The notes beneath the pieces were generated by a model. The model was not told the DNA's origin. It did not search any database and worked only from the letters and a program-made list of their open reading frames with translations. 64,000 bases of DNA, from contig CANMOU010000001.1 of assembly GCA_947499555.1 (NCBI GenBank), forward strand, positions 1,364,001 through 1,428,000, given 5' to 3'. This document shows positions 1-64,000 of the stretch, piece by piece. Positions within the stretch are counted from its first letter, which is position 1; every line of letters starts with the position of its first letter. Both the position numbers and the translations under genes were made by a program. Source of the DNA: an uncultured Roseovarius sp. (GTDB lineage: Bacteria > Pseudomonadota > Alphaproteobacteria > Rhodobacterales > Rhodobacteraceae).

Positions 1-32
1 CACACGGACATCTCAAATATCTTAGTGGTATC

Positions 33-968
33 TCAGGCTTCGGCGGCGACCGCCGCAACATCTTCGGGCGTGCCGATCGCGCGCACGGCGATGTCTCGGT
101 TGATCCGCCGCACCATACCGCTGAGCGCCTTGCCAGCGCCAATTTCCCAGGTCTCGCTTACGCCGGCGCCGGCCATATGTTCAACCGATTCCCGCCAGCG
201 TACCGAGCCGGTGACCTGTTCAACCAGAAGCGCCCGAATGGTTTCCGGGTCCTCGACCTGCGCTGCACGCACATTCGCCACGACGGGCACTTTGGGCTTG
301 GCAATTTCGACCTCTGCAAGCGCCTCGGCCATCGCGTCTGCCGCGGGCTGCATCAAGGCGCAATGAAACGGCGCGCTGACCGGCAACAGCACCGCCCGTT
401 TCGCCCCTTTCTCCTTGGCGATTTCAACGGCACGCTCCACAGCGGCCGCATGGCCCGACACAACAATCTGCGCCGGGTCATTGTCATTCGCAGCCTGGCA
501 AACCTCGCCTTGTGCCGCCGCCTCGGCCACCTCGCGCACAGCGGCCAGATCAAGGCCCAGGATCGCGGCCATCGCCCCTTCTCCGACTGGGACAGCCGCC
601 TGCATCGCAAGACCACGGGTCCGAAGCAGACGCGCGCAATCACCAATCTTGAGTGCACCGGCTGCGGCCAATGCGGAATACTCACCAAGCGAATGCCCGG
701 CCACCATTGCAGCCTTTTCAATGCCGATGCCTTCAGCCTCAAGGGCGCGCATAGCGGCAAGCGATGTCGCCATAAGTGCCGGCTGCGCATTCTGGGTCAG
801 CGTCAGTGTCTCCTGATCTCCCTCCCAGATCAGGCCACTCAGCTTTTCGCCAAGCGCCTCGTCCACTTCCTCGAACACAGCCATGGCAGAGGGATAGGCC
901 TCGGCCAGCGCTTGCCCCATGCCGACACTCTGCGCACCTTGTCCCGGAAAAATGAATGCTTTGGTCAT
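33..968 (-). CDS. fabD: Malonyl-CoA:ACP transacylase FabD
   Basis: It transfers malonyl groups from CoA to acyl carrier protein to start type II fatty acid synthesis in the cytosol. The 311-residue protein has the normal family length. The N-terminal FPGQGAQ motif, the nucleophile elbow GHSLGEYSAL with Ser93, Arg118 in TRGLAMQ and His202 in APFHCALM are all present, so the Ser-His machinery is intact. The gene is transcribed leftwards and ends 32 bases from the window edge, so any fabG/acpP neighbours would lie outside. The gap to the divergent cytochrome gene is about 180 bp and probably holds both promoters. Confidence 0.97.
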   Translation of the reverse strand: MTKAFIFPGQGAQSVGMGQALAEAYPSAMAVFEEVDEALGEKLSGLIWEGDQETLTLTQNAQPALMATSLAAMRALEAEGIGIEKAAMVAGHSLGEYSALAAAGALKIGDCARLLRTRGLAMQAAVPVGEGAMAAILGLDLAAVREVAEAAAQGEVCQAANDNDPAQIVVSGHAAAVERAVEIAKEKGAKRAVLLPVSAPFHCALMQPAADAMAEALAEVEIAKPKVPVVANVRAAQVEDPETIRALLVEQVTGSVRWRESVEHMAGAGVSETWEIGAGKALSGMVRRINRDIAVRAIGTPEDVAAVAAEA

Positions 969-1151
969 TTACTTTCGTATCCTCTTCCCTGTCCTTTTCC
1001 CGATACCGCGCCACGGGCCTGCGCGCAATGACCCCGGCACCTTGTCACTCTGGCGCGCATTGGCGCACGTAACTTGTGCGTGGCTGGGAATTGTTCCTCG
1101 CCCTAAAGCGTCTAGTTTGAAGACCAACACGTAAATCGCAGGACATTCACT

Positions 1152-2432
1152 ATGGCTATGACAAACTCATCCCGGACCTATGGCAGCGTGACCAAGGCCT
1201 TTCACTGGCTGACGGCATTGTTGATCCTGAGTGTTATTCCTTTGGGTATCATCGCCAATGATCTGGCTTATGCGATCAAGGATCCCGATATCGCGACAAC
1301 GGATGCAGATCTGACCCGTGCGGCATTTCTGTTTTCGCTGCACAAGACATTCGGCGTGACGATCTTCTTTGTCGCACTTTTGCGCATTGTCTGGGCGCTT
1401 AGCCAGACCAAGCCGGGATTGCTGAACGGCGATAAACCACTTGAGGCGATGGCGGCTGAAACCGTGCATTGGCTGCTTTATGGATCGCTTGTTCTGGTGC
1501 CGCTGACAGGATGGATTCACCATGCAGCCACCACCGGTTTTGCCCCTATCTGGTGGCCCTTTGGCCAGTCATTGCCCTTTGTGCCGCAGGATGAAACCCT
1601 GGCCCATCAGATGGCCGCTTTGCACTATATCCTGCAATGGGTCTTGGTCGCTTCGGTTGCCTTGCATATCGCGGGCGCGCTCAAGCACCACGTGATCGAT
1701 AAAGATGCCACGCTGCGCCGCATGCTTCCCGGCCAAACGGCTGCTGAGCCTGCAGCGCGGCAACCCGGCCATGCGATCCCGTTCATCGCGGCCCTGCTGG
1801 TCTGGGGCATGGCGCTAAGCGGCGGTGCGGCGCTTGGCTGGCTGAAGCCCGAGGTGCATCAGGCAGACGCCGTTGAGGTTGCAACCCCTAAAGTCGAGGC
1901 TGCGCCGGAAACAGTTGAGGACGCCGCACCTGGTGCCCCGCGGGCCACATTGCCCAACAGCTGGACTGTCGAAAGCGGCAGCTTGGGTATCTCTGTCATA
2001 CAGCTGGGATCAGAGATACAGGGAAGCTTTGCCGACTGGACGGCGGATATCATCTACAGCGACACCCCCGACGACACCGGGCGCTATGGCACGGTTGAGG
2101 TGCAGATCGACATCGCCTCATTGACACTTGGTTCTGTGACGTCGCAGGCGATGGGGCAGGATTTCTTCCATGTGACCGACCATCCGAAGGCAATGTTTAA
2201 AGCCAATATTGTTGACGGTGAAACCGGGCCCGTCGCGACAGGCACGCTGACCATCAAAGGCGCGGAGGTTGCAGTGGAAATGCCGATTGCCCTGGCGGTC
2301 AACGAAGGCACCGCAGACGCCTCCGGCACGCTTGTTGTCGATCGCCGCGACTTTGGGATCGGCGCTGCTGGCGAAGGCAATATCGCCGCCAGCGTGACCA
2401 TCCGTTTTGAGTTAACAGCGACGGCCAACTAG
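1152..2432 (+). CDS. Cytochrome b561-YceI fusion protein
   Basis: A 426-residue two-domain protein. Residues 1 to about 195 are a di-haem cytochrome b561 domain with four hydrophobic segments and conserved histidines (for example FHWL near the N-terminus and LHKTFG). An additional hydrophobic segment lies near 210-233, followed by an Ala/Pro/Glu-rich linker. From about 255 to the end is a YceI domain, the lipocalin-like fold that binds isoprenoid-type lipids, ending in RFELTATAN. The topology would place the YceI domain in the periplasm. In many bacteria the two parts are adjacent genes. A role in membrane redox chemistry with a quinone or isoprenoid ligand is inferred. It stands alone and is followed by a hairpin. 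Confidence 0.9.
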   Translation: MAMTNSSRTYGSVTKAFHWLTALLILSVIPLGIIANDLAYAIKDPDIATTDADLTRAAFLFSLHKTFGVTIFFVALLRIVWALSQTKPGLLNGDKPLEAMAAETVHWLLYGSLVLVPLTGWIHHAATTGFAPIWWPFGQSLPFVPQDETLAHQMAALHYILQWVLVASVALHIAGALKHHVIDKDATLRRMLPGQTAAEPAARQPGHAIPFIAALLVWGMALSGGAALGWLKPEVHQADAVEVATPKVEAAPETVEDAAPGAPRATLPNSWTVESGSLGISVIQLGSEIQGSFADWTADIIYSDTPDDTGRYGTVEVQIDIASLTLGSVTSQAMGQDFFHVTDHPKAMFKANIVDGETGPVATGTLTIKGAEVAVEMPIALAVNEGTADASGTLVVDRRDFGIGAAGEGNIAASVTIRFELTATAN

Positions 2433-2450
2433 TCAACTTTGTTAAAGAAA

Positions 2451-2479
2451 CCGCCTCCGAGCACAAAGACCGGAGGCGG
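2451..2479 (-). terminator. Intrinsic terminator of the glutamate dehydrogenase gene
   Basis: A perfect 9-bp stem (CCGCCTCCG / CGGAGGCGG) with an 11-base loop sits between the convergent cytochrome and dehydrogenase genes. Read on the minus strand it is followed by TTTCTTTAAC, so it fits a Rho-independent terminator for the leftward gene. It lacks a T-run on the plus strand but may slow transcription there too. Confidence 0.7.
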
Positions 2480-2499
2480 ACTTACCTTTGGCTGGTGCG

Positions 2500-3933
2500 T
2501 TACAGACCGAGCGCGCGATAGCTGGCGGCCACCTTATCAATCGCGACCAAATAAGCGGCTGTGCGCAGGTCACTTACGTCACTACGCCCGTGCCAGACTT
2601 CGCGCATGGATTGATAGGCAACGCGCATCGTATCATCGAGACCAGAGCGCACCAGCTCGAGCTCGCCAGCCCCCCGCAGATATTTCTGCTTGAAACCCGG
2701 TGTCAGCGTCCAACCCAGATCCTTGTCAGCGCTCAGCTGTTCAAGCTCATCCACGATCAGCTGATGTCGCGCTTCCTCCTGCCGCCGACCCATCCGTCCA
2801 AAGCGAATGTGGCTGAGGTTTTTGACCCATTCGAAATACGAGACGGTCACACCACCTGCGTTGGCGTACATGTCGGGAATGATGACACATCCCTTTTCGC
2901 GCAGGACTTCGTCGGCGCCAGCCGTCACCGGACCATTGGCCGCCTCGATGATGACCGGTGCCTTGATCCTGTCGGCATTGCCGATGTTGATCACTCCCTC
3001 AAGCGCAGCAGGGATAAGGATGTCGCATTCATTTTCAAGCACACCAGCTCCATCACTGACATGCTGCGCATCGGGATAGCCCGTAACGCCGCCATGATTG
3101 GCGATCCAGTGGTGCACCGAGTCAATGTCGAGACCGCCATCGCGCACCAACGCGCCGTCGCGTTCGATCACGCCGGTCACGACACAACCGTCTTCCTCTG
3201 AGAGAAACTTCGCTGCGTGATAGCCCACGTTACCAAGGCCTTGCACGATGACGCGCTTGCCATCGAGCGTGCCGTCCATACCGGCGGCCTTGATATCCTC
3301 GGGGTGGCGGAAGAACTCTTGCAAGGCGTATTGCACCCCACGGCCCGTGGCCTCGGTCCGGCCCTGAATTCCGCCGGCGTTGATCGGTTTGCCTGTCACA
3401 CAGGCCCGCGCGTTGATGTCGGTGGTGTTCATGCGGTGGTATTGATCCGCGATCCAGGCCATCTCGCGCTCACCAGTGCCCATGTCCGGCGCAGGCACGT
3501 TTTGCGACGGATGAATAAGGTCGCGTTTCGCCAGTTCATAGGCAAAGCGACGCGTGATCAGCTCCAGCTCGTGTTCGTCCCATTCGCGTGGATCAATCCG
3601 CAGGCCACCTTTTGAGCCGCCAAAGGGCGCTTCGACCAAAGCACATTTGTAGGTCATAAGCGCCGCAAGCGCCTCAACCTCATCCTGATTAACGCCCATC
3701 GCATAGCGAATGCCGCCCTTCACAGGTTCCATATGCTCTGAGTGCACACTGCGATAACCGGTGAAGGTATGAATCTGGCCGCGAAGCCGCACACCGAAAC
3801 GCACTGTATAGGTCGCATTACAGACCCTGATCTTTTCTTCCAGACCCGGCGGCAAGTCCATCAGCGACACCGCGCGGTTGAACATCATGTCCACACTTTC
3901 GCGAAAGCTCGGTTCTTTGATTGGCGCGTTCAT
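2500..3933 (-). CDS. NAD(P)-dependent glutamate dehydrogenase (Glu/Leu/Phe/Val family)
   Basis: It catalyses reversible oxidative deamination of glutamate to 2-oxoglutarate and ammonia. The 477-residue form starting MNAPIKEP is preferred over longer in-frame starts because GGGGAGGAG stands just upstream of this ATG. Conserved features are the substrate and catalytic region around KGGIRY, the KCALVEAPFGGSKGG stretch with its lysines, VPAPDMGT, and the nucleotide-binding GLGNVG motif near the middle. The long family (over 450 residues) resembles eukaryotic-type GdhA. It is monocistronic, with a terminator directly downstream. Confidence 0.93.
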   Translation of the reverse strand: MNAPIKEPSFRESVDMMFNRAVSLMDLPPGLEEKIRVCNATYTVRFGVRLRGQIHTFTGYRSVHSEHMEPVKGGIRYAMGVNQDEVEALAALMTYKCALVEAPFGGSKGGLRIDPREWDEHELELITRRFAYELAKRDLIHPSQNVPAPDMGTGEREMAWIADQYHRMNTTDINARACVTGKPINAGGIQGRTEATGRGVQYALQEFFRHPEDIKAAGMDGTLDGKRVIVQGLGNVGYHAAKFLSEEDGCVVTGVIERDGALVRDGGLDIDSVHHWIANHGGVTGYPDAQHVSDGAGVLENECDILIPAALEGVINIGNADRIKAPVIIEAANGPVTAGADEVLREKGCVIIPDMYANAGGVTVSYFEWVKNLSHIRFGRMGRRQEEARHQLIVDELEQLSADKDLGWTLTPGFKQKYLRGAGELELVRSGLDDTMRVAYQSMREVWHGRSDVSDLRTAAYLVAIDKVAASYRALGL

Positions 3934-4244
3934 TGGGCTCCTCCCCTCGTTTTCTTTGGCAAGCCGCTTTTCCAGGGCGCAAGCATCCCCATCGTTAAGG
4001 CAGATCAGCAATTTGTCCAGCGAGTCACGGAAGATTCGCCGAAATACCGCCGCCGCCCCAATACGGCGCCGTTTGTTAACAAGAGGAAAACAAAAGCGGG
4101 GATCGAGCAGTTTTGTGGAGCGGACATCAAACAATCCGTCCTATTTTGAAAGCCCAGCGCCTTAATTTGAACACACCCCTCAACGATAACCGCTACGTCG
4201 AATTCCGTATCCATGGGCGAAATCCGCCCAATAGAGGTGTCATT

Positions 4245-6176
4245 ATGAAGGTGTATCTTGGACCAACCGAATTGAGCAGAACTGGCGTGTCCGCTTCGTC
4301 GCTCAACACCAGAAAACCAAATAGTTTCCTACGCGCGTTCCGCAAAGCCGAAGAAGGCTCGGCAACGGTTCTGACGTTCTTCATTTTCATGTTCATGGTT
4401 GTCATGGCCGGTATCGGCATTGACATGATGCGCTTTGAAATGGAGCGGGCGAGGCTTCAGGCGACACTGGACGCCGCCGTGCTGGCCGGTGCTGGCGCAC
4501 CTTTCGGTCAAGACCCCAAGGCAATCGTGCAGGATTACTTCCTGAAATCCGAGATGTCCGATTTCCTGAACGATTTCGAAGAAGGTGACGTGGTGACGTC
4601 ACTCAATGCATCGAGCGTTCACGCAAGCGCGCAAATGACAATGGACACCTACCTGATGAAGCTGTCAGGTGTCGAAAGCCTGACGGCAATCGCTGCTGCC
4701 ACGGCCGAGACGCGCATTCCCAAGCTGGAAATCGCATTGGTTCTGGACGTCTCGAATTCGATGAACAACAACAACAAGATCGGTAACCTTCGCACTGCTG
4801 CGAAAGATTTTGTAACGACGATCCTCGACTCTGCCGATGAAGGCAATGCCGTGATCTCGATCGTGCCATTCAGCACCTCAGTGGCACCATCTGACGGGAT
4901 TTTCGACGCGCTCCTCGTCGACCAGAAGCATTCGTATTCAAACTGCCTTGTTTTCGACGATGACGATTACAACAATACAGCGCTGGTCACCGATACCGCG
5001 GCGGCGAGTTCTTCGATCACGTTGCAACCAATCGAACAGGCGATTTACACGTCCCGCTTTGACTCGAATAACGGGACGGGAACAGAGTTTGGCATCGACT
5101 ATCTGAACCAGTCCTGGCGTTCGTGCTTTACCGAAGATGGCTATCGGATCAAACCGTTCTCGGCGAGCGAGAGCGAGCTGCACACATCCATCAACAACAT
5201 GATTGCTGACGGCAATACGACGGGCAGCCTTGGCATCAAATGGGGTGCAGCGATGCTCGACCCGACATTCCGTGATGTCAATGCGGCGCTTATTGCATCG
5301 AGTGATATGGATGCGTCGCTGGACACCGTGCCAGTGGATTATGACGAAGGCGACACTGTGAAAGCCATCGTGATGATGGGTGACGGTCAGAATACGACGA
5401 CCTACTTCTTCCCGGAAAACAGCGCCTATCGCGGGCCGGATTCCGAGGTATTCAAGGTCAGGTATACCGACGAAGTCTTCCACTACGTCTATTATCGCTA
5501 CAACGCGAACTATCGGTCATATAATGCTGGCTACGAGTATCTTTGCTCGGACGCCTATCCCGACTGGCTTTGTGAGTACAAGTCCGAGGACTTTACCAAC
5601 TACTACATTCGCGATGTTGATGATCACTACCCACCGGGTCTCTTGACCGGCGCTGGCGACAACCTTGACGACACGCCATTGCCGCCATGCGACAATGACT
5701 CGTCCGTCAACTGTGACGATGTCGTTGATGAGCTCTTCGATGGTCGCTACTACATCAACGCGGCCACCGGCCAAAAGATCAACGGCGAAGAATTCGTTAC
5801 GCTTGACGATGAGGTCGACGAGTTCAAATCGCGTCGCCGCCTCGATTGGGAAGAAGCGTGGGGTCACATGACGCCGGACGAATATGGCGACCTCACAGGC
5901 GACCGCACGCCGGACACCGAGTATGAGGACGCGGCCAGCAACATCAGCGGCTCGACGAAAGATACGCGGATGTCGAATGTTTGCAGCGCATCCAAGGCAA
6001 ACGGTGTGGTGATCTACACGATCGGCTTTGAGATCGGCGCTGGCGGCACTGCAGAAGCAGCCCTTCAGGACTGCGCCACATCGCTCACGCATTACTACCG
6101 CGTGGACGGCGTGGATATCTCTGCCGCGTTCAGCTCAATCGCGGGTAACGTTCAATCGCTGAGGTTGACACAATGA
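4245..6176 (+). CDS. TadG-like pilus assembly protein with von Willebrand A domain
   Basis: The start at MKVYLGP follows AGAGG closely; the longer frame from 4113 has no such site. The 643-residue protein begins with a Tad-type N-terminal segment (EEGSATVLTFFIFMFMVVMA) that is membrane-spanning and resembles a prepilin-like anchor. It then has a von Willebrand A domain with the metal-site motif DVSNS near residue 170. A long Asp/Tyr-rich, cysteine-containing insertion follows around residues 390-540, before the domain resumes and ends in an AFSSIAGNVQSLRLTQ-like tail. It is the first of three overlapping genes for putative minor pilins of a Flp/Tad system. The insertion is unusually acidic for this family. 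Confidence 0.85.
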   Translation: MKVYLGPTELSRTGVSASSLNTRKPNSFLRAFRKAEEGSATVLTFFIFMFMVVMAGIGIDMMRFEMERARLQATLDAAVLAGAGAPFGQDPKAIVQDYFLKSEMSDFLNDFEEGDVVTSLNASSVHASAQMTMDTYLMKLSGVESLTAIAAATAETRIPKLEIALVLDVSNSMNNNNKIGNLRTAAKDFVTTILDSADEGNAVISIVPFSTSVAPSDGIFDALLVDQKHSYSNCLVFDDDDYNNTALVTDTAAASSSITLQPIEQAIYTSRFDSNNGTGTEFGIDYLNQSWRSCFTEDGYRIKPFSASESELHTSINNMIADGNTTGSLGIKWGAAMLDPTFRDVNAALIASSDMDASLDTVPVDYDEGDTVKAIVMMGDGQNTTTYFFPENSAYRGPDSEVFKVRYTDEVFHYVYYRYNANYRSYNAGYEYLCSDAYPDWLCEYKSEDFTNYYIRDVDDHYPPGLLTGAGDNLDDTPLPPCDNDSSVNCDDVVDELFDGRYYINAATGQKINGEEFVTLDDEVDEFKSRRRLDWEEAWGHMTPDEYGDLTGDRTPDTEYEDAASNISGSTKDTRMSNVCSASKANGVVIYTIGFEIGAGGTAEAALQDCATSLTHYYRVDGVDISAAFSSIAGNVQSLRLTQ

Positions 6177-6709
6177 TACGTCGATTTCGCTCTCTCCTGG
6201 GCCGCACGGCCCGGGAAGAGGACGGGAACGCGACTATCGAGTTCGTCCTCCTCTTCCCGATCTACCTGTCTTTCATGATCCTTTCGATCGAGCTGGGCTT
6301 CATCACGATGCGCCACACAATGATCGAACGTGGGATGGATATCGCGGTTCGCGAGCTTCGCCTCGGCACCGGCACGGCGCCGCAGCATGATGAGATCAAA
6401 GACATCATCTGCGACAATGCCTTGGTCGTGCTTGATTGCGAAAACAGCCTGCGTCTTGAAATGGAACCGGCCAATCTCTTCGTGTTCAACTCGCTGGATA
6501 CCGAGGCGGACTGCACCGACAAAGAGGAAGAGGCCAAACCGGTTCGCTCGTTCACGCCGGGTCAGCAGAACCAGCTGATGCTGCTGCGGGCTTGCTACAA
6601 ATACGATCCGCTCTTCCCAGATGAGTTTCTCGGCTCGTCGCTTTCGACGGATGCCAGCGGACAGGCCTCGATCATTTCAATGACGGCCTTCGTACAGGAG
6701 CCGATCTGA
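6173..6709 (+). CDS. TadE-like pilus assembly protein
   Basis: A 178-residue protein whose start overlaps the preceding stop as ATGA. Residues about 15-50 carry the TadE signature: a charged N-terminus, then EEDGNATIEFVLLFPIY leading into one membrane helix. The glutamate five residues after a small residue recalls the prepilin peptidase site of pseudopilins. The rest is an extracytoplasmic domain with two or three cysteines. The tight overlap shows co-translation with the vWA gene. Confidence 0.85.
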   Translation: MIRRFRSLLGRTAREEDGNATIEFVLLFPIYLSFMILSIELGFITMRHTMIERGMDIAVRELRLGTGTAPQHDEIKDIICDNALVVLDCENSLRLEMEPANLFVFNSLDTEADCTDKEEEAKPVRSFTPGQQNQLMLLRACYKYDPLFPDEFLGSSLSTDASGQASIISMTAFVQEPI

Positions 6710-7341
6710 TGTTGTATGCACGTTTCAAAGTTGCCTTTCGAGCATTCCTGAAAGAGACCCGTGGCTCATTCACAGTCGAGTCTGTCATTGTCATCCCGCT
6801 TCTTTTCTGGGCAGCGGCGGCAACGTTCGAGTTCTTCGAGATCCACCGCTACAAGAGCGCCCGGGAAAAGGCGACCTATGCTATCGCGGACATGATATCG
6901 CGTGAAACATCGACCAACGGACTTACGTCGATTTACATGGACAATGCGATGGCATTGTTTGACGAGATTTCAAACGATAGCGGCACAAATCAGCTGCGTG
7001 TTTCAGTTGTGCAGTATGACCAGATTGAAGACATCTACGAGATCGTCTGGTCACAAGTGCGTGGCACCGGGTCAAATCTAGCGCAACTCGAGACAGAGGA
7101 CGTCGAAGACGATCACGACCGTCTTCCGATCGTGGACCACGGCGACCAGATCATCCTGGTCGAGTCCAACTCGATGTACCAGCCCTTTTTCGGCGTGGCG
7201 CTCAATGAACTTCTGATTGACACCCGGATGTTCACATCGATCCGCTTTGCGCCGCAGGTCTGCTACGAAGGCGTCTGCTCGCCGCCCAGTGCGACAGGTT
7301 CGGACACAAGCGACGACGACGACGCGGCAAGCAACACCTAA
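6709..7341 (+). CDS. TadE-like pilus assembly protein (second copy)
   Basis: A 210-residue protein starting on the TGATG junction with the previous gene. It shows the same architecture: TRGSFTVESVIVIPLLFW as the anchor and pilin-like motif, then a soluble domain with two cysteines (CYEGVC). It ends in an acidic Asp-rich tail. The three genes form one transcription unit. No tadABC ATPase/platform or flp pilin gene is in this window, so the remaining Tad apparatus must be elsewhere. Confidence 0.83.
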   Translation: MLYARFKVAFRAFLKETRGSFTVESVIVIPLLFWAAAATFEFFEIHRYKSAREKATYAIADMISRETSTNGLTSIYMDNAMALFDEISNDSGTNQLRVSVVQYDQIEDIYEIVWSQVRGTGSNLAQLETEDVEDDHDRLPIVDHGDQIILVESNSMYQPFFGVALNELLIDTRMFTSIRFAPQVCYEGVCSPPSATGSDTSDDDDAASNT

Positions 7342-7348
7342 CGAATGG

Positions 7349-7837
7349 TCAATTGATCTCATCGCGTTTGAGCGCGGTGAGAAGATCAGCCATCACGCGC
7401 GATTGCGCACCTGGAGTGACACCTCCGACACCGATGCGCTTGCCAAGACGCCACCAAAGCCCCGGCTGCCACCGCGCCGGGGCTTTCTGCGTCAATTTGA
7501 TCAGAAAACCGTTCGACGGCTTAAAGGCAAAGATGCCCCGGTCCAGCGTCTCGATCTGATCGAGCGCGGCGATGATCTCGCCGTCGCTGGTGCGAAGACC
7601 GTCCCTTGTCAGTTCCACCGTCAAAGCGGTTGCCCGCCGCATCGCGTCGGCCAGCCAGAGCGCCAGTCCCCCCACCAGCAGAAGAAAGGCCTGCCAAACG
7701 AGCGATCCCGGCGGCTGTGCCATTGCCACGTAAAGCGACAGAAAGCCCAACGCTGCAACAGCGCCCACGCCCAACACTCTGCGGCCCGGCGAGGCCCGCA
7801 ATATAGTAAGAATTTCAGACTGTTCAGAACGGCTCAT
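7349..7837 (-). CDS. Hypothetical two-helix membrane protein
   Basis: A 162-residue protein with two hydrophobic segments near residues 20-60 (VLGVGAVAALGFLSLYVAM and AFLLLVGGLALWLADAM), then a cytosolic domain of about 90 residues. The C-terminal pattern GLWWRLGKRIGVGG looks like a conserved family motif, but I do not recognise a function. It converges on the pilus operon with only a few bases between the stops. A strong inverted repeat lies within its 3' coding part. Confidence 0.72.
   Translation of the reverse strand: MSRSEQSEILTILRASPGRRVLGVGAVAALGFLSLYVAMAQPPGSLVWQAFLLLVGGLALWLADAMRRATALTVELTRDGLRTSDGEIIAALDQIETLDRGIFAFKPSNGFLIKLTQKAPARWQPGLWWRLGKRIGVGGVTPGAQSRVMADLLTALKRDEIN
7456..7486 (+). 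terminator. Possible terminator for the Tad operon inside the opposing gene
   Basis: AAAGCCCCGG and CCGGGGCTTT form a perfect 10-bp stem with an 11-base loop, followed by CTGCG, about 115 bases after the last TadE-like stop. It lies inside the coding region of the convergent membrane-protein gene, where it encodes KAPARWQPGLW. The stem is typical of a Rho-independent terminator, although only three Ts follow. Confidence 0.45.
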
Positions 7838-7858
7838 CTTGCTGTTTCGTTCGCCATG

Positions 7859-8455
7859 CTACGCGCCCACCGTCTGGCGCACCATATTCCAATACAGGGT
7901 TTCCACCTCTGGCAGCGAGAGCCGCCCCTGCTCACGGTACCAGGTGTTAACGCCCGTCAGCATCGCGATCAATGCCATCGCCGTTATGCGGGGCTCTCGG
8001 ATATTGAAGACCCCATCGTGTTGCCCAGCCTCGAGGATATCGGCCAGGCACGACTCATAGTCTCGCCGCAATGCGCCAATCTCGTCAAAATTACTAGGGC
8101 TGAGGTTGCGAAGTTCCATGTAAGAGATAAACACCGCGTCCGCGCGTTTCGTATTGAAATGAATGTGGAAACGCGTGAAAGCCTCTAGCGCAGCACGGGC
8201 ATCCCGACCCTGCAGACGCTGCGCCGCAGCCGCCCAACCAGCCAGAAGATCATCCATATGCGCCTTCAACAGATCGAACAAAAGGCTTTGTTTATCAGGC
8301 GTATAGTTATAAAGCGCCCCGGCCTGCACCCCGACTTCGGTTGCAATCTGGCGCATCGAGACCGCCGCATAGCCATGCCGTGCGAAAAGCCGCAGTGCCG
8401 CGTCGCGCACCTTGGGGCCGGTGATATCGGAATGAGATCCTTGTGTGCGTGCCAT
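7859..8455 (-). CDS. TetR family transcriptional regulator
   Basis: A 198-residue regulator. The N-terminal helix-turn-helix spans about residues 13-58 (RLFARHGYAAVSMRQIATEVGVQ, then GALYNYTPDKQSLL). The C-terminal ligand domain is not diagnostic. A palindrome (TGAACA/TGTTCA) sits some 16 bases upstream of its start and is a natural autoregulatory operator. The ligand is unknown. Confidence 0.9.
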   Translation of the reverse strand: MARTQGSHSDITGPKVRDAALRLFARHGYAAVSMRQIATEVGVQAGALYNYTPDKQSLLFDLLKAHMDDLLAGWAAAAQRLQGRDARAALEAFTRFHIHFNTKRADAVFISYMELRNLSPSNFDEIGALRRDYESCLADILEAGQHDGVFNIREPRITAMALIAMLTGVNTWYREQGRLSLPEVETLYWNMVRQTVGA

Positions 8456-8470
8456 GGCAAAGACTTAACT

Positions 8471-8484
8471 GAACATCTGTTCAT
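8471..8484. promoter_or_regulatory. Palindromic operator upstream of the TetR gene
   Basis: TGAACATCTGTTCA has 6-bp arms around a 2-base centre and lies between the TetR start codon and the lipoprotein gene. Its size and place fit a TetR dimer site. The match between this site and this particular regulator is inferred. Confidence 0.6.
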
Positions 8485-8527
8485 ATAAAAGCCCTGCTTG
8501 CCCCGGACCCCCGAGTAATGGCATGAG

Positions 8528-8869
8528 ATGATCATGCGCCCGTCACACCCATCACACTGGCCTCGCCGACCTGCCACGCAGCTTGCGCTGGCAACCGGGG
8601 TTTTGTTGATGACAGGATGCACGCAATTCCCGGAATTGAACCAAAGTGTAAGTGCTGACGCTCGCAATGGCAGCTTTCCAAGCCTCGTGCCCGTCGAGGT
8701 GCTTCGCGCAGACGCGCCGGACCAACGGATCACGGATGACACGACACCCACGCTCGAAGCACGCGTTGCCGCCTTGCGCAGCCGCGCGGCGCGCCTGCGT
8801 GGGACCGTGCTCAGTTCCAATGCCCGCGCCCGTCTGGAACAGACACCAAACATCCCCGCGGAAGGCTAG
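8528..8869 (+). CDS. Small putative lipoprotein
   Basis: A 113-residue protein with a lipoprotein signal sequence: basic start, hydrophobic LALATGVLLM, then the lipobox LMTGC with the lipidated Cys at residue 31. Two ATG codons lie at the start (8528 and 8534), and neither has a strong ribosome site. The mature part of about 80 residues is rich in Ala/Arg and probably helical. Envelope localisation is inferred and the function is unknown. Confidence 0.7.
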   Translation: MIMRPSHPSHWPRRPATQLALATGVLLMTGCTQFPELNQSVSADARNGSFPSLVPVEVLRADAPDQRITDDTTPTLEARVAALRSRAARLRGTVLSSNARARLEQTPNIPAEG

Positions 8870-8984
8870 CCACAGGTTGAAAGCAAGCCGTCCTTGGCCG
8901 GCAACGAAAACCTGCGTTGCATGCCTGCGCCGGGCGCGGTACATCCCCGGAAAAACCTGACCTGTTCAGCAATTGGAGACCGCC

Positions 8985-10271
8985 ATGACCGTCCCTCTTC
9001 GTCTCGGGATCGCCGGATTGGGCACCGTCGGCACCGGCGTCGTCAAAATCGTACGCCAGAAGGCCAATCTGCTGGCGCAGCGCGCAGGACGGGCCGTTGA
9101 GATCGTCGCTGTCTCGGCACGAACACGCGACAAGGATCGGGGCGTGTCCCTGTCGGGCTATGCCTGGGAAGACGATCCGGTCAAGCTTGCCACGCGCGAT
9201 GACATCGATGTTTTCGTGGAATTGATGGGCGGCTCGGATGGTCCCGCGAAAGCTGCCACCGAAGCGGCCATTGCGGCGGGCAAGGATGTTGTGACGGCCA
9301 ACAAGGCCCTTCTGGCACTGCACGGCAACGGCCTGGCAAAAGCGGCAGAGGACGCAGGTCAGGTTCTGCGCTTCGAAGCGGCGGTTGCGGGCGGCATCCC
9401 CGTCATCAAATCCCTGACCGAAGGCCTTGCCGGGAATGAGATCGCCCGCGTCATGGGCGTCATGAACGGAACATGCAATTACATTCTGACACGGATGCAA
9501 AGCGCTGGCCTGCCTTATGATGAGGTCTTCGAAGAGGCCAACCAGCTGGGGTATCTCGAGGCCGACCCGACGCTTGATGTGGGTGGCATCGATGCGGGTC
9601 ACAAACTTGCTTTGCTGGCCTCGATCGCCTTTGGCACGCAGGTTGATTTTGATGGTGTCGCTCTTGAGGGCATTCAGAACATCACCATCGAAGACATCCA
9701 TCAAGCCGCCGATATGGGATATCGCATCAAGCTTCTGGGTGTGGCGCGCAAGACCGGTCGCGGGCTGGAGCAGCGCATGTCACCATGCCTTGTGCCGGAC
9801 ACAAGCCCTCTTGGCCAGCTTGAGGGCGGCACGAACATGGTTGTGCTTGAAGGCGATGCTGTCGAACAGGTCGTGCTGCGCGGCCCCGGCGCGGGCATGG
9901 GTCCAACCGCCAGCGCGGTGATGGGTGACGTGATTGACATCGCCCGTGGGTTTCGCATCTCCACTTTCGGAATTCCCGCCTCAGAGCTTGCCGAAACCTC
10001 GCCTGCCACGGCGGCGACGCCGGTTCCTTACTACCTGCGTATGGCCTTGCGTGACAAACCCGGCGCATTGGCCAAGGTTGCCACCGTTTTGGGCAACGCG
10101 GGCGTGTCAATCGACCGAATGCGCCAGTATCGCCATGACGATGAGACCGCCCCGGTGTTGATCGTGACGCATAAGACCGCGCCAGCGGCCCTAGATGACG
10201 CGCTCACCGCGATGAGCGCGCTTGACGTGTTGGTCGGGACCCCCGTCGCCCTGCGGATCGAAAGCGTGTGA
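8985..10271 (+). CDS. hom: Homoserine dehydrogenase
   Basis: It reduces aspartate semialdehyde to homoserine in the threonine/methionine branch. The ATG at 8985 with GGAG upstream is chosen over an in-frame TTG, giving 428 residues. Domains in order: NAD(P)-binding region with GIAGLGTVGTGV, catalytic domain with VTANKALLA, GGIPVIKSL, MNGTCNYIL and the DPTLDVGGIDAGHKLALLA block, and a C-terminal ACT domain (LRMALRDKPGALAKVATVL) for feedback by threonine. Full length and intact. It stands 70 bp upstream of glpX on the same strand. Confidence 0.96.
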   Translation: MTVPLRLGIAGLGTVGTGVVKIVRQKANLLAQRAGRAVEIVAVSARTRDKDRGVSLSGYAWEDDPVKLATRDDIDVFVELMGGSDGPAKAATEAAIAAGKDVVTANKALLALHGNGLAKAAEDAGQVLRFEAAVAGGIPVIKSLTEGLAGNEIARVMGVMNGTCNYILTRMQSAGLPYDEVFEEANQLGYLEADPTLDVGGIDAGHKLALLASIAFGTQVDFDGVALEGIQNITIEDIHQAADMGYRIKLLGVARKTGRGLEQRMSPCLVPDTSPLGQLEGGTNMVVLEGDAVEQVVLRGPGAGMGPTASAVMGDVIDIARGFRISTFGIPASELAETSPATAATPVPYYLRMALRDKPGALAKVATVLGNAGVSIDRMRQYRHDDETAPVLIVTHKTAPAALDDALTAMSALDVLVGTPVALRIESV

Positions 10272-10344
10272 GCGACCCTTTTTCTTGTGAATCCACGGTC
10301 GGGCAGCTAATGCTTGTGACCGATTTGTGCCTGAAGGAAATGCA

Positions 10345-11304
10345 ATGACGAAAGAGTTTGACGACGCCACGCTGTCCCTGGCGCTTGCGCGGGTCTCGGA
10401 ACAGGCCGCTTTGGCCTGCCGGCCCTTGATCGGCCATGGTGACGAGAAGGCTGCAGATCAGGCGGCTGTCAACGCCATGCGGGAAGAGCTTGGCAAGATG
10501 GAGATTGCAGGCACCGTGGTCATTGGTGAAGGAGAGCGTGACGAGGCCCCGATGCTTTATATCGGCGAAGAGGTTGGCAGCGGAAACGGTCCTGAGGTCG
10601 ATATCGCGCTTGACCCGCTCGAGGGCACGACCATCACCGCCAAGGCCATGCCGAACGCTCTGACCGTCATTTCCATGGCGCCGCGTGGCACGATGCTGCA
10701 TGCGCCCGATGTCTACATGGACAAGCTCGCCGTCGGCCCTGGCTATCCCAAGGGCGTGGTGTCCCTCAACATGACACCCAAAGAGCGGGTCAAGGCCCTG
10801 GCCAAGGCGAAAGGCTGCGCGACATCGGAGATCACGGTGTGTGTGCTCGAACGCCCTCGCCATGTTGACATGATCGCGGAATTGCGCGGCACGGGCGCGG
10901 CGATCTACCTGATCGGTGACGGCGACGTGGCCGGTGTCATGCATTGCACCGATCCGGCCACCACCGGCATAGACATGTATATGGGGTCTGGTGGCGCGCC
11001 CGAAGGCGTTCTGGCCGCGGGTGCCCTCAAATGCCTTGGCGGTCAGATCTGGGGTCGACTTCTGTTCCGCAATGACGACGAAAAAGGCCGTGCGGCCAAG
11101 GCAGGTGTGACAGATCTGAACCGGGTCTATGACCGCGATGAACTGGTCGCGGCGGACGTGATCTTTGCCGCGACGGGCGTGACGCATGGTTCGCTTGTCG
11201 CCGGTCTCCGGCCAGGTCCGGGCTATATCGAGACACAAACGCTGCTGCTGCGCTCTGCCACCGGAGAGCGCCGCGTCATGACCTGCCGTCATCCGGTCGC
11301 GTGA
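10345..11304 (+). CDS. glpX: Fructose-1,6-bisphosphatase class II
   Basis: It hydrolyses fructose 1,6-bisphosphate in gluconeogenesis. The ATG at 10345 follows GAAGGA and gives 319 residues. GlpX landmarks are GEGERDEAPMLYIGEEVG and the metal and phosphate motif DPLEGTT, followed by GSGGAPEGVLAAGALKCLGG. Its stop overlaps the GTG start of recJ, and it follows hom, so the three are probably co-transcribed. This hom-glpX-recJ order is common in alphaproteobacteria. Confidence 0.95.
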   Translation: MTKEFDDATLSLALARVSEQAALACRPLIGHGDEKAADQAAVNAMREELGKMEIAGTVVIGEGERDEAPMLYIGEEVGSGNGPEVDIALDPLEGTTITAKAMPNALTVISMAPRGTMLHAPDVYMDKLAVGPGYPKGVVSLNMTPKERVKALAKAKGCATSEITVCVLERPRHVDMIAELRGTGAAIYLIGDGDVAGVMHCTDPATTGIDMYMGSGGAPEGVLAAGALKCLGGQIWGRLLFRNDDEKGRAAKAGVTDLNRVYDRDELVAADVIFAATGVTHGSLVAGLRPGPGYIETQTLLLRSATGERRVMTCRHPVA

Positions 11305-13046
11305 CCGGGTTTCTTGGCGTCACCTCGTCCTTGACGGGCCGACACTGGATCGGCCCTTCTGCAGAAACAGATCGCCTGTCAGAGGCGATGCACCAGCACA
11401 CTCATTTGTCGCCTCCGCTGTGCAGCACTCTGGTTCGCCTTGGCGTCGATGCAACCGAGGCTGCGGCTTATCTTGACCCCAAACTACGCGATCTGATGCC
11501 TGATCCGCGCCGCCTGAAAGACATGGAACTGGCGGCCAGACGCCTCCTGCAGGCTGTTGAAAAGAAAGAAAAGATATCCGTTTTCGCAGATTATGACGTT
11601 GACGGCGGTTGTTCGGCAGCGCTGCTGATCGACTGGCTCAGGCAAATGGGGCTGCCTGCAACTCTCTATGTGCCGGACAGGATTGATGAAGGCTATGGTC
11701 CGAACGCGCCCGCGATGGCCGAGCTCGCCGCGAGCCATGACCTGATCATCTGCGTCGATTGCGGCACCCTCAGCCATGATGCGATTGCCGCCGCAAAAGG
11801 CGCCGAAGTGATCGTACTCGACCATCACCTCGGCGGAGAAGTGCTGCCCCCGGCCTTGGCGGTTGTGAACCCCAACCGGCAGGATGAAGCGGACGGGTTG
11901 ACCCATCTCTGCGCCGCCGCCGTGGTCTTTCTCCTGCTGGTCGAGGCCGGTCGACAGTTTCGTGAGGCTGGGCAAAAGGTCCCTGACCTGATGACAATGC
12001 TCGATCTGGTGGCTCTGGCCACTATCGCGGACGTCGCCCCGCTTCGTGATGTGAACCGCGCCTTTGTGCGCACCGGCCTGAACGTCATGGCCCGCCGCCT
12101 GCGTCCCGGGCTTGTCGCGCTCTGCGATATCGCCCGGCTTGATACCGCACCAACGCCCTATCATCTGGGCTTTGTGCTCGGCCCGCGCATCAATGCCGGT
12201 GGCCGGGTTGGCCGCGCCGATCTGGGGGCCAGGCTGCTGGCCTGCACAGACCCGAACGAGGCGGCCGCTCTGGCTGAGAAACTCAATGATCTCAACGCAC
12301 AACGACAAGAGGTTGAAGCAGGTGTCCGCGCCGCAGCAATGGACCAGGCCGAAGCACGCGGGCTCAATGCGCCGCTTGTCTGGGCAGCCGGAGATGGCTG
12401 GCATCCCGGCGTTGTTGGCATCGTCGCCGCGCGACTGAAAGAGGCCACCAACCGGCCCGCGATTGTCATCGGGTTTGACGGTGACGAGGGCAAAGGCTCG
12501 GGTCGCTCGATCTCGGGCGTCGATCTTGGTCATGCCATTCAGCGCTTGGCCGCTGAGGGGCTTCTGATCAAAGGCGGCGGGCACAAGATGGCCGCGGGCC
12601 TGACCGTTGCGCGTGAAAAGCTTGAGCCCGCCATGGCCCGTCTGGCCGAGTTGCTGGATCGTCAGGGGGCCGGTCAGTCCGGTCCGGCGGACTTGCGGCT
12701 TGATGGCCTGCTCATGCCCGGTGCGGCGACGGTTGAGCTGGTTGAGCAAATCGAGGCCGCGGGTCCATTCGGGGCCGGTGCCGCAGGACCGCGATATGTC
12801 TTTGCCGATATGGCAATCCGCTTTGCCAAACGCGTCGGCGACAGCCACCTCAAACTGCGCTTTGGCGATGGCACTGGCCCAACCCTCGATGCCATCGCCT
12901 TTGGAGCCTATGACGGCCCGCTTGGTCAGGCTCTTGAGGCCCATGGCGGCGCACGCTTCCACCTGGCGGGGCGGCTCGACATCAACAGCTGGGGCGGCCG
13001 CCAGAGCGTGCAGCTTCGGCTGGAAGATGCCGCCCCTGCGCAATAG
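11301..13046 (+). CDS. recJ: Single-stranded-DNA-specific exonuclease RecJ
   Basis: A 5'-3' single-strand exonuclease used in recombination and mismatch repair. The start is GTG at 11301, overlapping the glpX stop by 4 bases, and gives 581 residues. DHH-family motifs are visible: DYDVDG at 97-102, CVDCGTLSHD, DHH at 174-176, and the DHHA1 glycine motif GGGHKMAAG towards residue 430. The C-terminal OB-like part ends in QLRLEDAAP. All metal-ligand motifs are intact. Confidence 0.96.
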   Translation: MTGFLGVTSSLTGRHWIGPSAETDRLSEAMHQHTHLSPPLCSTLVRLGVDATEAAAYLDPKLRDLMPDPRRLKDMELAARRLLQAVEKKEKISVFADYDVDGGCSAALLIDWLRQMGLPATLYVPDRIDEGYGPNAPAMAELAASHDLIICVDCGTLSHDAIAAAKGAEVIVLDHHLGGEVLPPALAVVNPNRQDEADGLTHLCAAAVVFLLLVEAGRQFREAGQKVPDLMTMLDLVALATIADVAPLRDVNRAFVRTGLNVMARRLRPGLVALCDIARLDTAPTPYHLGFVLGPRINAGGRVGRADLGARLLACTDPNEAAALAEKLNDLNAQRQEVEAGVRAAAMDQAEARGLNAPLVWAAGDGWHPGVVGIVAARLKEATNRPAIVIGFDGDEGKGSGRSISGVDLGHAIQRLAAEGLLIKGGGHKMAAGLTVAREKLEPAMARLAELLDRQGAGQSGPADLRLDGLLMPGAATVELVEQIEAAGPFGAGAAGPRYVFADMAIRFAKRVGDSHLKLRFGDGTGPTLDAIAFGAYDGPLGQALEAHGGARFHLAGRLDINSWGGRQSVQLRLEDAAPAQ

Positions 13047-13149
13047 GCCCATCGCCGCTTCAGACAGCCCCCTGCCCAATCAAGATTCTGCAAATTGCCT
13101 CTTGCGCTATGGCACGGTTTTCCCTAGGAAACGCCTCACGCCAAGGCAT

Positions 13150-13224
13150 GGCCCGTTCGTCTATCGGTTAGGACGCCAGGTTTTCAACCTGGAAAGAGGG
13201 GTTCGATTCCCCTACGGGCTGCCA
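13150..13224 (+). tRNA. tRNA-Glu (anticodon UUC)
   Basis: A 75-base cloverleaf including encoded CCA. The acceptor stem GGCCCGT pairs with ACGGGCT (a G-U at the first pair). The D arm contains CGTCTATCGGTTAGGACG. The anticodon stem CCAGG/CCTGG carries loop TTTTCAA, giving UUC. The T arm is GGGG-TTCGATT-CCCC. A recombinase remnant begins about 170 bases downstream, as expected when a tRNA 3' end has served as an integration site. Confidence 0.95.
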
Positions 13225-13392
13225 TTAACTTCCGCAACATCCAGTTCTTTCGAGTTGGAGCGAGACTTTCGCGTCGTTTCAAAGGCTTGGCGGTGCGGTT
13301 GTTTCACAAAGACGCAATACGTGGGACGAGACAGCCCTGATACTGCGCCGTGTCTCCTTCGGGCAATATCGTCTAACCAGTTTGTGATCGCG

Positions 13393-13665
13393 TTAAAGCG
13401 TTGCGATGAGCGAGCGTAGCTTGTCCCAACAGATCGGGGATTCAGTGTCGCGTCCCAGGTCGAGGTCAGGCCAATCGGCTGTTTGCCCGCAACAATATCA
13501 CGCACAATATCCGGTGCAGTGAAGGCAACGTTCAGGGTTTGCTGAACCCGTTTCCTGGTGGTGTTTTCACTTTCGGCAATCTGATCCGACGTCTCGCCGT
13601 TCCTGATCCTGTCCAGCCACTGATGCGACCGCGCGATGTTTGCGATCGATGTTGTGTCAGGCTTC
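13393..13665 (-). pseudogene. Remnant of a resolvase/recombinase C-terminal region
   Basis: Reading leftwards from a TAG near 13665, the frame gives IARSHQWLDRIRNGETSD, a helix-turn-helix-like stretch, then FTAPDIVRDIVAGKQPIGLT. This is the conserved C-terminal pattern of the large serine-recombinase-type family. After a one-base shift the expected tail PICWDKLRSLIATL follows and ends at a TAA. No N-terminal catalytic domain is present and the rest of the 575-bp gap is non-coding. It is a decayed fragment beside tRNA-Glu, and it is the only sign of a mobile element in this part. Confidence 0.7.
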
Positions 13666-13800
13666 TATGATTGTTCTGCCAACACGAACCGAGATTCAAC
13701 ACCGCGGCGACGCAGATTGAACGGGACACAAAAGGTGGATTCACCTAATTGAAAGCTTTCCTACAAACAGCGAATGCGAAGCGACAGACCGTCGTGCAGA

Positions 13801-14286
13801 TCAAAGACTCTTGATCTGCATCGAGACCACTTTTCCAGAGTCATAGGTTCGCTCGCCGAGTGCCAGGAACCCGTTTTTCTTGTGGAAGCTCAGTGAGCCC
13901 TCATTTGGCGGAACAAGGTCCATCTCTGCGGCCATGACCAGTCGCCCGTCTTTTTTTGCCGCCGCAGACACCTGGTCATAGAGTAGCTTTCCAAGCCCTT
14001 TGCCGCGGCCATCTTCGCCGATGACGATGCGATCAATATAGACGAATTTGTTCAGGCGTTCAGAGAACCACTCAAAATTTGCGTTTTCGTAGGCCGCGCC
14101 ATTTTGCATCGCAAGGACAAAGCCGATAACCGCCCCTTCTTCCTCGGCAACGATACAAAAGTCCGAAAGCTCCAGCAGATATTGAAAACGTGCCTCATCC
14201 ATCGGGCTGGTCACGGCGACAACAGCCTCATTCAAGGCAACAATGGTTGCGGTGTCTTCGGGGGTGGGGGCACGAAATTTGATCAT
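13801..14286 (-). CDS. GNAT family N-acetyltransferase
   Basis: A 161-residue single-domain acetyltransferase. The fold begins IKFRAPTPEDTATIVALNEA. The acetyl-CoA loop is IDRIVIGEDGRGKGLGKLLYD around residues 90-112, and the C-terminal motif FHKKNGFLALGERTY completes motif B. The substrate is unknown. It sits divergent from the LysR gene that starts the catabolic cluster, with an AT-rich gap of 104 bases between them, so it may share control with that cluster. Confidence 0.88.
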   Translation of the reverse strand: MIKFRAPTPEDTATIVALNEAVVAVTSPMDEARFQYLLELSDFCIVAEEEGAVIGFVLAMQNGAAYENANFEWFSERLNKFVYIDRIVIGEDGRGKGLGKLLYDQVSAAAKKDGRLVMAAEMDLVPPNEGSLSFHKKNGFLALGERTYDSGKVVSMQIKSL

Positions 14287-14340
14287 GGGCGACGGACCTT
14301 GTGGAACGAGTTTAGTCTTACAAACATATTACGGCTTGTT

Positions 14341-14358
14341 CATAAAATATATTTTTTG
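14341..14358. promoter_or_regulatory. AT-rich palindrome upstream of the LysR gene
   Basis: CATAAAATATATTTTTTG is palindromic at 8 of 9 pairs and lies 33 bases before the LysR start. A related half (CATGAAATGTAT) follows at 14371. The same CATAAA...TTTATG design occurs before the aldehyde dehydrogenase gene, which suggests one regulator for both. Confidence 0.55.
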
Positions 14359-14390
14359 ACATGAGATGGTCATGAAATGTATTTAAACAT

Positions 14391-15359
14391 ATGAGACTGA
14401 CCTACCGACAAGTTGAATACCTCAGAGAGGTGGCGCGGCACGATAGCATTGCGGCGGCTTGTAAGGTGCTTTCGATTTCGCAGTCTTCTGTGCTTGCCGC
14501 GATCGATGTCGCAGAAGATGTGACCGGCACACAGTTGTTTGCACGTCGCAAGGGCCATGGTGTTGTGCTGACCCCTGCGGGTCGCAGCTTTCTGATCTCG
14601 GCGCATCGGTTTCTGGCATCGGGCGAAGAGTTCTCGCGGGCATTGGAGCAGTTTGCCGAAGTCTCCGGGTCATCCTTGCGGATCGGCTGTTTTGTGCCTT
14701 TCGGGGCACTGCTTATCCCGCAAGTGATCCGTCGGTTTGTCGACCTGCACGGCACCACGGAGTTTACGCTGCTGGAAGGAGATCAAACAGAGCTGCGAAC
14801 CTGGTTGGCGACCGGTGAGGTGGACCTTGTTGTGACATATGACATCGGGCAGGAGTTTGGTGGCGGGACCACGCCAATCTGCAAGTTCCCGACACATGCG
14901 TTGGTCAACAGGAGTAACCCGATCGCGGAGATGGACGTTGTCTCGTTGCAGACACTGGCGGAAAACCCATTGATTCTTCTGGATTTGCCGGAAACCCGCG
15001 TTTACCTTCTAGCTCTTTTTGACCTTGTAGCACGCAGACCAAAAATCGGACTTCGGACACGGTCCTACGAAACGGTGCGGTCTGCTGTGTCCAACGGGCT
15101 TGGCGTATCGGTTCTCAACATACGTCCCACGCTTGATACCAGCCCGGATGGGCCCAACCTGGCGCGGGTGCCAATTTCAGAAAAAATCCGCCAGCCGACT
15201 CTTTTTGTCGCCGACCCCTACGGCGATCAAAAGCCAGCCAGTGTCGCAGCCTTCATTGCCGTGCTGCATCAATACATGGTCGATCTCGGGCCGGAGCGAT
15301 TTGCTGTGGTTGATCCGCGCTATGCTCAGGATCTGACCTATCCGGCACCCAGCCTATAG
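14391..15359 (+). CDS. LysR family regulator of the amidohydrolase/aldolase cluster
   Basis: A 322-residue regulator. The winged helix-turn-helix covers about residues 3-62 (LTYRQVEYLREVARHDSIAAA, then SISQSSVLAAIDVAED and LFARRKG), followed by a periplasmic-binding-like ligand domain from about 90 with FTLLEGDQTELRTWLATGEVDL. Its 3' end overlaps that of the convergent amidohydrolase gene by 6 bases. Position and shared palindromes make it the likely controller of the neighbouring divergent operons. The inducer is unknown. Confidence 0.9.
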   Translation: MRLTYRQVEYLREVARHDSIAAACKVLSISQSSVLAAIDVAEDVTGTQLFARRKGHGVVLTPAGRSFLISAHRFLASGEEFSRALEQFAEVSGSSLRIGCFVPFGALLIPQVIRRFVDLHGTTEFTLLEGDQTELRTWLATGEVDLVVTYDIGQEFGGGTTPICKFPTHALVNRSNPIAEMDVVSLQTLAENPLILLDLPETRVYLLALFDLVARRPKIGLRTRSYETVRSAVSNGLGVSVLNIRPTLDTSPDGPNLARVPISEKIRQPTLFVADPYGDQKPASVAAFIAVLHQYMVDLGPERFAVVDPRYAQDLTYPAPSL

Positions 15360-16466
15360 CACGCCGCCTCGTTGCAATTCGCCGTGCAGGCGCGTCACCA
15401 CATCATGATGAAACACGTCGGCGTGGTGATCGGGTTGCTGCCCCGTAATGCGCGCATGCAAGGGATCTTCGGCCACAATCTGAGAGCCTGACATTTCTTC
15501 GAGCATCGCATGGCCACAGAAAGGCACGTAAAGCTCGGAATAACCGCCTTCGTGTGCTGCTACGAGCTTACCGTCTGTGACATCCATCACCTGCCGTGTC
15601 ATTTGTTTGTAGGTTTCGGGCGAACACATCATGCGGGCCAATGGGTCAAACCCGGATGCATCGAATCCGCAGGCAATGATCACGAGATCGGCGTCAAATG
15701 CCTTGAGTTTTGGAACAACCAACCGTTCCATCACGTCCACATAAGCCTTGTGCCCACATCCCGGCGGCAGGGGTATGTTCATGTTGAACCCCGCACCGGC
15801 CCCCTCGCCGACGACATCCGTGCCGCCCGTGTCGTGCGGATAGCAGCGATCCTGATGGATCGAGATTGTCAGTACGTCATCGCGGTCGAGGAAGATCGCC
15901 TCGGTCCCGTTGCCGTGGTGCACGTCCCAGTCAATGACGGCGAATTTCTTGCCTAGGCCCGCTGCACGCGCGGCCTCGATTGCGATTGCGATATTGGCCA
16001 AGAGGCAGAAACCATTCGGGAAATCCGGCAGGCAGTGGTGCCCGGGCGGGCGAGACAAGGCATAGGCGTTGCGGGCCTGTCCGGTCTGCACGACTTCGAT
16101 CGCTTTGGTCACAAGTCCCGCAGACAACGCCGCGATCTCGAACGCGCCAGGGCCGAACGGAGTGCGCAACCCCAACTCGCCACCGCCATTGTCCGATTTC
16201 GATTTGAACGAGTCCAGGTAGTGCTGCGGATGCACGCGGGCCAAGTCTTCCATGCTCGCGGGCGGCGCGCCCATCATGTCGAGTTCGTCCGACAGGCCCG
16301 TCACATCCATCAGGTTCTTCAAGCGACGCTTGGTTTCCGGGGCTTCGGGCAAGCCCCCCGCCACCATCGGCTGCACCAATCCGCCCACGGGCGACAACAG
16401 CGCGTAGTTCCCTCCGAAGTGCCAAAAGCACTTTTCGTCCCAAACAAAGGCTGTTTTGTCGGTCAT
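15354..16466 (-). CDS. Histone-deacetylase-like amidohydrolase (class II HDAC / acetylpolyamine amidohydrolase family)
   Basis: A 370-residue zinc-dependent deacylase. Active-site motifs are complete: SRPPGHHCLPDFPNGFC with the tandem histidines, the zinc-ligand motif DVHHGNGT, CGFDASGFDP with the second aspartate ligand, and a C-terminal HEGGYSELY. Bacterial members remove acetyl or other acyl groups from small amines such as acetylpolyamines. It is followed upstream in the same orientation by the aminotransferase (gap 21 bases), so the pair forms a two-gene unit. The true substrate is not known. Deacylation of a transported N-acyl amine is inferred from the cluster. Confidence 0.9.
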   Translation of the reverse strand: MTDKTAFVWDEKCFWHFGGNYALLSPVGGLVQPMVAGGLPEAPETKRRLKNLMDVTGLSDELDMMGAPPASMEDLARVHPQHYLDSFKSKSDNGGGELGLRTPFGPGAFEIAALSAGLVTKAIEVVQTGQARNAYALSRPPGHHCLPDFPNGFCLLANIAIAIEAARAAGLGKKFAVIDWDVHHGNGTEAIFLDRDDVLTISIHQDRCYPHDTGGTDVVGEGAGAGFNMNIPLPPGCGHKAYVDVMERLVVPKLKAFDADLVIIACGFDASGFDPLARMMCSPETYKQMTRQVMDVTDGKLVAAHEGGYSELYVPFCGHAMLEEMSGSQIVAEDPLHARITGQQPDHHADVFHHDVVTRLHGELQRGGVL

Positions 16467-16487
16467 TTTTGAATCCCTTGTTCTAAT

Positions 16488-17684
16488 TCAATCCGCATCA
16501 TGCGCGGCCAGCACCCGGGCCGCGGCGCTGAGCGCACCAGAGCCATGTGGGATGTCTTGGGCGATCATGGATGTCTCAATTGCCCCAAGCACACCCATTA
16601 CCATGTGAATGTTCAAATGCCCCATATGGCCGATGCGAAAATGGTCTTCGATCTCATCCAGCGGAAAGCCAAGCGAATTACCCAAGGTGACGCCCGTTTC
16701 ATCCTGGCACCAGCGCCGGATCTTGTGGGCAACGCCGGGACTGGTGTTGATCGTCGTGACACCGGACGCGCGCTTGGCAGGATCTTTGATGTTGAGCGCA
16801 AGCGCACCCGCCTCAGACCAAACGTCAACCGCCGCCCAGACTGCGCGGGAAATGGTCGCGTGCCGTGCCCAGACGGCCTCCATCCCCTCTTCATCAATCA
16901 TCATCTGAAGCGTTTCACGCAACGCGAACATGTGGTGCGATGGCGGACTTCCGGACCAACGGGGATAAAACGACTTTGACTTGGCGCGGTCTGTCCAGTC
17001 CCAATACTGACCGGGATTGGCCCCCTTGCGTGCGGCGTCCGCTTTTTCATTGAAGAACACGAAGGACAGGCCAATCGGGTTCATCATCCCCTTCTGTCCG
17101 GCTGACACGACGACATCCACACCCCAGGCGTCCATCTCGAACCGATCACATCCCAGCGACGCGATGCAATCCACCATGAATAATGCGTCATGTCCCGCGG
17201 CGTCGATCGCGGCCCGTAAAGCCGGAATGTCGTTGCGCACGGAGGATGATGTTTCAGACTGCACCGCCAACACGGCCTTGATCTTGCTCTCCGTATCGCC
17301 GCGCAGAACATTCTCGAGCCGTGCGGGATCAGCGTCAGAGGCCATGCCATAGTCAACATATTCGACACTGAATTTATGGGTTGCGGCCACCTCGCCCCAT
17401 TTGTGGGAAAAGAACCCGTTACTGAGCACAACGATCTTGTCGCCTTCAGTCAGAGTGTTCTTGATTGCCGCCTCCCAGGCGCCATGGCCGTTCGCTAGAT
17501 ATATAGCGGCGTAACCGTCCGTTCGGACCACTTTTTTTAGCTGGTCTAAAAGGTGATCCGTCATGTCGACCAACTCGCCCTCGTATATATTGGCCGAAGG
17601 GCGATGCATCGCGTTCAAGACGCGGTCCGGCACCACGCTCGGCCCGGGGATAGCCATAATCGGGTGGCCTTTGTTGAGCGACAT
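16488..17684 (-). CDS. Class V PLP-dependent aminotransferase
   Basis: A 398-residue fold-type I aminotransferase of the alanine/serine-glyoxylate and purine-catabolism group. It begins with GHPIMAIPGPSVVPDRVLNAM, has the NGHGAWEAA region binding the cofactor phosphate, VDCIASLGCDRFEMDAWGVD with the pyridine-N aspartate, and SAGQKGMM carrying the Schiff-base lysine. The C-terminal FRIGHMGHLN is typical of the glyoxylate-using class. It is the promoter-proximal gene of the leftward unit and faces the aldehyde dehydrogenase across a 235-bp AT-rich control region. Confidence 0.92.
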   Translation of the reverse strand: MSLNKGHPIMAIPGPSVVPDRVLNAMHRPSANIYEGELVDMTDHLLDQLKKVVRTDGYAAIYLANGHGAWEAAIKNTLTEGDKIVVLSNGFFSHKWGEVAATHKFSVEYVDYGMASDADPARLENVLRGDTESKIKAVLAVQSETSSSVRNDIPALRAAIDAAGHDALFMVDCIASLGCDRFEMDAWGVDVVVSAGQKGMMNPIGLSFVFFNEKADAARKGANPGQYWDWTDRAKSKSFYPRWSGSPPSHHMFALRETLQMMIDEEGMEAVWARHATISRAVWAAVDVWSEAGALALNIKDPAKRASGVTTINTSPGVAHKIRRWCQDETGVTLGNSLGFPLDEIEDHFRIGHMGHLNIHMVMGVLGAIETSMIAQDIPHGSGALSAAARVLAAHDAD

Positions 17685-17767
17685 ATGGAGTCACCTTTCT
17701 ACTTATGACGGCTGAAGGGGCGCAAAACCGCCTTGTCTTGGAAAACACAACCACAAAAACCTAAGTG

Positions 17768-17871
17768 CATAAAATATAAACTTTGTTCGTATATCATTAC
17801 AAAATATATATACGTCAGTGACCCTGCATATACATCAAATATCACAACACGCATAAATTATATATTTTATG
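17768..17871. promoter_or_regulatory. Divergent control region with an 11-bp inverted repeat and a palindrome
   Basis: CATAAAATATA at 17768-17778 is repeated exactly in inverse orientation at 17861-17871. The right copy is part of a 20-bp palindrome (17852-17871; arms CATAAA/TTTATG, 9 of 10 pairs). The stretch is far more AT-rich than the genes and lies between the divergent aminotransferase and aldehyde dehydrogenase starts. The palindrome resembles the one before the LysR gene. Confidence 0.6.
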
Positions 17872-17919
17872 ATCTTTTCGATCTGTGCTCTTTTCCATCA
17901 AAACGCAGGAGTCGCGACC

Positions 17920-19362
17920 ATGAAAGACGCACGCAAATTCTACATTAATGGCGCTTGGGTATCGACCAAAGACGGTAAAGACACCCCTGTGATCAATCCC
18001 TCGACAGAAGACGCTTTCGCGACAATCACACTTGGCAGTTCAGCAGACGCGGATGCTGCCGTCGCTGCGGCCAAGGCTGCTTTCCCGGCCTGGAGCGCCA
18101 CCACGAAGGCCGAACGCCTCGCCCTGTTGCGCAACGTGCATGACGTCTACCTAAGCCGAAGCGCTGACATTGCCGCCGCCATGAGCGAGGAAATGGGCGC
18201 GCCCATTGATTTTGCCAACGGCATTCAAACCGGCATCGGTGCGGTACATATTGACGAATACATTGATGCACTGGACGCCTTTGAATTCGAACGCCCGCTG
18301 AATGATGCCGCGCCAAACGACCGGATCATCTATGAACCTATCGGGGTTTGCGCTCTTATCACGCCGTGGAACTGGCCGATGAACCAGGTGACGCTGAAAG
18401 TCGGAGCGGCGCTGGCGGCGGGTTGCACGATGATCCTGAAGCCATCTGAGGAATCCCCAATCTCGTCGATGGTCTTTGCCGAAATTCTGCACGACGCTGG
18501 TGTGCCCGCCGGGGTGTTCAACCTGGTCAATGGCGATGGTGTTGGTGTCGGCACGCGGCTGTCCGGGCATCCAGATGTGGATTTCGTGTCGTTCACCGGA
18601 TCAACACGCGCCGGGACGGCCATCACGAAGAACGCAGCTGATTCAGTCAAGCGCGTGTCGCTTGAGCTTGGCGGAAAAGGGGCGAACATCATTTTTGCAG
18701 ATGCGGACAAAGACGCCGTGCGCCGTGGCGCTGTGCATTGCTTTAACAACACAGGGCAGTCATGCAACGCGCCGACACGCATGCTGGTGGAACGCGCGCG
18801 CTATGACGAAGCCGTGGCCGAAGCCATTGCCGTGGCCGAAGGTCAGGCGGTTGATGCCGCCAACAAAACAGGCGATCACATTGGTCCGTTGGTCAACAAA
18901 ACCCAATTCGACAAGGTGCAGGCCATGATCGAGGTCGGCATTCAGGAAGGCGCGCGCCTTGTTGCGGGTGGCACCGGGCGTCCGCAGGGCCTGAACAGAG
19001 GGTATTTCGTGCGGCCAACGGTCTTTGCTGATGTGACCAACGACATGGACGTGATGCAGCAGGAAATCTTCGGACCGGTCCTGTGCGTTATGCCCTTTGA
19101 CAGCGAAGAAGACGCGATCGAGATCGCCAACGATACGCCTTACGGCCTGACAAATTATGTGCAGACCACGGACCCTGATCGGGCCAACCGCGTCGCCCGC
19201 GCGTTGAAGTCGGGGATGGTTGAAATGAATGGCAACTTCCGCTCAAAAGGCGCGCCGTTTGGCGGCTTCAAACAATCAGGCACCGGTCGAGAAGGCGGCT
19301 TTTGGGGTCTCGAAGAGTTTCTCGAAGTCAAAGCAGTTGGTGGGTGGCTTCCCGAAACCTGA
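17920..19362 (+). CDS. NAD(P)-dependent aldehyde dehydrogenase
   Basis: The start MKDARKFY is preceded by GCAGGAG, whereas the longer frame from 17869 overlaps the operator. The 480-residue enzyme has ITPWNWPMNQ for cofactor binding, the FTGSTRAG glycine loop, the general-base glutamate in LELGGKGANI and the catalytic cysteine in NTGQSCNAPTRM. It oxidises an aldehyde to a carboxylate; the substrate is unknown. It is the first gene of a rightward operon that continues into the hydratase and aldolase, 51 bases downstream. An aldehyde produced by deamination or by the aldolase is a plausible substrate. Confidence 0.92.
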   Translation: MKDARKFYINGAWVSTKDGKDTPVINPSTEDAFATITLGSSADADAAVAAAKAAFPAWSATTKAERLALLRNVHDVYLSRSADIAAAMSEEMGAPIDFANGIQTGIGAVHIDEYIDALDAFEFERPLNDAAPNDRIIYEPIGVCALITPWNWPMNQVTLKVGAALAAGCTMILKPSEESPISSMVFAEILHDAGVPAGVFNLVNGDGVGVGTRLSGHPDVDFVSFTGSTRAGTAITKNAADSVKRVSLELGGKGANIIFADADKDAVRRGAVHCFNNTGQSCNAPTRMLVERARYDEAVAEAIAVAEGQAVDAANKTGDHIGPLVNKTQFDKVQAMIEVGIQEGARLVAGGTGRPQGLNRGYFVRPTVFADVTNDMDVMQQEIFGPVLCVMPFDSEEDAIEIANDTPYGLTNYVQTTDPDRANRVARALKSGMVEMNGNFRSKGAPFGGFKQSGTGREGGFWGLEEFLEVKAVGGWLPET

Positions 19363-19413
19363 TAGAACGACGCGCGCGGAACGGCGCGTTTTAGCCGCAA
19401 CTTAGGACATGAC

Positions 19414-20229
19414 ATGACCCTGACTAACGACCAGATCACGCAGCTTGCTTCTGCCTATGATGAGGCGGAACGCACCCGTCAGGTTGTCCGTGCGCCAAGC
19501 GTACAGTTTGCGGGCTTTTCGATGGATGACGCCTACAAGGTGCAGTCGGCCTGGGTGGATCAGCGCCTGGCGCGGGGCGAGAGGGTCATCGGCCACAAGA
19601 TTGGCCTCACAAGCCGCGCCATGCAGCTGGCCGTGGGCATTGATACGCCGGATTATGGCGTCCTGACCGATGCGATGGTGATCGACGACGGGGCAGTGAT
19701 TGCACCAGATCGATTCATATTCCCGCGTTTCGAGGTTGAACTTGGTTTCAGACTCAAGGCATCGCTGGCGGGGCCTGATGTCACCGTTTTCGATGTTCTG
19801 AATGCGACCGATTGGGTCATCCCGGCCATCGAGGTGATCGATTGTCGCGCACATCTAAGCGATCCCGACACAGGCGTTCCGCTCAATGTCATGGACTCGA
19901 TCGCGGACAATGCGGCCAATGCTGGTATCATCTGGGGCGGCAATCCCGTGCGCCCGGATGAGATTGACCTTCGGATGGTGCCGGGCGTTCTTTACCGGAA
20001 CGGCAAGGTCGAAGAGACAGGTATTTCTGCGGGTGTGTTGGGCCATCCCGCCAATGGCCTCGTTTGGCTCACGCGAGAATTGCACAAACTCGGTGTTGCG
20101 CTCGAGGCTGGTGAATTCGTTCTGGGCGGCAGTTTCACCCGACCGGTGGCGGGCCAGCCCGGTGACACCTTCCAATGCGATTTTGGATCACTGGGTCAGA
20201 TCACATGCTCCATTGGGGAGGACACCTGA
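19414..20229 (+). CDS. 2-oxo-hept-4-ene-1,7-dioate hydratase-like enzyme (HpaH family)
   Basis: A 271-residue member of the fumarylacetoacetase-related hydratase group that adds water to 2-oxo-alkenoates. Family landmarks are GHKIGLTSRAMQLA, the metal-binding region FEVELGFRL, PAIEVIDCR, and the C-terminal GGSFTRPVAGQPGDTF. Closest resemblance is to HpaH of homoprotocatechuate breakdown, but no ring-cleavage genes are present. Its stop overlaps the aldolase start (TGATG), so the two act in sequence: hydration, then retro-aldol cleavage. Confidence 0.88.
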   Translation: MTLTNDQITQLASAYDEAERTRQVVRAPSVQFAGFSMDDAYKVQSAWVDQRLARGERVIGHKIGLTSRAMQLAVGIDTPDYGVLTDAMVIDDGAVIAPDRFIFPRFEVELGFRLKASLAGPDVTVFDVLNATDWVIPAIEVIDCRAHLSDPDTGVPLNVMDSIADNAANAGIIWGGNPVRPDEIDLRMVPGVLYRNGKVEETGISAGVLGHPANGLVWLTRELHKLGVALEAGEFVLGGSFTRPVAGQPGDTFQCDFGSLGQITCSIGEDT

Positions 20230-21011
20230 TGCCAGCCCCAAAAAACACATTTAAAGCGGCCCTGAGGAGCAATCGCCCACACATGGGGTGCTGGGTTGGC
20301 CTCGCCTCGCATTATGCGGCCGAAATTACTGGAACAGCCGGATTTGACTGGCTCTTGATCGATGGCGAGCATGCCCCGAATGACCTGCGTTCGATCTCGG
20401 ATCAGGTCGGTATCCTTCAGGCCAGCGATAGCGACATTGTCGTGCGGTTGCCAAATGGCGACCCTGACCTGATCAAACAAATGTTGGATGCCGGGGTGCA
20501 AAGTCTCTTGATCCCGATGGTCGAAAGCGCCGAACAGGCCCGCGATCTGGTGCGCGCGGTCCGGTATCCGCCACATGGAATTCGGGGCGTGGGCTATGCC
20601 CTTGGGCGCGCCTCGCGGTTCGCGGCAATCCCTGACTATCTGAAGACGGCTGATCAAGAAATTTGCCTGCTCGTGCAGATCGAAAGCAAAAAAGGGCTTG
20701 AGTCACTGGACGACATCCTTGCGGTTGAGGGGGTTGATGGCGTGTTCATCGGCCCGGCTGATTTATCGGTTGATCTTGGCTATGCGCCAACCGCCGATGC
20801 GCCCGAAATTCACGCCATTATTCTGGACGCGTTGGACCGTATTCACGCCGCTGGATGCGCCGCTGGCATCCTGACGCTGGACAAAAAATTCATCCAAACC
20901 TGCATCAAACACAATGCCCGCTTTGTTGCGGTTGGCATTGACGTGCTGACATTGGCCAATGGCCTGCGCGCCCTGGCATCGGAGGCGAAAGAGGTGGCAA
21001 ATGCTCGATAG
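20229..21011 (+). CDS. HpcH/HpaI family class II aldolase
   Basis: A 260-residue enzyme for cleavage of a 4-hydroxy-2-oxo acid to pyruvate and an aldehyde. The start ATG overlaps the hydratase stop. Motifs: [14 protein letters not shown] with the catalytic histidine, [12 protein letters not shown], the metal-binding glutamate in [10 protein letters not shown], and [10 protein letters not shown]. It closely resembles 4-hydroxy-2-oxoheptanedioate and 2-dehydro-3-deoxyglucarate aldolases. It overlaps the following ATPase gene by 11 bases, which ties metabolism to transport in one operon. Confidence 0.92.
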
Positions 21012-21783
21012 TATGAACGCCGCCGATTATTTAACAGTCGACGGCCTGCACAAAGCCTACGGCGCGCTGGATGTCATCAAAGGCGTTAGCTTTTCTGGCG
21101 CTGAACATGAAGTCATATCCCTGATCGGTGCATCAGGGTCGGGCAAGTCGACAATCCTGCGTTGCATCAACCTGCTTGAAATGCCAAATCGCGGTGAAAT
21201 CACGATTGACGGTGTCCGCCTGCCCCTGTCCGACGTTGATGCTGGCGAGCGCAAGGTCACGGACCAAAAAGCGCTCAGTGCGATCCGCGCCCGTTTGGGC
21301 ATGGTGTTCCAAGGGTTCAACCTTTGGGCGCATATGACGATCCTTGAGAATGTCATCGAGGGACCTGTACATGTTCTGGGTCAGTCGAAATCCGAGGCAA
21401 AAGATCGCGCGGAGACCTTGCTGGAACGCGTGGGCATCGCCGACAAGCGTAACAACTATCCCAGCCAGCTTTCGGGCGGCCAACAACAGCGCGTTGCCAT
21501 CGCGCGCACGCTTGCCATGGATCCTAAGGTCCTTCTGTTTGACGAACCCACATCGGCGCTCGATCCCGAAATGGTCGGCGAAGTGCTGAATGTCATGCGT
21601 GACCTCGCAGATGAAGGCCGCACGATGGTTGTGGTCACCCACGAAATGGGCTTCGCGCGAGAAGTCTCAAACAAAGCCATTTTTCTGCATCAAGGCAGAA
21701 TTTCCGAACAGGGCCCGCCCGACGAAGTGTTCGGCAATCCGCAATCTGCGGAATGTCAGCAATTCCTCGCGAAGGTTCTGTAA
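21001..21783 (+). CDS. Polar amino-acid-type ABC transporter ATP-binding protein
   Basis: A 260-residue ATPase. AGAGG seven bases before the ATG at 21001 supports this start inside the 3' end of the aldolase gene. Walker A is GASGSGKST (residues 43-51), the signature is LSGGQQQR, and Walker B is [12 protein letters not shown], followed by the switch histidine in VVVTHEMG. It belongs to the HisP/OccP group for basic amino acids, opines and similar substrates. Confidence 0.95.
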
Positions 21784-21805
21784 TTATCACCTAGGGAGAG
21801 AACTC

Positions 21806-22543
21806 ATGAAAATCAGACTTTTAGCCGTCGGCCTTCTGGCCGGGGGATTGGCAAGTGCGGCCTCGGCGCAGGATGTTCTGCGCATCGCAACAGAGGGCGC
21901 CTACCCTCCATTCAACAACGTGACAGCTGATGGCGAGTTGGTCGGCTTTGACGTGGAAATCGCCGAAGCGCTGTGCGCGGCCATGGAGCGGAACTGCGAG
22001 ATTGTCGCCCAGGATTGGGACGGGATCATCCCCGGTCTGGTTAACGACAAATATGACGCGATCATCGCGTCCATGTCGATCACCGAAGAACGCAAACAAG
22101 CCATAGACTTCAGCGCGCCTTACTACAGCAACTACCTCAGCGTCGTCGCCGCAGATGGCACAACTGCAACGCTTGAAGAACTTGCCGAGGTTTCCATCGG
22201 TGCGCAGCGTTCAACCACCGGGTCGCAATGGGCAGAAGATACGTATGGCAGCCGGGCTGATATCCGTTTGTATGACACCAACCCAGCTGCTTTTTCTGAT
22301 CTCTCCGCCGGACGGGTCGAGACCGTCGTGGCTGACTTTCTGCCTGCAGCAGAATGGGTGAGCGCAAACCAGGGGTTTGGTTTCGTTGCCGAAAAGATCG
22401 ACATCGCTGACCAGATCGGCATTGGGGTGCGTAAGGGCGAAGACGCGCTGCGCGAAGACCTGAACTCGGCAATTGAAGCCATCCGAGCCGATGGGACGTA
22501 TCAGACCATCAGCGTCAAGTATTTCGGCATCGACATCTTTTAA
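21806..22543 (+). CDS. ABC transporter periplasmic substrate-binding protein
   Basis: A 245-residue solute-binding protein (family 3). GGGAG precedes the ATG at 21806. The signal peptide covers residues 1-21 (cleavage after ASA). The mature part begins QDVLRIATEGAYPPFNN and contains GFDVEIAEALC, DWDGIIPGLVNDKYDAII and MSITEERKQAIDFSAPYY, the standard ligand-site scaffold for lysine/arginine/ornithine/octopine-binding proteins. An acidic and polar ligand pocket suggests a charged amine or amino acid, but the exact ligand cannot be read from sequence. Confidence 0.93.
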   Translation: MKIRLLAVGLLAGGLASAASAQDVLRIATEGAYPPFNNVTADGELVGFDVEIAEALCAAMERNCEIVAQDWDGIIPGLVNDKYDAIIASMSITEERKQAIDFSAPYYSNYLSVVAADGTTATLEELAEVSIGAQRSTTGSQWAEDTYGSRADIRLYDTNPAAFSDLSAGRVETVVADFLPAAEWVSANQGFGFVAEKIDIADQIGIGVRKGEDALREDLNSAIEAIRADGTYQTISVKYFGIDIF

Positions 22544-22611
22544 AATCGAAAAGAGGGGCCGGACGTTTTACATATCAGGCCCCGTCTTTGCACAGTCGCG
22601 GAAAGGGCAAG

Positions 22612-23334
22612 ATGGAACAGATCAACACAGTTCTAGGCCCATTGTCCTTTGGCCAGAGCGGCTGGGGCGACGATCTGCTGAGCGGTGGCTTGCTGACATT
22701 GCAACTGGCCATCTGCGCCATGCTGGCCGGGTTGACGCTGGGCTTGGGTCTTGCGGGCATGAAACTGGCCAAAACCCGGCTGCTGCGGTGGCCTGCCTCT
22801 GCTTACACTCTCTTCATTCGCGGCGTTCCGGAATTCCTCGTTCTGCTTTTTGTCTTCTTTGGCTTTGACCGTTTGATCAACGCCGTAGCCACGTCGCTTG
22901 GCTTTCAAGGCGGCTATGAGGTGCCAAAGTTTGTCGCGGCCGTTGTCGGTCTATCCCTCATCTTCGCGGCCTATGCCTGCGAAATCTTTCGCGGTGCGTA
23001 TCTTGCGGTCCCTACGGGCCAAATCGAAGCTGGACAGGCGATCGGACTGTCCCGTCCGCAAGTGTTCTTTCGCATCCGCTTTCCGCAGCTCTGGCGTTTC
23101 GCGATCCCCGGTTTGGGAAATCTCTGGATGGTCGTGCTCAAAGACACGTCCCTTGCGGCTGTGATTGCCTTAAACGAATTGTTGCGTATGGCAAAACTAG
23201 GCGGCGAGACCGAGCAAAGCCCCCTCCTGTTCTTTGCCGCCGCGGGCGCGCTCTACCTCGTCATGACATCGCTTTCGGACGTTGGCCGAAGCGCGCTGGA
23301 ACGGCGTGCCAGACGCGGCATGGCAGGAGCATAG
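22612..23334 (+). CDS. ABC transporter permease (HisQ type)
   Basis: A 240-residue inner-membrane permease starting MEQINTVLG after GAAAGGG. It has about five hydrophobic segments. The cytoplasmic coupling loop runs from EAGQAIGLSRPQVFFRIRFP, the EAA-like motif. Together with the next gene it forms the heterodimeric channel for this importer. Confidence 0.92.
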   Translation: MEQINTVLGPLSFGQSGWGDDLLSGGLLTLQLAICAMLAGLTLGLGLAGMKLAKTRLLRWPASAYTLFIRGVPEFLVLLFVFFGFDRLINAVATSLGFQGGYEVPKFVAAVVGLSLIFAAYACEIFRGAYLAVPTGQIEAGQAIGLSRPQVFFRIRFPQLWRFAIPGLGNLWMVVLKDTSLAAVIALNELLRMAKLGGETEQSPLLFFAAAGALYLVMTSLSDVGRSALERRARRGMAGA

Positions 23335-23338
23335 AGCG

Positions 23339-24079
23339 ATGTATCAAGACTTGAAATTCTGGGTGTCCGATACGATTTGCGCGGGCCTTTCCCCGCTGGC
23401 CGGGCCGTTATTAGGTAAAGCCTGCCCACGCTTTATCGACGGATTCCTCGTCACGACCGAACTGTTGGCACTCGCCTGCGGCATCGGCTTTTTCCTTGCG
23501 ATTGCCCTGACATTTGCGCGCATGAGTGGCCGCACCGTTCTGGTGTGGCCTGCCCAGGTCTTTGTCTATGTCTTCCGAGGAACACCGCTTCTGGTGCAGC
23601 TCTGGATCATCTATTTTGGGGTTGGCAGCCTTGGGGAACAGGGGTTGGGCCCGTTTCTGTGGACCTTTTTCAAGAATCCGTGGTTGGTTGGCCTCCTGGT
23701 CCTGACGCTAAACACCAGTGCCTATGTCTCAGAGATCTTTCGCGGCGGATTGGCTAACATCGAGAGGGGTCAAATGGAAGCGGCCCTGTCCATCGGCATG
23801 CCCTGGCTCAGGGCAATGCGCCGGATCATGTTGCCACAGGCTATTCGCATCGCCTGGCCCGCCTATGGCAACGAATTGATCCTGATGATGAAGGGCAGTG
23901 CGCTGATCTCAACGATCACAGTGATGGATTTGATGGGGCAGACACGGACAATCTTTGCCCGTAATTTTGATCTGAATACCTATCTCTATGCGGCGATCCT
24001 TTACCTCGTGTTGGCGGGGTGCATTTCTGCTTTCGTCGCCGTCTTCGAACGGCGGTTTCGGCACGACACTGCGCGCTGA
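23339..24079 (+). CDS. ABC transporter permease (HisM type)
   Basis: A 246-residue permease whose ATG lies 4 bases after the previous stop. It shows FVYVFRGTPLLVQLWIIYFG and the coupling motif MEAALSIGMPWLRAMRRIML, characteristic of the HisM/ArtM group. This is the last gene of the operon; the next gene converges from the other strand. Confidence 0.92.
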   Translation: MYQDLKFWVSDTICAGLSPLAGPLLGKACPRFIDGFLVTTELLALACGIGFFLAIALTFARMSGRTVLVWPAQVFVYVFRGTPLLVQLWIIYFGVGSLGEQGLGPFLWTFFKNPWLVGLLVLTLNTSAYVSEIFRGGLANIERGQMEAALSIGMPWLRAMRRIMLPQAIRIAWPAYGNELILMMKGSALISTITVMDLMGQTRTIFARNFDLNTYLYAAILYLVLAGCISAFVAVFERRFRHDTAR

Positions 24080-24110
24080 AACCGGGGGTAAAGGAGCGCT
24101 TACCAACCGT

Positions 24111-24986
24111 TCAAGTCTGTCGGGGGCCACCAAACATGACGAGGTTACCCGCGATGGTCAGAGCGATCCCTGCGATGGCGAGACCTGTCCACTCAAAACC
24201 CTCGAACATCGAAGACACGATCAACGCGACAATCGGAAACAGCACAGTTGCATAACCGGCTTGGGCGGCGCCGATGCGGTCCACCAGCATCAGATAGCAG
24301 GTGAAGCCGATGACCGACGCGAACACCGCAAGATACAGCAGTGCCGCGATGTATTGCGTGTCGCTTGGAATAGGGATCGGGATACCCCGCGTGGTGGCGA
24401 TCAGCAAAAGCAAAACAGCACCAAGGCCCATGCCCCATGCATTTGCGATCACCGGCGTGACACCCAATGCACTGTTCTGTCTCGACGCCATGTTGCCGAG
24501 AGAGAAGAGGGCCGTTCCAAGGGTCGCCCATGCGATGCCGATTAGTGCATCCTTATTTGTGCTGATCGCGAGGTCTTGCCAAAAAAGCAGAGCAAGGCCA
24601 AGGAATCCAATAAGACCTGCACATAAGACACGCCACGTGATCGCCGCGCCAAAGAACAAGCGCGCATTGAGGGCATTGAAAATCGACGCCAATGAGAAAA
24701 TGACCGAGACCTGGCCAGAGGAAATGAAAGATGTCGCATTGTAAAGCGCAACAAAGTTGAGACTGAACAGCAAGGCGGCCTGAAGGACGACAAAGCGCCA
24801 GACTTGTGGAAAAACCAGCTTCCTAGATGCGGCCAGAACCAGAAGGAGCAAGACAGAGGCCAAGCCCATGCGATAGGCCACTGAGACCATTACGGGGATG
24901 GGTCCGATTTGCCAGGCAATAGCAATCCAACTCGTGCCCCAAACGAACACAGTTACAATAAAGAGCGCTGCGTTGTTCATGATCAC
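24111..24986 (-). CDS. EamA/DMT family transporter
   Basis: A 291-residue protein with about ten hydrophobic helices in two EamA repeats, the drug/metabolite exporter fold. The start is either GTG at 24986, overlapping the preceding glutathione transferase stop as GTGA, or ATG at 24980. It is probably translationally coupled to that gene. The substrate is unknown. Confidence 0.88.
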   Translation of the reverse strand: MIMNNAALFIVTVFVWGTSWIAIAWQIGPIPVMVSVAYRMGLASVLLLLVLAASRKLVFPQVWRFVVLQAALLFSLNFVALYNATSFISSGQVSVIFSLASIFNALNARLFFGAAITWRVLCAGLIGFLGLALLFWQDLAISTNKDALIGIAWATLGTALFSLGNMASRQNSALGVTPVIANAWGMGLGAVLLLLIATTRGIPIPIPSDTQYIAALLYLAVFASVIGFTCYLMLVDRIGAAQAGYATVLFPIVALIVSSMFEGFEWTGLAIAGIALTIAGNLVMFGGPRQT

Positions 24987-25699
24987 TTCTTGGGATCGGC
25001 CGAGAAATTCGCGGCGTTCTGAGCTAAAAACGCCGCATCCTCATCGTCGCCCCAAAAAATCGGCCGCGCTTCGGGAATGGTCAACGCCCGTTGCACGGCG
25101 GGGCGCGCATCCATGCGGCCCAGCCACGCTCGCAGATGGTCCAGCCCATCTATGGACACATTGGCGAAGCTGTGCGCGCGTGCCCACGGATAGGTTGCCA
25201 TGTCGGCAATGGTGTATTGGCCTGCGGCCAGCCAGTCATGTGTTTCAAGCCGCGTGTTCATCACGCCCAGAAGACGCCTTGTCTCAGATTTGTAGCGATC
25301 AATAGAGAAGGGCTCATTGTGGCCGTTCGGCGCGGCGATCCGCTGAAAATACATCGCCTGCCCCATCATCGGGCCCACGCCCGCCATTTGAAACATCAGC
25401 CATTGCAAGGTTTCAGACTTTTCCTTTGGCGCGGCTGGCAGGAAACGGTCGTATTTTTCGGCCAGATACCACAGGATTGCCCCGCTTTCGAAAACCGTAA
25501 AATCATCATTGCTGCGATCAACGATGGTTGGAATGCGGCCGTTTGGGTTCAGCGCGAGATAGTCCGGCGTTTTTTGTTCTTTCTTCGAAAAATCAACGGC
25601 CGTCACATCGTAAGCGACATCCGCCTCTTCCAGAAAAATGACAGGTTTGTACCCGTTCATCGTGGCGGCAGTGTAGAGATGGATATCCGGTTGCGACAT
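24983..25699 (-). CDS. Glutathione S-transferase family protein (YghU/YfcG-like)
   Basis: A 238-residue enzyme with an N-terminal thioredoxin-like domain (IHLYTAATMNGYKPVIFLEE; NPNGRIPTIVD for glutathione binding; VFESGAILWYLAEKY) and an all-helical C-terminal domain with TIADMATYPWARAH. It resembles the Nu-class enzymes active as disulfide-bond reductases on glutathione conjugates. It is related to the GST at 26883-27503, and the two flank an Old Yellow Enzyme gene. It is probably part of a leftward operon. Confidence 0.92.
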   Translation of the reverse strand: MSQPDIHLYTAATMNGYKPVIFLEEADVAYDVTAVDFSKKEQKTPDYLALNPNGRIPTIVDRSNDDFTVFESGAILWYLAEKYDRFLPAAPKEKSETLQWLMFQMAGVGPMMGQAMYFQRIAAPNGHNEPFSIDRYKSETRRLLGVMNTRLETHDWLAAGQYTIADMATYPWARAHSFANVSIDGLDHLRAWLGRMDARPAVQRALTIPEARPIFWGDDEDAAFLAQNAANFSADPKK

Positions 25700-25765
25700 G
25701 ATCCTGGCTTTCTAAGGAATTGTGACCCGGGCAGAGCATTTCATCTCCGCCCGGGTCTTTGTGGG

Positions 25766-26848
25766 TTAGGCTGCAACGGACAGAGCCTTGTAATCGGTAT
25801 ACCCTTTCTCATTTCCGCCATAGAGCGTTTCGTCATCCACCGCGTTCAACTCGGCTCCAAGACGCAGCCGTTCCGGCAGGTCCGGGTTGGAGATGAACAT
25901 CCGGCCAAATGAAACAGCTGCAGCGCCTTTTTCGACGGCCTCGATGGCGCTGCCTTTGTCATAGCCGCCATTGGCAATGTAGTTGCCGGTATAGGCCGTC
26001 CGAAGACGTTGGATCAGATCCTTATCCGGGCCCGACGGCTCAAAGCCCGGGAAAGCCTCGACAACATGCAGGAAGGCCAGATCACGTTTGTCGATCTCCG
26101 CGAACAGGTGGCTGTAGGTTGCGCTCGCCTCGCCGTCATGGATGTCGTTGAAGGTTCCGGTGGGTGACAACCGAACGCCGACCCGTCCACGACCGATCCG
26201 CTCGGATACTGCATCGACAACGTCCAGCAACAGCCTGGCACGGTTTTCCGGACTGCCACCATAGACGTCAGTTCTATCGTTAGTGTTGGTCGATATGAAC
26301 TGGTTCAACAGATAGCCGTTCGCACCATGGATCTCGACACCATCAAAACCGGCATCGATGGAGGCCTGCGCCGCATCGGCGTATTCAATCACAATCGCTT
26401 CGATCTCGGCCACAGACAGCTCTCTGGGTGAAGACACATTTGTCGGACCGTCTTCGGTAAAGGTGCCAGCCTCGGCTTGAATAGCCGATGGTGCCAACGG
26501 CGCTTTGCCGTCCGGGAGCAACGATGTGTGGCTGATGCGGCCCACATGCCAAAGCTGCAGAACGATCTTGCCGCCCTTCGCGTGAACGGCGTCTGTGATC
26601 TCTTTCCACGCGGCAATTTGCTTGGCGTTGTGGATGCCGGGTGTGTTGACATATCCCTTGGCCATCGGCGCGATCTGCGAGCCTTCCGAGATGATCAGGC
26701 CGGCACTGGCGCGTTGCGCATAATATGTCACGGCCATCTCGTGAGGTGTTCCGTCCGGGTAGGCACGGTTGCGCGTGAGAGGGGCCATCAAGACCCGGTT
26801 TTTGATGTCGATATCGCCCAGTTTTCCGGGCTCAAAGAGGATGCTCAT
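25766..26848 (-). CDS. Old Yellow Enzyme family ene-reductase (NemA-like)
   Basis: A 360-residue FMN-dependent reductase of electrophilic alkenes, nitrate esters or maleimides. Motifs: MAPLTRNRAYPDG, LQLWHVGRISH, and HGANGYLLNQF with the substrate-anion His-x-x-Asn pair, then YGGSPENRARLLLDVVD and the flavin phosphate region SFGRMFISNPDL. It sits between two glutathione transferase genes, consistent with detoxification of reactive electrophiles. Confidence 0.95.
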   Translation of the reverse strand: MSILFEPGKLGDIDIKNRVLMAPLTRNRAYPDGTPHEMAVTYYAQRASAGLIISEGSQIAPMAKGYVNTPGIHNAKQIAAWKEITDAVHAKGGKIVLQLWHVGRISHTSLLPDGKAPLAPSAIQAEAGTFTEDGPTNVSSPRELSVAEIEAIVIEYADAAQASIDAGFDGVEIHGANGYLLNQFISTNTNDRTDVYGGSPENRARLLLDVVDAVSERIGRGRVGVRLSPTGTFNDIHDGEASATYSHLFAEIDKRDLAFLHVVEAFPGFEPSGPDKDLIQRLRTAYTGNYIANGGYDKGSAIEAVEKGAAAVSFGRMFISNPDLPERLRLGAELNAVDDETLYGGNEKGYTDYKALSVAA

Positions 26849-26882
26849 TGAAGTGGTCCTTAAGATTGTGATGTGGAGAGTG

Positions 26883-27503
26883 TTAGAAATGTTCTTGATC
26901 GGGGATCAGGACGCCTTTGGCGCAACCTGGCCGAGTAGCAAGGTGATCATGCCATCGTCCGAGGTTTGGAAACTCATCCAGGTCGATGTCGATGGCATCA
27001 TGCGCGCGCACCCAGCACCAGTTGGCAATGTCCGCAATGGAGAAGTCACCGGCCAGAAATTCGCGGTCTGACAGTCGCGTATCAAGCACGCCATAGAGCC
27101 GCCGCGTTTCGGTGTGATACCGCTCAATGACAGACGGAAGTTTCTCAGGAAAGCTGTGCGAAAACACATAAGCCTGGCCTTGCATCGGGCCAACGCCAGC
27201 CATCTGGAACATCAACCACTGAATGACTTCCGAGCGGCCGCGCGCATCCGACGGCAATAGCTTGCCGGTCAGCTCGGCCAGGTAGATCATGATCGCACCG
27301 GATTCGAAAACCGCGAAATCGTCGTTGTCACGATCCACAATCGCGGGGATGCGACCATTGGGGTTCAGCTGCATGTATTCGGGGTTTTTCTGATCACCTT
27401 TTCCAAGATCTAGGGCGTTCAGATTGTAGGGCAGGCCCAACTCTTCCAGAGTGACGGACGCTTTCCATCCATTGGGTGTTGCCGCCGTATATAGATCAAT
27501 CAT
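26883..27503 (-). CDS. Glutathione S-transferase family protein
   Basis: A 206-residue GST. The N-terminal domain has [19 protein letters not shown] and [20 protein letters not shown]. The C-terminal domain has [14 protein letters not shown] and [15 protein letters not shown]. Same subfamily as the neighbouring GST, from which it probably arose by duplication. It lies 34 bases upstream of the Old Yellow Enzyme gene in the same direction, so the two are likely co-transcribed. Confidence 0.93.
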
Positions 27504-27637
27504 GTGTGTCGTCTTTCTCTGATCTCACTGGCCGAAACTGTCCGTGCGTTCGCCAAGGACGATGACGGCGCAGTGAGATAAAATGCAGTACAGGGGTTGG
27601 GAACTCAGGGCAGTGTCGACCCTGTTCAGTCACGTTT

Positions 27638-28111
27638 TTAGTTATTGGTGTGGGAGTTGTAGACTTTGCCACTGATCTTCCACACGTCGCCCTCTTTGTA
27701 GAGCACAAAGAAATCGGTGAAGCGGTTGCCTCCCCAATCAATGAATTCGACACGCGCGGCAGCGGCGGGGCCAGAAACGTTGATCCAGGCAATATGATGA
27801 CGCACGTTTTCGGATGCCCCTCCATCGGCGATTGCGCCAGCAAACGTATCAGCATCCATATTGTAGACCGTGCCGCCGACAGACCCGATGATATGAGCGT
27901 GGTCGTAGAATGCTGTGCGCGTCAGAGCGCCGTTACCGGTGCGTGCGGAGGTGATGTATGGCTGCAGCGCTTCCTCAATGGCTTGATATTCTTCGAAAGA
28001 GGCTGTTTCTTCTGGCGTTGCAGCGCCCTGGGCTACTGAAATTTGACCTATCGTCACCATTGACGTGAAGATAAACAGGAATGCCAGATTGTTGAGTTTC
28101 ATACGGATCAT
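27638..28111 (-). CDS. Secreted lumazine-binding/NTF2-like protein (copy 1)
   Basis: A 157-residue protein with an N-terminal signal peptide of about 30 residues (LNNLAFLFIFTSMVTIG...), then a cone-shaped NTF2-like domain. Diagnostic blocks are FEEYQAIEEALQPYI, a TRTAFYDHAHI block, DADTFAGAIADGG, and the C-terminal RFTDFFVLYKEGDVWKISGK. AAGGAA seven bases before the ATG supports the start. Its mature part is very close to the cytoplasmic protein at 29376-29795, so here is an exported version of the same fold. The ligand is unknown. Confidence 0.87.
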   Translation of the reverse strand: MIRMKLNNLAFLFIFTSMVTIGQISVAQGAATPEETASFEEYQAIEEALQPYITSARTGNGALTRTAFYDHAHIIGSVGGTVYNMDADTFAGAIADGGASENVRHHIAWINVSGPAAAARVEFIDWGGNRFTDFFVLYKEGDVWKISGKVYNSHTNN

Positions 28112-28165
28112 TGGACGTTCCTTTCTGGGGGAGCGGTTGAGGTGCGGAGGTTTGTCAATTAGGGG

Positions 28166-28540
28166 TCAGCTATGGGCGTGTGAGTCCCAGACTTTTTGGC
28201 TGATCGCCCATTGATTGTTGCGCTTTTCAAGGACGTAAAGGTCGGAAAACGAGACCCCGCTGCAATCAGTGAATTCAACAATTGCAGCGGCAGATGGTCC
28301 CGTGACTTCAATCAGCGAGACATGATGATCCTGATCAGGGCAGCGTCTGGTGACACCATCTGCGCCCGCTATCGCTGTGCTCAGATCGAGATAAAGAGCA
28401 TCATCCGTCGGCTCGTTTTCAAGCATCGACTTGTCATCTGGTCCTCCAAAAGACGATTTCAGAACGCTTTCGATCGCTGCGATTTCTCCATAGCTAGAGC
28501 GCTCTACAGTGGATGCGTTTGGCGTTGCGATACCGGCCAT
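28166..28540 (-). CDS. Lumazine-binding/NTF2-like protein (diverged copy 2)
   Basis: A 124-residue diverged paralogue. The ATG at 28540 (MAGIATPN) is preferred because GGAGA lies just upstream; an in-frame ATG at 28567 has no ribosome site. The pattern YGEIAAIESVLKS, HHVSLIEVTGPSAAAIVEF and SFSDLYVLEKRNNQWAISQKVWD follows the same domain, but the N-terminal and middle parts are degenerate. A 19-bp TetR-type site lies 34 bases upstream. It precedes copy 1 by 54 bases on the same strand. Confidence 0.78.
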   Translation of the reverse strand: MAGIATPNASTVERSSYGEIAAIESVLKSSFGGPDDKSMLENEPTDDALYLDLSTAIAGADGVTRRCPDQDHHVSLIEVTGPSAAAIVEFTDCSGVSFSDLYVLEKRNNQWAISQKVWDSHAHS

Positions 28541-28573
28541 TTCGATTCTCCATGTGTTAAGTTTCATGTTTTA

Positions 28574-28592
28574 CTTACCTACATGTATGTAG
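28574..28592 (+). promoter_or_regulatory. TetR-type operator A
   Basis: CTTACCTACATGTATGTAG, containing 6-bp arms CTACAT/ATGTAG around a 2-base centre. It lies 34 bases upstream of the leftward lumazine-like gene, in its promoter region. It shares 16 of 19 bases with site B and 17 of 19 with site C. Confidence 0.75.
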
Positions 28593-28726
28593 CTTTCAAA
28601 ATAGCGGAATCGATCGCTATCACAAAAAGTTCATTGCTTCTCTGTCTGTCGCCAGAACCGCATTGGAGCCGGCTCAGAACCTTCCCCCACACCCAACAAA
28701 CCACGTATTTGGCCATTGACTTCGCC

Positions 28727-28745
28727 CTTACCTACATGCACGTAG
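28727..28745 (+). promoter_or_regulatory. TetR-type operator B
   Basis: CTTACCTACATGCACGTAG lies 18 bases before the TetR start codon, as expected for autorepression. The first twelve bases are identical to site A. Confidence 0.75.
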
Positions 28746-28763
28746 TTTTAAAGGAGAGCGAAA

Positions 28764-29297
28764 ATGACCGATACCCGCACCCGCATTCTGGACCTAGCTG
28801 AGGATTTTACCCAAACCAAGGGTTTCAACAATTTCAGCTACCTTGATCTTGCCGCAGAAATCGGGGTGAAAAACTCCAGCATTCACTACTACTTTAAAGC
28901 CAAGGCCGATCTTGCTCTGGCACTGGTCGAGCGCATCCGCGAAACGCATAACGAAGCATGCAAGAGCTTTAGCCATCGGCTTGCGACCCCACAAGAACGG
29001 CTTGGCGCGCTGATAGACCACTTCAAGTGCTACATTCGCGATAAAAAAATCTGCATGTGTGGGATGATGGCCGCCGAGTTCGAAACTGTTAGCCCTGAAG
29101 TTCGCATGGCTTTGGCTCTTTACTTCCGGGATATGCGCACCTGGATCTCCCAGCAGTTCGTTCAAATGAACGACCCCAACCCAGAAGACCGCGCGCTTCA
29201 GTTTCTCAGCGCCCTTGAAGGCTCGGTGTTGCTTGCGCGTTTGGAGGCTGATCCCATGATTGTCGATCGGTCACTTGACATATTTGTGAACCATTAG
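28764..29297 (+). CDS. TetR family regulator (NemR-like group)
   Basis: A 177-residue regulator. The helix-turn-helix is LAEDFTQTKGFNNFSYLDLAAEIGV, then NSSIHYYFKAKADLALALV. The ligand domain has the motif KICMCGMMAAEFE, which carries two closely spaced cysteines; related NemR-type regulators use cysteines to sense electrophiles. Site B lies just upstream, and sites A and C flank the gene. It most likely controls both divergent lumazine-like genes and itself. Thiol-based sensing is inferred only. Confidence 0.9.
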   Translation: MTDTRTRILDLAEDFTQTKGFNNFSYLDLAAEIGVKNSSIHYYFKAKADLALALVERIRETHNEACKSFSHRLATPQERLGALIDHFKCYIRDKKICMCGMMAAEFETVSPEVRMALALYFRDMRTWISQQFVQMNDPNPEDRALQFLSALEGSVLLARLEADPMIVDRSLDIFVNH

Positions 29298-29317
29298 CTC
29301 TTTTTTTCCCTCGCTAT

Positions 29318-29336
29318 CTACTTACATGTAGGTCAG
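29318..29336 (-). promoter_or_regulatory. TetR-type operator C
   Basis: On the minus strand it reads CTGACCTACATGTAAGTAG, close to sites A and B. It lies 39 bases before the start of the next lumazine-like gene, so that gene should be in the same regulon. Confidence 0.75.
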
Positions 29337-29375
29337 ATTATAACGAAGCTCAGACAAACCAAATGGAAACTCGAA

Positions 29376-29795
29376 ATGTCCAATAACACCACTGTCGCAC
29401 TCAGCGTCGAAAACACCGCAGACGAAGCTCAAAGTTTCGTTGAATACAAAGCAATCGAAGAGGCATTGAAGCCTTACATTGATGCTGCAAAAACCGGTGA
29501 CGGTGCTCTGTCCCGCACCGCTTTCCTTGACCACGCCTACGTTACCGGTTCTGTCAATGGGGCTCACTATGATATGGATGTAGACACATTTGCAGGCGCT
29601 GTTTCCGAAGGCGGCCCCGCTCCTGATGTCCAACATCACATTGCCTGGATCAACGTTTCCGGTCCCGCTGCCGCCGCCCGCGTCGAATTCATCCATTGGG
29701 GCGAAAACCGCTTCACCGATTTCTTTGTGCTCTACAAGAAAGACGGCGCATGGAAAATCAGCGGCAAAGTCTACGACTCTCACTCCAAAAACTGA
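29376..29795 (+). CDS. Lumazine-binding/NTF2-like protein (copy 3, cytoplasmic)
   Basis: A 139-residue protein without signal sequence. Its core matches copy 1 nearly block for block: YKAIEEALKPYIDAAKTGDG, SRTAFLDHAYV, DVDTFAGAVSEGG, HHIAWINVSGPAAAARVEFI, and RFTDFFVLYKKDGAWKISGK. The fold often binds small hydrophobic or flavin-like ligands; the real ligand is unknown. Operator C precedes it, and an AhpD-like gene follows 140 bases downstream. Confidence 0.87.
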   Translation: MSNNTTVALSVENTADEAQSFVEYKAIEEALKPYIDAAKTGDGALSRTAFLDHAYVTGSVNGAHYDMDVDTFAGAVSEGGPAPDVQHHIAWINVSGPAAAARVEFIHWGENRFTDFFVLYKKDGAWKISGKVYDSHSKN

Positions 29796-29935
29796 TCACC
29801 GACTTCGTTGGGCCCAGAGGGCAAAAGCTCCCCTGCCCCAGACGTCACAACCAACCCACCGCCTTTGAGGCACACCTTACTGCTCACCCTTCGCAGCAGG
29901 TTCGTCTTTTTCGGCCCACTCAAAAGGAAAATCCA

Positions 29936-30502
29936 ATGTCCCACATGATCGTACACACCGAAGAAACTGCTCCCGAAGCGAGCAAGCCCATCCTCGAAGG
30001 CACCAAGAAAGCCTTCGGCTTCCTGCCCAACCTGACCGCGACTTTCGCGGAATCCCCCGCCATGGTGGAAGCTTATGGCGTACTGGCTGGCCATTTTGAG
30101 AAGACTGATCTTACACCAACCGAGCGTCAGATAGTGCTGATGACGACAAGCCGGGAAAACGGCTGCACCTATTGCATGGCTGCCCACTCGACGGTTTCAC
30201 AAATGCAGAACGTTCCAGCAGACGTGATTGACGCCCTGCGCAATGACACGCCGATCGCAGATCCGAAGCTGCAAGCCCTGCAGGTTTTCACAGCGCGCAT
30301 CCATGAAACCCGCGGCAACGTGACTCAAGCCGATCTCGATGCATTCCACGCAGCGGGTTACACTAAGGCAAACATTCTTGATGTGATCTTGGGCGCGGGA
30401 CTGAAAACCCTGTCCAACTACACCAATCACATCGCCGACACGCCGCTTGATGCGCCGTTCCAGGCAAATGTTTGGGCCGGGAAAACATCGGTTGCGGCCT
30501 AA
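29936..30502 (+). CDS. AhpD/carboxymuconolactone decarboxylase-like protein
   Basis: The start MSHMIVHTEE at 29936 follows AAAAGGAAAA; longer starts overlap the previous gene. The 188-residue protein has the AhpD redox pair Cys77-x-x-Cys80 in ENGCTYCMAAH with His84, in an all-helical CMD domain. Such proteins act as small-thiol peroxidase or disulfide systems. Together with the GSTs and reductase this supports an oxidative/electrophile stress region. Confidence 0.9.
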   Translation: MSHMIVHTEETAPEASKPILEGTKKAFGFLPNLTATFAESPAMVEAYGVLAGHFEKTDLTPTERQIVLMTTSRENGCTYCMAAHSTVSQMQNVPADVIDALRNDTPIADPKLQALQVFTARIHETRGNVTQADLDAFHAAGYTKANILDVILGAGLKTLSNYTNHIADTPLDAPFQANVWAGKTSVAA

Positions 30503-30547
30503 TACTCATGATCCTGCGTGACAGTCAGCCCGCAGGACACCTCCCAA

Positions 30548-30573
30548 CCCAGTGGCCGTTAAACGCCACTGGG
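30548..30573 (+). terminator. Hairpin after the AhpD-like gene
   Basis: A perfect 9-bp stem (CCCAGTGGC / GCCACTGGG) with an 8-base loop, followed by TTATTTC. It fits an intrinsic terminator, partly overlapping the leader of the next small membrane gene. Confidence 0.6.
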
Positions 30574-30597
30574 TTATTTCATAGAAAGAACAAACAC

Positions 30598-31008
30598 ATG
30601 ACCTTTGACGAAGCCGTCGCTGCGCATGCGCCAGCGTGGGTCGCCATCTGGATGAACATATTTCTTTTGGGCGCTATAGTGTTGCCTTTGACATTGTTTC
30701 TTTGGAAGGCAACTCGCCTGACAGCACTTTTCTCCGTCATCGCGAGCGCTGTCAGTGTCGGTGGCATTATGCTGCTCTACCAACAACTCGGATATGTGAA
30801 ACTGCTTGGACTAGCGCATATCGTCGCCTGGACACCACTAGCTATATACCTTTGGGTCAAAATGCGTTCGCCAGATGTCACGCGCACGCCGCGCATTATC
30901 ATGAGCGCCGTGTTTGCAACCATCATTGTATCGCTCGCCTTTGATTATGTTGACGCTTTCCGCTACCTCGCGGGCGACCGCACACCACTTGCAATAGCAG
31001 CGCACTAA
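30598..31008 (+). CDS. Small membrane protein, unknown function
   Basis: A 136-residue protein with four hydrophobic segments (for example AIWMNIFLLGAIVLPLTLFLW and a central GGIMLLYQQLGY). The ribosome site is weak (AGAAAGAA). No family was recognised. It is probably read with the following YdcZ-like transporter gene, 70 bases downstream. Confidence 0.72.
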   Translation: MTFDEAVAAHAPAWVAIWMNIFLLGAIVLPLTLFLWKATRLTALFSVIASAVSVGGIMLLYQQLGYVKLLGLAHIVAWTPLAIYLWVKMRSPDVTRTPRIIMSAVFATIIVSLAFDYVDAFRYLAGDRTPLAIAAH

Positions 31009-31078
31009 GCCTTTCGCCCGCCGCGCATTTCAAGAAACGCGGCGGACCTTTCAGCTGATAGCTCAGAGGCCGACTCTA

Positions 31079-31522
31079 ATGATCAAAATGTTACTTCTCA
31101 GCGCCATCGTATTCGCAGCCGGAATTGGCGTCCCCATTATGGCCGCGATCAATGCAGGATTGGGTGCGCGCCTAGCCAGCCCGACCCTCGCAACCGCAAT
31201 CCTGATGTTGGTTGGCCTGATCCTCTCCGTCGCGTATCTGATGGTTCAAGGCCCACCGTCTTTACCAAGAGCCATGCCGCCACTCTATTCGTTTTCCGGC
31301 GGATTCTTTGTTGTCTTCTATGTTCTCGCTGTGACAGCTATCGCGCCAAAGATCGGGCTTGGAAACGCGATTTTTCTCGTCTTGTTGGGTCAGATCGTTT
31401 CCACCAGTACCATCGATCATTTTGGGCTTTTCGGCGCAATCAAAACACCAATCACTGCGCAAAAGGGTTTCGGTATCGCCTTCATGACACTGGGAATAAT
31501 TCTCGCGCGTAAGGTCGTTTGA
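31079..31522 (+). CDS. DMT superfamily protein, YdcZ (DUF606) type
   Basis: A 147-residue protein with about five membrane helices, the single-repeat version of the drug/metabolite transporter fold. Motifs are GIGVPIMAAINAGLGARLASP and GLGNAIFLVLLGQIVSTSTIDHFGLFG, which mark the YdcZ group. These often act as dimers. Substrate unknown. Confidence 0.86.
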   Translation: MIKMLLLSAIVFAAGIGVPIMAAINAGLGARLASPTLATAILMLVGLILSVAYLMVQGPPSLPRAMPPLYSFSGGFFVVFYVLAVTAIAPKIGLGNAIFLVLLGQIVSTSTIDHFGLFGAIKTPITAQKGFGIAFMTLGIILARKVV

Positions 31523-31768
31523 TCAGTTTCTGAGTGCCGAGATTAATGAGCCGGCTCAAGAACTCGAAAACTGGTAAGACGGTGGTCGCGTGCAATACTC
31601 AAAACATTACCCAAGGATTCGCTTTCAAGTCGGCATGAAAGCCCCAGCTTCTTCTGTTGAGGGACGGTGTGCACCTGAGTCAGGATTGACATAAGTGTTT
31701 ATCATTTAGCCAAATTTTCGCCGCTCACGAAACTGTTACGAAATGGGTCTCTTTTGTACTTGCTAAAT

Positions 31769-31786
31769 AAGACGACCGGTCATATT
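31769..31786. promoter_or_regulatory. Candidate operator before the metallo-hydrolase gene
   Basis: An 18-bp imperfect palindrome centred on GACCGGTC (7 of 9 pairs) in the 314-bp gap between the YdcZ-like and metallo-hydrolase genes, 50 bases before the start codon. TetR-type repressors of NemR type use GACC...GGTC arms, and a TetR gene lies at the end of this operon. Nothing else was seen in the gap. Confidence 0.5.
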
Positions 31787-31836
31787 CATCTGTGTGTAAG
31801 AATTTTCCTACCAACCAAACCCCGATAGGACACCCA

Positions 31837-32832
31837 ATGTCAGACACATCTAAAATGCTCTTTAACCGCCGTTCATTCCTGACAAGCGCAGCAACTGTTG
31901 CTGTTGGCGGCGCGGCAGCGACGTCTCTTGTCATGCCCGCTCGTGCAGCCACACCCATCGTTGGCACGCAGCTTCCACAGGTCTATCGCCGCAAGCTTGG
32001 CAATTACGAAATCACCGTTCTCGGTGACGGCTACCTTGATCTTCCGCATCAGATCTGGGCCGGCCTCGACCCCAAGGACATTGACGGCTACCTCAATGAC
32101 GCTTTTGTCCCGACAGGCTCGATTCGAAATGGCGTGAACGCCTATCTGATCAATACCGGCGAAAAATTGGTTCTTGTCGACAGCGGCGCACGAGATCTGT
32201 TTGGACCAAATGCCGGTCTGTTTGAAAGCAACCTCGCAGCCGTTGGCGTTAAGCCAGAAGACATCGACCAAGTCTTGATCACACACGTTCACCCTGACCA
32301 TGTTGCCGGCCTTTATACCGCAGACGGCGAAGTGGTCGTTCCGAACGCCGACGTCTTAGTGGATGAGGCGGATCTCAACTTCTGGATCAGTGAATCCGGG
32401 CAGGCACAAGCGATCGACATCGCAAAACCATGGTTTGACATCGCTCGCCAGTGGAAGACCGCCTATGATGGTCGTATCACGACCTTCAAAGGTGAGACAG
32501 ATTTTGGCGATGGCATCTCGTCGTTCCCGCTGCCTGGCCACACACCGGGTCACACAGGCCTGCGCATTGAGAGCGAAGGTGAGACGCTGTTGATCCTCGG
32601 CGACGCCGTCATCAGCGCGGCGGTGCAGTTCGCGAACCCCGATGCGTCCGCCATCTGGGACACAAATGCGGAAGACGGTAAAAAGTCCCGTCGCACGATT
32701 TTTGACGTTGCCGCGAAAGACCGCACATTGGTCACCGCGACCCATTTGCCGTTCCCATCCTTCGGGTATGTGGATCGCCGCGCAAACGGCTCTTATCAAT
32801 GGGTTCCAGAAGAATGGCGTTACGCCACCTGA
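31837..32832 (+). CDS. Tat-exported metallo-beta-lactamase-fold hydrolase
   Basis: The ATG at 31837 with ATAGGA upstream gives 331 residues. The N-terminus has a twin-arginine signal (NRRSFLTSA, Arg11-Arg12, then a hydrophobic stretch and ARA), so a folded metalloenzyme is exported. The domain begins KLGNYEITVLGDGYL. The zinc motif is THVHPDHVAG; LPGHTPGHTG and ILGDAV supply further ligands. The substrate is unknown. It heads a short operon with the quinone-oxidoreductase-like gene. Confidence 0.9.
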   Translation: MSDTSKMLFNRRSFLTSAATVAVGGAAATSLVMPARAATPIVGTQLPQVYRRKLGNYEITVLGDGYLDLPHQIWAGLDPKDIDGYLNDAFVPTGSIRNGVNAYLINTGEKLVLVDSGARDLFGPNAGLFESNLAAVGVKPEDIDQVLITHVHPDHVAGLYTADGEVVVPNADVLVDEADLNFWISESGQAQAIDIAKPWFDIARQWKTAYDGRITTFKGETDFGDGISSFPLPGHTPGHTGLRIESEGETLLILGDAVISAAVQFANPDASAIWDTNAEDGKKSRRTIFDVAAKDRTLVTATHLPFPSFGYVDRRANGSYQWVPEEWRYAT

Positions 32833-32905
32833 CCTGCTCTCCAAGGGAGGAGTGCCGGCCGCGTCGGCGCTCCTCCACTTTCCAACAAAATTATGGAATT
32901 CAGAT

Positions 32906-33856
32906 ATGCGCGCTATTGTAGTCGAAAAGAACGGAGGGCCAGAGGTCCTCGAAGTCAAGGACGTCCCAAAGCCCACACCCGGCATTGGCGAAGTCCTCGT
33001 CAAGGTCAAAGCCGCCGCGGTCAATCCATTCGACGCACAAGTCCGCCGCGGTGACTATGCCGCCTATTTGCCAACACCCCACAAAATGGGTGTGGATGTC
33101 TCCGGCACGATCGAGGCTTTGGGGGAAGGCGTCGAAACGCTCGCCGTCGGGGATGACGTGTTCTACAGCACCCGTGTCCTGTCTAACGAAGGGGGCTATG
33201 CCGAATACCATGTCGAGCAGGCGCAGTTGATCGCCAAGAAACCCCAAAACCTGTCCTTTGTGGATGCGGCGGCCCTGCCCATCGCTGCCAGCACCGCTTG
33301 GGTCTGCCTGATCGAACGCGCGCGCTTGAAAGCGGGTGATCGTGTGTTGGTCCACGGGGCTTCCGGCGGCGTCGGTCTGTTCGCGGTGCAAATTGCACGT
33401 CTCACAGGTGCCGAAACTGTGGCCACAAGCCGCCAAGATGCACACGAACTTGTCCAAAGCCTTGGCGCCGGCATCACAGTCGATTACCGCCACGCCGATG
33501 CCTGGGAGCAACTCGCGGCCCATTCCGGTGATGGGTATGATGTCATACTCGATCTTGTCGGCGGTGACACGATCCAAAAATCCCTCGGCCTTTTGGCCGC
33601 CGGTGGACGCGTTGTCAGCATTGTGGACCAGCCAGATCCGCAGAGCCTCTATGATGGATGGGGCGTTAATGCCGAAATCCATCTGGTCTTCCTGACGCCA
33701 AGTTCGGAACGGCTCACCCGTCTTGGGTCTCTGACAGCACGGGGTTTGCTCAAACCGATGGTTGAACAGACATTGCCACTGGAACAGGCTGCCCAAGCAC
33801 ACCGTTTGATCGAGGCCGGTGGCCGCACAGGAAAGATTGTCCTCGTCACCTCTTGA
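32906..33856 (+). CDS. Zinc-less quinone oxidoreductase / MDR-type alcohol dehydrogenase
   Basis: A 316-residue protein from MRAIVVEKNGGPEVLEV; the longer frame overlaps the previous gene. The N-terminal GroES-like domain has a KMGVDVSGTIEALG motif. The Rossmann domain shows GDRVLVHGASGGVGLFAVQI, the NADPH-binding AxxGGVG pattern. The zinc-ligand cysteines of true alcohol dehydrogenases are absent, so reduction of a quinone or enone with NADPH is likely. It is followed by a TetR gene 74 bases on. Confidence 0.9.
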   Translation: MRAIVVEKNGGPEVLEVKDVPKPTPGIGEVLVKVKAAAVNPFDAQVRRGDYAAYLPTPHKMGVDVSGTIEALGEGVETLAVGDDVFYSTRVLSNEGGYAEYHVEQAQLIAKKPQNLSFVDAAALPIAASTAWVCLIERARLKAGDRVLVHGASGGVGLFAVQIARLTGAETVATSRQDAHELVQSLGAGITVDYRHADAWEQLAAHSGDGYDVILDLVGGDTIQKSLGLLAAGGRVVSIVDQPDPQSLYDGWGVNAEIHLVFLTPSSERLTRLGSLTARGLLKPMVEQTLPLEQAAQAHRLIEAGGRTGKIVLVTS

Positions 33857-33929
33857 TGGGACAGTATACATGAAACTTAAGGTGCGGGTGCGCCCGCGCC
33901 CGCCCCTTTTCCGCAGAAGGTAGCGACGG

Positions 33930-34490
33930 ATGCCAAGACCAAGCCACAAAGACAAAATCATCCAATCCGGATTGGCCGTCTTTCACGAATTCGGCTACCA
34001 CGCGAGTGGTGTGCAAACAATTGTGGATCATGCAGGCGTCCCCAAAGGATCTTTCTACAACCATTTCAAGAGCAAGGATGAACTGGGGCTTGAAGTTTTG
34101 GATGCCTATTGGCGTCAATCCGAAGATATGCGTGCCGCCCTCAGAGATTCGACACAAAGCTCGCTCGATCGCATTGACGCGCATCTCGCGGCCTTCAATG
34201 TGACCCAGTCCGGCTGTCTAGTCGGGAATTTCACGAGTGAGATGGCGAACGAACCGCAGTTTCGAGACGCTCTTAAAGATGTTTACACAAGCTGGATTGC
34301 AGATTTTGAAACCTGCATTGCAGATGGTCAAAGAGACGGAAGCATTCGGGACGATGAGACGGCCAAGTCACTTGCTGAGTTTGTCGTGACCGCGCTGGAA
34401 GGATCAGTACTGAAAAGAAAAATCGAAGACGATGAGCAAACGCTCATCAAATTCCGCAATACTATAGTCACGTTCTTGCGCTCGGCTTGA
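33930..34490 (+). CDS. TetR family regulator (NemR-like)
   Basis: A 186-residue regulator with the helix-turn-helix in HEFGYHASGVQTIVDHAGV and PKGSFYNHFKSKDELGLEVL. The ligand domain contains TQSGCLVGNF, matching the C..G motif of the NemR group. It ends the metallo-hydrolase/oxidoreductase unit and is the likely repressor acting on the palindrome upstream of that unit. Confidence 0.9.
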   Translation: MPRPSHKDKIIQSGLAVFHEFGYHASGVQTIVDHAGVPKGSFYNHFKSKDELGLEVLDAYWRQSEDMRAALRDSTQSSLDRIDAHLAAFNVTQSGCLVGNFTSEMANEPQFRDALKDVYTSWIADFETCIADGQRDGSIRDDETAKSLAEFVVTALEGSVLKRKIEDDEQTLIKFRNTIVTFLRSA

Positions 34491-34588
34491 ACGCTCTCCG
34501 TATTGACGGTTTCGTGTTTTCAGAATGCTTGGTCATCTGACTTCTCATAGCCTGATAGATCAGAGATCACTGGCTCGACCTGTTGACG

Positions 34589-34614
34589 TACACCGCGCCC
34601 TAGGGCGCGGTGTA
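34589..34614. repeat. 26-bp perfect palindrome between convergent units
   Basis: The arms TACACCGCGCCC and GGGCGCGGTGTA meet without a loop. It sits about 100 bases after the TetR stop and 120 bases before the 3' end of the decayed ProC-like gene. A bidirectional terminator is possible, though no T-run flanks it. The rest of the 242-base gap shows nothing further. Confidence 0.55.
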
Positions 34615-34732
34615 TAGAGATGCGCGAGTGGTGAAGTTTGGTTAACCCGAGACACTGTCCACGCACTCTGCCGCCCACAAATGCCATTGATGCAATGCGC
34701 AAACTGCTGCGATGCAAAGAAGAACATCTACA

Positions 34733-35515
34733 TTAATGTTTGGACGGGTGGATCTCGCGAATGCGACGAGCAACGCTGCTGCATGCCTTTGACAGAGCCT
34801 TTTCCCCAGCCTCGTCGGCAAATCGCTGAAACATCTGATCATTTAGACCATTGAGAGTTATATGCCTGAGGCGTTGTTCTTCGTGCTTTCCTTCGGTGAT
34901 TGAGACACTGTGTTCGCAAGGCCCAAACGCATTGCGCTGAGATAGGCTCACGCGCCGTTATAGTCAGTGCCCTGTGTGCACAGCCACTGCGCCGCGGCCC
35001 CTTCAGAACCAAAGTAGAGCCCATCATGCCGCTTGGGACAGCGAAGGTGTCAAACTCGTCGATTGCCTTTTCAGGAACGGCAGTTCCGAGTTCTTGGAAA
35101 AGAGCAATTGCGGCTTCGAGTGGAGGGAATACAACCGTGACGCCCGTCAAGTCTTCGACGGACCGCAAAGGAATAGCTCGACAAATGATTGCATCGCGAC
35201 GCGTCCATTTTTGTAGCTGCGCAATAGGGATCGTGGCGATCAAGCTGACAATCTTTTGTTCTGTGTGTCACTCTAGCGGGGTAAGTATATGCTCGGCATC
35301 TTGCGCACGCACGGCCAAGAACATTAGGTCGGCGACGGCGACAATATCTGAGTTTTTTTCACGGATGCAAATTCTGTCCGAGGCCTCTGCCAACCGCTTC
35401 GAACCACTCCTGACCCTCGCTGATACAAAAACCTCAGCGACGGGGTAATCGGCCTTGAGTATTCCCGAATGGCACCCTCGGTGACAGCGCCAATGCCGAT
35501 AAAGCCAAACCTCAT
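34733..35515 (-). pseudogene. Broken ProC-like (pyrroline-5-carboxylate reductase family) gene
   Basis: It starts MRFGFIGIGAVTEGAIREYS (Rossmann motif GIGAVTEGA) and then shifts frame to VSARVRSGSKRLAEAS. It continues in further frames with QKIVSLIATIPIAQLQKW and CRAIPLRSVEDLTGVTVVFP, then DTFAVPSGMMGS. A further shift gives QWLCTQGTDYNGA, an in-frame TGA, then AYLSAMRLGLANTV, and the last shift gives TLNGLNDQMFQRFADEAGEK before TAA. That is at least three frame changes plus a stop along an otherwise colinear ProC-type protein of about 260 residues. It follows the hydroxyproline-type operon in the same direction, so a loss from that operon is the simplest reading. Confidence 0.82.
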
Positions 35516-35518
35516 TTT

Positions 35519-36535
35519 CTATCCGCCCCACGTATCAGAAAGAATGAAACCAGTTGGAAAAGGGTCACTGGGATCAAGCCCAATTTGAGAAATTCCATAG
35601 ATCCAACACTGTCCTTCTATCCTGACCCGGCTACCAGGAAATTGTCCGATTTGTGTTGCGCCCAGTAATTCGGCCTGAAACTCGCCATCAATAATTGAAC
35701 GAGTTGTGAGCGTATCACCGGGGCGCATTTCGCCCTTCGAATGCAGTAAGGCGACTGTTGAATTGGTTCCCGTCCCACAAGGTGATCGATCGGCTCGTGC
35801 GGGTTTCAAAGTGGTGCAAGTGCGTATCGCCCCGTCTTCTTCAATGGATCGAAACATGACATAAGCCAGCCCTTGAATGGCTGGAAATTCGGGATGAGAA
35901 ATCTCGGTTTCTGCCGCGATGATATCCCGCAACTCAACGCCTTTTTCCGCCAATAACCGCGCATTCTCAGGGACGATCGCCAGCCCGATCTGATCGACAT
36001 CGACGAGCGCATAAAACACGCCGCCATAGCAAAGATCATAGGTCACTGCGCCCCAAAGCGGCGTTTCAACGGTTCCATCCGGTAGCGCTACGAATGATGC
36101 AGGCATGTCGAGACTAACGCCGACCACCTTACCATCTTTACATGTTGCCGTTGCGCGCACCAGGCCAGAGGCTGTATCGAGCGTCACAAGGGTTTTGGGC
36201 TCGGTGATCTCCATCATTCCTGTTTCCAGGATGGCCGTGACGGCACACATCGAATTTGATCCGGACATGGCATGGGCTTGGTCGGTCTGTAGAATGATCA
36301 TGCCGAAGTTGGCATCCGGATGGCAGGCAGGAGTGATCAGCACAAAAGAATGGTTCGCTGCCCCCCTTGGCTCGGAACAAAGCCATCGGCGCAGGCTGTC
36401 ATCAACTTTGTTAATGTGCTCCAGTTTGGCAGCCATGGTGTCACCGGGAAAGTCTAGAATGCCACCAGTAATGACCCGTCCGACCTCACCAGCGCAATGA
36501 ACATCCACAGTTTGAAGGGTGCGTTTCCAGTGCAT
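35519..36535 (-). CDS. Proline racemase family enzyme (hydroxyproline 2-epimerase or trans-3-hydroxyproline dehydratase)
   Basis: A 338-residue enzyme acting on the alpha carbon of proline derivatives. The two acid/base positions are Ser91 (AMSGSNSMC, where many members have Cys) and Cys253 (DRSPCGTGT). Family members differ in activity with this residue pair, so epimerisation of 4-hydroxyproline and dehydration of 3-hydroxyproline are both possible. Neighbours (D-amino-acid dehydrogenase and DapA-family deaminase) favour the 4-hydroxyproline route: L to D epimerisation, oxidation, deamination. The broken ProC-like gene lies directly downstream. Confidence 0.87.
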   Translation of the reverse strand: MHWKRTLQTVDVHCAGEVGRVITGGILDFPGDTMAAKLEHINKVDDSLRRWLCSEPRGAANHSFVLITPACHPDANFGMIILQTDQAHAMSGSNSMCAVTAILETGMMEITEPKTLVTLDTASGLVRATATCKDGKVVGVSLDMPASFVALPDGTVETPLWGAVTYDLCYGGVFYALVDVDQIGLAIVPENARLLAEKGVELRDIIAAETEISHPEFPAIQGLAYVMFRSIEEDGAIRTCTTLKPARADRSPCGTGTNSTVALLHSKGEMRPGDTLTTRSIIDGEFQAELLGATQIGQFPGSRVRIEGQCWIYGISQIGLDPSDPFPTGFILSDTWGG

Positions 36536-36556
36536 GATTTACTCCGTTAGGTCCGG

Positions 36557-37807
36557 TCAAAACCGATCAACTCTATATGGCTTCGGGTCGATTGCGGGCT
36601 TCACGCCGGTGACCAGATCGCTCATCAGGCGCGCGCAAGTCGCAGCATGGGTCAAGCCTAGATGACCATGACCAGTGGCATAGAACACACCCGCTGTTTT
36701 CACAGAGGCCGACATTACCGGAATTGTATCGGGAAACGCGGGCCGATGTCCCATCCACTCAGTAAAGTCTTGAACTTCAAGTTTTGGTAGTGCTTCGCGT
36801 GCTCGGTCCACTGTGATTTTTGACCGTCGATAGTCGGGTGCCGCGTCAAGACCGGCCATTTCGACCGTACCGCCAACACGAACGCCGCCAGCAGTCGGGC
36901 TGACCATAAAAGCCTTTGCTGGCCAAATTATCGAATGGGTTAGTTCGATTCCTGGCGCCATGATCTGCGTATGATATCCACGCTCAGTTTCCAGCGGCAT
37001 AGGTTCGTTTAACAGTTTGGACAGGCGGGCGGTAAAGGCTCCAGCAGAGAGGATCACCTGATCGGCGTGAACAAAATCGCCATCGCCAAGTAACACGCCG
37101 TTGATCCTGTCGCTGCGTTCAAATCCAGTCACTTCTGCCGTGCGGAATGTGCCGCCCAATCCGCGAAACCCCTGAAACAAACCGAGGACCAGCTTGTGTG
37201 GGTCAGCCACAGTTCGGTTGTCGGGTAGAAGGATTGCCTTCGAGATATTATCTGTGATTTCAGGCTCCAATGCACGAATTGCTTTGGAATCCAAAAGCTC
37301 ATAGTCGAAACCAAACCGATCCAGCATGTCTATGCGTTCCCGGTCGGCTTCGTATTCTTGATCACTGGCATAAAGAGATAGGCATCCAGCGGAGGACAAA
37401 TGCTCTGCCATGCCAAGTTCAGCCAACAAAGCTCTGGTGTCCTCCAATGACCGTTCACAAAGGGCCGCACCTGCGGCCTCCAAACGCCTCACGACCGACG
37501 GGCGACTGGCGGCGAGGAAGCGCACGAACCAAGGGATTAAGCGGGGCATGTAAGTTGGGCTGATACGGATCGGACCCTTAGGGTTAAACAGCCAGCCGGG
37601 GATTTGTTTCCAGGTCGAGGTGCGCGCAACAGGCATAAACTCGGTCACGGCAATCGAGCCCATGTTCCCATAAGAAGCTCCGCTACCCGGCGCGTCCCGA
37701 TCCACAAGCGTCACGCTATGGCCGCGTTTTTGCAACTCGTACGCAATAGCTGATCCGATCACACCGGCGCCTACCACGATGGTTTTCTGAGGTTTGGTTG
37801 AAGCCAT
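36557..37807 (-). CDS. FAD-dependent D-amino-acid dehydrogenase (DadA family)
   Basis: A 416-residue flavoprotein with the N-terminal Rossmann motif VVGAGVIGSAIAYELQKRG and VDRDAPGSGASYGNMG. The C-terminal FAD contact is GVFYATGHGHLGLTHA. In hydroxyproline clusters this family oxidises cis-4-hydroxy-D-proline to the pyrroline acid. The role here is inferred from the adjacent racemase-family and deaminase genes. It is 21 bases from the racemase gene. Confidence 0.9.
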   Translation of the reverse strand: MASTKPQKTIVVGAGVIGSAIAYELQKRGHSVTLVDRDAPGSGASYGNMGSIAVTEFMPVARTSTWKQIPGWLFNPKGPIRISPTYMPRLIPWFVRFLAASRPSVVRRLEAAGAALCERSLEDTRALLAELGMAEHLSSAGCLSLYASDQEYEADRERIDMLDRFGFDYELLDSKAIRALEPEITDNISKAILLPDNRTVADPHKLVLGLFQGFRGLGGTFRTAEVTGFERSDRINGVLLGDGDFVHADQVILSAGAFTARLSKLLNEPMPLETERGYHTQIMAPGIELTHSIIWPAKAFMVSPTAGGVRVGGTVEMAGLDAAPDYRRSKITVDRAREALPKLEVQDFTEWMGHRPAFPDTIPVMSASVKTAGVFYATGHGHLGLTHAATCARLMSDLVTGVKPAIDPKPYRVDRF

Positions 37808-37885
37808 TAAAGGTTCTTGCCATTTGGTTTAACGTGAATCGATCCTCATGCCACCTCGGGAACGGTGCGTACGGCCCCGATATGA

Positions 37886-38776
37886 TTACCCGTTCAGGAG
37901 CGGTTCCATCGCAGTGCGTAGCTCGGCTTTTTCTGTTTCAGTAAGCGGTCCCAGCGGTGCGCGGCATTCGCCAACGGGCAACCCCTGAAGTTCGCAGCCA
38001 AATTTGATCTTTTGCACAAACTTGCCGGATTCGAGGATGTTCATCGCGCGATAAAGCGTCTTCATGATCCCTTTCGCTTTGGACAATTCACCAGCCTTGA
38101 ACGCGCGATCCAGCTCACAACAAGCCTTCGCCATACAATTCGACGGGCCACAAATCCAACTGTCCGCACCCCAGAACATGAAATCGAGTGCAATGTCATC
38201 CGATCCGGAAATCAGCTGTATTTTACCTTCGTAGCGCGACGAAATGTCGATGGCGCGTTGTAAAACACCCGAGCTTTCCTTGATGCCAATGACCCGTGGA
38301 TTGTCCGCAAAGTGATCCAGCAATTCAAAGCTGATATCCGCTCCATCCTTCATTGGATAGGAATAGAGCACTAAGTTTACGTCTACTTCATCTAATACCG
38401 TCTCATAGTGTTTGATCAGCTCATCCTGCGTCGGGCGTGTATAGAAAGGCGGAGCCAACAGAACGTTGTCGTAACCGATTTCCTTGGCCAATACGGTTTG
38501 CTCGATTACTTCGCGGGTCGCAGGCGCGTTTGTTCCCGCTATCAGGATTTCATCATCATTTGCGTATTCTTTGACAAATTGCAGAACTGCACGTCGCTCC
38601 TCGGTCGATTGTGAGAAGTATTCACCGGTTGAGCCGTTGGGAACCCAACCGCTTACCCCAGCCTGGCGGAAATGGGACATCAATTTTTCGAAAGCGTAAA
38701 AGTCGATCTTGCCCGTCTCATCAAAAGGCGTCACGAGAGCTGGCATGACGCCAGAGAGTTTCACATTGTAGCTCAT
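37886..38776 (-). CDS. DapA-family enzyme, probable pyrroline-4-hydroxy-2-carboxylate deaminase
   Basis: A 296-residue class I aldolase-fold enzyme. The Schiff-base lysine is Lys166 (RVIGIKESSG), with the catalytic tyrosine near 138 (NLVLYSYPMKDG) and the binding loop GSTGEYFSQSTEERR. True dihydrodipicolinate synthases are also of this family, but the position between D-amino-acid dehydrogenases points to the hydroxyproline deaminase. The product would be 2-oxoglutarate semialdehyde; no dedicated dehydrogenase for it is in this operon. Confidence 0.87.
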   Translation of the reverse strand: MSYNVKLSGVMPALVTPFDETGKIDFYAFEKLMSHFRQAGVSGWVPNGSTGEYFSQSTEERRAVLQFVKEYANDDEILIAGTNAPATREVIEQTVLAKEIGYDNVLLAPPFYTRPTQDELIKHYETVLDEVDVNLVLYSYPMKDGADISFELLDHFADNPRVIGIKESSGVLQRAIDISSRYEGKIQLISGSDDIALDFMFWGADSWICGPSNCMAKACCELDRAFKAGELSKAKGIMKTLYRAMNILESGKFVQKIKFGCELQGLPVGECRAPLGPLTETEKAELRTAMEPLLNG

Positions 38777-38827
38777 TTGGATAATCCTTGGTCCTAGCCG
38801 CAGGCAAAGCCGGGGCTTTCATATCTT

Positions 38828-40078
38828 TCAAATCACCGCGCGTTCGATAACCCGTTCACCTTTGGCGAAACGCTCGTACAGGAAGGGTGACAGATCCATG
38901 GAACGAAACTCGCCGTAGATGATCTGTTCGGCCACACCGCGGCCTACAGCTGGCCCTTGTTGCGATCCATGACCCGAAGACCCGTTAGTGAAGTGAAAAT
39001 TCGACACTTCATCATGCGGGCCAATCACCACGTTGAAATCGAAAGGGTTGAAGTCGTAGTGCCCCATCCAGAAATCGATGATCTCGACATCCTTAAACTG
39101 GGGAATGCGGTTCGAAACAATCGGATGCACCTTGTCCTCCCAGATTGTTTCTTCGGCACTGAAATCTTCAACGTCGACGGTGGCATCTTCACCCAAGGGT
39201 GGGCAACCGACCAGATAGTTGTCACCGAATTGGCGGAAATGCACACCCGTCGGGTCGATCGTCAGCGGCAAGTCCCGGTCCAGCGGTTCTTTTGCCTTGA
39301 AGATGAAAGTGTAGCGGCGTTTGGGTTGGATATCGAGTTTGAGCCCCGCCATGTCCGACACAATCCCGGCACGGGTGCCCGAAGCATTAACGATGGCTCC
39401 GGCCTCTATGATCTCGCCGGTAGCCAAGGTCACACTTGTTACTTTGTTGCCTTCACGCCCAATTGCCGTCACCAAGTTCTGGACGTAGTCAACACCCTGT
39501 TCAATCGACTTCTTGATCAGCCATTCGACCATCAGGGGGGCGTTGTAATAGCCTTCGTCTTCGGTGTTCAGGCTACCCGCTTCAATGTCGTCTAGCTTGT
39601 AGAAAGGATAGTTGGCCGCAATCTGATCTGTTGTGACCATTTTGGTGCCAGCACCGCATCCTGCCTGCACGCTCTGGTCGCGTTGCAGAACCTTAGTCAG
39701 GTCCGCGTTGTCGGACAGATAGAGGTAACCGAAGTTTCGAATGCTAAGTTCGGGAACAGCCGGATCACCACCCAAATTTGCTCGAAAATTCCTGACGAAG
39801 TCTGCCGCGTATTGCCCGATCTTAACATTAATTGGGTTGGCAAATTGCTGACGCATACAATTGTTGGACGCACCAGTCTGCGCCTTAGAGAACGTCGGAT
39901 CAGGCTCAACAACCAACACCTTGCCCTTGAAGTCCGGATTGGACGCCAGGAACCAAGCCGTACAGGCCCCCATGGTGGCACCACCGATGATCACGACATC
40001 ATACTGCCCGTGTTTCGGATTTGCGGAAAACGCTGGAAGGTTCATCTCCCACGAGGAATCTTTGGAATTCGGCTTCAT
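38828..40078 (-). CDS. FAD-dependent oxidoreductase (DAO family, FOXRED1/SoxB-like)
   Basis: A 416-residue flavoprotein. The dinucleotide motif is YDVVIIGGATMGACTAWFLAS and the acidic end of the second strand is VVEPDP. Further conserved blocks are TGASNNCMRQQFANP and GSSGHGSQQGPAVGRGVAE near the C-terminus. It belongs to amine/imino-acid oxidases related to sarcosine oxidase. The substrate is unknown, and an N-methyl or cyclic imino acid is inferred from the operon. Confidence 0.87.
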   Translation of the reverse strand: MKPNSKDSSWEMNLPAFSANPKHGQYDVVIIGGATMGACTAWFLASNPDFKGKVLVVEPDPTFSKAQTGASNNCMRQQFANPINVKIGQYAADFVRNFRANLGGDPAVPELSIRNFGYLYLSDNADLTKVLQRDQSVQAGCGAGTKMVTTDQIAANYPFYKLDDIEAGSLNTEDEGYYNAPLMVEWLIKKSIEQGVDYVQNLVTAIGREGNKVTSVTLATGEIIEAGAIVNASGTRAGIVSDMAGLKLDIQPKRRYTFIFKAKEPLDRDLPLTIDPTGVHFRQFGDNYLVGCPPLGEDATVDVEDFSAEETIWEDKVHPIVSNRIPQFKDVEIIDFWMGHYDFNPFDFNVVIGPHDEVSNFHFTNGSSGHGSQQGPAVGRGVAEQIIYGEFRSMDLSPFLYERFAKGERVIERAVI

Positions 40079-40108
40079 GTTTTGGTTTCTTTCTAATCAA
40101 GGCTCGGA

Positions 40109-40816
40109 TCAGACTGAGCGGGTAATGCCACCATCAACACGGATGTTCTGGCCTGTGATGTAAGCGCCGCCTTCGGACGCAAGGAAGGCCACTGTCGCGG
40201 CGATTTCATCATAGGACTTGCCGTAGCGGGCCATGGGTATCTTCGCCATGAAATCCGCGTTTTCTGGCAAACTGTCGATGAAACCTGGCAACACATTATT
40301 CATGCGCACATTTTCAGCGGCGTATTTATCAGCAAACAGTTTGCTATAAGCGGCCAGGCCAGCGCGCATGACGCCCGAGGTCGGGAAAACCGGATCAGGT
40401 TCGAAAGCAGCGAAGGTAGAGATATTGATGATTGCGCCAGATTTCTGCGCAATCATAATCGGAGCAACGATCCGAGTTGCGCGGACAGTGTTGAGGAAAT
40501 AGACCTCCATGCCTTCATGCCAATCTTCATCGCTGATCTCTAAAATCGGCGCGCGCGGGCCATGACCCGCCGAATTTACCAGCACATCGATACGGCCCCA
40601 TTTTTCCATGACGGCATCAACCAGCGCCTGTAGGTCTTCGCTGGATTTGTTGGTGCCAGTCAGGCCAATACCGCCCAGTTCCTGAGCTAAAGCTTCGCCC
40701 TTGCCGGACGAGGACAGGATGGCGATGTTGAATCCGTCAGCCGCAAGGCGCCGAGCACTGTCAGCGCCCATGCCACTGCCGCCACCCATAATGATTGCTA
40801 CTTTGTTTTGAGTCAT
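40109..40816 (-). CDS. SDR family protein lacking the usual Tyr-x-x-x-Lys
   Basis: A 235-residue short-chain dehydrogenase fold with GGGSGMG for the cofactor and NSAGHG in strand 4. The serine of the active site is present in INISTFAA, but at the positions thirteen residues on there are Thr146 and Met150 in place of Tyr and Lys (FPTSGVMRAG). A true reductase function is therefore uncertain. It is the promoter-proximal gene of the leftward operon, divergent from the LysR gene. Confidence 0.86.
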   Translation of the reverse strand: MTQNKVAIIMGGGSGMGADSARRLAADGFNIAILSSSGKGEALAQELGGIGLTGTNKSSEDLQALVDAVMEKWGRIDVLVNSAGHGPRAPILEISDEDWHEGMEVYFLNTVRATRIVAPIMIAQKSGAIINISTFAAFEPDPVFPTSGVMRAGLAAYSKLFADKYAAENVRMNNVLPGFIDSLPENADFMAKIPMARYGKSYDEIAATVAFLASEGGAYITGQNIRVDGGITRSV

Positions 40817-40920
40817 AGTCCATCTCCCTGCTAACCTGCCGGCAACATGATGGCGCTGACGAGTTTTGACTAACCAGTAATTCTGCTTTATTACTATAGA
40901 AAATCTACTGTCTTTAAAGC

Positions 40921-41793
40921 ATGCGAAAACTTCCTCCGCTGAACTCTTTGAAAGCCTTTGAAGCCTCCGGGCGTCACCTGAATTTCCGGCTTGCCGCCGA
41001 AGAATTGGGCGTAACGCAAGGCGCGGTCGCCCAGCAGGTGCGTGGTCTAGAAGAGCTACTGAAAATCAAATTGTTCGATAGGCAACCGCGCGGCCTGTCC
41101 CTTACTGATGAAGGACGCGGCTACCTCCCCGCGATCCGACGCGCCTTTGACATGATCGGCGAGGCTACAGAAAAACTGTCACCGCAGGACGCCGTTGTAA
41201 CAATAAGCACGACGCCATCGTTTGCCACACGCTGGCTAGTGCCAAAGCTGGGCAGATTGGCCCAAGATCACCCGGATCTGCAGGTGCGTCTTGACGCATC
41301 GAACGCGCTGGCCAACTTTCAAACAGACGGCGTAGATATCGCAATTCGGCAAGGTAAACAGCCTTTCGGTCCCGGACTCGTGGCGGAAAAACTGTTTTCG
41401 GGCGATCTCATCGCCGTTTGCCACCCCGATTTGGCGGCTGGCTCACATCCCATCAGAGTACCTGCTGACCTTGCTCATCACATGCTGTTAGAGGACACAC
41501 ACGGACACTGGCCTTTGTTTTTGGAGGCGGCAACCAAAGACAGCCCAGAATTTGAAACCAAGTCCATGGCGTTCAGCCAGACTTCCATGGCCATTGATGC
41601 GGCGATTGCTGGTCAGGGTGTTGCACTCACCACTCGGGATTTTGTCATTGAAGACCTTGCGGCGCATCGGCTTTGCCAGCCTTTTGATTTTTCGATGCCT
41701 ATGTCGGATGGCTACTATCTTGTCGCCCCGCGCAGACCTCGCAAGCCCGCACTTGTTGCAATGATAAAAGCTTGGCTCTTTGCGCAAATGTAG
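40921..41793 (+). CDS. LysR family regulator, GcvA-like
   Basis: A 290-residue regulator with the GcvA-type start PPLNSLKAFEASGRHLNFRLAAEELGVTQGAV, then VRGLEELLKIKLFDR. Ligand domain from about 90. It diverges from the SDR gene across 104 bases of AT-rich sequence and is the natural regulator of the hydroxyproline-type operon. Confidence 0.92.
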   Translation: MRKLPPLNSLKAFEASGRHLNFRLAAEELGVTQGAVAQQVRGLEELLKIKLFDRQPRGLSLTDEGRGYLPAIRRAFDMIGEATEKLSPQDAVVTISTTPSFATRWLVPKLGRLAQDHPDLQVRLDASNALANFQTDGVDIAIRQGKQPFGPGLVAEKLFSGDLIAVCHPDLAAGSHPIRVPADLAHHMLLEDTHGHWPLFLEAATKDSPEFETKSMAFSQTSMAIDAAIAGQGVALTTRDFVIEDLAAHRLCQPFDFSMPMSDGYYLVAPRRPRKPALVAMIKAWLFAQM

Positions 41794-42057
41794 GTGTCCG
41801 ATCGGTGAAAAAGCTCACAATCGAGGTTCTGATATGTATTTTGAGCGCAAGGAGGGCTGTATGTTTTACAAGCCTGGAAGCCTCGACTTGGGATATCGAC
41901 CTGAAAACCTAAAATCTGATCACACTTCAGGGCCCAGTTTTTTGACACGGTTTTCTCGAATCGTATCCAGACTCTTAAGGACACGCAGTTAGATAGAATT
42001 TTGAAGCGAACACTGGCGCATATGCAGTGAACTGCAGCAATTTCCGAAAAGCTGCCA

Positions 42058-42249
42058 TTGCGGTCTGACCTGCTCGTCATCAACAAGACCGATCTTGCCC
42101 CGCATGTTGGCGCCTCGCTCGAAGTCATGCAACGCGATGCGACGCGCGTGCGAGAGGGCCGGCCGTTTCATTTTACCTCGCCGAAAGCGCGGCAAGGTCT
42201 GGATAGCTTGATGGAAGATCTGTGCGCCGTGGCCGGTTTGAACTTGTGA
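42058..42249 (+). pseudogene. Orphan 3' fragment of a urease accessory gene (UreG)
   Basis: Sixty-three codons read [18 protein letters not shown], then [36 protein letters not shown], which is the GTP-binding NKTD motif and C-terminal tail of the urease nickel-insertion GTPase. The P-loop half of the protein is missing and no other urease gene is near, so it is a fragment. The surrounding gap 41794-42379 holds nothing else that can be supported. Confidence 0.75.
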
Positions 42250-42379
42250 CAAACCGAACTGCATCAGCACAAAGCCGCTCTGACCGAAACTGAGCAAAGG
42301 TTTGGGACGACCTGAGATTGCCAATCGAGCGCTCCCGGCCGGTCTGCGAGGTATGAAGACAGGTCCCGCCGTCCCTACA

Positions 42380-43528
42380 TCACTGCAGGAACGGGATGGG
42401 GTCGACGCTGTCAAACCCTTTGCGCACTTCGAAATGTACGGCGGCCACGCCGTCAGAGCGAATCTCGGCAAGCTGGTCGCCACGTTTGACCGCATCGTCC
42501 TTGTCGACCTTGACCTTGACCACGTTGGAATAGACCGTCAGCAGGTTATCCTCGTGTTTGACCACGATGATCGGAATGCCGTTGGTGTCCTTGGTGATGG
42601 CCGCCACGGTGCCATCGGCAGCGGATCGCACAGGCGTGCCCGCGGGCGCGGCGATGTCGATGCCGTCATTCTTGCCCTTGGCATATTCACGGATGATATC
42701 GCCCTTGACCGGGAAGGCCATGCGCGTGTCGCGTTTTTTGGTCTCGCCGCTCAGGTCCGGCGCGGCGGTACGGGCAACCGGTTGCGAGGCCGGTTGCGTG
42801 TCTTCTGCCGGCAGCGGTTCTGATGAGCTTGGCGGAAGCGGGGTGGGCGTGCCTTCACCGGGAAGTTCCGTTCCAAGCGGCGTAGCCTCCACAGCCGCTG
42901 TGCGCGTGTCCGGCAAGACGACCGGGATAAGAAGATACTGCCCCTCTCGCACATCGAAATCCGCGCCAAGCCCGTTCCAGTCGGCCAGGCTGCGCACGGA
43001 GACATTATAAAGCCGCGCAATGGTAAAGGCGGTCTCGCCACGTTGCACCTGGTGCCGGACAGGTTCCACGCCCGGTGCATTCGGTGTCAGCGTGCCAGGA
43101 CGGGGGTTGGCACCGTCTGCCGCGTCAATGGCTGAGCCTGCAAGCGTAGTGATATCCACCCCGCCAGCGGTGATTGGGCCGCCAGTTGGTTCGGCCACGC
43201 GGGTTGGCAGGGCAATGACCTCGTCCTGGCGCAGCGGCGCGTCGGGGTTGATGCCGTTGTAGCTGGCCAGCGCGTTGACATCCACGCCAATTCGGCTGGC
43301 CACGGTCCGTAACGTGTCACCGCGCTTGGCAACGGCGACCTGATAGCTGGGATAAGAGATGATCCCGCGCGTGTCCGGTGCGGGGCGATCTGTGCTCGCG
43401 TTTTGTGCAGCAGCGGCAGTGCTGGAAGCCCCGCCACGCAGATCAAAATCCAGATCAGAACAAGCCGTCAAAACCAAGAGCGTGGCGCATCCGGCAAGCG
43501 GTCCCACGCGGCAAAAGCGGAAAAACAT
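42380..43528 (-). CDS. nlpD: NlpD-like lipoprotein with LysM and degenerate M23 domains
   Basis: A 382-residue envelope protein with a lipoprotein signal (LVLTAC). Two LysM domains bind peptidoglycan, the first around residues 60-105 (YQVAVAKRGDTLRTVASRIG) and the second near 155-205 (HQVQRGETAFTIARLYNV). The M23 domain follows from about residue 270. It is not catalytic: the metal histidine site reads GKNDGIDIA instead of GxHxGxD, and the final motif keeps only VHFEVR. Such degenerate M23 proteins activate cell-wall amidases. It follows pcm and surE, as nlpD does in Escherichia coli. Confidence 0.88.
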   Translation of the reverse strand: MFFRFCRVGPLAGCATLLVLTACSDLDFDLRGGASSTAAAAQNASTDRPAPDTRGIISYPSYQVAVAKRGDTLRTVASRIGVDVNALASYNGINPDAPLRQDEVIALPTRVAEPTGGPITAGGVDITTLAGSAIDAADGANPRPGTLTPNAPGVEPVRHQVQRGETAFTIARLYNVSVRSLADWNGLGADFDVREGQYLLIPVVLPDTRTAAVEATPLGTELPGEGTPTPLPPSSSEPLPAEDTQPASQPVARTAAPDLSGETKKRDTRMAFPVKGDIIREYAKGKNDGIDIAAPAGTPVRSAADGTVAAITKDTNGIPIIVVKHEDNLLTVYSNVVKVKVDKDDAVKRGDQLAEIRSDGVAAVHFEVRKGFDSVDPIPFLQ

Positions 43529-43605
43529 CTCGAATATGTCCTCATCATGTGCCCCATGTTTTCCGGAGCTTCACACCATCTCTATCACATCTGCGCCGTA
43601 TTGCA

Positions 43606-44289
43606 CTACTCGTCTCGTTCCAGCCCTTCCAGCAAGGGCACAAACCGCACCGGGCTTAGCTCATCATAGTCAAAGCCGGTTTCGGTTTTTGTCACCCGTA
43701 TCAGGCTTTGTACCGCGTCCGATTGCCCGACCGGCAACACCATAATACCGCCCATCTTGAGCTGCGCCAAGAGAGGTCCAGGCGGATCTTCCGCCGCCGC
43801 CGTGACGAGAATCCGGTCAAACGGCGCCTGATCGGGAAGTCCGAAACTGCCATCTGCGGCCAGGGCGGTGATATTCGTCAGATCAAGTTTGCGGAAAATC
43901 TCGGCGGCTTCACTCACAAGGCGCGGGTGGCGGTCAACGGTGTAGACCCGACGGGCCAGATAGCTCAGGATCGCCGCCTGGTAGCCCGAACCGGTGCCGA
44001 TTTCGAGCACCTTGTCGCGCGGCTCCACTTTCAGCGCCTGTGTCATCAGCCCCACGACGGAAGGTTGTGAAATCGTCTGCCCGCAAGAGATGGGTAAGGG
44101 CGTGTCGTCATAGGCATGACCAGCGAAATGGCCGCGCACGAATGGCCCGCGATCGACCTTTTCCATAGCCGTCAGCGTTCGCGCATCCGTCACACCGCGA
44201 GAGCGCAGTGTGAATAGGAACTGCATCTTACGCTCAGCGGTGCTGTCCTCTGGCTCTGGCGTGGTCTCTTTTGGGGCGTGATCGCTCAT
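43606..44289 (-). CDS. pcm: Protein-L-isoaspartate O-methyltransferase
   Basis: A 227-residue SAM-dependent repair enzyme for isoaspartyl residues. The SAM motif is [14 protein letters not shown], with the family post-motif [21 protein letters not shown] and [15 protein letters not shown] are characteristic of the family. It is 9 bases from surE and lies between surE and nlpD in one leftward unit. Confidence 0.95.
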
Positions 44290-44298
44290 AATTTTTGG

Positions 44299-45081
44299 TC
44301 ATTCAATGGCGCTTAGCGCTTCCAGAACGTCATGGGCGGTCAGATCCGCGCGCATGGGTGTAACCGAAATATACCCTTTTAAATTCCAATCCGCATCTGA
44401 TCCTTCTGCGGTTGGCTGTTGCTGTGGCGCGCCGGTCACCCATAAGAACTTGCGCCCCGAGGGCGAGTGGTGTGGCTTGACCCCAAAGCCCATGTCACGG
44501 CGAAACCCCTGGCGGCAGGCGCGCAGGCCTTCGACCTCGGCACCGGGCACGGGCGGGAAATTGACATTGTAGAAAATCCCGTAGTCATCCTTGCTCCAGA
44601 CACCTTTGTCGAGAAGGGTCTGGATGGTGCTAAGCCCGTGCTGTCGCGCCGCCTCGAACTTATCGTCGAGATCGCGGTTGCGCGGCCCGTAATACTGGCT
44701 AAGCGCAATCGCAGGCAGGCCCTGAAGCGCGGCCTCCATGGCTGCACCGACAGTGCCGGAATAGACTGCATTTTCGGCAGAGTTGTTGCCACGGTTGACC
44801 CCCGACAGCACCAGATCGGGCGGCGCATCCACCATCACGTCATGCTTGGCTGCGAGCACGCAATCCGCCGGGCTGCCCTGTACCGCAAAGCGGCGCGGCC
44901 CCATCTCGGCAATCATCATCGGGTTGGTATAGGAAATACAGTGCCCGACGCCGGATTGCTCAAAAGCCGGGGCCACGATCCAGACCTCGCCGTCCGGGCC
45001 CGCAAGCTCTGATGCGATGTCTTCCATCACGGCAAGACCGGGGGCTGAAATGCCGTCGTCATTTGTGATGAGAATGCGCAA
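44299..45081 (-). CDS. surE: 5'-nucleotidase SurE
   Basis: A 260-residue nucleotide phosphatase with the start motif [10 protein letters not shown] (metal ligands Asp8, Asp9). Conserved blocks are GAPGLAVM-like, [26 protein letters not shown], and [12 protein letters not shown]. The start codon is TTG at 45081, decided by AGGAG with a 6-base gap. The 304-base space between this gene and the gap gene shows no further coding. Confidence 0.95.
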
Positions 45082-45385
45082 GCTATGCTCCTGGGGACTG
45101 CGGTGGTTTGGTATCGGTTAGAGCTGTCTAACCGTGCAGGATCAGCGGGGCAAGCGCGTGATCGGATATCTTCGAAACAGGCCCTTGCCAGAGCAGCGGA
45201 TCGGCTATTTCCAGAACATGGCAGGTGCCCTCTGCCATAGATAATGCGGACTGCAAGGGCCGCCCTCAAATCACGGCAGAATTGCCACTGGACCAGATCG
45301 CTGGCTGGCCTTGGTTGGTTGGTTGGAAAGGGCCGCGAATGCTCAAATCACCGGGAAGGGCAAATACCGCCGCCCTGCCCGGCCC

Positions 45386-46417
45386 TCATCCGGCCCGCTG
45401 CAGCAGCACCGCTTGCCGCATCTGCGCGCCCATCCAGCGGCCGGTGTCGATCATCCGGTTGGAAAAGCCCCATTCATTGTCGTACCAGCTGACCACCCGC
45501 ACAAACCCGTCACGAGTGACGCTTGTCTGCGCCGCGGCAAAGCAGGACGAGTGCGGATCATGGTTGAAATCCACCGACACAAGCGGCGCGTCCTCGTAGG
45601 CAAGAACACCCTTCAAAGCCCCATGCGCGGCCTCTTTGATCACCGCGTTGATCGCATCACGCGTAGCCGGGCGTTCGGGCGTAAAACTAAGATCCACCAA
45701 GGACACATTGGGCGTCGGCACGCGAAGCGCTGATCCCTCAAGCCGGCCTTCGAGCCTTGGCAACACTTCAGAAATGGCGCGCGCAGCGCCAGTCGAGGTC
45801 GGCACAATGGAAAGCGCCGCAGCTCGCGCACGGTAAAGATCGGAATGCGGTGCGTCCTGGCTATGCTGATCTCCGGTATAGGCATGGACCGTGGTCATAT
45901 ACCCCGTCTTGATGCCAAATGCCTCGTCCAGAACCATCGCGACCGGTGCCAGACAATTCGTCGTGCAAGACGCGTTCGAGACAATCAGGTCATCTGCTCG
46001 CAAATCCATATGGTTGACACCGTAGACCACGGTTCGGTCCGCCCCCTTGCCCGGCGCGGAAATGAGCACCCGACTCGCGCCGTTTTGCAGATGCCGTGCC
46101 GCCATGTCCCGAGCGGTGAAAAGGCCTGTGCACTCAAAAGCAATATCAACATCCTGCCAGGGCAGGTTTTCCGGCGCGCGTTCTGACGTTACGCGAATGC
46201 GCCGTCCACGCACATGCAGGCAATCGCCTTCCACCACGACCGTGTCTTTGAGACGACCGTGATTGCTGTCGTACCGAAGCAAATGAGCAAGGGTTTCAAT
46301 CGGGGCCAGATCATTGATCGCCACCACCTGGATGTCTTTTTGATTGCCTTCCAAAAGCGCGCGCAGCACGCCGCGTCCAATCCGGCCAAAGCCGTTGAGT
46401 CCGATTCTGGTTGCCAT
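45386..46417 (-). CDS. gap: Glyceraldehyde-3-phosphate dehydrogenase (type I)
   Basis: The start MATRIGLNGFGRIG at 46417 is supported by GGAGG 7 bases upstream, giving 343 residues. The NAD motif is NGFGRIGRGVLRA, the catalytic cysteine is in SNASCTTNCLAP with the partner histidine in TTVHAYTGDQ, and WYDNEWGFSNRM closes the domain. A perfect 18-bp LacI-type palindrome lies 32 bases upstream. It is the first of two GAPDH genes in the window. Confidence 0.95.
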   Translation of the reverse strand: MATRIGLNGFGRIGRGVLRALLEGNQKDIQVVAINDLAPIETLAHLLRYDSNHGRLKDTVVVEGDCLHVRGRRIRVTSERAPENLPWQDVDIAFECTGLFTARDMAARHLQNGASRVLISAPGKGADRTVVYGVNHMDLRADDLIVSNASCTTNCLAPVAMVLDEAFGIKTGYMTTVHAYTGDQHSQDAPHSDLYRARAAALSIVPTSTGAARAISEVLPRLEGRLEGSALRVPTPNVSLVDLSFTPERPATRDAINAVIKEAAHGALKGVLAYEDAPLVSVDFNHDPHSSCFAAAQTSVTRDGFVRVVSWYDNEWGFSNRMIDTGRWMGAQMRQAVLLQRAG

Positions 46418-46448
46418 GTGGGCGCCTCCGGTATCCCAGTTCAAGGTT

Positions 46449-46466
46449 TATGTTAGCGCTAACATA
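46449..46466. promoter_or_regulatory. LacI-type operator upstream of gap
   Basis: TATGTTAGC/GCTAACATA forms a perfect 18-bp palindrome with the central CG typical of LacI-family sites. It lies just upstream of the gap start. Alphaproteobacterial LacI-type central-carbon regulators use sites of this kind; the specific regulator is not encoded here. Confidence 0.7.
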
Positions 46467-46529
46467 TTTTGATGCAACCTGCCAAGTCACTTTTGCCCCT
46501 AAGGTCATTTAATAAATTAATTCAGATAT

Positions 46530-48803
46530 TTAAGAACATTTGGAATGACCGCAGCTGCCACAAGTCATGCACCCTTCGACCTTGCGCATGTCAAAACTGC
46601 CGCAAGCCGGGCAAGACGCGCCGCGCGGTCCGCCGTGATTGACCACCTGTGCTTGCGGGTCTTCCTTCAGTCCAAGCCCCTCGCCTTCGAGGAAGCCGAT
46701 ATTGATCATGTGGTTTTCCAGAACCCCGCCAATTGCGGCCAGGATCGACGGAATATATTTCCCGTTCATCCACGCCCCACCACGCGGGTCAAACACAGCC
46801 TTCAACTCCTCGACCACGAAGGACACATCGCCGCCGCGCCGGAACACCGCCGAGATCATCCGCGTCAGTGCCACGGTCCAGGCGTAATGTTCCATGTTCT
46901 TGGAGTTGATGAACACCTCAAAGGGCCGACGCCGCCCATTCAGAATGATGTCATTGACCGTCACATAGATGGCGTGATTGCTGTCAGGCCATTTGAGCTT
47001 GTAGGTATGCCCCTCCAACTCCTGCGGGCGATCCAGCGGATCGGACATGTAGACGACCTCACCACCCTCCATTGGCGCCCCGTCTTCTCCCGGCACCTTA
47101 TCCTCGGCCTCCGACACACTCAAAACCGACCCGGTCACGTCATTTGGACGGTAGGTCGTGCAGCCCTTACAACCCAGATCCCACGCCTGCATATAGACAT
47201 CCTTGAACGCCTCGAAAGAGATGTCGGCCGGCACATTGATCGTCTTGGAAATACTGGAATCAATCCATTTCTGCGCCGCCGCCTGCATCTTCACATGCGC
47301 CTCCGGCTCAAGCGTCTGCGCATTGACGAAATAGTCCGGCAGCTCCGCCTCGCCAAACGTCTCGCGCCACATCTGTACGGCGTAATCGACCACCTCTTCT
47401 TCGGTTCGGCTTCCGTCTTTCTGCAGCACCTTGCGCGTGTAGGAATAGGCAAAGACCGGCTCGATCCCCGAACTCACATTGCCCGCATAAAGGCTGATCG
47501 TTCCAGTGGGCGCGATGGATGTCAAAAGCGCATTGCGAATGCCATGTTCCTTGACGGCCTCGCGCACATCGGCGTCCATCGCCTGCATCGTGCCACTGGC
47601 AAGGAATGAATCGGCCTCAAAAAGAGGAAACGCCCCCTTCTCTTTGGCAAGCTCCACCGAGGCCAGATAAGACGCCCGTGCAATCGCCTTGAGCCAGGCT
47701 TCTGTCTGTTCTGCAGCCTCATCCGAGCCATACCGCAGCCCGCACATCAGCAAAGCATCGGCCAGCCCCGTGACCCCAAGCCCGATCCGCCGCTTGGCCT
47801 GCGCCTCGGCGCGTTGCTCGGGCAGCGGAAAGTTCGACGCATCGACAACATTGTCCATCATCCGGATGGCCGTGCTCACAAGCCTTGAGAGTGCCGCCTC
47901 ATCAATAGATGCGCTTGCATCAAAGGGCTGTTCCACCAACCGCGCCAGATTCACAGATCCCAACAAACAGGCCCCATAGGGCGGCAAAGGCTGTTCGCCA
48001 CAGGGATTGGTCGCCGCAATGGTTTCTGCATAGTGCAGATTGTTCGCCGCATTGATCCGGTCGATGAAAATTACCCCCGGCTCGGCAAAATCATAGGTGG
48101 CCTGCATGATCCTGTTCCACAGGTCACGCGCCTGCACGGTGCGGTAGACCTTGCCTCCAAAAACAAGCTCCCACGGACCGTCCGCCTTCACCGCATCCAT
48201 GAACGGATCGGTGACCAACACCGAAAGGTTGAACATCCGAAGCCGCGCCGGATCGGATTTCACCGCGATGAACTCTTCCACATCCGGGTGATCACAGCGC
48301 ATCGTGGCCATCATCGCACCCCGGCGGCTGCCCGCGCTCATGATTGTGCGGCACATCGCGTCCCAGACATCCATGAAGCTGAGCGGCCCGCTGGCATCCG
48401 CGCCCACGCCCTTGACCTCGGCCCCCTTGGGCCGCAGCGTCGAGAAGTCATAGCCAATGCCCCCGCCCTGCTGCATGGTCAGTGCCGCCTCGCGCAGCGC
48501 ATTGAAAATCCCGTTCATGTCATCGGGGATCGTGCCCATGACAAAACAATTGAAAAGCGTTACCGCGCGGCCTGTGCCCGCACCGGCCGTGATCCGGCCT
48601 GCAGGCAAATACTTGAAATCCTCCAAAGCCGCATAAAACCGGTCTTCCCAGACATCCGGTTCCGCCTCCACCGAGGCCAGGGACCGCGCTATGCGCCGCC
48701 ACGTGTCCTCCACCGTGCCGTCTACGGCAGTGCCATCCGCCTGCTTGAAGCGATACTTCATATCCCAGATGGACTCTGCAATCGGGGCGGCGAATCGAGT
48801 CAT
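46530..48803 (-). CDS. nrdJ: Adenosylcobalamin-dependent ribonucleotide reductase (class II)
   Basis: It reduces ribonucleotides with a B12-derived radical. The start MTRFAAPI is chosen, giving 757 residues; upstream residues of the longer frame lack similarity and overlap the operator sites. Motifs: LFNCFVMGTIPDD with one redox cysteine, GGGIGYDFSTLRPKGAEV, NPCGEQPLPPYGACLLGSVN with the catalytic Cys and Glu, and the C-terminal zinc ribbon CPACGS...CMTCGSCGHSKC. Two NrdR-like boxes lie upstream. Confidence 0.95.
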   Translation of the reverse strand: MTRFAAPIAESIWDMKYRFKQADGTAVDGTVEDTWRRIARSLASVEAEPDVWEDRFYAALEDFKYLPAGRITAGAGTGRAVTLFNCFVMGTIPDDMNGIFNALREAALTMQQGGGIGYDFSTLRPKGAEVKGVGADASGPLSFMDVWDAMCRTIMSAGSRRGAMMATMRCDHPDVEEFIAVKSDPARLRMFNLSVLVTDPFMDAVKADGPWELVFGGKVYRTVQARDLWNRIMQATYDFAEPGVIFIDRINAANNLHYAETIAATNPCGEQPLPPYGACLLGSVNLARLVEQPFDASASIDEAALSRLVSTAIRMMDNVVDASNFPLPEQRAEAQAKRRIGLGVTGLADALLMCGLRYGSDEAAEQTEAWLKAIARASYLASVELAKEKGAFPLFEADSFLASGTMQAMDADVREAVKEHGIRNALLTSIAPTGTISLYAGNVSSGIEPVFAYSYTRKVLQKDGSRTEEEVVDYAVQMWRETFGEAELPDYFVNAQTLEPEAHVKMQAAAQKWIDSSISKTINVPADISFEAFKDVYMQAWDLGCKGCTTYRPNDVTGSVLSVSEAEDKVPGEDGAPMEGGEVVYMSDPLDRPQELEGHTYKLKWPDSNHAIYVTVNDIILNGRRRPFEVFINSKNMEHYAWTVALTRMISAVFRRGGDVSFVVEELKAVFDPRGGAWMNGKYIPSILAAIGGVLENHMINIGFLEGEGLGLKEDPQAQVVNHGGPRGASCPACGSFDMRKVEGCMTCGSCGHSKCS

Positions 48804-48806
48804 GAA

Positions 48807-48853
48807 CCACAATCCATTGTATAAATGAAGGGAATAAACACTACATCTAGCGC
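48807..48853. promoter_or_regulatory. Pair of NrdR-like boxes before nrdJ
   Basis: ACACTACATCTAGCGC at 48838-48853 and a box around CAATCCATTG (48810-48819) are each near-palindromic. Their centres are 31 bases apart, about three helical turns, the spacing usual for NrdR box pairs. They sit directly upstream of the nrdJ start. Confidence 0.55.
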
Positions 48854-49045
48854 TCATCCAAGTCAAGCGGCTTCTTTCTTGTCCAAAATACCCAATTCCA
48901 CCCGGAGACGCCACTCACCACGTCAAAAACCAGGCATTTTCCTCGGCACTGTGACCGGCTCCCTGACAGCGCAGGTCACCGAGCGACGTGTATCCGGACA
49001 AGACATATTGCTCCTTCTGCACGTGTAGCCCAAAGTCGCCCTGTC

Positions 49046-50008
49046 ATGCATCAACCCGTCACATCAGACCGGATATCTCTTGGTATCCTCATCATCCTCG
49101 GCTCGGTGGCGGTGTTGGCACTTGGCGATGCACTGATCAAACTGATCAGCGGCGCCTTTTCTCTCTGGCAGATCTTCGCGTTGCGCTCGGTCTTTGCCCT
49201 GCCCTGCTTCTTTGCGATCGCCATCCTGGCTCAGCGGCGCCTCAAGCCCCGAAACGCCGGTTGGGTCGGCCTACGGACCGTCCTGCTCGTCACCGGCTGG
49301 ATCGCGTATTACGGCGCGTTGCCCTGGCTTGATCTCGGCACGGCGGCCGTGGCCGTCTACACCAACCCGATCTTTACCGCGCTGATCACTGCCGCCGTAC
49401 TCAGAGACCGGGTCATGCCGCTGCAATGGCTTGGCATCCTCATCGGCTTTGTCGGCATCGTGGTCATCCTGCGCCCGACCGACGCCCAGTTCTCGTGGGC
49501 CCTGCTCGGACCACTTGCTGGCGCGCTGCTCTATTCCATGGCCATGATCCTGACGCGCGCCAAATGCCAGAACGAGGATTTTGTCAGCCTGGCCTTCGTC
49601 CTGCATCTGGGCTTCATCAGCACAGGGGTCATCGGCCTTGCCGTCACCACGATGCTGGCGCTCCCCGCGCCTATGGCCGAGGCCAACCCGTTCCTGACCA
49701 CACCCTGGGTCAGCTTGGCATCTTCCGACTGGGCGCTCATGGCGTTCCTTGGGCTTCTCGCCACGGGCTTTACCATCGGTGTCGCACGCGCCTATCAGAT
49801 CGCCCCGCCCCATATCGTCGCCACCTTCGACTACGCCTATGTCGGGTTTGCCATCCTCTGGGGTCTGGTCTTCTTCGCTGAGATACCAGACACGACCGCC
49901 CGCATCGGCATGGCTCTGATCATCATCGCCGGGCTTGTGGTGGCCCTTGGCGCACCGCGCGCCCGATCCGTCCCACCTGCGACGCAACGCCAGCCTGACG
50001 GTGGTTGA
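49046..50008 (+). CDS. EamA family membrane transporter
   Basis: A 320-residue protein with ten hydrophobic helices in two EamA repeats (DALIKLISGAFSLWQIFALR; AAVAVYTNPIFTALITAAVL; RAYQIAPPHIVATFDYAYVG). The group resembles riboflavin/nucleoside-sugar-type exporters of the DMT superfamily. Substrate unknown. It is divergent from nrdJ. Confidence 0.9.
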   Translation: MHQPVTSDRISLGILIILGSVAVLALGDALIKLISGAFSLWQIFALRSVFALPCFFAIAILAQRRLKPRNAGWVGLRTVLLVTGWIAYYGALPWLDLGTAAVAVYTNPIFTALITAAVLRDRVMPLQWLGILIGFVGIVVILRPTDAQFSWALLGPLAGALLYSMAMILTRAKCQNEDFVSLAFVLHLGFISTGVIGLAVTTMLALPAPMAEANPFLTTPWVSLASSDWALMAFLGLLATGFTIGVARAYQIAPPHIVATFDYAYVGFAILWGLVFFAEIPDTTARIGMALIIIAGLVVALGAPRARSVPPATQRQPDGG

Positions 50009-50058
50009 AACTCGTCACGCCTGCCATAGAATGTACTTTATCGACGTGGGGGCGTTTC

Positions 50059-50493
50059 ATGGCCAAAGCCAAGCTGCATCTGATCAAACTCAGCGTAGGC
50101 TCTGAATCCTACGAAAGCCTCTCGGCGTGGCAAGCCCAGCCAGAGGCGCAAGGCCCCGATGGCATGCCCCGTCATGTCACCCGCATGTGGCCCCGACGCG
50201 AGGCCGAACTCTTGGAGGGCGGCTCGATCTACTGGGTTGTCCAGGGCCTCGTGCAATGTCGTCAGCGCATCTTGCGGTTTGACGAAGTGACCCGCGCCGA
50301 TGGCATTCGCCGCTGCGGCATCGTGCTTGATCCCGAACTCATCCGGACATCGACCGCCCCCAAGCGCCCGTTTCAGGGATGGCGCTATCTTGAACCTTCC
50401 GACGCCCCGGTTGACCTTCCCAAAGCACGGCAAAACGAAGATACTTTGCCTGCCGATCTCTCCGCGGCCTTGTCCGATATCGGCGTGCTTTAG
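50059..50493 (+). CDS. DUF1489 family protein
   Basis: A 144-residue protein from MAKAKLHLIKLSVGSES; the longer frame is a fusion to non-coding sequence. Landmarks are TRMWPRREAELLEGGSIYWV, QRILRFDEV and KRPFQGWRYL. It is a conserved alphaproteobacterial family of unknown function. Confidence 0.87.
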   Translation: MAKAKLHLIKLSVGSESYESLSAWQAQPEAQGPDGMPRHVTRMWPRREAELLEGGSIYWVVQGLVQCRQRILRFDEVTRADGIRRCGIVLDPELIRTSTAPKRPFQGWRYLEPSDAPVDLPKARQNEDTLPADLSAALSDIGVL

Positions 50494-50774
50494 AAAAACC
50501 GTCAGGCTGATCAACATCTCGCGCACGGTGCGCTCAAGCCCGCGTGAACCGGTTGAAGCAAAGCGCAAGACCAACAAAACATGACCCTCTTGGCGTTCCA
50601 GACGGTCGTGCAGACATGCGCGCCTCACCCCTTTCACAGACCGCGCACAACCCTTCACCGGCTGTTGATCAGACATGATCGCCCCGTCACTTGCGGAAGC
50701 TGCATGGCACGCTGATATCGGTCGCACGGCACAGCCACACCCAATCAACGGACAGATGAAAAAGGATCCCCGTT

Positions 50775-51485
50775 ATGAAACTCAAAGCCCATCTGCTCGC
50801 CAGCGCACTCCTCATCAGCGCAGCGCCCGCCTTCGCCCAGTCCGCAAACAATGAAGTGGGCGCCTTGTCCTTTGGATCCTCCAGTGCAGGGCTTGGATCT
50901 GTCGCCACCGAAGACGCGCTGTCCTTCCCAAACGCCAACAATAGCGCCAAAGCCAGCCCGCGACTGTCCTTCGCCGGCAACCAGAACACTGTATCCCGCA
51001 ATGCAGGCGGCGGGCTCGGTACGGGCCGTGACTGGACCGGCTTCTATGTCGGCGGCCAGGTCGGCTACGCAAGTGTCGACACAAGCCTTGCTGGCAATGA
51101 TGAGGACATCATCGGCGGTATCATCGCAGGATATGATTTTGATCTCGGCAACGTCGTTGTGGGTGGCGGGCTCGACTATGACTTCGCCGATATCAGCCTG
51201 GCTGGCGGTGTCGCAGACCTTGAAAATGTCTTCCGCGTCCGGGGCCGTGTTGGCTACAAGATCGGCGATGGCCTGATCTATGCCGCCGGTGGCTATGCGC
51301 TGGCCGACACCGATACGCTCGGCAGCGATGACGGGTATTTCATCGGCGCGGGCTACGAGCATTTCGTGACACAGAACTTCACCCTGGGCGGCGAAGTCCT
51401 CTACCACGATTTCGGCAGCTTCAATTCAACGGGCGTCAATGTCGACGCCACAACCGTTCAAATCCGCGGAACTTTCCGCTTCTAA
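50775..51485 (+). CDS. Outer-membrane beta-barrel protein
   Basis: A 236-residue protein with a signal peptide (cleavage after AFA, residue 21), then a low-complexity stretch of about 60 residues. The barrel starts around DWTGFYVGGQVGYASVDTS, with alternating strands and a terminal aromatic RGTFRF, the outer-membrane targeting signature. This is the OmpA-like 8-strand barrel type common in rhizobia and roseobacters. Divergent spacing suggests its own promoter. Confidence 0.88.
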   Translation: MKLKAHLLASALLISAAPAFAQSANNEVGALSFGSSSAGLGSVATEDALSFPNANNSAKASPRLSFAGNQNTVSRNAGGGLGTGRDWTGFYVGGQVGYASVDTSLAGNDEDIIGGIIAGYDFDLGNVVVGGGLDYDFADISLAGGVADLENVFRVRGRVGYKIGDGLIYAAGGYALADTDTLGSDDGYFIGAGYEHFVTQNFTLGGEVLYHDFGSFNSTGVNVDATTVQIRGTFRF

Positions 51486-51570
51486 CCAGTTGTCCCAACC
51501 CGCCTTTTCCGGCGGGGCTCAAGGGGCGGGTGCCGACGTTTCCCCTCTTTCGATCGGTGCTCGCCCCGTC

Positions 51571-53160
51571 CTAATCCCGGCTTCGCAAGGCTGTGGATTG
51601 CACCACCAGAACCACGAGCAACGGGACCGCGACCAGAATGACCGTCACCGTGATCAAAAGCAGCCCAAGCTGGGAATAATCCGCCGCAGTCAACAGCGTA
51701 TCGCCGTCCCGCACATCGCGCGTGATTGTGTAAATCTCATTGAGGTACTTCGTGCCCAGCGTTGAGGCCGACAGCGCCAGGTTGGTAAAGGATGCCATCA
51801 CCGCAAAGAACGTCGCCTTGAGCTCCCTTGGTGCGTTCCGTGCGATCCAGGCGAGCATCGGGATCATCGCCACCTGTCCCAACGGACTTTCCAGGGCGGT
51901 ATCAAAAATCGCGATAAACCGTGCATCGACAATCCCGCCTGTAGCCGCGGCGGTCCAGTTCTGAATCCCGTAGTAAAGCCCAATATTTGGTAAGGTCAGC
52001 AAACCGCCCAGAAGGCTGAGAAGCACGACAATCCAGACGATTGAGCGTTTCGCCATCACCGGGCGAAGCAGCACGATAACCGCCAAGGTCACCGCCGCCG
52101 TGATCAGCGACAAGACCGACTGAAATTGCTGGTCAAACCCAAGTACATCGATCTCAAACCACTTCTGGCCATCACCCGGTCCCGGTGTTGCGCGGAAAAA
52201 GAAGATGATGATCGCCGTACCAATCAGCGTACGCGCCTGCGCGGGCTCGAGCACGCCCACAAGCTGCCGCATCAGAAACGCCACGATCGCCATTGAGCCG
52301 ACAAAGATGATTTCTTGCCCATAGGGCACCTGCCCCAAACCGATGGCAAGCGACAGCACGACAAAGGCCCCACCACCAATGAAATACCACCAGTTGGGCG
52401 TGGTCTTGGCGTCGATCATCGCACCGTCGTCCATCTCGCCCGACCGTTTCAAAAGACCCGCGAGGATCACTCCGCTGACGGAAATCACCGGGATCAGCAA
52501 TGCCGTAAGATAAACCTTTGCGTAGACCGCGCCCTTTTCCGCCTGCGGGAGGTCTTCGACACCGGCAAACATCGCGATGTTCAGCAGTGCCACCGCCACT
52601 GTCCCACCGATCAGGGCAAAGCGGCCAAGGGCCTGCATGGTCGTGTGCATGGCCTTGCTGTCGTTCTCGGAAATAGGTGCCCCGCTTTCATCGCTAAGCG
52701 GCACCGCCTCGACCGACATCGCATCGGCCACCGCGTCCTGCAGTACAAGCCCGCAAGGGGCGAGAAGGAAGCTCAGGATATACCACGATGATACCGGCAT
52801 AATCGCTTCCATCATCGCCGTTTCTGTCAGCACCAGATACATGATCCCGACACTGACCGCGACGCATCCCGCCCCCAGCCAGATCAAGAGCCACTTCCAC
52901 CGCCAGATCAGGTCAACCAGATGCCCCAACGGCATCTTGAGCGCCCAGGGAAGCCCCGCCCAGAACGCGAGACTCGCGATGTAGGCCGCTGAAAAATCGA
53001 GATATTCCTTAACGAAGAACGTGCCAACGATCAACGTGAGGCCGGAACATCCCGCCGCGAAATAGACCATGAGCGGTGGCAGGAAAGAGATCCGCATCTG
53101 GCGGATCAGGTCAACAAAAACGGCGTCAAAGAACCTCGAGATCCGTCCGGCTGCCTGCAT
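51571..53160 (-). CDS. Major-facilitator-type transporter (BT1/folate-biopterin-like)
   Basis: A 529-residue membrane protein with about twelve hydrophobic segments. It shows the features of the BT1 group (LPWALKMPLGHLVDLIWRWK; LLAPCGLVLQDAVADAMSVE), known for folate/biopterin transport in other lineages. The substrate here is unknown. It starts 44 bases downstream of arsC in the same direction and may be its operon partner. Confidence 0.8.
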   Translation of the reverse strand: MQAAGRISRFFDAVFVDLIRQMRISFLPPLMVYFAAGCSGLTLIVGTFFVKEYLDFSAAYIASLAFWAGLPWALKMPLGHLVDLIWRWKWLLIWLGAGCVAVSVGIMYLVLTETAMMEAIMPVSSWYILSFLLAPCGLVLQDAVADAMSVEAVPLSDESGAPISENDSKAMHTTMQALGRFALIGGTVAVALLNIAMFAGVEDLPQAEKGAVYAKVYLTALLIPVISVSGVILAGLLKRSGEMDDGAMIDAKTTPNWWYFIGGGAFVVLSLAIGLGQVPYGQEIIFVGSMAIVAFLMRQLVGVLEPAQARTLIGTAIIIFFFRATPGPGDGQKWFEIDVLGFDQQFQSVLSLITAAVTLAVIVLLRPVMAKRSIVWIVVLLSLLGGLLTLPNIGLYYGIQNWTAAATGGIVDARFIAIFDTALESPLGQVAMIPMLAWIARNAPRELKATFFAVMASFTNLALSASTLGTKYLNEIYTITRDVRDGDTLLTAADYSQLGLLLITVTVILVAVPLLVVLVVQSTALRSRD

Positions 53161-53204
53161 GCACCTCTTCCCTTCGTGTTCCTGTCGCGAAACTTAATTG
53201 AAGC

Positions 53205-53549
53205 TCAGAGAATGTCGAGTACCGCCTCGGGTGGTCGGCCGATCGCAGCCTTGCCACCCGAGAACACCACGGGGCGTTCGATCAGGATTGGATGTGCCGC
53301 CATTGCGGCGATCAGCTTGGCCTCATCATGTTCCTTGGCCAAGCCCAGTTCTTTGAACACCGCCTCGCCTCGGCGCAACAGTTTCGCAGCAGGCAAATCG
53401 AGAGCTTTGAGCGCGGTCGTGATGTCTGCCTCACCAGGCGGGTCCTGGAGGTAAAGCCGTATCTCAACCTCTCCACGTTCCTGCAAAAGCGCGAGGGTCT
53501 GGCGCGATTTCGAACATCTCGGGTTGTGCCAAATCCGGGTCACAGCCAT
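53205..53549 (-). CDS. ArsC family reductase (arsenate reductase-like)
   Basis: A 114-residue thioredoxin-fold protein with the catalytic cysteine Cys12 in [12 protein letters not shown] and the conserved Arg in [16 protein letters not shown]. It resembles glutaredoxin-linked arsenate reductase; no arsenite pump or arsR is near, so arsenic specificity is not certain. It overlaps the pyrD stop by 10 bases. Confidence 0.88.
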
Positions 53550-54598
53550 TGATCTCTTCCTTTCCCCACGGCCTCTGCAACGCTGGAATACCCCTGCTCG
53601 TCAAGCAATCGGTCCAGATCTTTGGCGATCCGGGCAACAAGCCCTAGCCCCTCATAGACAAGCGCCGAGTAAAGCTGCACTGCGCTTGCGCCGGCGAGGA
53701 TCTTTTGAAACGCCTGCTCTGCTGAAGAAATACCCCCGACACCGATCAGGGGCATTTTACCATCGGTCAGCTGCGACAGCCGCGCCAGCACCTGTGTTGC
53801 GCGCTCAAAAAGCGGCGCGCCCGAAAGGCCGCCGGCCTCCTGCGCATAAGCACTTTTCAGGCCGTCGCGCGAAAGCGTCGTGTTGGTTGCGATGAAGGCG
53901 TCCACATTCGCCTTCTGCGCCACCTCTGCAACCTCGGTCAGTTCTTCGTCCAACAAATCCGGTGCGATCTTGAGAAAAACCGGAATCGGGCGCTCAAGCT
54001 CGTCCCGCACAGCCATCACGCCTTGCAAAAGCGCCCGCAACGCCGCGCCGCCCTGCAGGTCACGTAGTTTTTCAGTATTGGGGCTGGAAACATTGACGGT
54101 CGCGAAATCAAGATAGGCACCACATGCCGCGAGCACGCGCGCAAAATCATCGGCCCTGTCAGCGCTGTCTTTGTTGGCCCCAAGGTTAAGCCCGATCACG
54201 GTGCCCTTCGGTCGGCGCGCAAGTCTGACCGCAGCCGCCTCCATCCCTTCGTTGTTGAAACCGAAGCGATTGATCACGCCGCGGTCCTCGCTCAACCGGA
54301 AAAGACGTGGCCGGGGGTTGCCCGGTTGCGGGCGCGGGGTGATGGCACCAACTTCAAGAAATCCGAAACCCGCGCGAGACAAAGGTCCAAGAGCCATGGC
54401 GTTCTTGTCAAATCCGGCGGCAAGACCCACCGGGTTTGGAAGCGAAAGACCTGCAAGCTTGGTCCGCAATCGGGACGACGTGATCTCGCCCGGCAAGGGC
54501 GCAAGACCTGACCGCAGCGCCCACAGGGCCACACCGTGCGCGCGCTCGGGTTCCAGCCGGTGCAGAAGGCCCAGTCCGATCCGATCTCGGAGGTTCAT
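53540..54598 (-). CDS. pyrD: Dihydroorotate dehydrogenase (quinone-linked, class 2)
   Basis: A 352-residue membrane-associated FMN enzyme of pyrimidine synthesis. N-terminal amphipathic part; [13 protein letters not shown], the active-site serine region [26 protein letters not shown], and [12 protein letters not shown] for FMN binding. Class 2 is shown by the N-terminal membrane helix and these motifs. It overlaps the DUF952 gene by 4 bases and arsC by 10. Confidence 0.96.
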
Positions 54599-54933
54599 AC
54601 CATCTGTTCCGGGAATTGATGGACGCCATTCTCAAGCGAAAGCGGCAAGGCCCAAATGACAGCTTCGAGCTGTAAAAGCCCGTAAAGATGCGGAAATAGC
54701 GCGCCGCCGCGTGACGGCTCCCATTTGAGAGCATCGCCCAGATCATCGGTCTCTATCGCGAGAAGCATCAGGTCCTCTTCCCGCGCAAAATGCTTGGCCG
54801 CCGTCTCGGGTGCCTGCTCAGCGGTTGAAAAATGAATGTAGCCATCTGCAAGATCGACAGGTGCCCCTCTGGTCTGCCCCTTCTGGCAGAGCATCTCCCA
54901 TTCCTCTTGGCGGAAAATCTTGTAGATCAGCAT
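54595..54933 (-). CDS. DUF952 family protein
   Basis: A 112-residue protein from [15 protein letters not shown]; longer starts run through the divergent promoter region. Landmarks are [22 protein letters not shown] and [10 protein letters not shown], which mark this small family of unknown function. Its stop overlaps the pyrD start, so it heads the pyrD-arsC-transporter unit. Confidence 0.85.
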
Positions 54934-55107
54934 AGCTCGGTCATGCCCCGGCGGGCGGAGCCGGTCAAGCGCTTTGCGAACGGCAGAAGTTAACACAACC
55001 TCAACAAGTTCCGCACTGCAGCGTTTCGCGCGCGAAACATTTGCCTTGCCCTTGCATTTCAGCGCCACATCCGGCCTATGTTTGGCCATGTCAAACGGAA
55101 GTCCCGC

Positions 55108-56301
55108 ATGAGCAAGGTCCGCGATCAGTACGAGGCGTTTCCCTACCCAGAACGCGACCCAAAGGACGAAAAAAGACGACTGATCCTGGGCTCTCCGTCG
55201 CTGCCGCAGGAAATCGACCATTTTGTCTTTCGCGGCGAACGGGACTGGTCAGAACCCTTGCGCATTCTCGTGGCCGGTGGCGGCACGGGCGATGGACTTA
55301 TTCAGCTGACAACCCTTCTGACGCAATATGGCCGCGCCTATAAGGCGACCTATATCGACCTTTCGAAAGCTTCACGCACCACAGCAGAAGCGCGCGCCAA
55401 GATGCGAAACTTAAAGGATATTACCTTTGTCACCGGCAGCCTTCTAGACGCGCCGGATTATGGCCCGTTTGACTATATTGATTGCTGCGGTGTGCTGCAT
55501 CACCTGCCCAATCCCGACGCCGGATTTTCAAGGCTGCAAGAAGCGCTGGCCCCCGGCGGTGGCATGGGGTTCATGGTGTACGCCCCTTATGGGCGTTCTG
55601 GCGTCTACCCTCTGCAAGAGGCTTTCGGCGCGCTTTATGGCGAGGCCAAGCCGCAAGACCGGCTCAAGGCCGCGCGCAAGCTCTTTGAGAAACTTCCACA
55701 AGGGCACCCCTTCAAGTCCAACACAAATGTGAATGATCACAAGGCGGGCGACGCAGGGTTTTACGACTTGCTCCTGCATTCCCAGGATCGCGCCTATGAC
55801 GTGGCTGAGCTATGCGCAACGCTGGAACGTACGGGCTGGTCCCTGTCTGGTTTCGTGCAGCCTGTTCTTTACGATCTGGCAAGATTTGCAGACATCCCCA
55901 AAGGCATGGATGAGATTACGCAAATGGCGCTCGCAGAAAAGCTGAACGGCACCATCCGCACGCACACGGCCTATGCTGTGTCAAAGACCGAAGCGCGCGG
56001 ACCAGCGCTTGGAAGTAATCGAAAACTTGTGCCACATATCAAAGGGGTACAGGCCAAAGCTCTGGCACAGGCCATCTTGCAAGGGCAAGCGCCGAAAGTG
56101 GGCGACGAAAGCCTGTCCGAGGCGCTTTCACTGCCAAAAGACGCCGGCGCAATCTTGATGGCGATTGACGGGCGGCGCTCCTTGCAGGAGATCGCGGCTC
56201 TGACAAAGCAGGACCCGCTGGCCTTCGGCGCGCTATGGGCGCAGGTTGAGCGTAAACTTACGCCTTGGGGTTTGCTAGTTTACTCCAGTGTGCTGCGCTG
56301 A
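55108..56301 (+). CDS. SAM-dependent methyltransferase
   Basis: A 398-residue protein from MSKVRDQYEAFPYPERDP, with GGAAG upstream. The SAM-binding motif is ILVAGGGTGDG, followed by ATYIDLSKAS and CGVLHHLPNPD. The C-terminal half of about 200 residues has no clear similarity. Family members include TPR-free class I methyltransferases of unknown substrate. It is only 3 bases from the next gene and likely co-transcribed. Confidence 0.88.
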   Translation: MSKVRDQYEAFPYPERDPKDEKRRLILGSPSLPQEIDHFVFRGERDWSEPLRILVAGGGTGDGLIQLTTLLTQYGRAYKATYIDLSKASRTTAEARAKMRNLKDITFVTGSLLDAPDYGPFDYIDCCGVLHHLPNPDAGFSRLQEALAPGGGMGFMVYAPYGRSGVYPLQEAFGALYGEAKPQDRLKAARKLFEKLPQGHPFKSNTNVNDHKAGDAGFYDLLLHSQDRAYDVAELCATLERTGWSLSGFVQPVLYDLARFADIPKGMDEITQMALAEKLNGTIRTHTAYAVSKTEARGPALGSNRKLVPHIKGVQAKALAQAILQGQAPKVGDESLSEALSLPKDAGAILMAIDGRRSLQEIAALTKQDPLAFGALWAQVERKLTPWGLLVYSSVLR

Positions 56302-56304
56302 ACC

Positions 56305-56973
56305 ATGTGTGGACGCATGGCGCTATCCCTTCCGTATGATGCGATGGTGCAGCTTTTCAGCGCCAGCCCCGCGAACGACCTTCCGGACATTCCGAATTTC
56401 AACATCTGCCCGACAAACACTGTTGCGGTTGTGACCTCGGACGAAGGCCAGCGCCGCCTGCGATCCATGCGTTGGGGGTTTTTGCCGCATTGGTACAAAA
56501 CACCCGGCGACGGCCCCCTGCTGATCAATGCCCGCAGTGAAACCATCGCCGAGAAACCCGCTTTCCGGTCTGCCGCGCGACAGCGACGGTGCCTGATCCC
56601 GGCCACCGGGTTTTACGAATGGACCAAGGATGCGGAAGGCAAACGCTTGCCTTGGTATATAGCGCCGACGGAAGGCTCTGTGCTGGCCTTTGCCGGGGTC
56701 TGGCAGGATTGGGCCAAGGGGGACGAGGCGTTCACCACCTGTGCAGTTGTGACAACCGCTGCAAATTCGGAAATGCAGGTCATTCACCACCGCATGCCGG
56801 TCATCCTGGCCGAGAAAGACTGGCCTCTTTGGCTTGGTGAAGCCGGACACGGGGCGGCCACGCTGATGAAAGCGGCCCCGGAAGAGGCGTTGCAATTTCA
56901 CCGGGTGGACCCAAAGGTCAATTCCAACCGCGCCAGCGGGCCGGACTTGATCGAGCCGTTTGAGGAAGACTAG
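56305..56973 (+). CDS. SOS-response-associated peptidase YedK/HMCES
   Basis: A 222-residue SRAP protein that shields abasic sites in single-stranded DNA by a covalent link. The catalytic Cys2 follows the initiator Met (MCGRMALSLP). Other active-site residues lie in NARSETIAEKPAF, FYEWTKD and VIHHRMPVIL (histidine). Full length. Confidence 0.94.
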   Translation: MCGRMALSLPYDAMVQLFSASPANDLPDIPNFNICPTNTVAVVTSDEGQRRLRSMRWGFLPHWYKTPGDGPLLINARSETIAEKPAFRSAARQRRCLIPATGFYEWTKDAEGKRLPWYIAPTEGSVLAFAGVWQDWAKGDEAFTTCAVVTTAANSEMQVIHHRMPVILAEKDWPLWLGEAGHGAATLMKAAPEEALQFHRVDPKVNSNRASGPDLIEPFEED

Positions 56974-56984
56974 CGCGGGTCTTC

Positions 56985-57977
56985 CTACGCCGCCATCAAC
57001 CGGACCATATCCAGCATGCGGCAGGAAAAGCCCCATTCGTTGTCATACCAGCCAAAAACGCGAAGCAAGCCGCCGGTTGACACGGAGGTTTCAGGCCCGA
57101 CGATTACGATGGATTCAGGCCGCATGCGCAGATCGGCACTCACCAAAGGCTGTTCTGTCCAACCGAAGACGCCCCCCTGACGCACTGCATTTTGCAACAC
57201 GGCGTTCACCGAGGCCGCATTGACGGCTGTGTTGGTCTGCACTGTCAAATCAATGCAAGACACGCTGGCGGTGGGCACACGAATGGCGCGCGCCTCGATC
57301 CGGCCTTTGAGATGTGGCAGCACGAGACCGGTCTGATGCTGAGCGCTTGTGGTCGTGGGCACCATCGAGAGCGCGGCGGCCCGGCTGCGCTCTGGCGCGG
57401 CGCGCGGCTTGTCGACGGTGGGCTGGCTTCCGGTGTAGCAATGCACGGTGGTCATCTGCCCGCTGACCAGACCAAATGCCTCATCCAGAAGCCGCGCCAG
57501 CGGGGCGAGCGCATTGGTGGTGCAGGACGCATTTGAAACGATGGTCTGATCGCCCAGCGCCGCCTCATTGGCACCCATGACGATGGTGATATCGGCCTCG
57601 GCTGAGGGGCCTGAGACCAGAACCTTGCTGGCCCCTGCCGCAAGCCCCCGTTCCGCGACGGCGCGCGCGCCGCCCATCCCGGTGCATTCCAGTACAATAT
57701 CGACCTGGCTTAGATCCAGCGCACTCAGATCCGGCTCTGACGTGAACGGGATTTGCCTCGCACCAACCTGCAGCACACCGTGCCCGCCCCGAACTGGCTC
57801 CGGCCAGGGTCCGAACACACTGTCATATTGAAAGAGATAGGCGCAGGTCTCAATGGGTTCGATGTCGTTGATGCAGATGAGCTCAATATCCGGCGCATCT
57901 CGCAACAGAATGCGCAGGAGCGTGCGACCGATGCGGCCAAATCCGTTTATGGCGACGCGGATGGGACGGGTGGACAT
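56985..57977 (-). CDS. Glyceraldehyde-3-phosphate dehydrogenase paralogue
   Basis: A 330-residue type I GAPDH. NGFGRIGRTLLRILLR, catalytic Cys in SNASCTTNALAPL with histidine in TTVHCYTGSQP, and WYDNEWGFSCRM are intact. GGAGG precedes the ATG. It differs clearly from the first copy (for example the S-loop TVDKPRAAPERSRA), so the two may serve opposite directions or different substrates such as erythrose-4-phosphate. No LacI-type palindrome stands before this copy. Confidence 0.92.
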   Translation of the reverse strand: MSTRPIRVAINGFGRIGRTLLRILLRDAPDIELICINDIEPIETCAYLFQYDSVFGPWPEPVRGGHGVLQVGARQIPFTSEPDLSALDLSQVDIVLECTGMGGARAVAERGLAAGASKVLVSGPSAEADITIVMGANEAALGDQTIVSNASCTTNALAPLARLLDEAFGLVSGQMTTVHCYTGSQPTVDKPRAAPERSRAAALSMVPTTTSAQHQTGLVLPHLKGRIEARAIRVPTASVSCIDLTVQTNTAVNAASVNAVLQNAVRQGGVFGWTEQPLVSADLRMRPESIVIVGPETSVSTGGLLRVFGWYDNEWGFSCRMLDMVRLMAA

Positions 57978-58062
57978 GGGTGGCCTCCTGCAAATGGGTC
58001 AGTGATGTTGACTTTATGGCTTGCGGCAGGCTTGACCAGCCATGAAACATAATTTGATCAAA

Positions 58063-59394
58063 TTATTCCGGAGCTGCACGTCCCACCTCGGCCTCCAGCG
58101 CGGGATAGCGCAGACCAAGTGTAAGCCCGCGCGCGACAAAGCTGATGAGCAAGGCAATCCAAAGACCATGATTGCCGTAGTCCGGCACAAGCAGCATCGC
58201 TGCGAAGACGTAGACCACAAGGCTGATAGCCATCATATTCCGCATATCCTGCGCGCGGGTGGCGCCGATGAAGATGCCATCCAGCATCCACGCGGCGATG
58301 CCTGCGACCGGGGCTAGGATCATGTAGATAAGATAGTTACGTGCCTCGCTGCGCACCTCACCTGAGGTGGTCATCAGATCAATAATCGCACCGCCAAAGA
58401 GCGCAAAGCTAAGCGTGAGGCCTGTGGTGATGATCACGCCCCAAAAGCTGGAAAGCACGGCGCTGCGCCGCAGATCGGCGCGATTGCGTTGGCCCATCGC
58501 CTGCCCCACCAGCGCTTCGGCGGCAAAGGCAAAACCATCAAGCGCATAGGCCGTGATGTGCAGGAACTGCATAAGCACCTGATTGGCGGCCAGTTCTGCG
58601 TCGCCAAAATCACCTGCGGTAAAAAGGAATGAGACAAAGATCGCCTGCAGCATGAGCGAGCGCAGCAGGATATCGCGGTTGACTGCCATCATCAGGGTAA
58701 GTCGATCCCGGTCAAAGACACGCGGCCAGTCCTTCCACGCAGGGCTTTTGAGCACGCCACGGCAAAGCCAGAGGCCAAGCGCCAGTCCGCTCCATTCGGC
58801 GATAAAGGTGGCGAATGCCACGCCCTCGATGCCCCAGCCAATGCCAAGGACAAACCACAGATCGAGGATAATGTTGATGCCGTTCATCACCACTTGGAGC
58901 AGCAGCACCGCGCGGGTGCGTTCCTGCGCAATGAGCCAGCCGGTAACACCGTAAAGCGCGATGACCGCGGGCGCACTCCAGACGCGGATTGCCATGTAAT
59001 CGCGGGCAAGGCTCTCAACCTCGGAACTGGCCGGGGAAATAAGAAATGCGCCATAGAAAATAGGGATTTGGAGCAGGATGATGGCAAGACCGGCACTTAG
59101 GCCGATCATCATCGCACGTGTGAACATCGCGGCCACCTCGCCGGTCCGCCCCGCGCCATGCGCCTGGCTGGTGAGGCCCGTGGTGCCCATGCGCAGAAAT
59201 CCAAAGACCCAATAGATCGCCGTCAGAATTATGGCACCAATGCCCACAGCCCCAATGGGTGCCGCCTCTCCCATTTGCCCGACCACGCCCGTGTCCACAG
59301 CGCCGAGGATCGGCACCGTGGCATTGGAGATAACAATCGGGATGGCAATGTTGAGCACCCGTTTATGGGTGATCGGCGCAGTGGTTTCAGCCAT
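58063..59394 (-). CDS. MATE family efflux protein (DinF-like)
   Basis: A 443-residue membrane protein with about twelve helices in two MATE bundles. ISNATVPILGAVDTGVVG starts the first bundle, and LMQFLHITAYALDGFAFAAEALVGQAMGQ lies in the second. Sodium- or proton-driven drug export is likely. It overlaps the preceding thioesterase gene by 8 bases. Confidence 0.92.
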   Translation of the reverse strand: MAETTAPITHKRVLNIAIPIVISNATVPILGAVDTGVVGQMGEAAPIGAVGIGAIILTAIYWVFGFLRMGTTGLTSQAHGAGRTGEVAAMFTRAMMIGLSAGLAIILLQIPIFYGAFLISPASSEVESLARDYMAIRVWSAPAVIALYGVTGWLIAQERTRAVLLLQVVMNGINIILDLWFVLGIGWGIEGVAFATFIAEWSGLALGLWLCRGVLKSPAWKDWPRVFDRDRLTLMMAVNRDILLRSLMLQAIFVSFLFTAGDFGDAELAANQVLMQFLHITAYALDGFAFAAEALVGQAMGQRNRADLRRSAVLSSFWGVIITTGLTLSFALFGGAIIDLMTTSGEVRSEARNYLIYMILAPVAGIAAWMLDGIFIGATRAQDMRNMMAISLVVYVFAAMLLVPDYGNHGLWIALLISFVARGLTLGLRYPALEAEVGRAAPE

Positions 59395-59896
59395 TCTGGC
59401 GGGGCATCACGAAATGCCCGGTGGCCTGTGCAAAGGGGCGCGCCCGGTTGTCCTGCCAGGCTTCGGCCTTGACCGAGGCATATCGGCGACCCGAGCGGGT
59501 GACATGGGCGCGGGCATACGCATCACGCGGCAGGCCCGAGCGCAGGTAGTCCACTGTAAAGCCGATTGTCTTGGGCAGGCGCGGCAGTTGGCCAGAGGCC
59601 AATGCATCTGCATCCAACTGCCCGCTCTCCACCTCATCCCAGATCATCGCCCAGCTCAAACCGATGATAGATGTAACCTCAAGAAAGGCTGCCGTGGCGC
59701 CGCCATGTAATGCGGGCAAGAGCGGGTTGCCGACAAGCCTGTCCTCAAACGGCATCACCGCTGTCAGTTCATCGCCGCGACGGTCGAAACTGATTCCCAG
59801 GAATTGCGCATAAGGCACACCATTAACCAATGCCGCGAGCGCTGCGTCCCGGCGCTGCTTCACGATCTGAACGGGTTCCGGCGTCTTACGGCTCAT
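59387..59896 (-). CDS. PaaI-type hotdog thioesterase
   Basis: A 169-residue hotdog-fold protein from MSRKTPEP; the start overlaps the next stop as ATGA. The hotdog motif is [20 protein letters not shown], then [23 protein letters not shown]. It acts on acyl-CoA thioesters; the specific acyl group is unknown. Middle gene of a thioesterase-thioesterase-MATE unit. Confidence 0.87.
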
Positions 59897-60312
59897 GGTT
59901 TGGCCTCTACCGTAAAGGTTCCGGTGGCCTGAGCGACCGGGTTTTCTTCGTCCTCGTCCATCGCCTGCGCGCGCAGGAAGGCCACTGAGCGGGTGATGTG
60001 ATAGCATTCGGCACGCGCCTTGATCTTCTGGCCGGGCGTGGCAGGGCGCATATAATCGATGCGTAGATCAATCGTCGCCGTAGCGCCCGGCGAAGAGGGA
60101 TGGCTCATCGCCGCCGCGCCGCAACAGGTGTCCATCAGGGCAGAAACCGCTCCGCCATGAATGACACCTGTTTCGGGGTCGCCAATAAAACGTTCGTCGT
60201 AGTTCATGACGATCTCGGCGGTACCATCGCCGATTTCCGTCAACTCCATACCCAACGCCCTGGAATGCGGAATGGCATCAATGAATTGTCGGGCAAATTT
60301 CGTCTTGTCCAT
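59893..60312 (-). CDS. PaaI-type hotdog thioesterase (second)
   Basis: A 139-residue hotdog-fold protein from [21 protein letters not shown]; longer starts run into the divergent MerR region. The signature is [22 protein letters not shown] with the active-site region, then [17 protein letters not shown]. It starts the leftward thioesterase-MATE unit, divergent from the MerR gene. Confidence 0.89.
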
Positions 60313-60428
60313 GGCGCATCTTTCGACTTGGTTGCCGCTATATGATCCAGAAGTGATCACAGCTTCAAGGCCTGCCTGTTGCTCTGCGCGCCGGTCTTTC
60401 CTAACATCGGGATCAGGGAGGAGAGGCC

Positions 60429-60797
60429 ATGTCGGACACACGACTGTCTTTCAAGGAAATGTGCGCCAAGTTCGACGTCACGCCGCGGACATTGCGCTAC
60501 TATGAGTATATCGAGTTGATCAGCCCGGATCGCGAAGGTCGGTCCCGGTTTTACACGCCCAAGGAAGTCGCGCGGATGAAGCTTATTCTGCGCGGGCGAC
60601 GCTGGGGCTTTGCGCTGGAAGAAATCAGGCAATGGCTTTTGATCTACGAAGAGAAAGGCACCGACGCGCAGCTTCGGACCTGGATCGAATTGGCCGATCA
60701 GAAACTGGCCGAGCTTGATGAACAAAAGGCACAACTGGAAGAGAGCATCTCGGAGCTTCAGGAAGTGCGCGATTCGACAGCGAAATCTCTGGGCTAG
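60429..60797 (+). CDS. MerR family regulator (first paralogue)
   Basis: A 122-residue regulator. The winged helix is [27 protein letters not shown], then [32 protein letters not shown], with a C-terminal coiled coil ([19 protein letters not shown]). No metal-binding cysteines occur, so it is of the non-metal MerR type. It closely resembles the second MerR protein 200 bases downstream. Confidence 0.92.
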
Positions 60798-60866
60798 CGG
60801 ACACGCGCCATAGGGAGCACCCTCAATTGACCGATGCCGATTGTTATAAAATTGTGCAAATCGATA

Positions 60867-60924
60867 GTTTACGTTAATTGATCTTACGTAAACCTCAAAG
60901 TGACGTTACGTACCAGTTACGTCA
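60867..60924. promoter_or_regulatory. Two ACGT-centred inverted repeats before the second MerR gene
   Basis: GTTTACGT (60867-60874) pairs with ACGTAAAC (60886-60893). A second set, TGACGT (60901-60906) and ACGTCA (60919-60924), follows at once. LiuR-type MerR regulators of acyl-CoA catabolism use TTTACGT...ACGTAAA sites. The gap to the MerR start is 75 bases. Confidence 0.6.
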
Positions 60925-60999
60925 ACTACATTCCCCGTTGTATCGATAGACGACAACGCCCAATTCGGCAGCACGTTCAATCGAGTTGCAGGTGCTGAA

Positions 61000-61401
61000 A
61001 TGAGTACTGAAATGATGACAATCCGCCAGATGTGCGACGCTTTTAATGTCACGCCCCGTACGTTGCGGTTTTATGAGTCCAAGGAATTGCTCTTTCCCAG
61101 GCGGGAAGGTCAGAAACGGCTGTTCACCAAGCGCGACCGCGCGCGGCTCAAGCTGATCCTGCGCGGCAAGCGTTTTGGCTTCAGTCTTGAAGAGATCCGC
61201 CAGCTTCTCAACCTCTATGACAAGGGCGACCAGCAGCTCACGCAGCTGACCCAGACCTATGAAGTCGCCAAGACCCGGCTTGATGAGCTTGAACGCCAGC
61301 GCGATGAGCTGACTGCGGCGATTGATGATCTGAAAGACCAGATGAAGTGGGGCGAGAAAATGATCGCCTCAATCCGTTCAACCCCAAAAGCGGCGGAGTA
61401 A
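61000..61401 (+). CDS. MerR family regulator (LiuR-like, second paralogue)
   Basis: A 133-residue regulator. The DNA-binding domain is TIRQMCDAFNVTPRTLRFYE, then KRLFTKRDRARLKLILRGKRFGFSLEEIRQLL, plus a C-terminal coiled coil. It directly precedes the acyl-CoA dehydrogenase gene by 40 bases and follows ACGT-centred repeats. It is the likely regulator of this fatty- or branched-acid operon. Confidence 0.92.
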   Translation: MSTEMMTIRQMCDAFNVTPRTLRFYESKELLFPRREGQKRLFTKRDRARLKLILRGKRFGFSLEEIRQLLNLYDKGDQQLTQLTQTYEVAKTRLDELERQRDELTAAIDDLKDQMKWGEKMIASIRSTPKAAE

Positions 61402-61441
61402 CCTCCGTACACCACTTGTGATGATTTAGGGAGACCACCAC

Positions 61442-63220
61442 ATGCCCAGCTACACAGCCCCCACCAAGGACATGGATTTTATTCTGCACAATGTGCTGAA
61501 GGTGTCCGAGCAAGACACCCCCGGCTATGCCGATTTGGACCGGGATTTCACCTCGGCCATCCTCGAAGAGGCAGGCAAGGTTGCCTCAGAAGTGCTGGCG
61601 CCGCTCAACGTGGTGGGCGACACCGAAGGCTGTGTTCTGGAAAACGGCGTGGTGCGCACGCCCACGGGCTTCAAGGACGCCTTTGAGCAAGTCAAAGCAG
61701 GTGGCTGGACCGGTATCGACCTGCCCGAGGAATTTGGCGGTCAGAACATGCCCTACATCATGTACACGGCTGTCGGTGAAACATCCTCTGCGGCGAACCA
61801 GGCCTTTACAATGTATCAGGGCCTCACGCACGGCGCGGCCTCGGCTATTCTGGTGCATGGCTCAGAAGAGCAAAAAGCGAAATATCTGCCAAACATGACG
61901 TCCTGCGAATGGACCGGCACCATGAACCTGACAGAGCCGCATTGCGGCACCGATCTGGGCCTGATGCGCACCAAGGCGGTACCGCAGGACGATGGCAGCT
62001 ACAAGATCTCCGGTCAGAAGATCTTCATCTCGGCTGGCGAACACGACATGGCTGACAACATCATTCACCTTGTGCTGGCCAAAATCCCCGGCGGGCCCGA
62101 GGGTATCAAGGGCGTGAGCCTTTTCATCGTGCCAAAATTCATGGTCAACGAGGACGGATCGCTTGGCGCACGCAACGGCGTGAGCTGCGGCAAGATCGAA
62201 GAGAAAATGGGCATCCACGGCAATTCCACTTGCGTGATGAACTATGACGAGGCCACAGGCTGGCTCTTGGGCGAAGAGCACAAAGGCATGCGGGCGATGT
62301 TCACCATGATGAACGAGGCGCGCATCGGTGTGGGTATGCAAGGGTTGGCACAAGCCGAGGTCGCTTACCAAAACGCGCTGGCCTACGCAAAGGACCGCCT
62401 GCAGGGGCGCGATGTGACCGGTGCGAAGAACCCCGATGGCCCGGCGGATCCGCTTATCGTGCACCCTGATATTCGCCGATCCCTGATGGACCAGAAAAGC
62501 TTTGTCGAAGCAGGGCGTGCCTTCCTGCTCTGGGCGTCAAAAATGATCGACGAATCCCATCGTGGTGGCGATGAGGCGGCGGAAGGTCTGGTGAGCCTGC
62601 TCACGCCGATCGTCAAAGGGTTTCTCACCGACGAAGGTTACGACATGACCGTCCAGGCCCAGCAGGTCTATGGCGGGCATGGGTATATCGAGGAATGGGG
62701 CATGTCCCAATTCACGCGCGACGCGCGGATCGCCATGATCTATGAAGGGGCCAACGGTGTTCAAGCGCTTGATCTTGTGGGGCGCAAACTGCCCTCGGAT
62801 GGCGGCAAGCATGTGATGGCTTTCTTTGACCTGGTGAAATCCTTCATCAAGGACAATGAAGGCAATGAGGCGCTCAAGGCCGATTTTCTTGATCCGCTGA
62901 AAGAGGCGTCCAAGCATTTGCAGGCCGCGGGTATGTTCTTTATGCAAAACGGGATGAAGAACCCGAACGCCGCACTGGCAGGGTCGAATGACTTCATGCA
63001 CCTTTTCGGACATGTCTGCCTTGGCCTGATGTGGGCGCAGATGGCGAAGGCTGCGATGGAAGCGCTTGAGGCGGGTGAAGGTGATCTGGACTTCTACAAG
63101 AACAAGATCATCACGGGCCGCTACTACATGAAGCGTCGCCTGCCCGCGACGGCGATGCACCTGGCGCGGATCGAAAGCGGGGCCGAGCCTGTTATGGAAC
63201 TGGAAGCAGACGCTTTCTAA
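61442..63220 (+). CDS. Acyl-CoA dehydrogenase (long form; FadE/DmdC-like)
   Basis: A 592-residue FAD enzyme. After an N-terminal helical domain, the FAD/substrate blocks are [20 protein letters not shown] and [20 protein letters not shown]. The base glutamate is in [19 protein letters not shown]-terminal extension (from about 470) marks the long group that includes 3-methylmercaptopropionyl-CoA dehydrogenases. Substrate not deducible; DMSP breakdown is one option for a roseobacter. GGGAG precedes the ATG. Confidence 0.92.
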
Positions 63221-63230
63221 TAGACGATTT

Positions 63231-63249
63231 GGTGGGGTGAAACCCCACC
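63231..63249. repeat. Small hairpin between two coding regions
   Basis: GGTGGGG and CCCCACC form a 7-bp stem with loop TGAAA just after the acyl-CoA dehydrogenase stop, and CTACCCCACC follows. It could be a weak terminator, an mRNA-stabilising hairpin or a copy of a small dispersed repeat. Confidence 0.4.
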
Positions 63250-63281
63250 CTACCCCACCGCATGAGATCTGGGAGGACATC

Positions 63282-63494
63282 ATGCCAAAACGCTTTCGCC
63301 TGACCCGGCGGTTTAACGCCGCGATGACCGAGGATGGCTATCGCCGCTTGCGCCGCTTCGCGCAGGAGGCAGGGTTGGATGAAGGCGAGGCCTTGTCGTT
63401 CCTCTTCGAAAACTTTGACAGCGTGATCAACGAAGACACGTTTGGCCATCGGCTCAGGCTCTTTAACTCAGAGCTTGAGGCGCGCAAGAAATAA
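63282..63494 (+). CDS. Small hypothetical protein
   Basis: A 70-residue protein from MPKRFRLTRRFNAAMTED, with GGGAGGA upstream. Basic N-terminus, then an acidic helical region (GLDEGEALSFLFENFDSV). No family was recognised. It lies between two acyl-CoA dehydrogenase genes in the same direction with close spacing, so it is probably part of the operon. Confidence 0.7.
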   Translation: MPKRFRLTRRFNAAMTEDGYRRLRRFAQEAGLDEGEALSFLFENFDSVINEDTFGHRLRLFNSELEARKK

Positions 63495-63506
63495 GGGAGG
63501 GTTACG

Positions 63507-64000
63507 ATGTCAAGCTGGATGACTGACGAGCACCAGATGCTCTCTGAGATGACTTACAAATTCATCTCTGAAGAATGGGGCCCTAATTTCGAGCGCTGGC
63601 GCAAAGACGGGATCATGGATCGCGAAACCTGGACCCAGGCCGGTGAGCTGGGTCTGCTGTGCCCCTCCATCCCCGAAGAATACGGCGGCGCAGGTGGTGA
63701 TTTCGGCCATGAGGCGGTGATCTGCATCGAGCAGTCCCGCGCCAATCTGGCCAGCTGGGGCAATCCCATCCATTCGGGCATCGTGGCGCATTACATCCTC
63801 GCCTACGGCTCGGAAGACCAAAAGAAACGCTGGCTGCCCAAAATGGTCTCGGGCGAGCTCGTCGGCGCGCTGGCGATGACAGAGCCGGGTGCCGGATCGG
63901 ACCTGCAGTCGATGAAATCCAAAGCGCTGCGCGATGGAAACTCTTATCGTTTGAATGGGCAAAAAACCTTTATTACCAACGGACAACACGCCAATCTTAT
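63507..64000 (+). CDS. Acyl-CoA dehydrogenase, 5' part (runs off the window)
   Basis: The gene starts ATG at 63507 after GGGAGG and stays open to the window end, giving the first 164 residues. The text reads [32 protein letters not shown], then the FAD-contact region [14 protein letters not shown] and [14 protein letters not shown]. These are N-terminal and middle-domain landmarks of medium-type acyl-CoA dehydrogenases. It is the third member of the operon. Confidence 0.93.

Follow-up and report, generated by a model that had tools for sequence, protein, structure and literature searches.

The locus described here raises the question of whether a hydratase-aldolase pair of the HpaH-HpaI type, encoded beside a zinc deacetylase, an aminotransferase and an amino-acid importer, serves the breakdown of homoprotocatechuate or of some other compound. 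The genes lie in a window (the whole stretch of DNA analysed) of 64,000 nucleotides from an uncultured Roseovarius sp., and the cluster is, as judged from its sequence, a rare dedicated regulon of some eleven genes that a few marine bacteria carry. All the genes named by an earlier sequence-only reading were present and full length within the window: the LysR-type regulator (14391..15359, plus strand; PF00126/PF03466); the HDAC-like zinc deacetylase (15354..16466, minus; PF00850), overlapping the LysR gene tail to tail at 15354-15359; the class V aminotransferase (16488..17684, minus; PF00266); the aldehyde dehydrogenase, ALDH (17920..19362, plus; PF00171; start picked by AGGAG); the HpaH-family 2-oxo-enoate hydratase (19414..20229, plus; TIGR02312); the HpaI-family pyruvate aldolase (20229..21011, plus; PF03328); and an ABC importer of the polar amino acid type, with its ATPase (21001..21783, plus; PF00005), family 3 periplasmic binding protein (21806..22543, plus; PF00497) and permeases 1 and 2 (22612..23334 and 23339..24079, both plus; PF00528). 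The TGATG junction between hydratase and aldolase and the 11-base overlap of aldolase and ATPase (21001-21011) were found as that reading had claimed. Its inventory fell short in extent, as it left out the gene of a GNAT-family acyltransferase (13801..14286, minus; PF00583) at the LysR promoter region, divergent from LysR with an operator between the two. The GNAT, the operator, the rarity of the system and the relation of the aminotransferase, as a diverged copy, to a common family enzyme were all absent from it.

Evidence for a common control comes from the 17-base operator YATAAAATATAWWNTTT, which precedes the units at both the GNAT/LysR and the aminotransferase/ALDH promoter regions, regulator and targets alike: site 1 lies between GNAT and LysR (14341..14357, plus) and adjoins a TTGACA kept in all four carriers of the cluster, site 2 on the aminotransferase side (17768..17784, plus), and site 3 on the ALDH side (17855..17871, minus), 87 bases from site 2 and in the opposite orientation. 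With at most one mismatch, the operator matched 15 times in four genomes of 3.7-4.7 Mb each, every time inside the cluster, while the reversed control pattern matched 3 times in the same genomes; the window held 4 matches versus 0 in 100 shuffles. As the motif was derived from the alignment of these very sites, the informative results are the absence of other sites and the site of an importer that has moved. In Tateyamaria 2-245 (locus L139) the importer is relocated to the far side of GNAT, and it is preceded by an operator of 24.5 of 28.6 bits by a matrix built without that site, with a weaker second site (19.3 bits) 90 bases off, toward a divergent gene; the operator pairs at the aminotransferase/ALDH promoters are spaced by 87-91 bases. 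The moved importer with operators of its own ties the importer to the enzymes. The divergent gene scores above the threshold for alanine dehydrogenase (502.6 against 391.85) and adjoins the cluster in one of the four genomes only; its place beside the moved importer hints at pyruvate as the amino acceptor. A strict scan for a T-N11-A dyad gave no consistent site, and it is by inference that LysR is taken as the operator binder. One LysR-controlled regulon of a catabolic type is supported by these predicted sites. Downstream, an EamA exporter (24111..24986, minus; PF00892) is linked in three of the four carriers (L138 and L140 included), as are the OYE-type reductase and the second GST of a GST, OYE, GST group (24983..27503, minus; PF02798, PF00724), the first GST having an orthologue in two of the four; the operator scan of the window found no site upstream of any of them, and their membership is uncertain.

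Four carriers were found: the window, two Tateyamaria and Roseovarius albus. In all of them the genes run GNAT–LysR–deacetylase–aminotransferase / ALDH–hydratase–aldolase, accompanied by an amino-acid ABC importer. Both operons, joined by the sequence-only reading into one catabolic system, co-occur in every carrier and share an operator restricted, in these genomes, to this cluster, so that the refutation test set by that reading came out for it. The scripted gene calls followed an in-house GC-frame rule by which some genes are missed or displaced (the aminotransferase and HDAC in L138, the aldolase in L139), and presence in the carriers was therefore checked by tblastn. With the own genome counted, a LysR orthologue was present in 2 of the 85 genomes from the genus and in 1 of the 394 from the family. 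No match to window bases 1-13800 beyond GNAT was seen among the gene calls of the three relatives. The kept order, the unmatched flank and the operators in excess of shuffles together make the locus more than a chance assembly. The importer half of R. albus has a different history, with a DNA identity to the window of 87% vs 72-74%, and the break in identity falls at the aldolase/ATPase junction. Two near misses came from the family set: in G136, relatives of the HDAC (59%) and the aminotransferase (49%) lie about 7 kb apart in a stretch with no relative of the aldolase, ALDH or hydratase, and in G104, relatives of the HDAC (55%) and the hydratase (47%) lie about 12 kb apart in a stretch with no relative of the aldolase or aminotransferase. 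The other HpaH-like loci inspected contained no second version of the cluster; the scan took the best 80 of 398 relatives and relied on exact peptide patterns, and among the 77 non-clade loci 17 were shorter than 15 kb, so that remote or truncated versions could have escaped it. The listings from the one open-access library searched gave no description of such a system, in agreement with its having been called undescribed.

The importer components reach none of the specific cut-offs compared: the ATPase scored 360.4 bits against HisP (cut-off 466), an EhuA match had 303.4 bits (cut-off 345.4), permease 2 scored 168.5 bits against its best model, ArtM (cut-off 248), and the binding protein scored 218.7 against the lysine/arginine/ornithine model (cut-off 256.35). 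Ectoine catabolism has a layout of deacetylase, aminotransferase, dehydrogenase and Ehu importer, and the likeness to it is that of general layout, but the deacetylase there is of another family and the EhuA cut-off is missed here. Compared with OccJ, NocT and LAO, the pocket has an OccJ-like guanidyl site of Glu, Tyr, Trp and Gln, a carboxylate site with Arg, and also the LAO-type Asp; Glu, Tyr, Trp, Arg and Asp are kept in all four orthologues, one pocket Thr being Ile in L139. The likeness to the octopine (OccJ) and LAO binding proteins (PMC5740067) thus consists of the guanidyl and carboxylate contacts, whereas the opine keto-acid signature Ser-Asn-Thr-Ala-Asn reads Ser-Leu-Thr-Gly-Asp in the window and is kept at 2 of 5 positions there and 1 of 5 in L139. 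Such a predicted pocket fits a cationic alpha-amino acid.

The aminotransferase is a diverged relative of a common family enzyme. Relatives of it occur in 136 of the 149 genomes of the family (E <=1e-60, own genome counted); besides its own, the best matches listed were 39-57% identical. The clade has 22 fixed positions at which 85% or more of 75 relatives differ (75 of the 77 non-clade loci, two having no called frame long enough). Its best NCBIfam relative is the L-aspartate-glyoxylate aminotransferase BhcA, at 267.2 bits (260.6-271.2 across the four orthologues) against a cut-off of 650, and it is also below the PhnW and PPAT cut-offs. On this score, BhcA and the beta-hydroxyaspartate cycle were rejected; the cluster also has no bhcBCD genes. 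The other aminotransferase copy of the own genome (L134) scored 274.2 bits against the same model; visual inspection of loci L120, L123, L141 and L160 revealed no recognisable bhcBCD genes, and it is a guess that the separate matches of 35-41% represent the true BhcA. The ALDH reaches no cut-off among the 25 NCBIfam families listed, the best match being HpaE (418.5 bits, cut-off 638.35), and its best solved relative is 3i44 (604.7 bits).

That ALDH match, together with the hydratase, gives some ground to an aromatic-amine reading, in which the deacetylase would free an N-acetyl aromatic amine for homoprotocatechuate breakdown with ring-cleavage genes at another place in the genome. Against the HpaH model the hydratase scores above threshold (377.5 bits, cut-off 351.5), as it does in all four orthologues, with 2eb4 as the best solved relative (312.4 bits); the genome has one HpaF-family match over the cut-off (47.1 vs 26.5 bits); and an HDAC gene of 53% identity lies near an hpa cluster on an Agrobacterium plasmid. 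The likeness to the meta-cleavage pathway of homoprotocatechuate (4-hydroxyphenylacetate) extends to adjacent, overlapping genes of the HpaH-HpaI families. The aldolase misses the HpaI cut-off (338.6 bits vs 368.8; solved relative 7et8, 280.9 bits). Family profiles found no ring-cleavage or decarboxylase gene among the cluster genes, and in place of the other hpa genes there stand a deacetylase, an aminotransferase and an importer of the amino-acid type. Five own-genome stretches around the HpaF-family and four FAH-family matches, read by eye with HpaD outside the search, contained no hpa cluster. Moreover, the hydratase has Leu at position 157 in all four orthologues, where 39 of 39 distinct homologues examined, and E. 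coli HpaH, have Arg, and with this Arg lost homoprotocatechuate appears unlikely as the pathway. The earlier exclusion of homoprotocatechuate is favoured by this loss and by the five stretches, and the aromatic-amine reading as a whole is improbable. NahK aligns Ile at position 157, and its substrate bears a distal carboxylate, which, like the HpaH model passed in all four orthologues, counts against the amino-acid reading given below. The part of PMC12718150 consulted, on a true OHED hydratase, says nothing about this arginine.

The HDAC fold also takes in acetylpolyamine amidohydrolases, which lends something to the N-acylated diamines or acetylpolyamines proposed in the sequence-only reading, but the nearest solved relatives of the deacetylase are HDAH enzymes (best 5li3, 441.4 bits), against 135.7 bits for the acetylpolyamine amidohydrolase 6phr; PLA, at what we take to be the gatekeeper place, stands where PEG or PIS would be expected; and polyamines have no alpha-carboxylate for the pocket Arg. 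The deacetylase is predicted to be HdaH-like, not polyamine-like, so the use of acetylpolyamines is very improbable; the chemistry first suggested is supported in part, the pocket fitting its amino-acid side. The motifs RPPGHH, EGGY and DWDVHHGNGT are kept in all four orthologues, and in Graf et al. (2024, PMC11532494) the first two are tied to acetyl removal in the classical deacetylases of HdaH cluster 1b, from which the candidate differs by its place inside a dedicated regulon. The neighbourhoods of HDAC genes elsewhere were set aside as a substrate clue, being too varied in five genomes and in the 8 plasmid records inspected of 36 that match (branched-chain ABC importers, an MFS gene, an hpa cluster, hut genes). 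The GNAT, whose relatives are 66-83% identical, belongs to the system, since it shares a promoter region with LysR and is kept in all four carriers. Its weak match to the arsinothricin N-acetyltransferase ArsN1 (30.9 bits, cut-off 210), with the operator in common and with the EamA, OYE and one GST linked in three carriers, would suit a defensive role in which the enzymes render a toxic analogue of an amino acid harmless; the dedicated importer and the route to pyruvate speak for nutrition instead, the EamA, GST and OYE genes have no operator, and detoxification is a minor possibility. The R. albus recombination break, and the separation of HDAC and aminotransferase relatives in most family genomes among the matches listed, could be read as two or more unrelated modules side by side, which has very little chance given the common operators at the units and at the moved importer.

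There remains, at about even chances, the reading that the LysR regulon serves the uptake and degradation of a cationic alpha-amino acid resembling lysine, ornithine or arginine, or of a derivative. After uptake by the ABC importer, the zinc deacetylase would strip an acetyl group from the amino acid or an intermediate; the GNAT may have attached this group within the cell for protection. An already acetylated side chain is not cationic and would fit the pocket poorly unless acetylation occurs within the cell. The aminotransferase would then remove the alpha-amino group, with pyruvate (or glyoxylate) as its acceptor, and leave a 2-oxo acid beside alanine (or glycine). A 2-oxo-3-enoate that the substrate either has natively or yields by losing a group at C4 would be hydrated to a 4-hydroxy-2-oxo acid, which the aldolase would cleave to pyruvate, reusable as acceptor in the transamination, and an aldehyde for oxidation by the ALDH. 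The transamination and hydration steps do not join, as no identified gene makes the unsaturation or the C4 leaving group. Canavanine, S-methylmethionine, gamma-hydroxyarginine, acetyl-lysine, baikiain and opines were weighed as substrates, but no evidence spoke for adopting any of them. The route appears to match no pathway found; that it is a new one, in which a cationic amino acid is transaminated and a hydratase-aldolase pair, recruited from aromatic ring cleavage and adapted to a substrate lacking the distal carboxylate, hydrates its 2-oxo-3-enoate and releases pyruvate and an aldehyde by a retro-aldol step, is a tentative and rather doubtful proposal. If it is true, automatic annotation, with the HpaH cut-off passed, would mislabel an amino-acid system as aromatic catabolism, and the HpaH-HpaI pair would no longer be proof of homoprotocatechuate breakdown, while the operator gives a clean handle on the inducer, and hence on the substrate, of a rare system.

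All genes listed by the sequence-only reading, together with its TGATG overlap and its 11-base overlap, were confirmed in the window: LysR (14391-15359), the HDAC-like deacetylase (15354-16466), the class V aminotransferase (16488-17684), ALDH (17920-19362), the HpaH-family hydratase (19414-20229), the HpaI-family aldolase (20229-21011) and the importer (21001-24079). The GNAT gene (13801-14286), divergent from LysR, belongs to the LysR system. An aminotransferase scan of one genome per species (84,980 species) confirmed 398 relatives, and among the best 80 of these, kept for comparison, three were 78-94% identical, namely those of two records titled uncultured Tateyamaria (L138 and L139) and of Roseovarius albus (L140, whose contig is also that of G176). 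All eleven core genes were found in these three loci by tblastn, and the carriers are therefore four, window included. The remaining 77 kept relatives were identical at 58% or less, and around them tblastn (E up to 1e-15) found no relative of the deacetylase, hydratase, aldolase, GNAT or LysR, an ALDH relative in one locus (30%), and ATPase relatives, at most 36% identical, in 48 loci. The LysR orthologue occurred in 2 of 85 genus genomes and 1 of 394 family genomes, own included (E up to 1e-80). Relatives of the deacetylase were found in 67 of 149 family genomes, own included (E up to 1e-70; the others 47-66% identical), those of the aminotransferase in 136 of 149, and those of the hydratase in 63 of 149 (cut-off E 1e-60). 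Across the class, a search for the hydratase with a cut-off of E 1e-85 found it in 6 of 385 genomes, own included. Thus, with the LysR orthologue and the full set in few genomes and single-gene relatives in many, the parts are common and their combination is rare.

The order GNAT-LysR-deacetylase-aminotransferase/ALDH-hydratase-aldolase was identical in all four carriers, and the importer followed the aldolase in three, being placed beyond GNAT in L139. Beyond GNAT, no gene call of L138, L139 or L140 matched window bases 1-13800; some of those in L139 matched the GST, lumazine-binding-like and membrane-protein genes on the other flank of the window, and one in L138 matched ALDH at 37%. The DNA identity between R. 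albus and the window was 72-74% up to the aldolase/ATPase junction (window 20843-21034, L140 6655-6846) and 87% beyond it, a sign of recombination. Several copies of small Lumazine_bd_2 (NTF2-like) proteins and a small membrane protein adjoin the cluster in the window (27638-28111, 29322-31008) and in L139 (5528-6334, 15344-16266). A second cluster in the window (35519-40816) suggests that hydroxyproline or a related imino acid is used: it encodes an enzyme of proline racemase/hydroxyproline type, FAD amino-acid oxidases and a lyase of the DapA family, and of these only DapA reached its cut-off (206.9 vs 206.15).

When the two divergent intergenic regions were aligned across the four carriers, a repeated motif emerged, the putative operator YATAAAATATAWWNTTT, which, with up to one mismatch allowed, gave 4 matches in the window vs 0 in 100 shuffles. 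In the four whole genomes there were 15 matches, some being one palindromic site read twice, every one at the cluster, while the reversed control pattern gave 3; since the pattern was derived from the cluster sites, their recovery is unsurprising, and the absence of other matches is informative. The moved importer of L139 has its own operator site, scoring 24.5 of 28.6 bits on a matrix built without it, though this site had already been noticed when the pattern was drawn up. It has a weaker companion (19.3 bits) at a distance of 90 bases, beside a divergent alanine dehydrogenase gene, in a layout like that of the aminotransferase/ALDH promoter pairs (spacing 87, 88, 91 and 90 bases), and a 68-base stretch with 76% identity is common to the two promoter regions of L139 (E 2.9e-9, from comparing two short sequences). 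This alanine dehydrogenase is the sole match in its genome at E up to 1e-40; each remaining carrier has one match, 62-65% identical, away from the cluster. These findings hint, without proving it, that the pathway yields alanine. The EamA, GST, OYE and GST genes next after the core (24111-27503) had no operator upstream in the motif scan of the window; they are linked to the cluster, but their membership is uncertain.

In the aminotransferase, 22 positions are constant within the clade and different in 85% or more of the 75 relatives compared, several of these positions presumably within motifs at the PLP and carboxylate sites. The aldolase is an ordinary HpaI family member, and ALDH is of generic type. 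The hydratase scored above the HpaH cut-off in all four orthologues, which carry Leu at residue 157, where all 39 distinct homologues from the loci examined (44-65% identity) have Arg, as does E. coli HpaH by alignment. Ile aligns there in two solved 2-oxopentenoate hydratases and likewise in NahK, whose substrate carries a distal carboxylate. The contact to such a carboxylate may have been lost in the orthologues, with the NahK alignment as one result against this reading.

Among the best 60 of 137 solved relatives, the deacetylase was closest to HDAH enzymes (441.4 bits), then to dimethoate and propanil hydrolases, the acetylpolyamine amidohydrolase 6phr reaching 135.7 bits. Its RPPGHH and EGGY motifs are intact in all four orthologues; according to PMC11532494, RPP and EGGY in bacterial deacylases go along with a preference for removing acetyl over longer groups, and are also described for polyamine deacetylases, so that the motifs alone do not exclude polyamines. 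On a Leisingera caerulea plasmid (L218, around 9998-11107), a 68% identical HDAC gene stands amid ABC importer genes, a Rieske-type oxygenase pair and hut genes, where a histidine compound, N-methylated or acylated, may be used. An MFS gene overlapping an HDAC gene (L244, around 6832-9125; L219, around 8802-11107) occurs next to an hpa cluster carried by an Agrobacterium plasmid, and also in Klebsiella aerogenes.

The binding-protein pocket was compared by alignment with the OccJ, NocT and LAO pocket table of PMC5740067. It places Glu, Tyr, Trp and Gln at the guanidyl place and Arg, Ser and Thr at the carboxylate, shares its Asp with LAO, and keeps 2 of the 5 positions of the opine signature. 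These residues are identical in the four orthologues, except that the carboxylate-site Thr is Ile in L139, and the likeliest ligand class predicted from them is a cationic alpha-amino acid.

As to homoprotocatechuate breakdown, denied by the sequence-only reading, one HpaF-family match above the cut-off (47.1 vs 26.5 bits) and four FAH-family matches were found in the own genome, and the five stretches around them, inspected by eye, held no hpa cluster, one having hmgA-fahA-like genes. The HDAC gene near hpa genes on the Agrobacterium plasmid points in the opposite direction, towards such breakdown. The order of the pathway steps is put forward as a proposal; the cluster is a real, rare and tightly controlled regulon of catabolic type, its hydratase borrowed and probably re-tuned.
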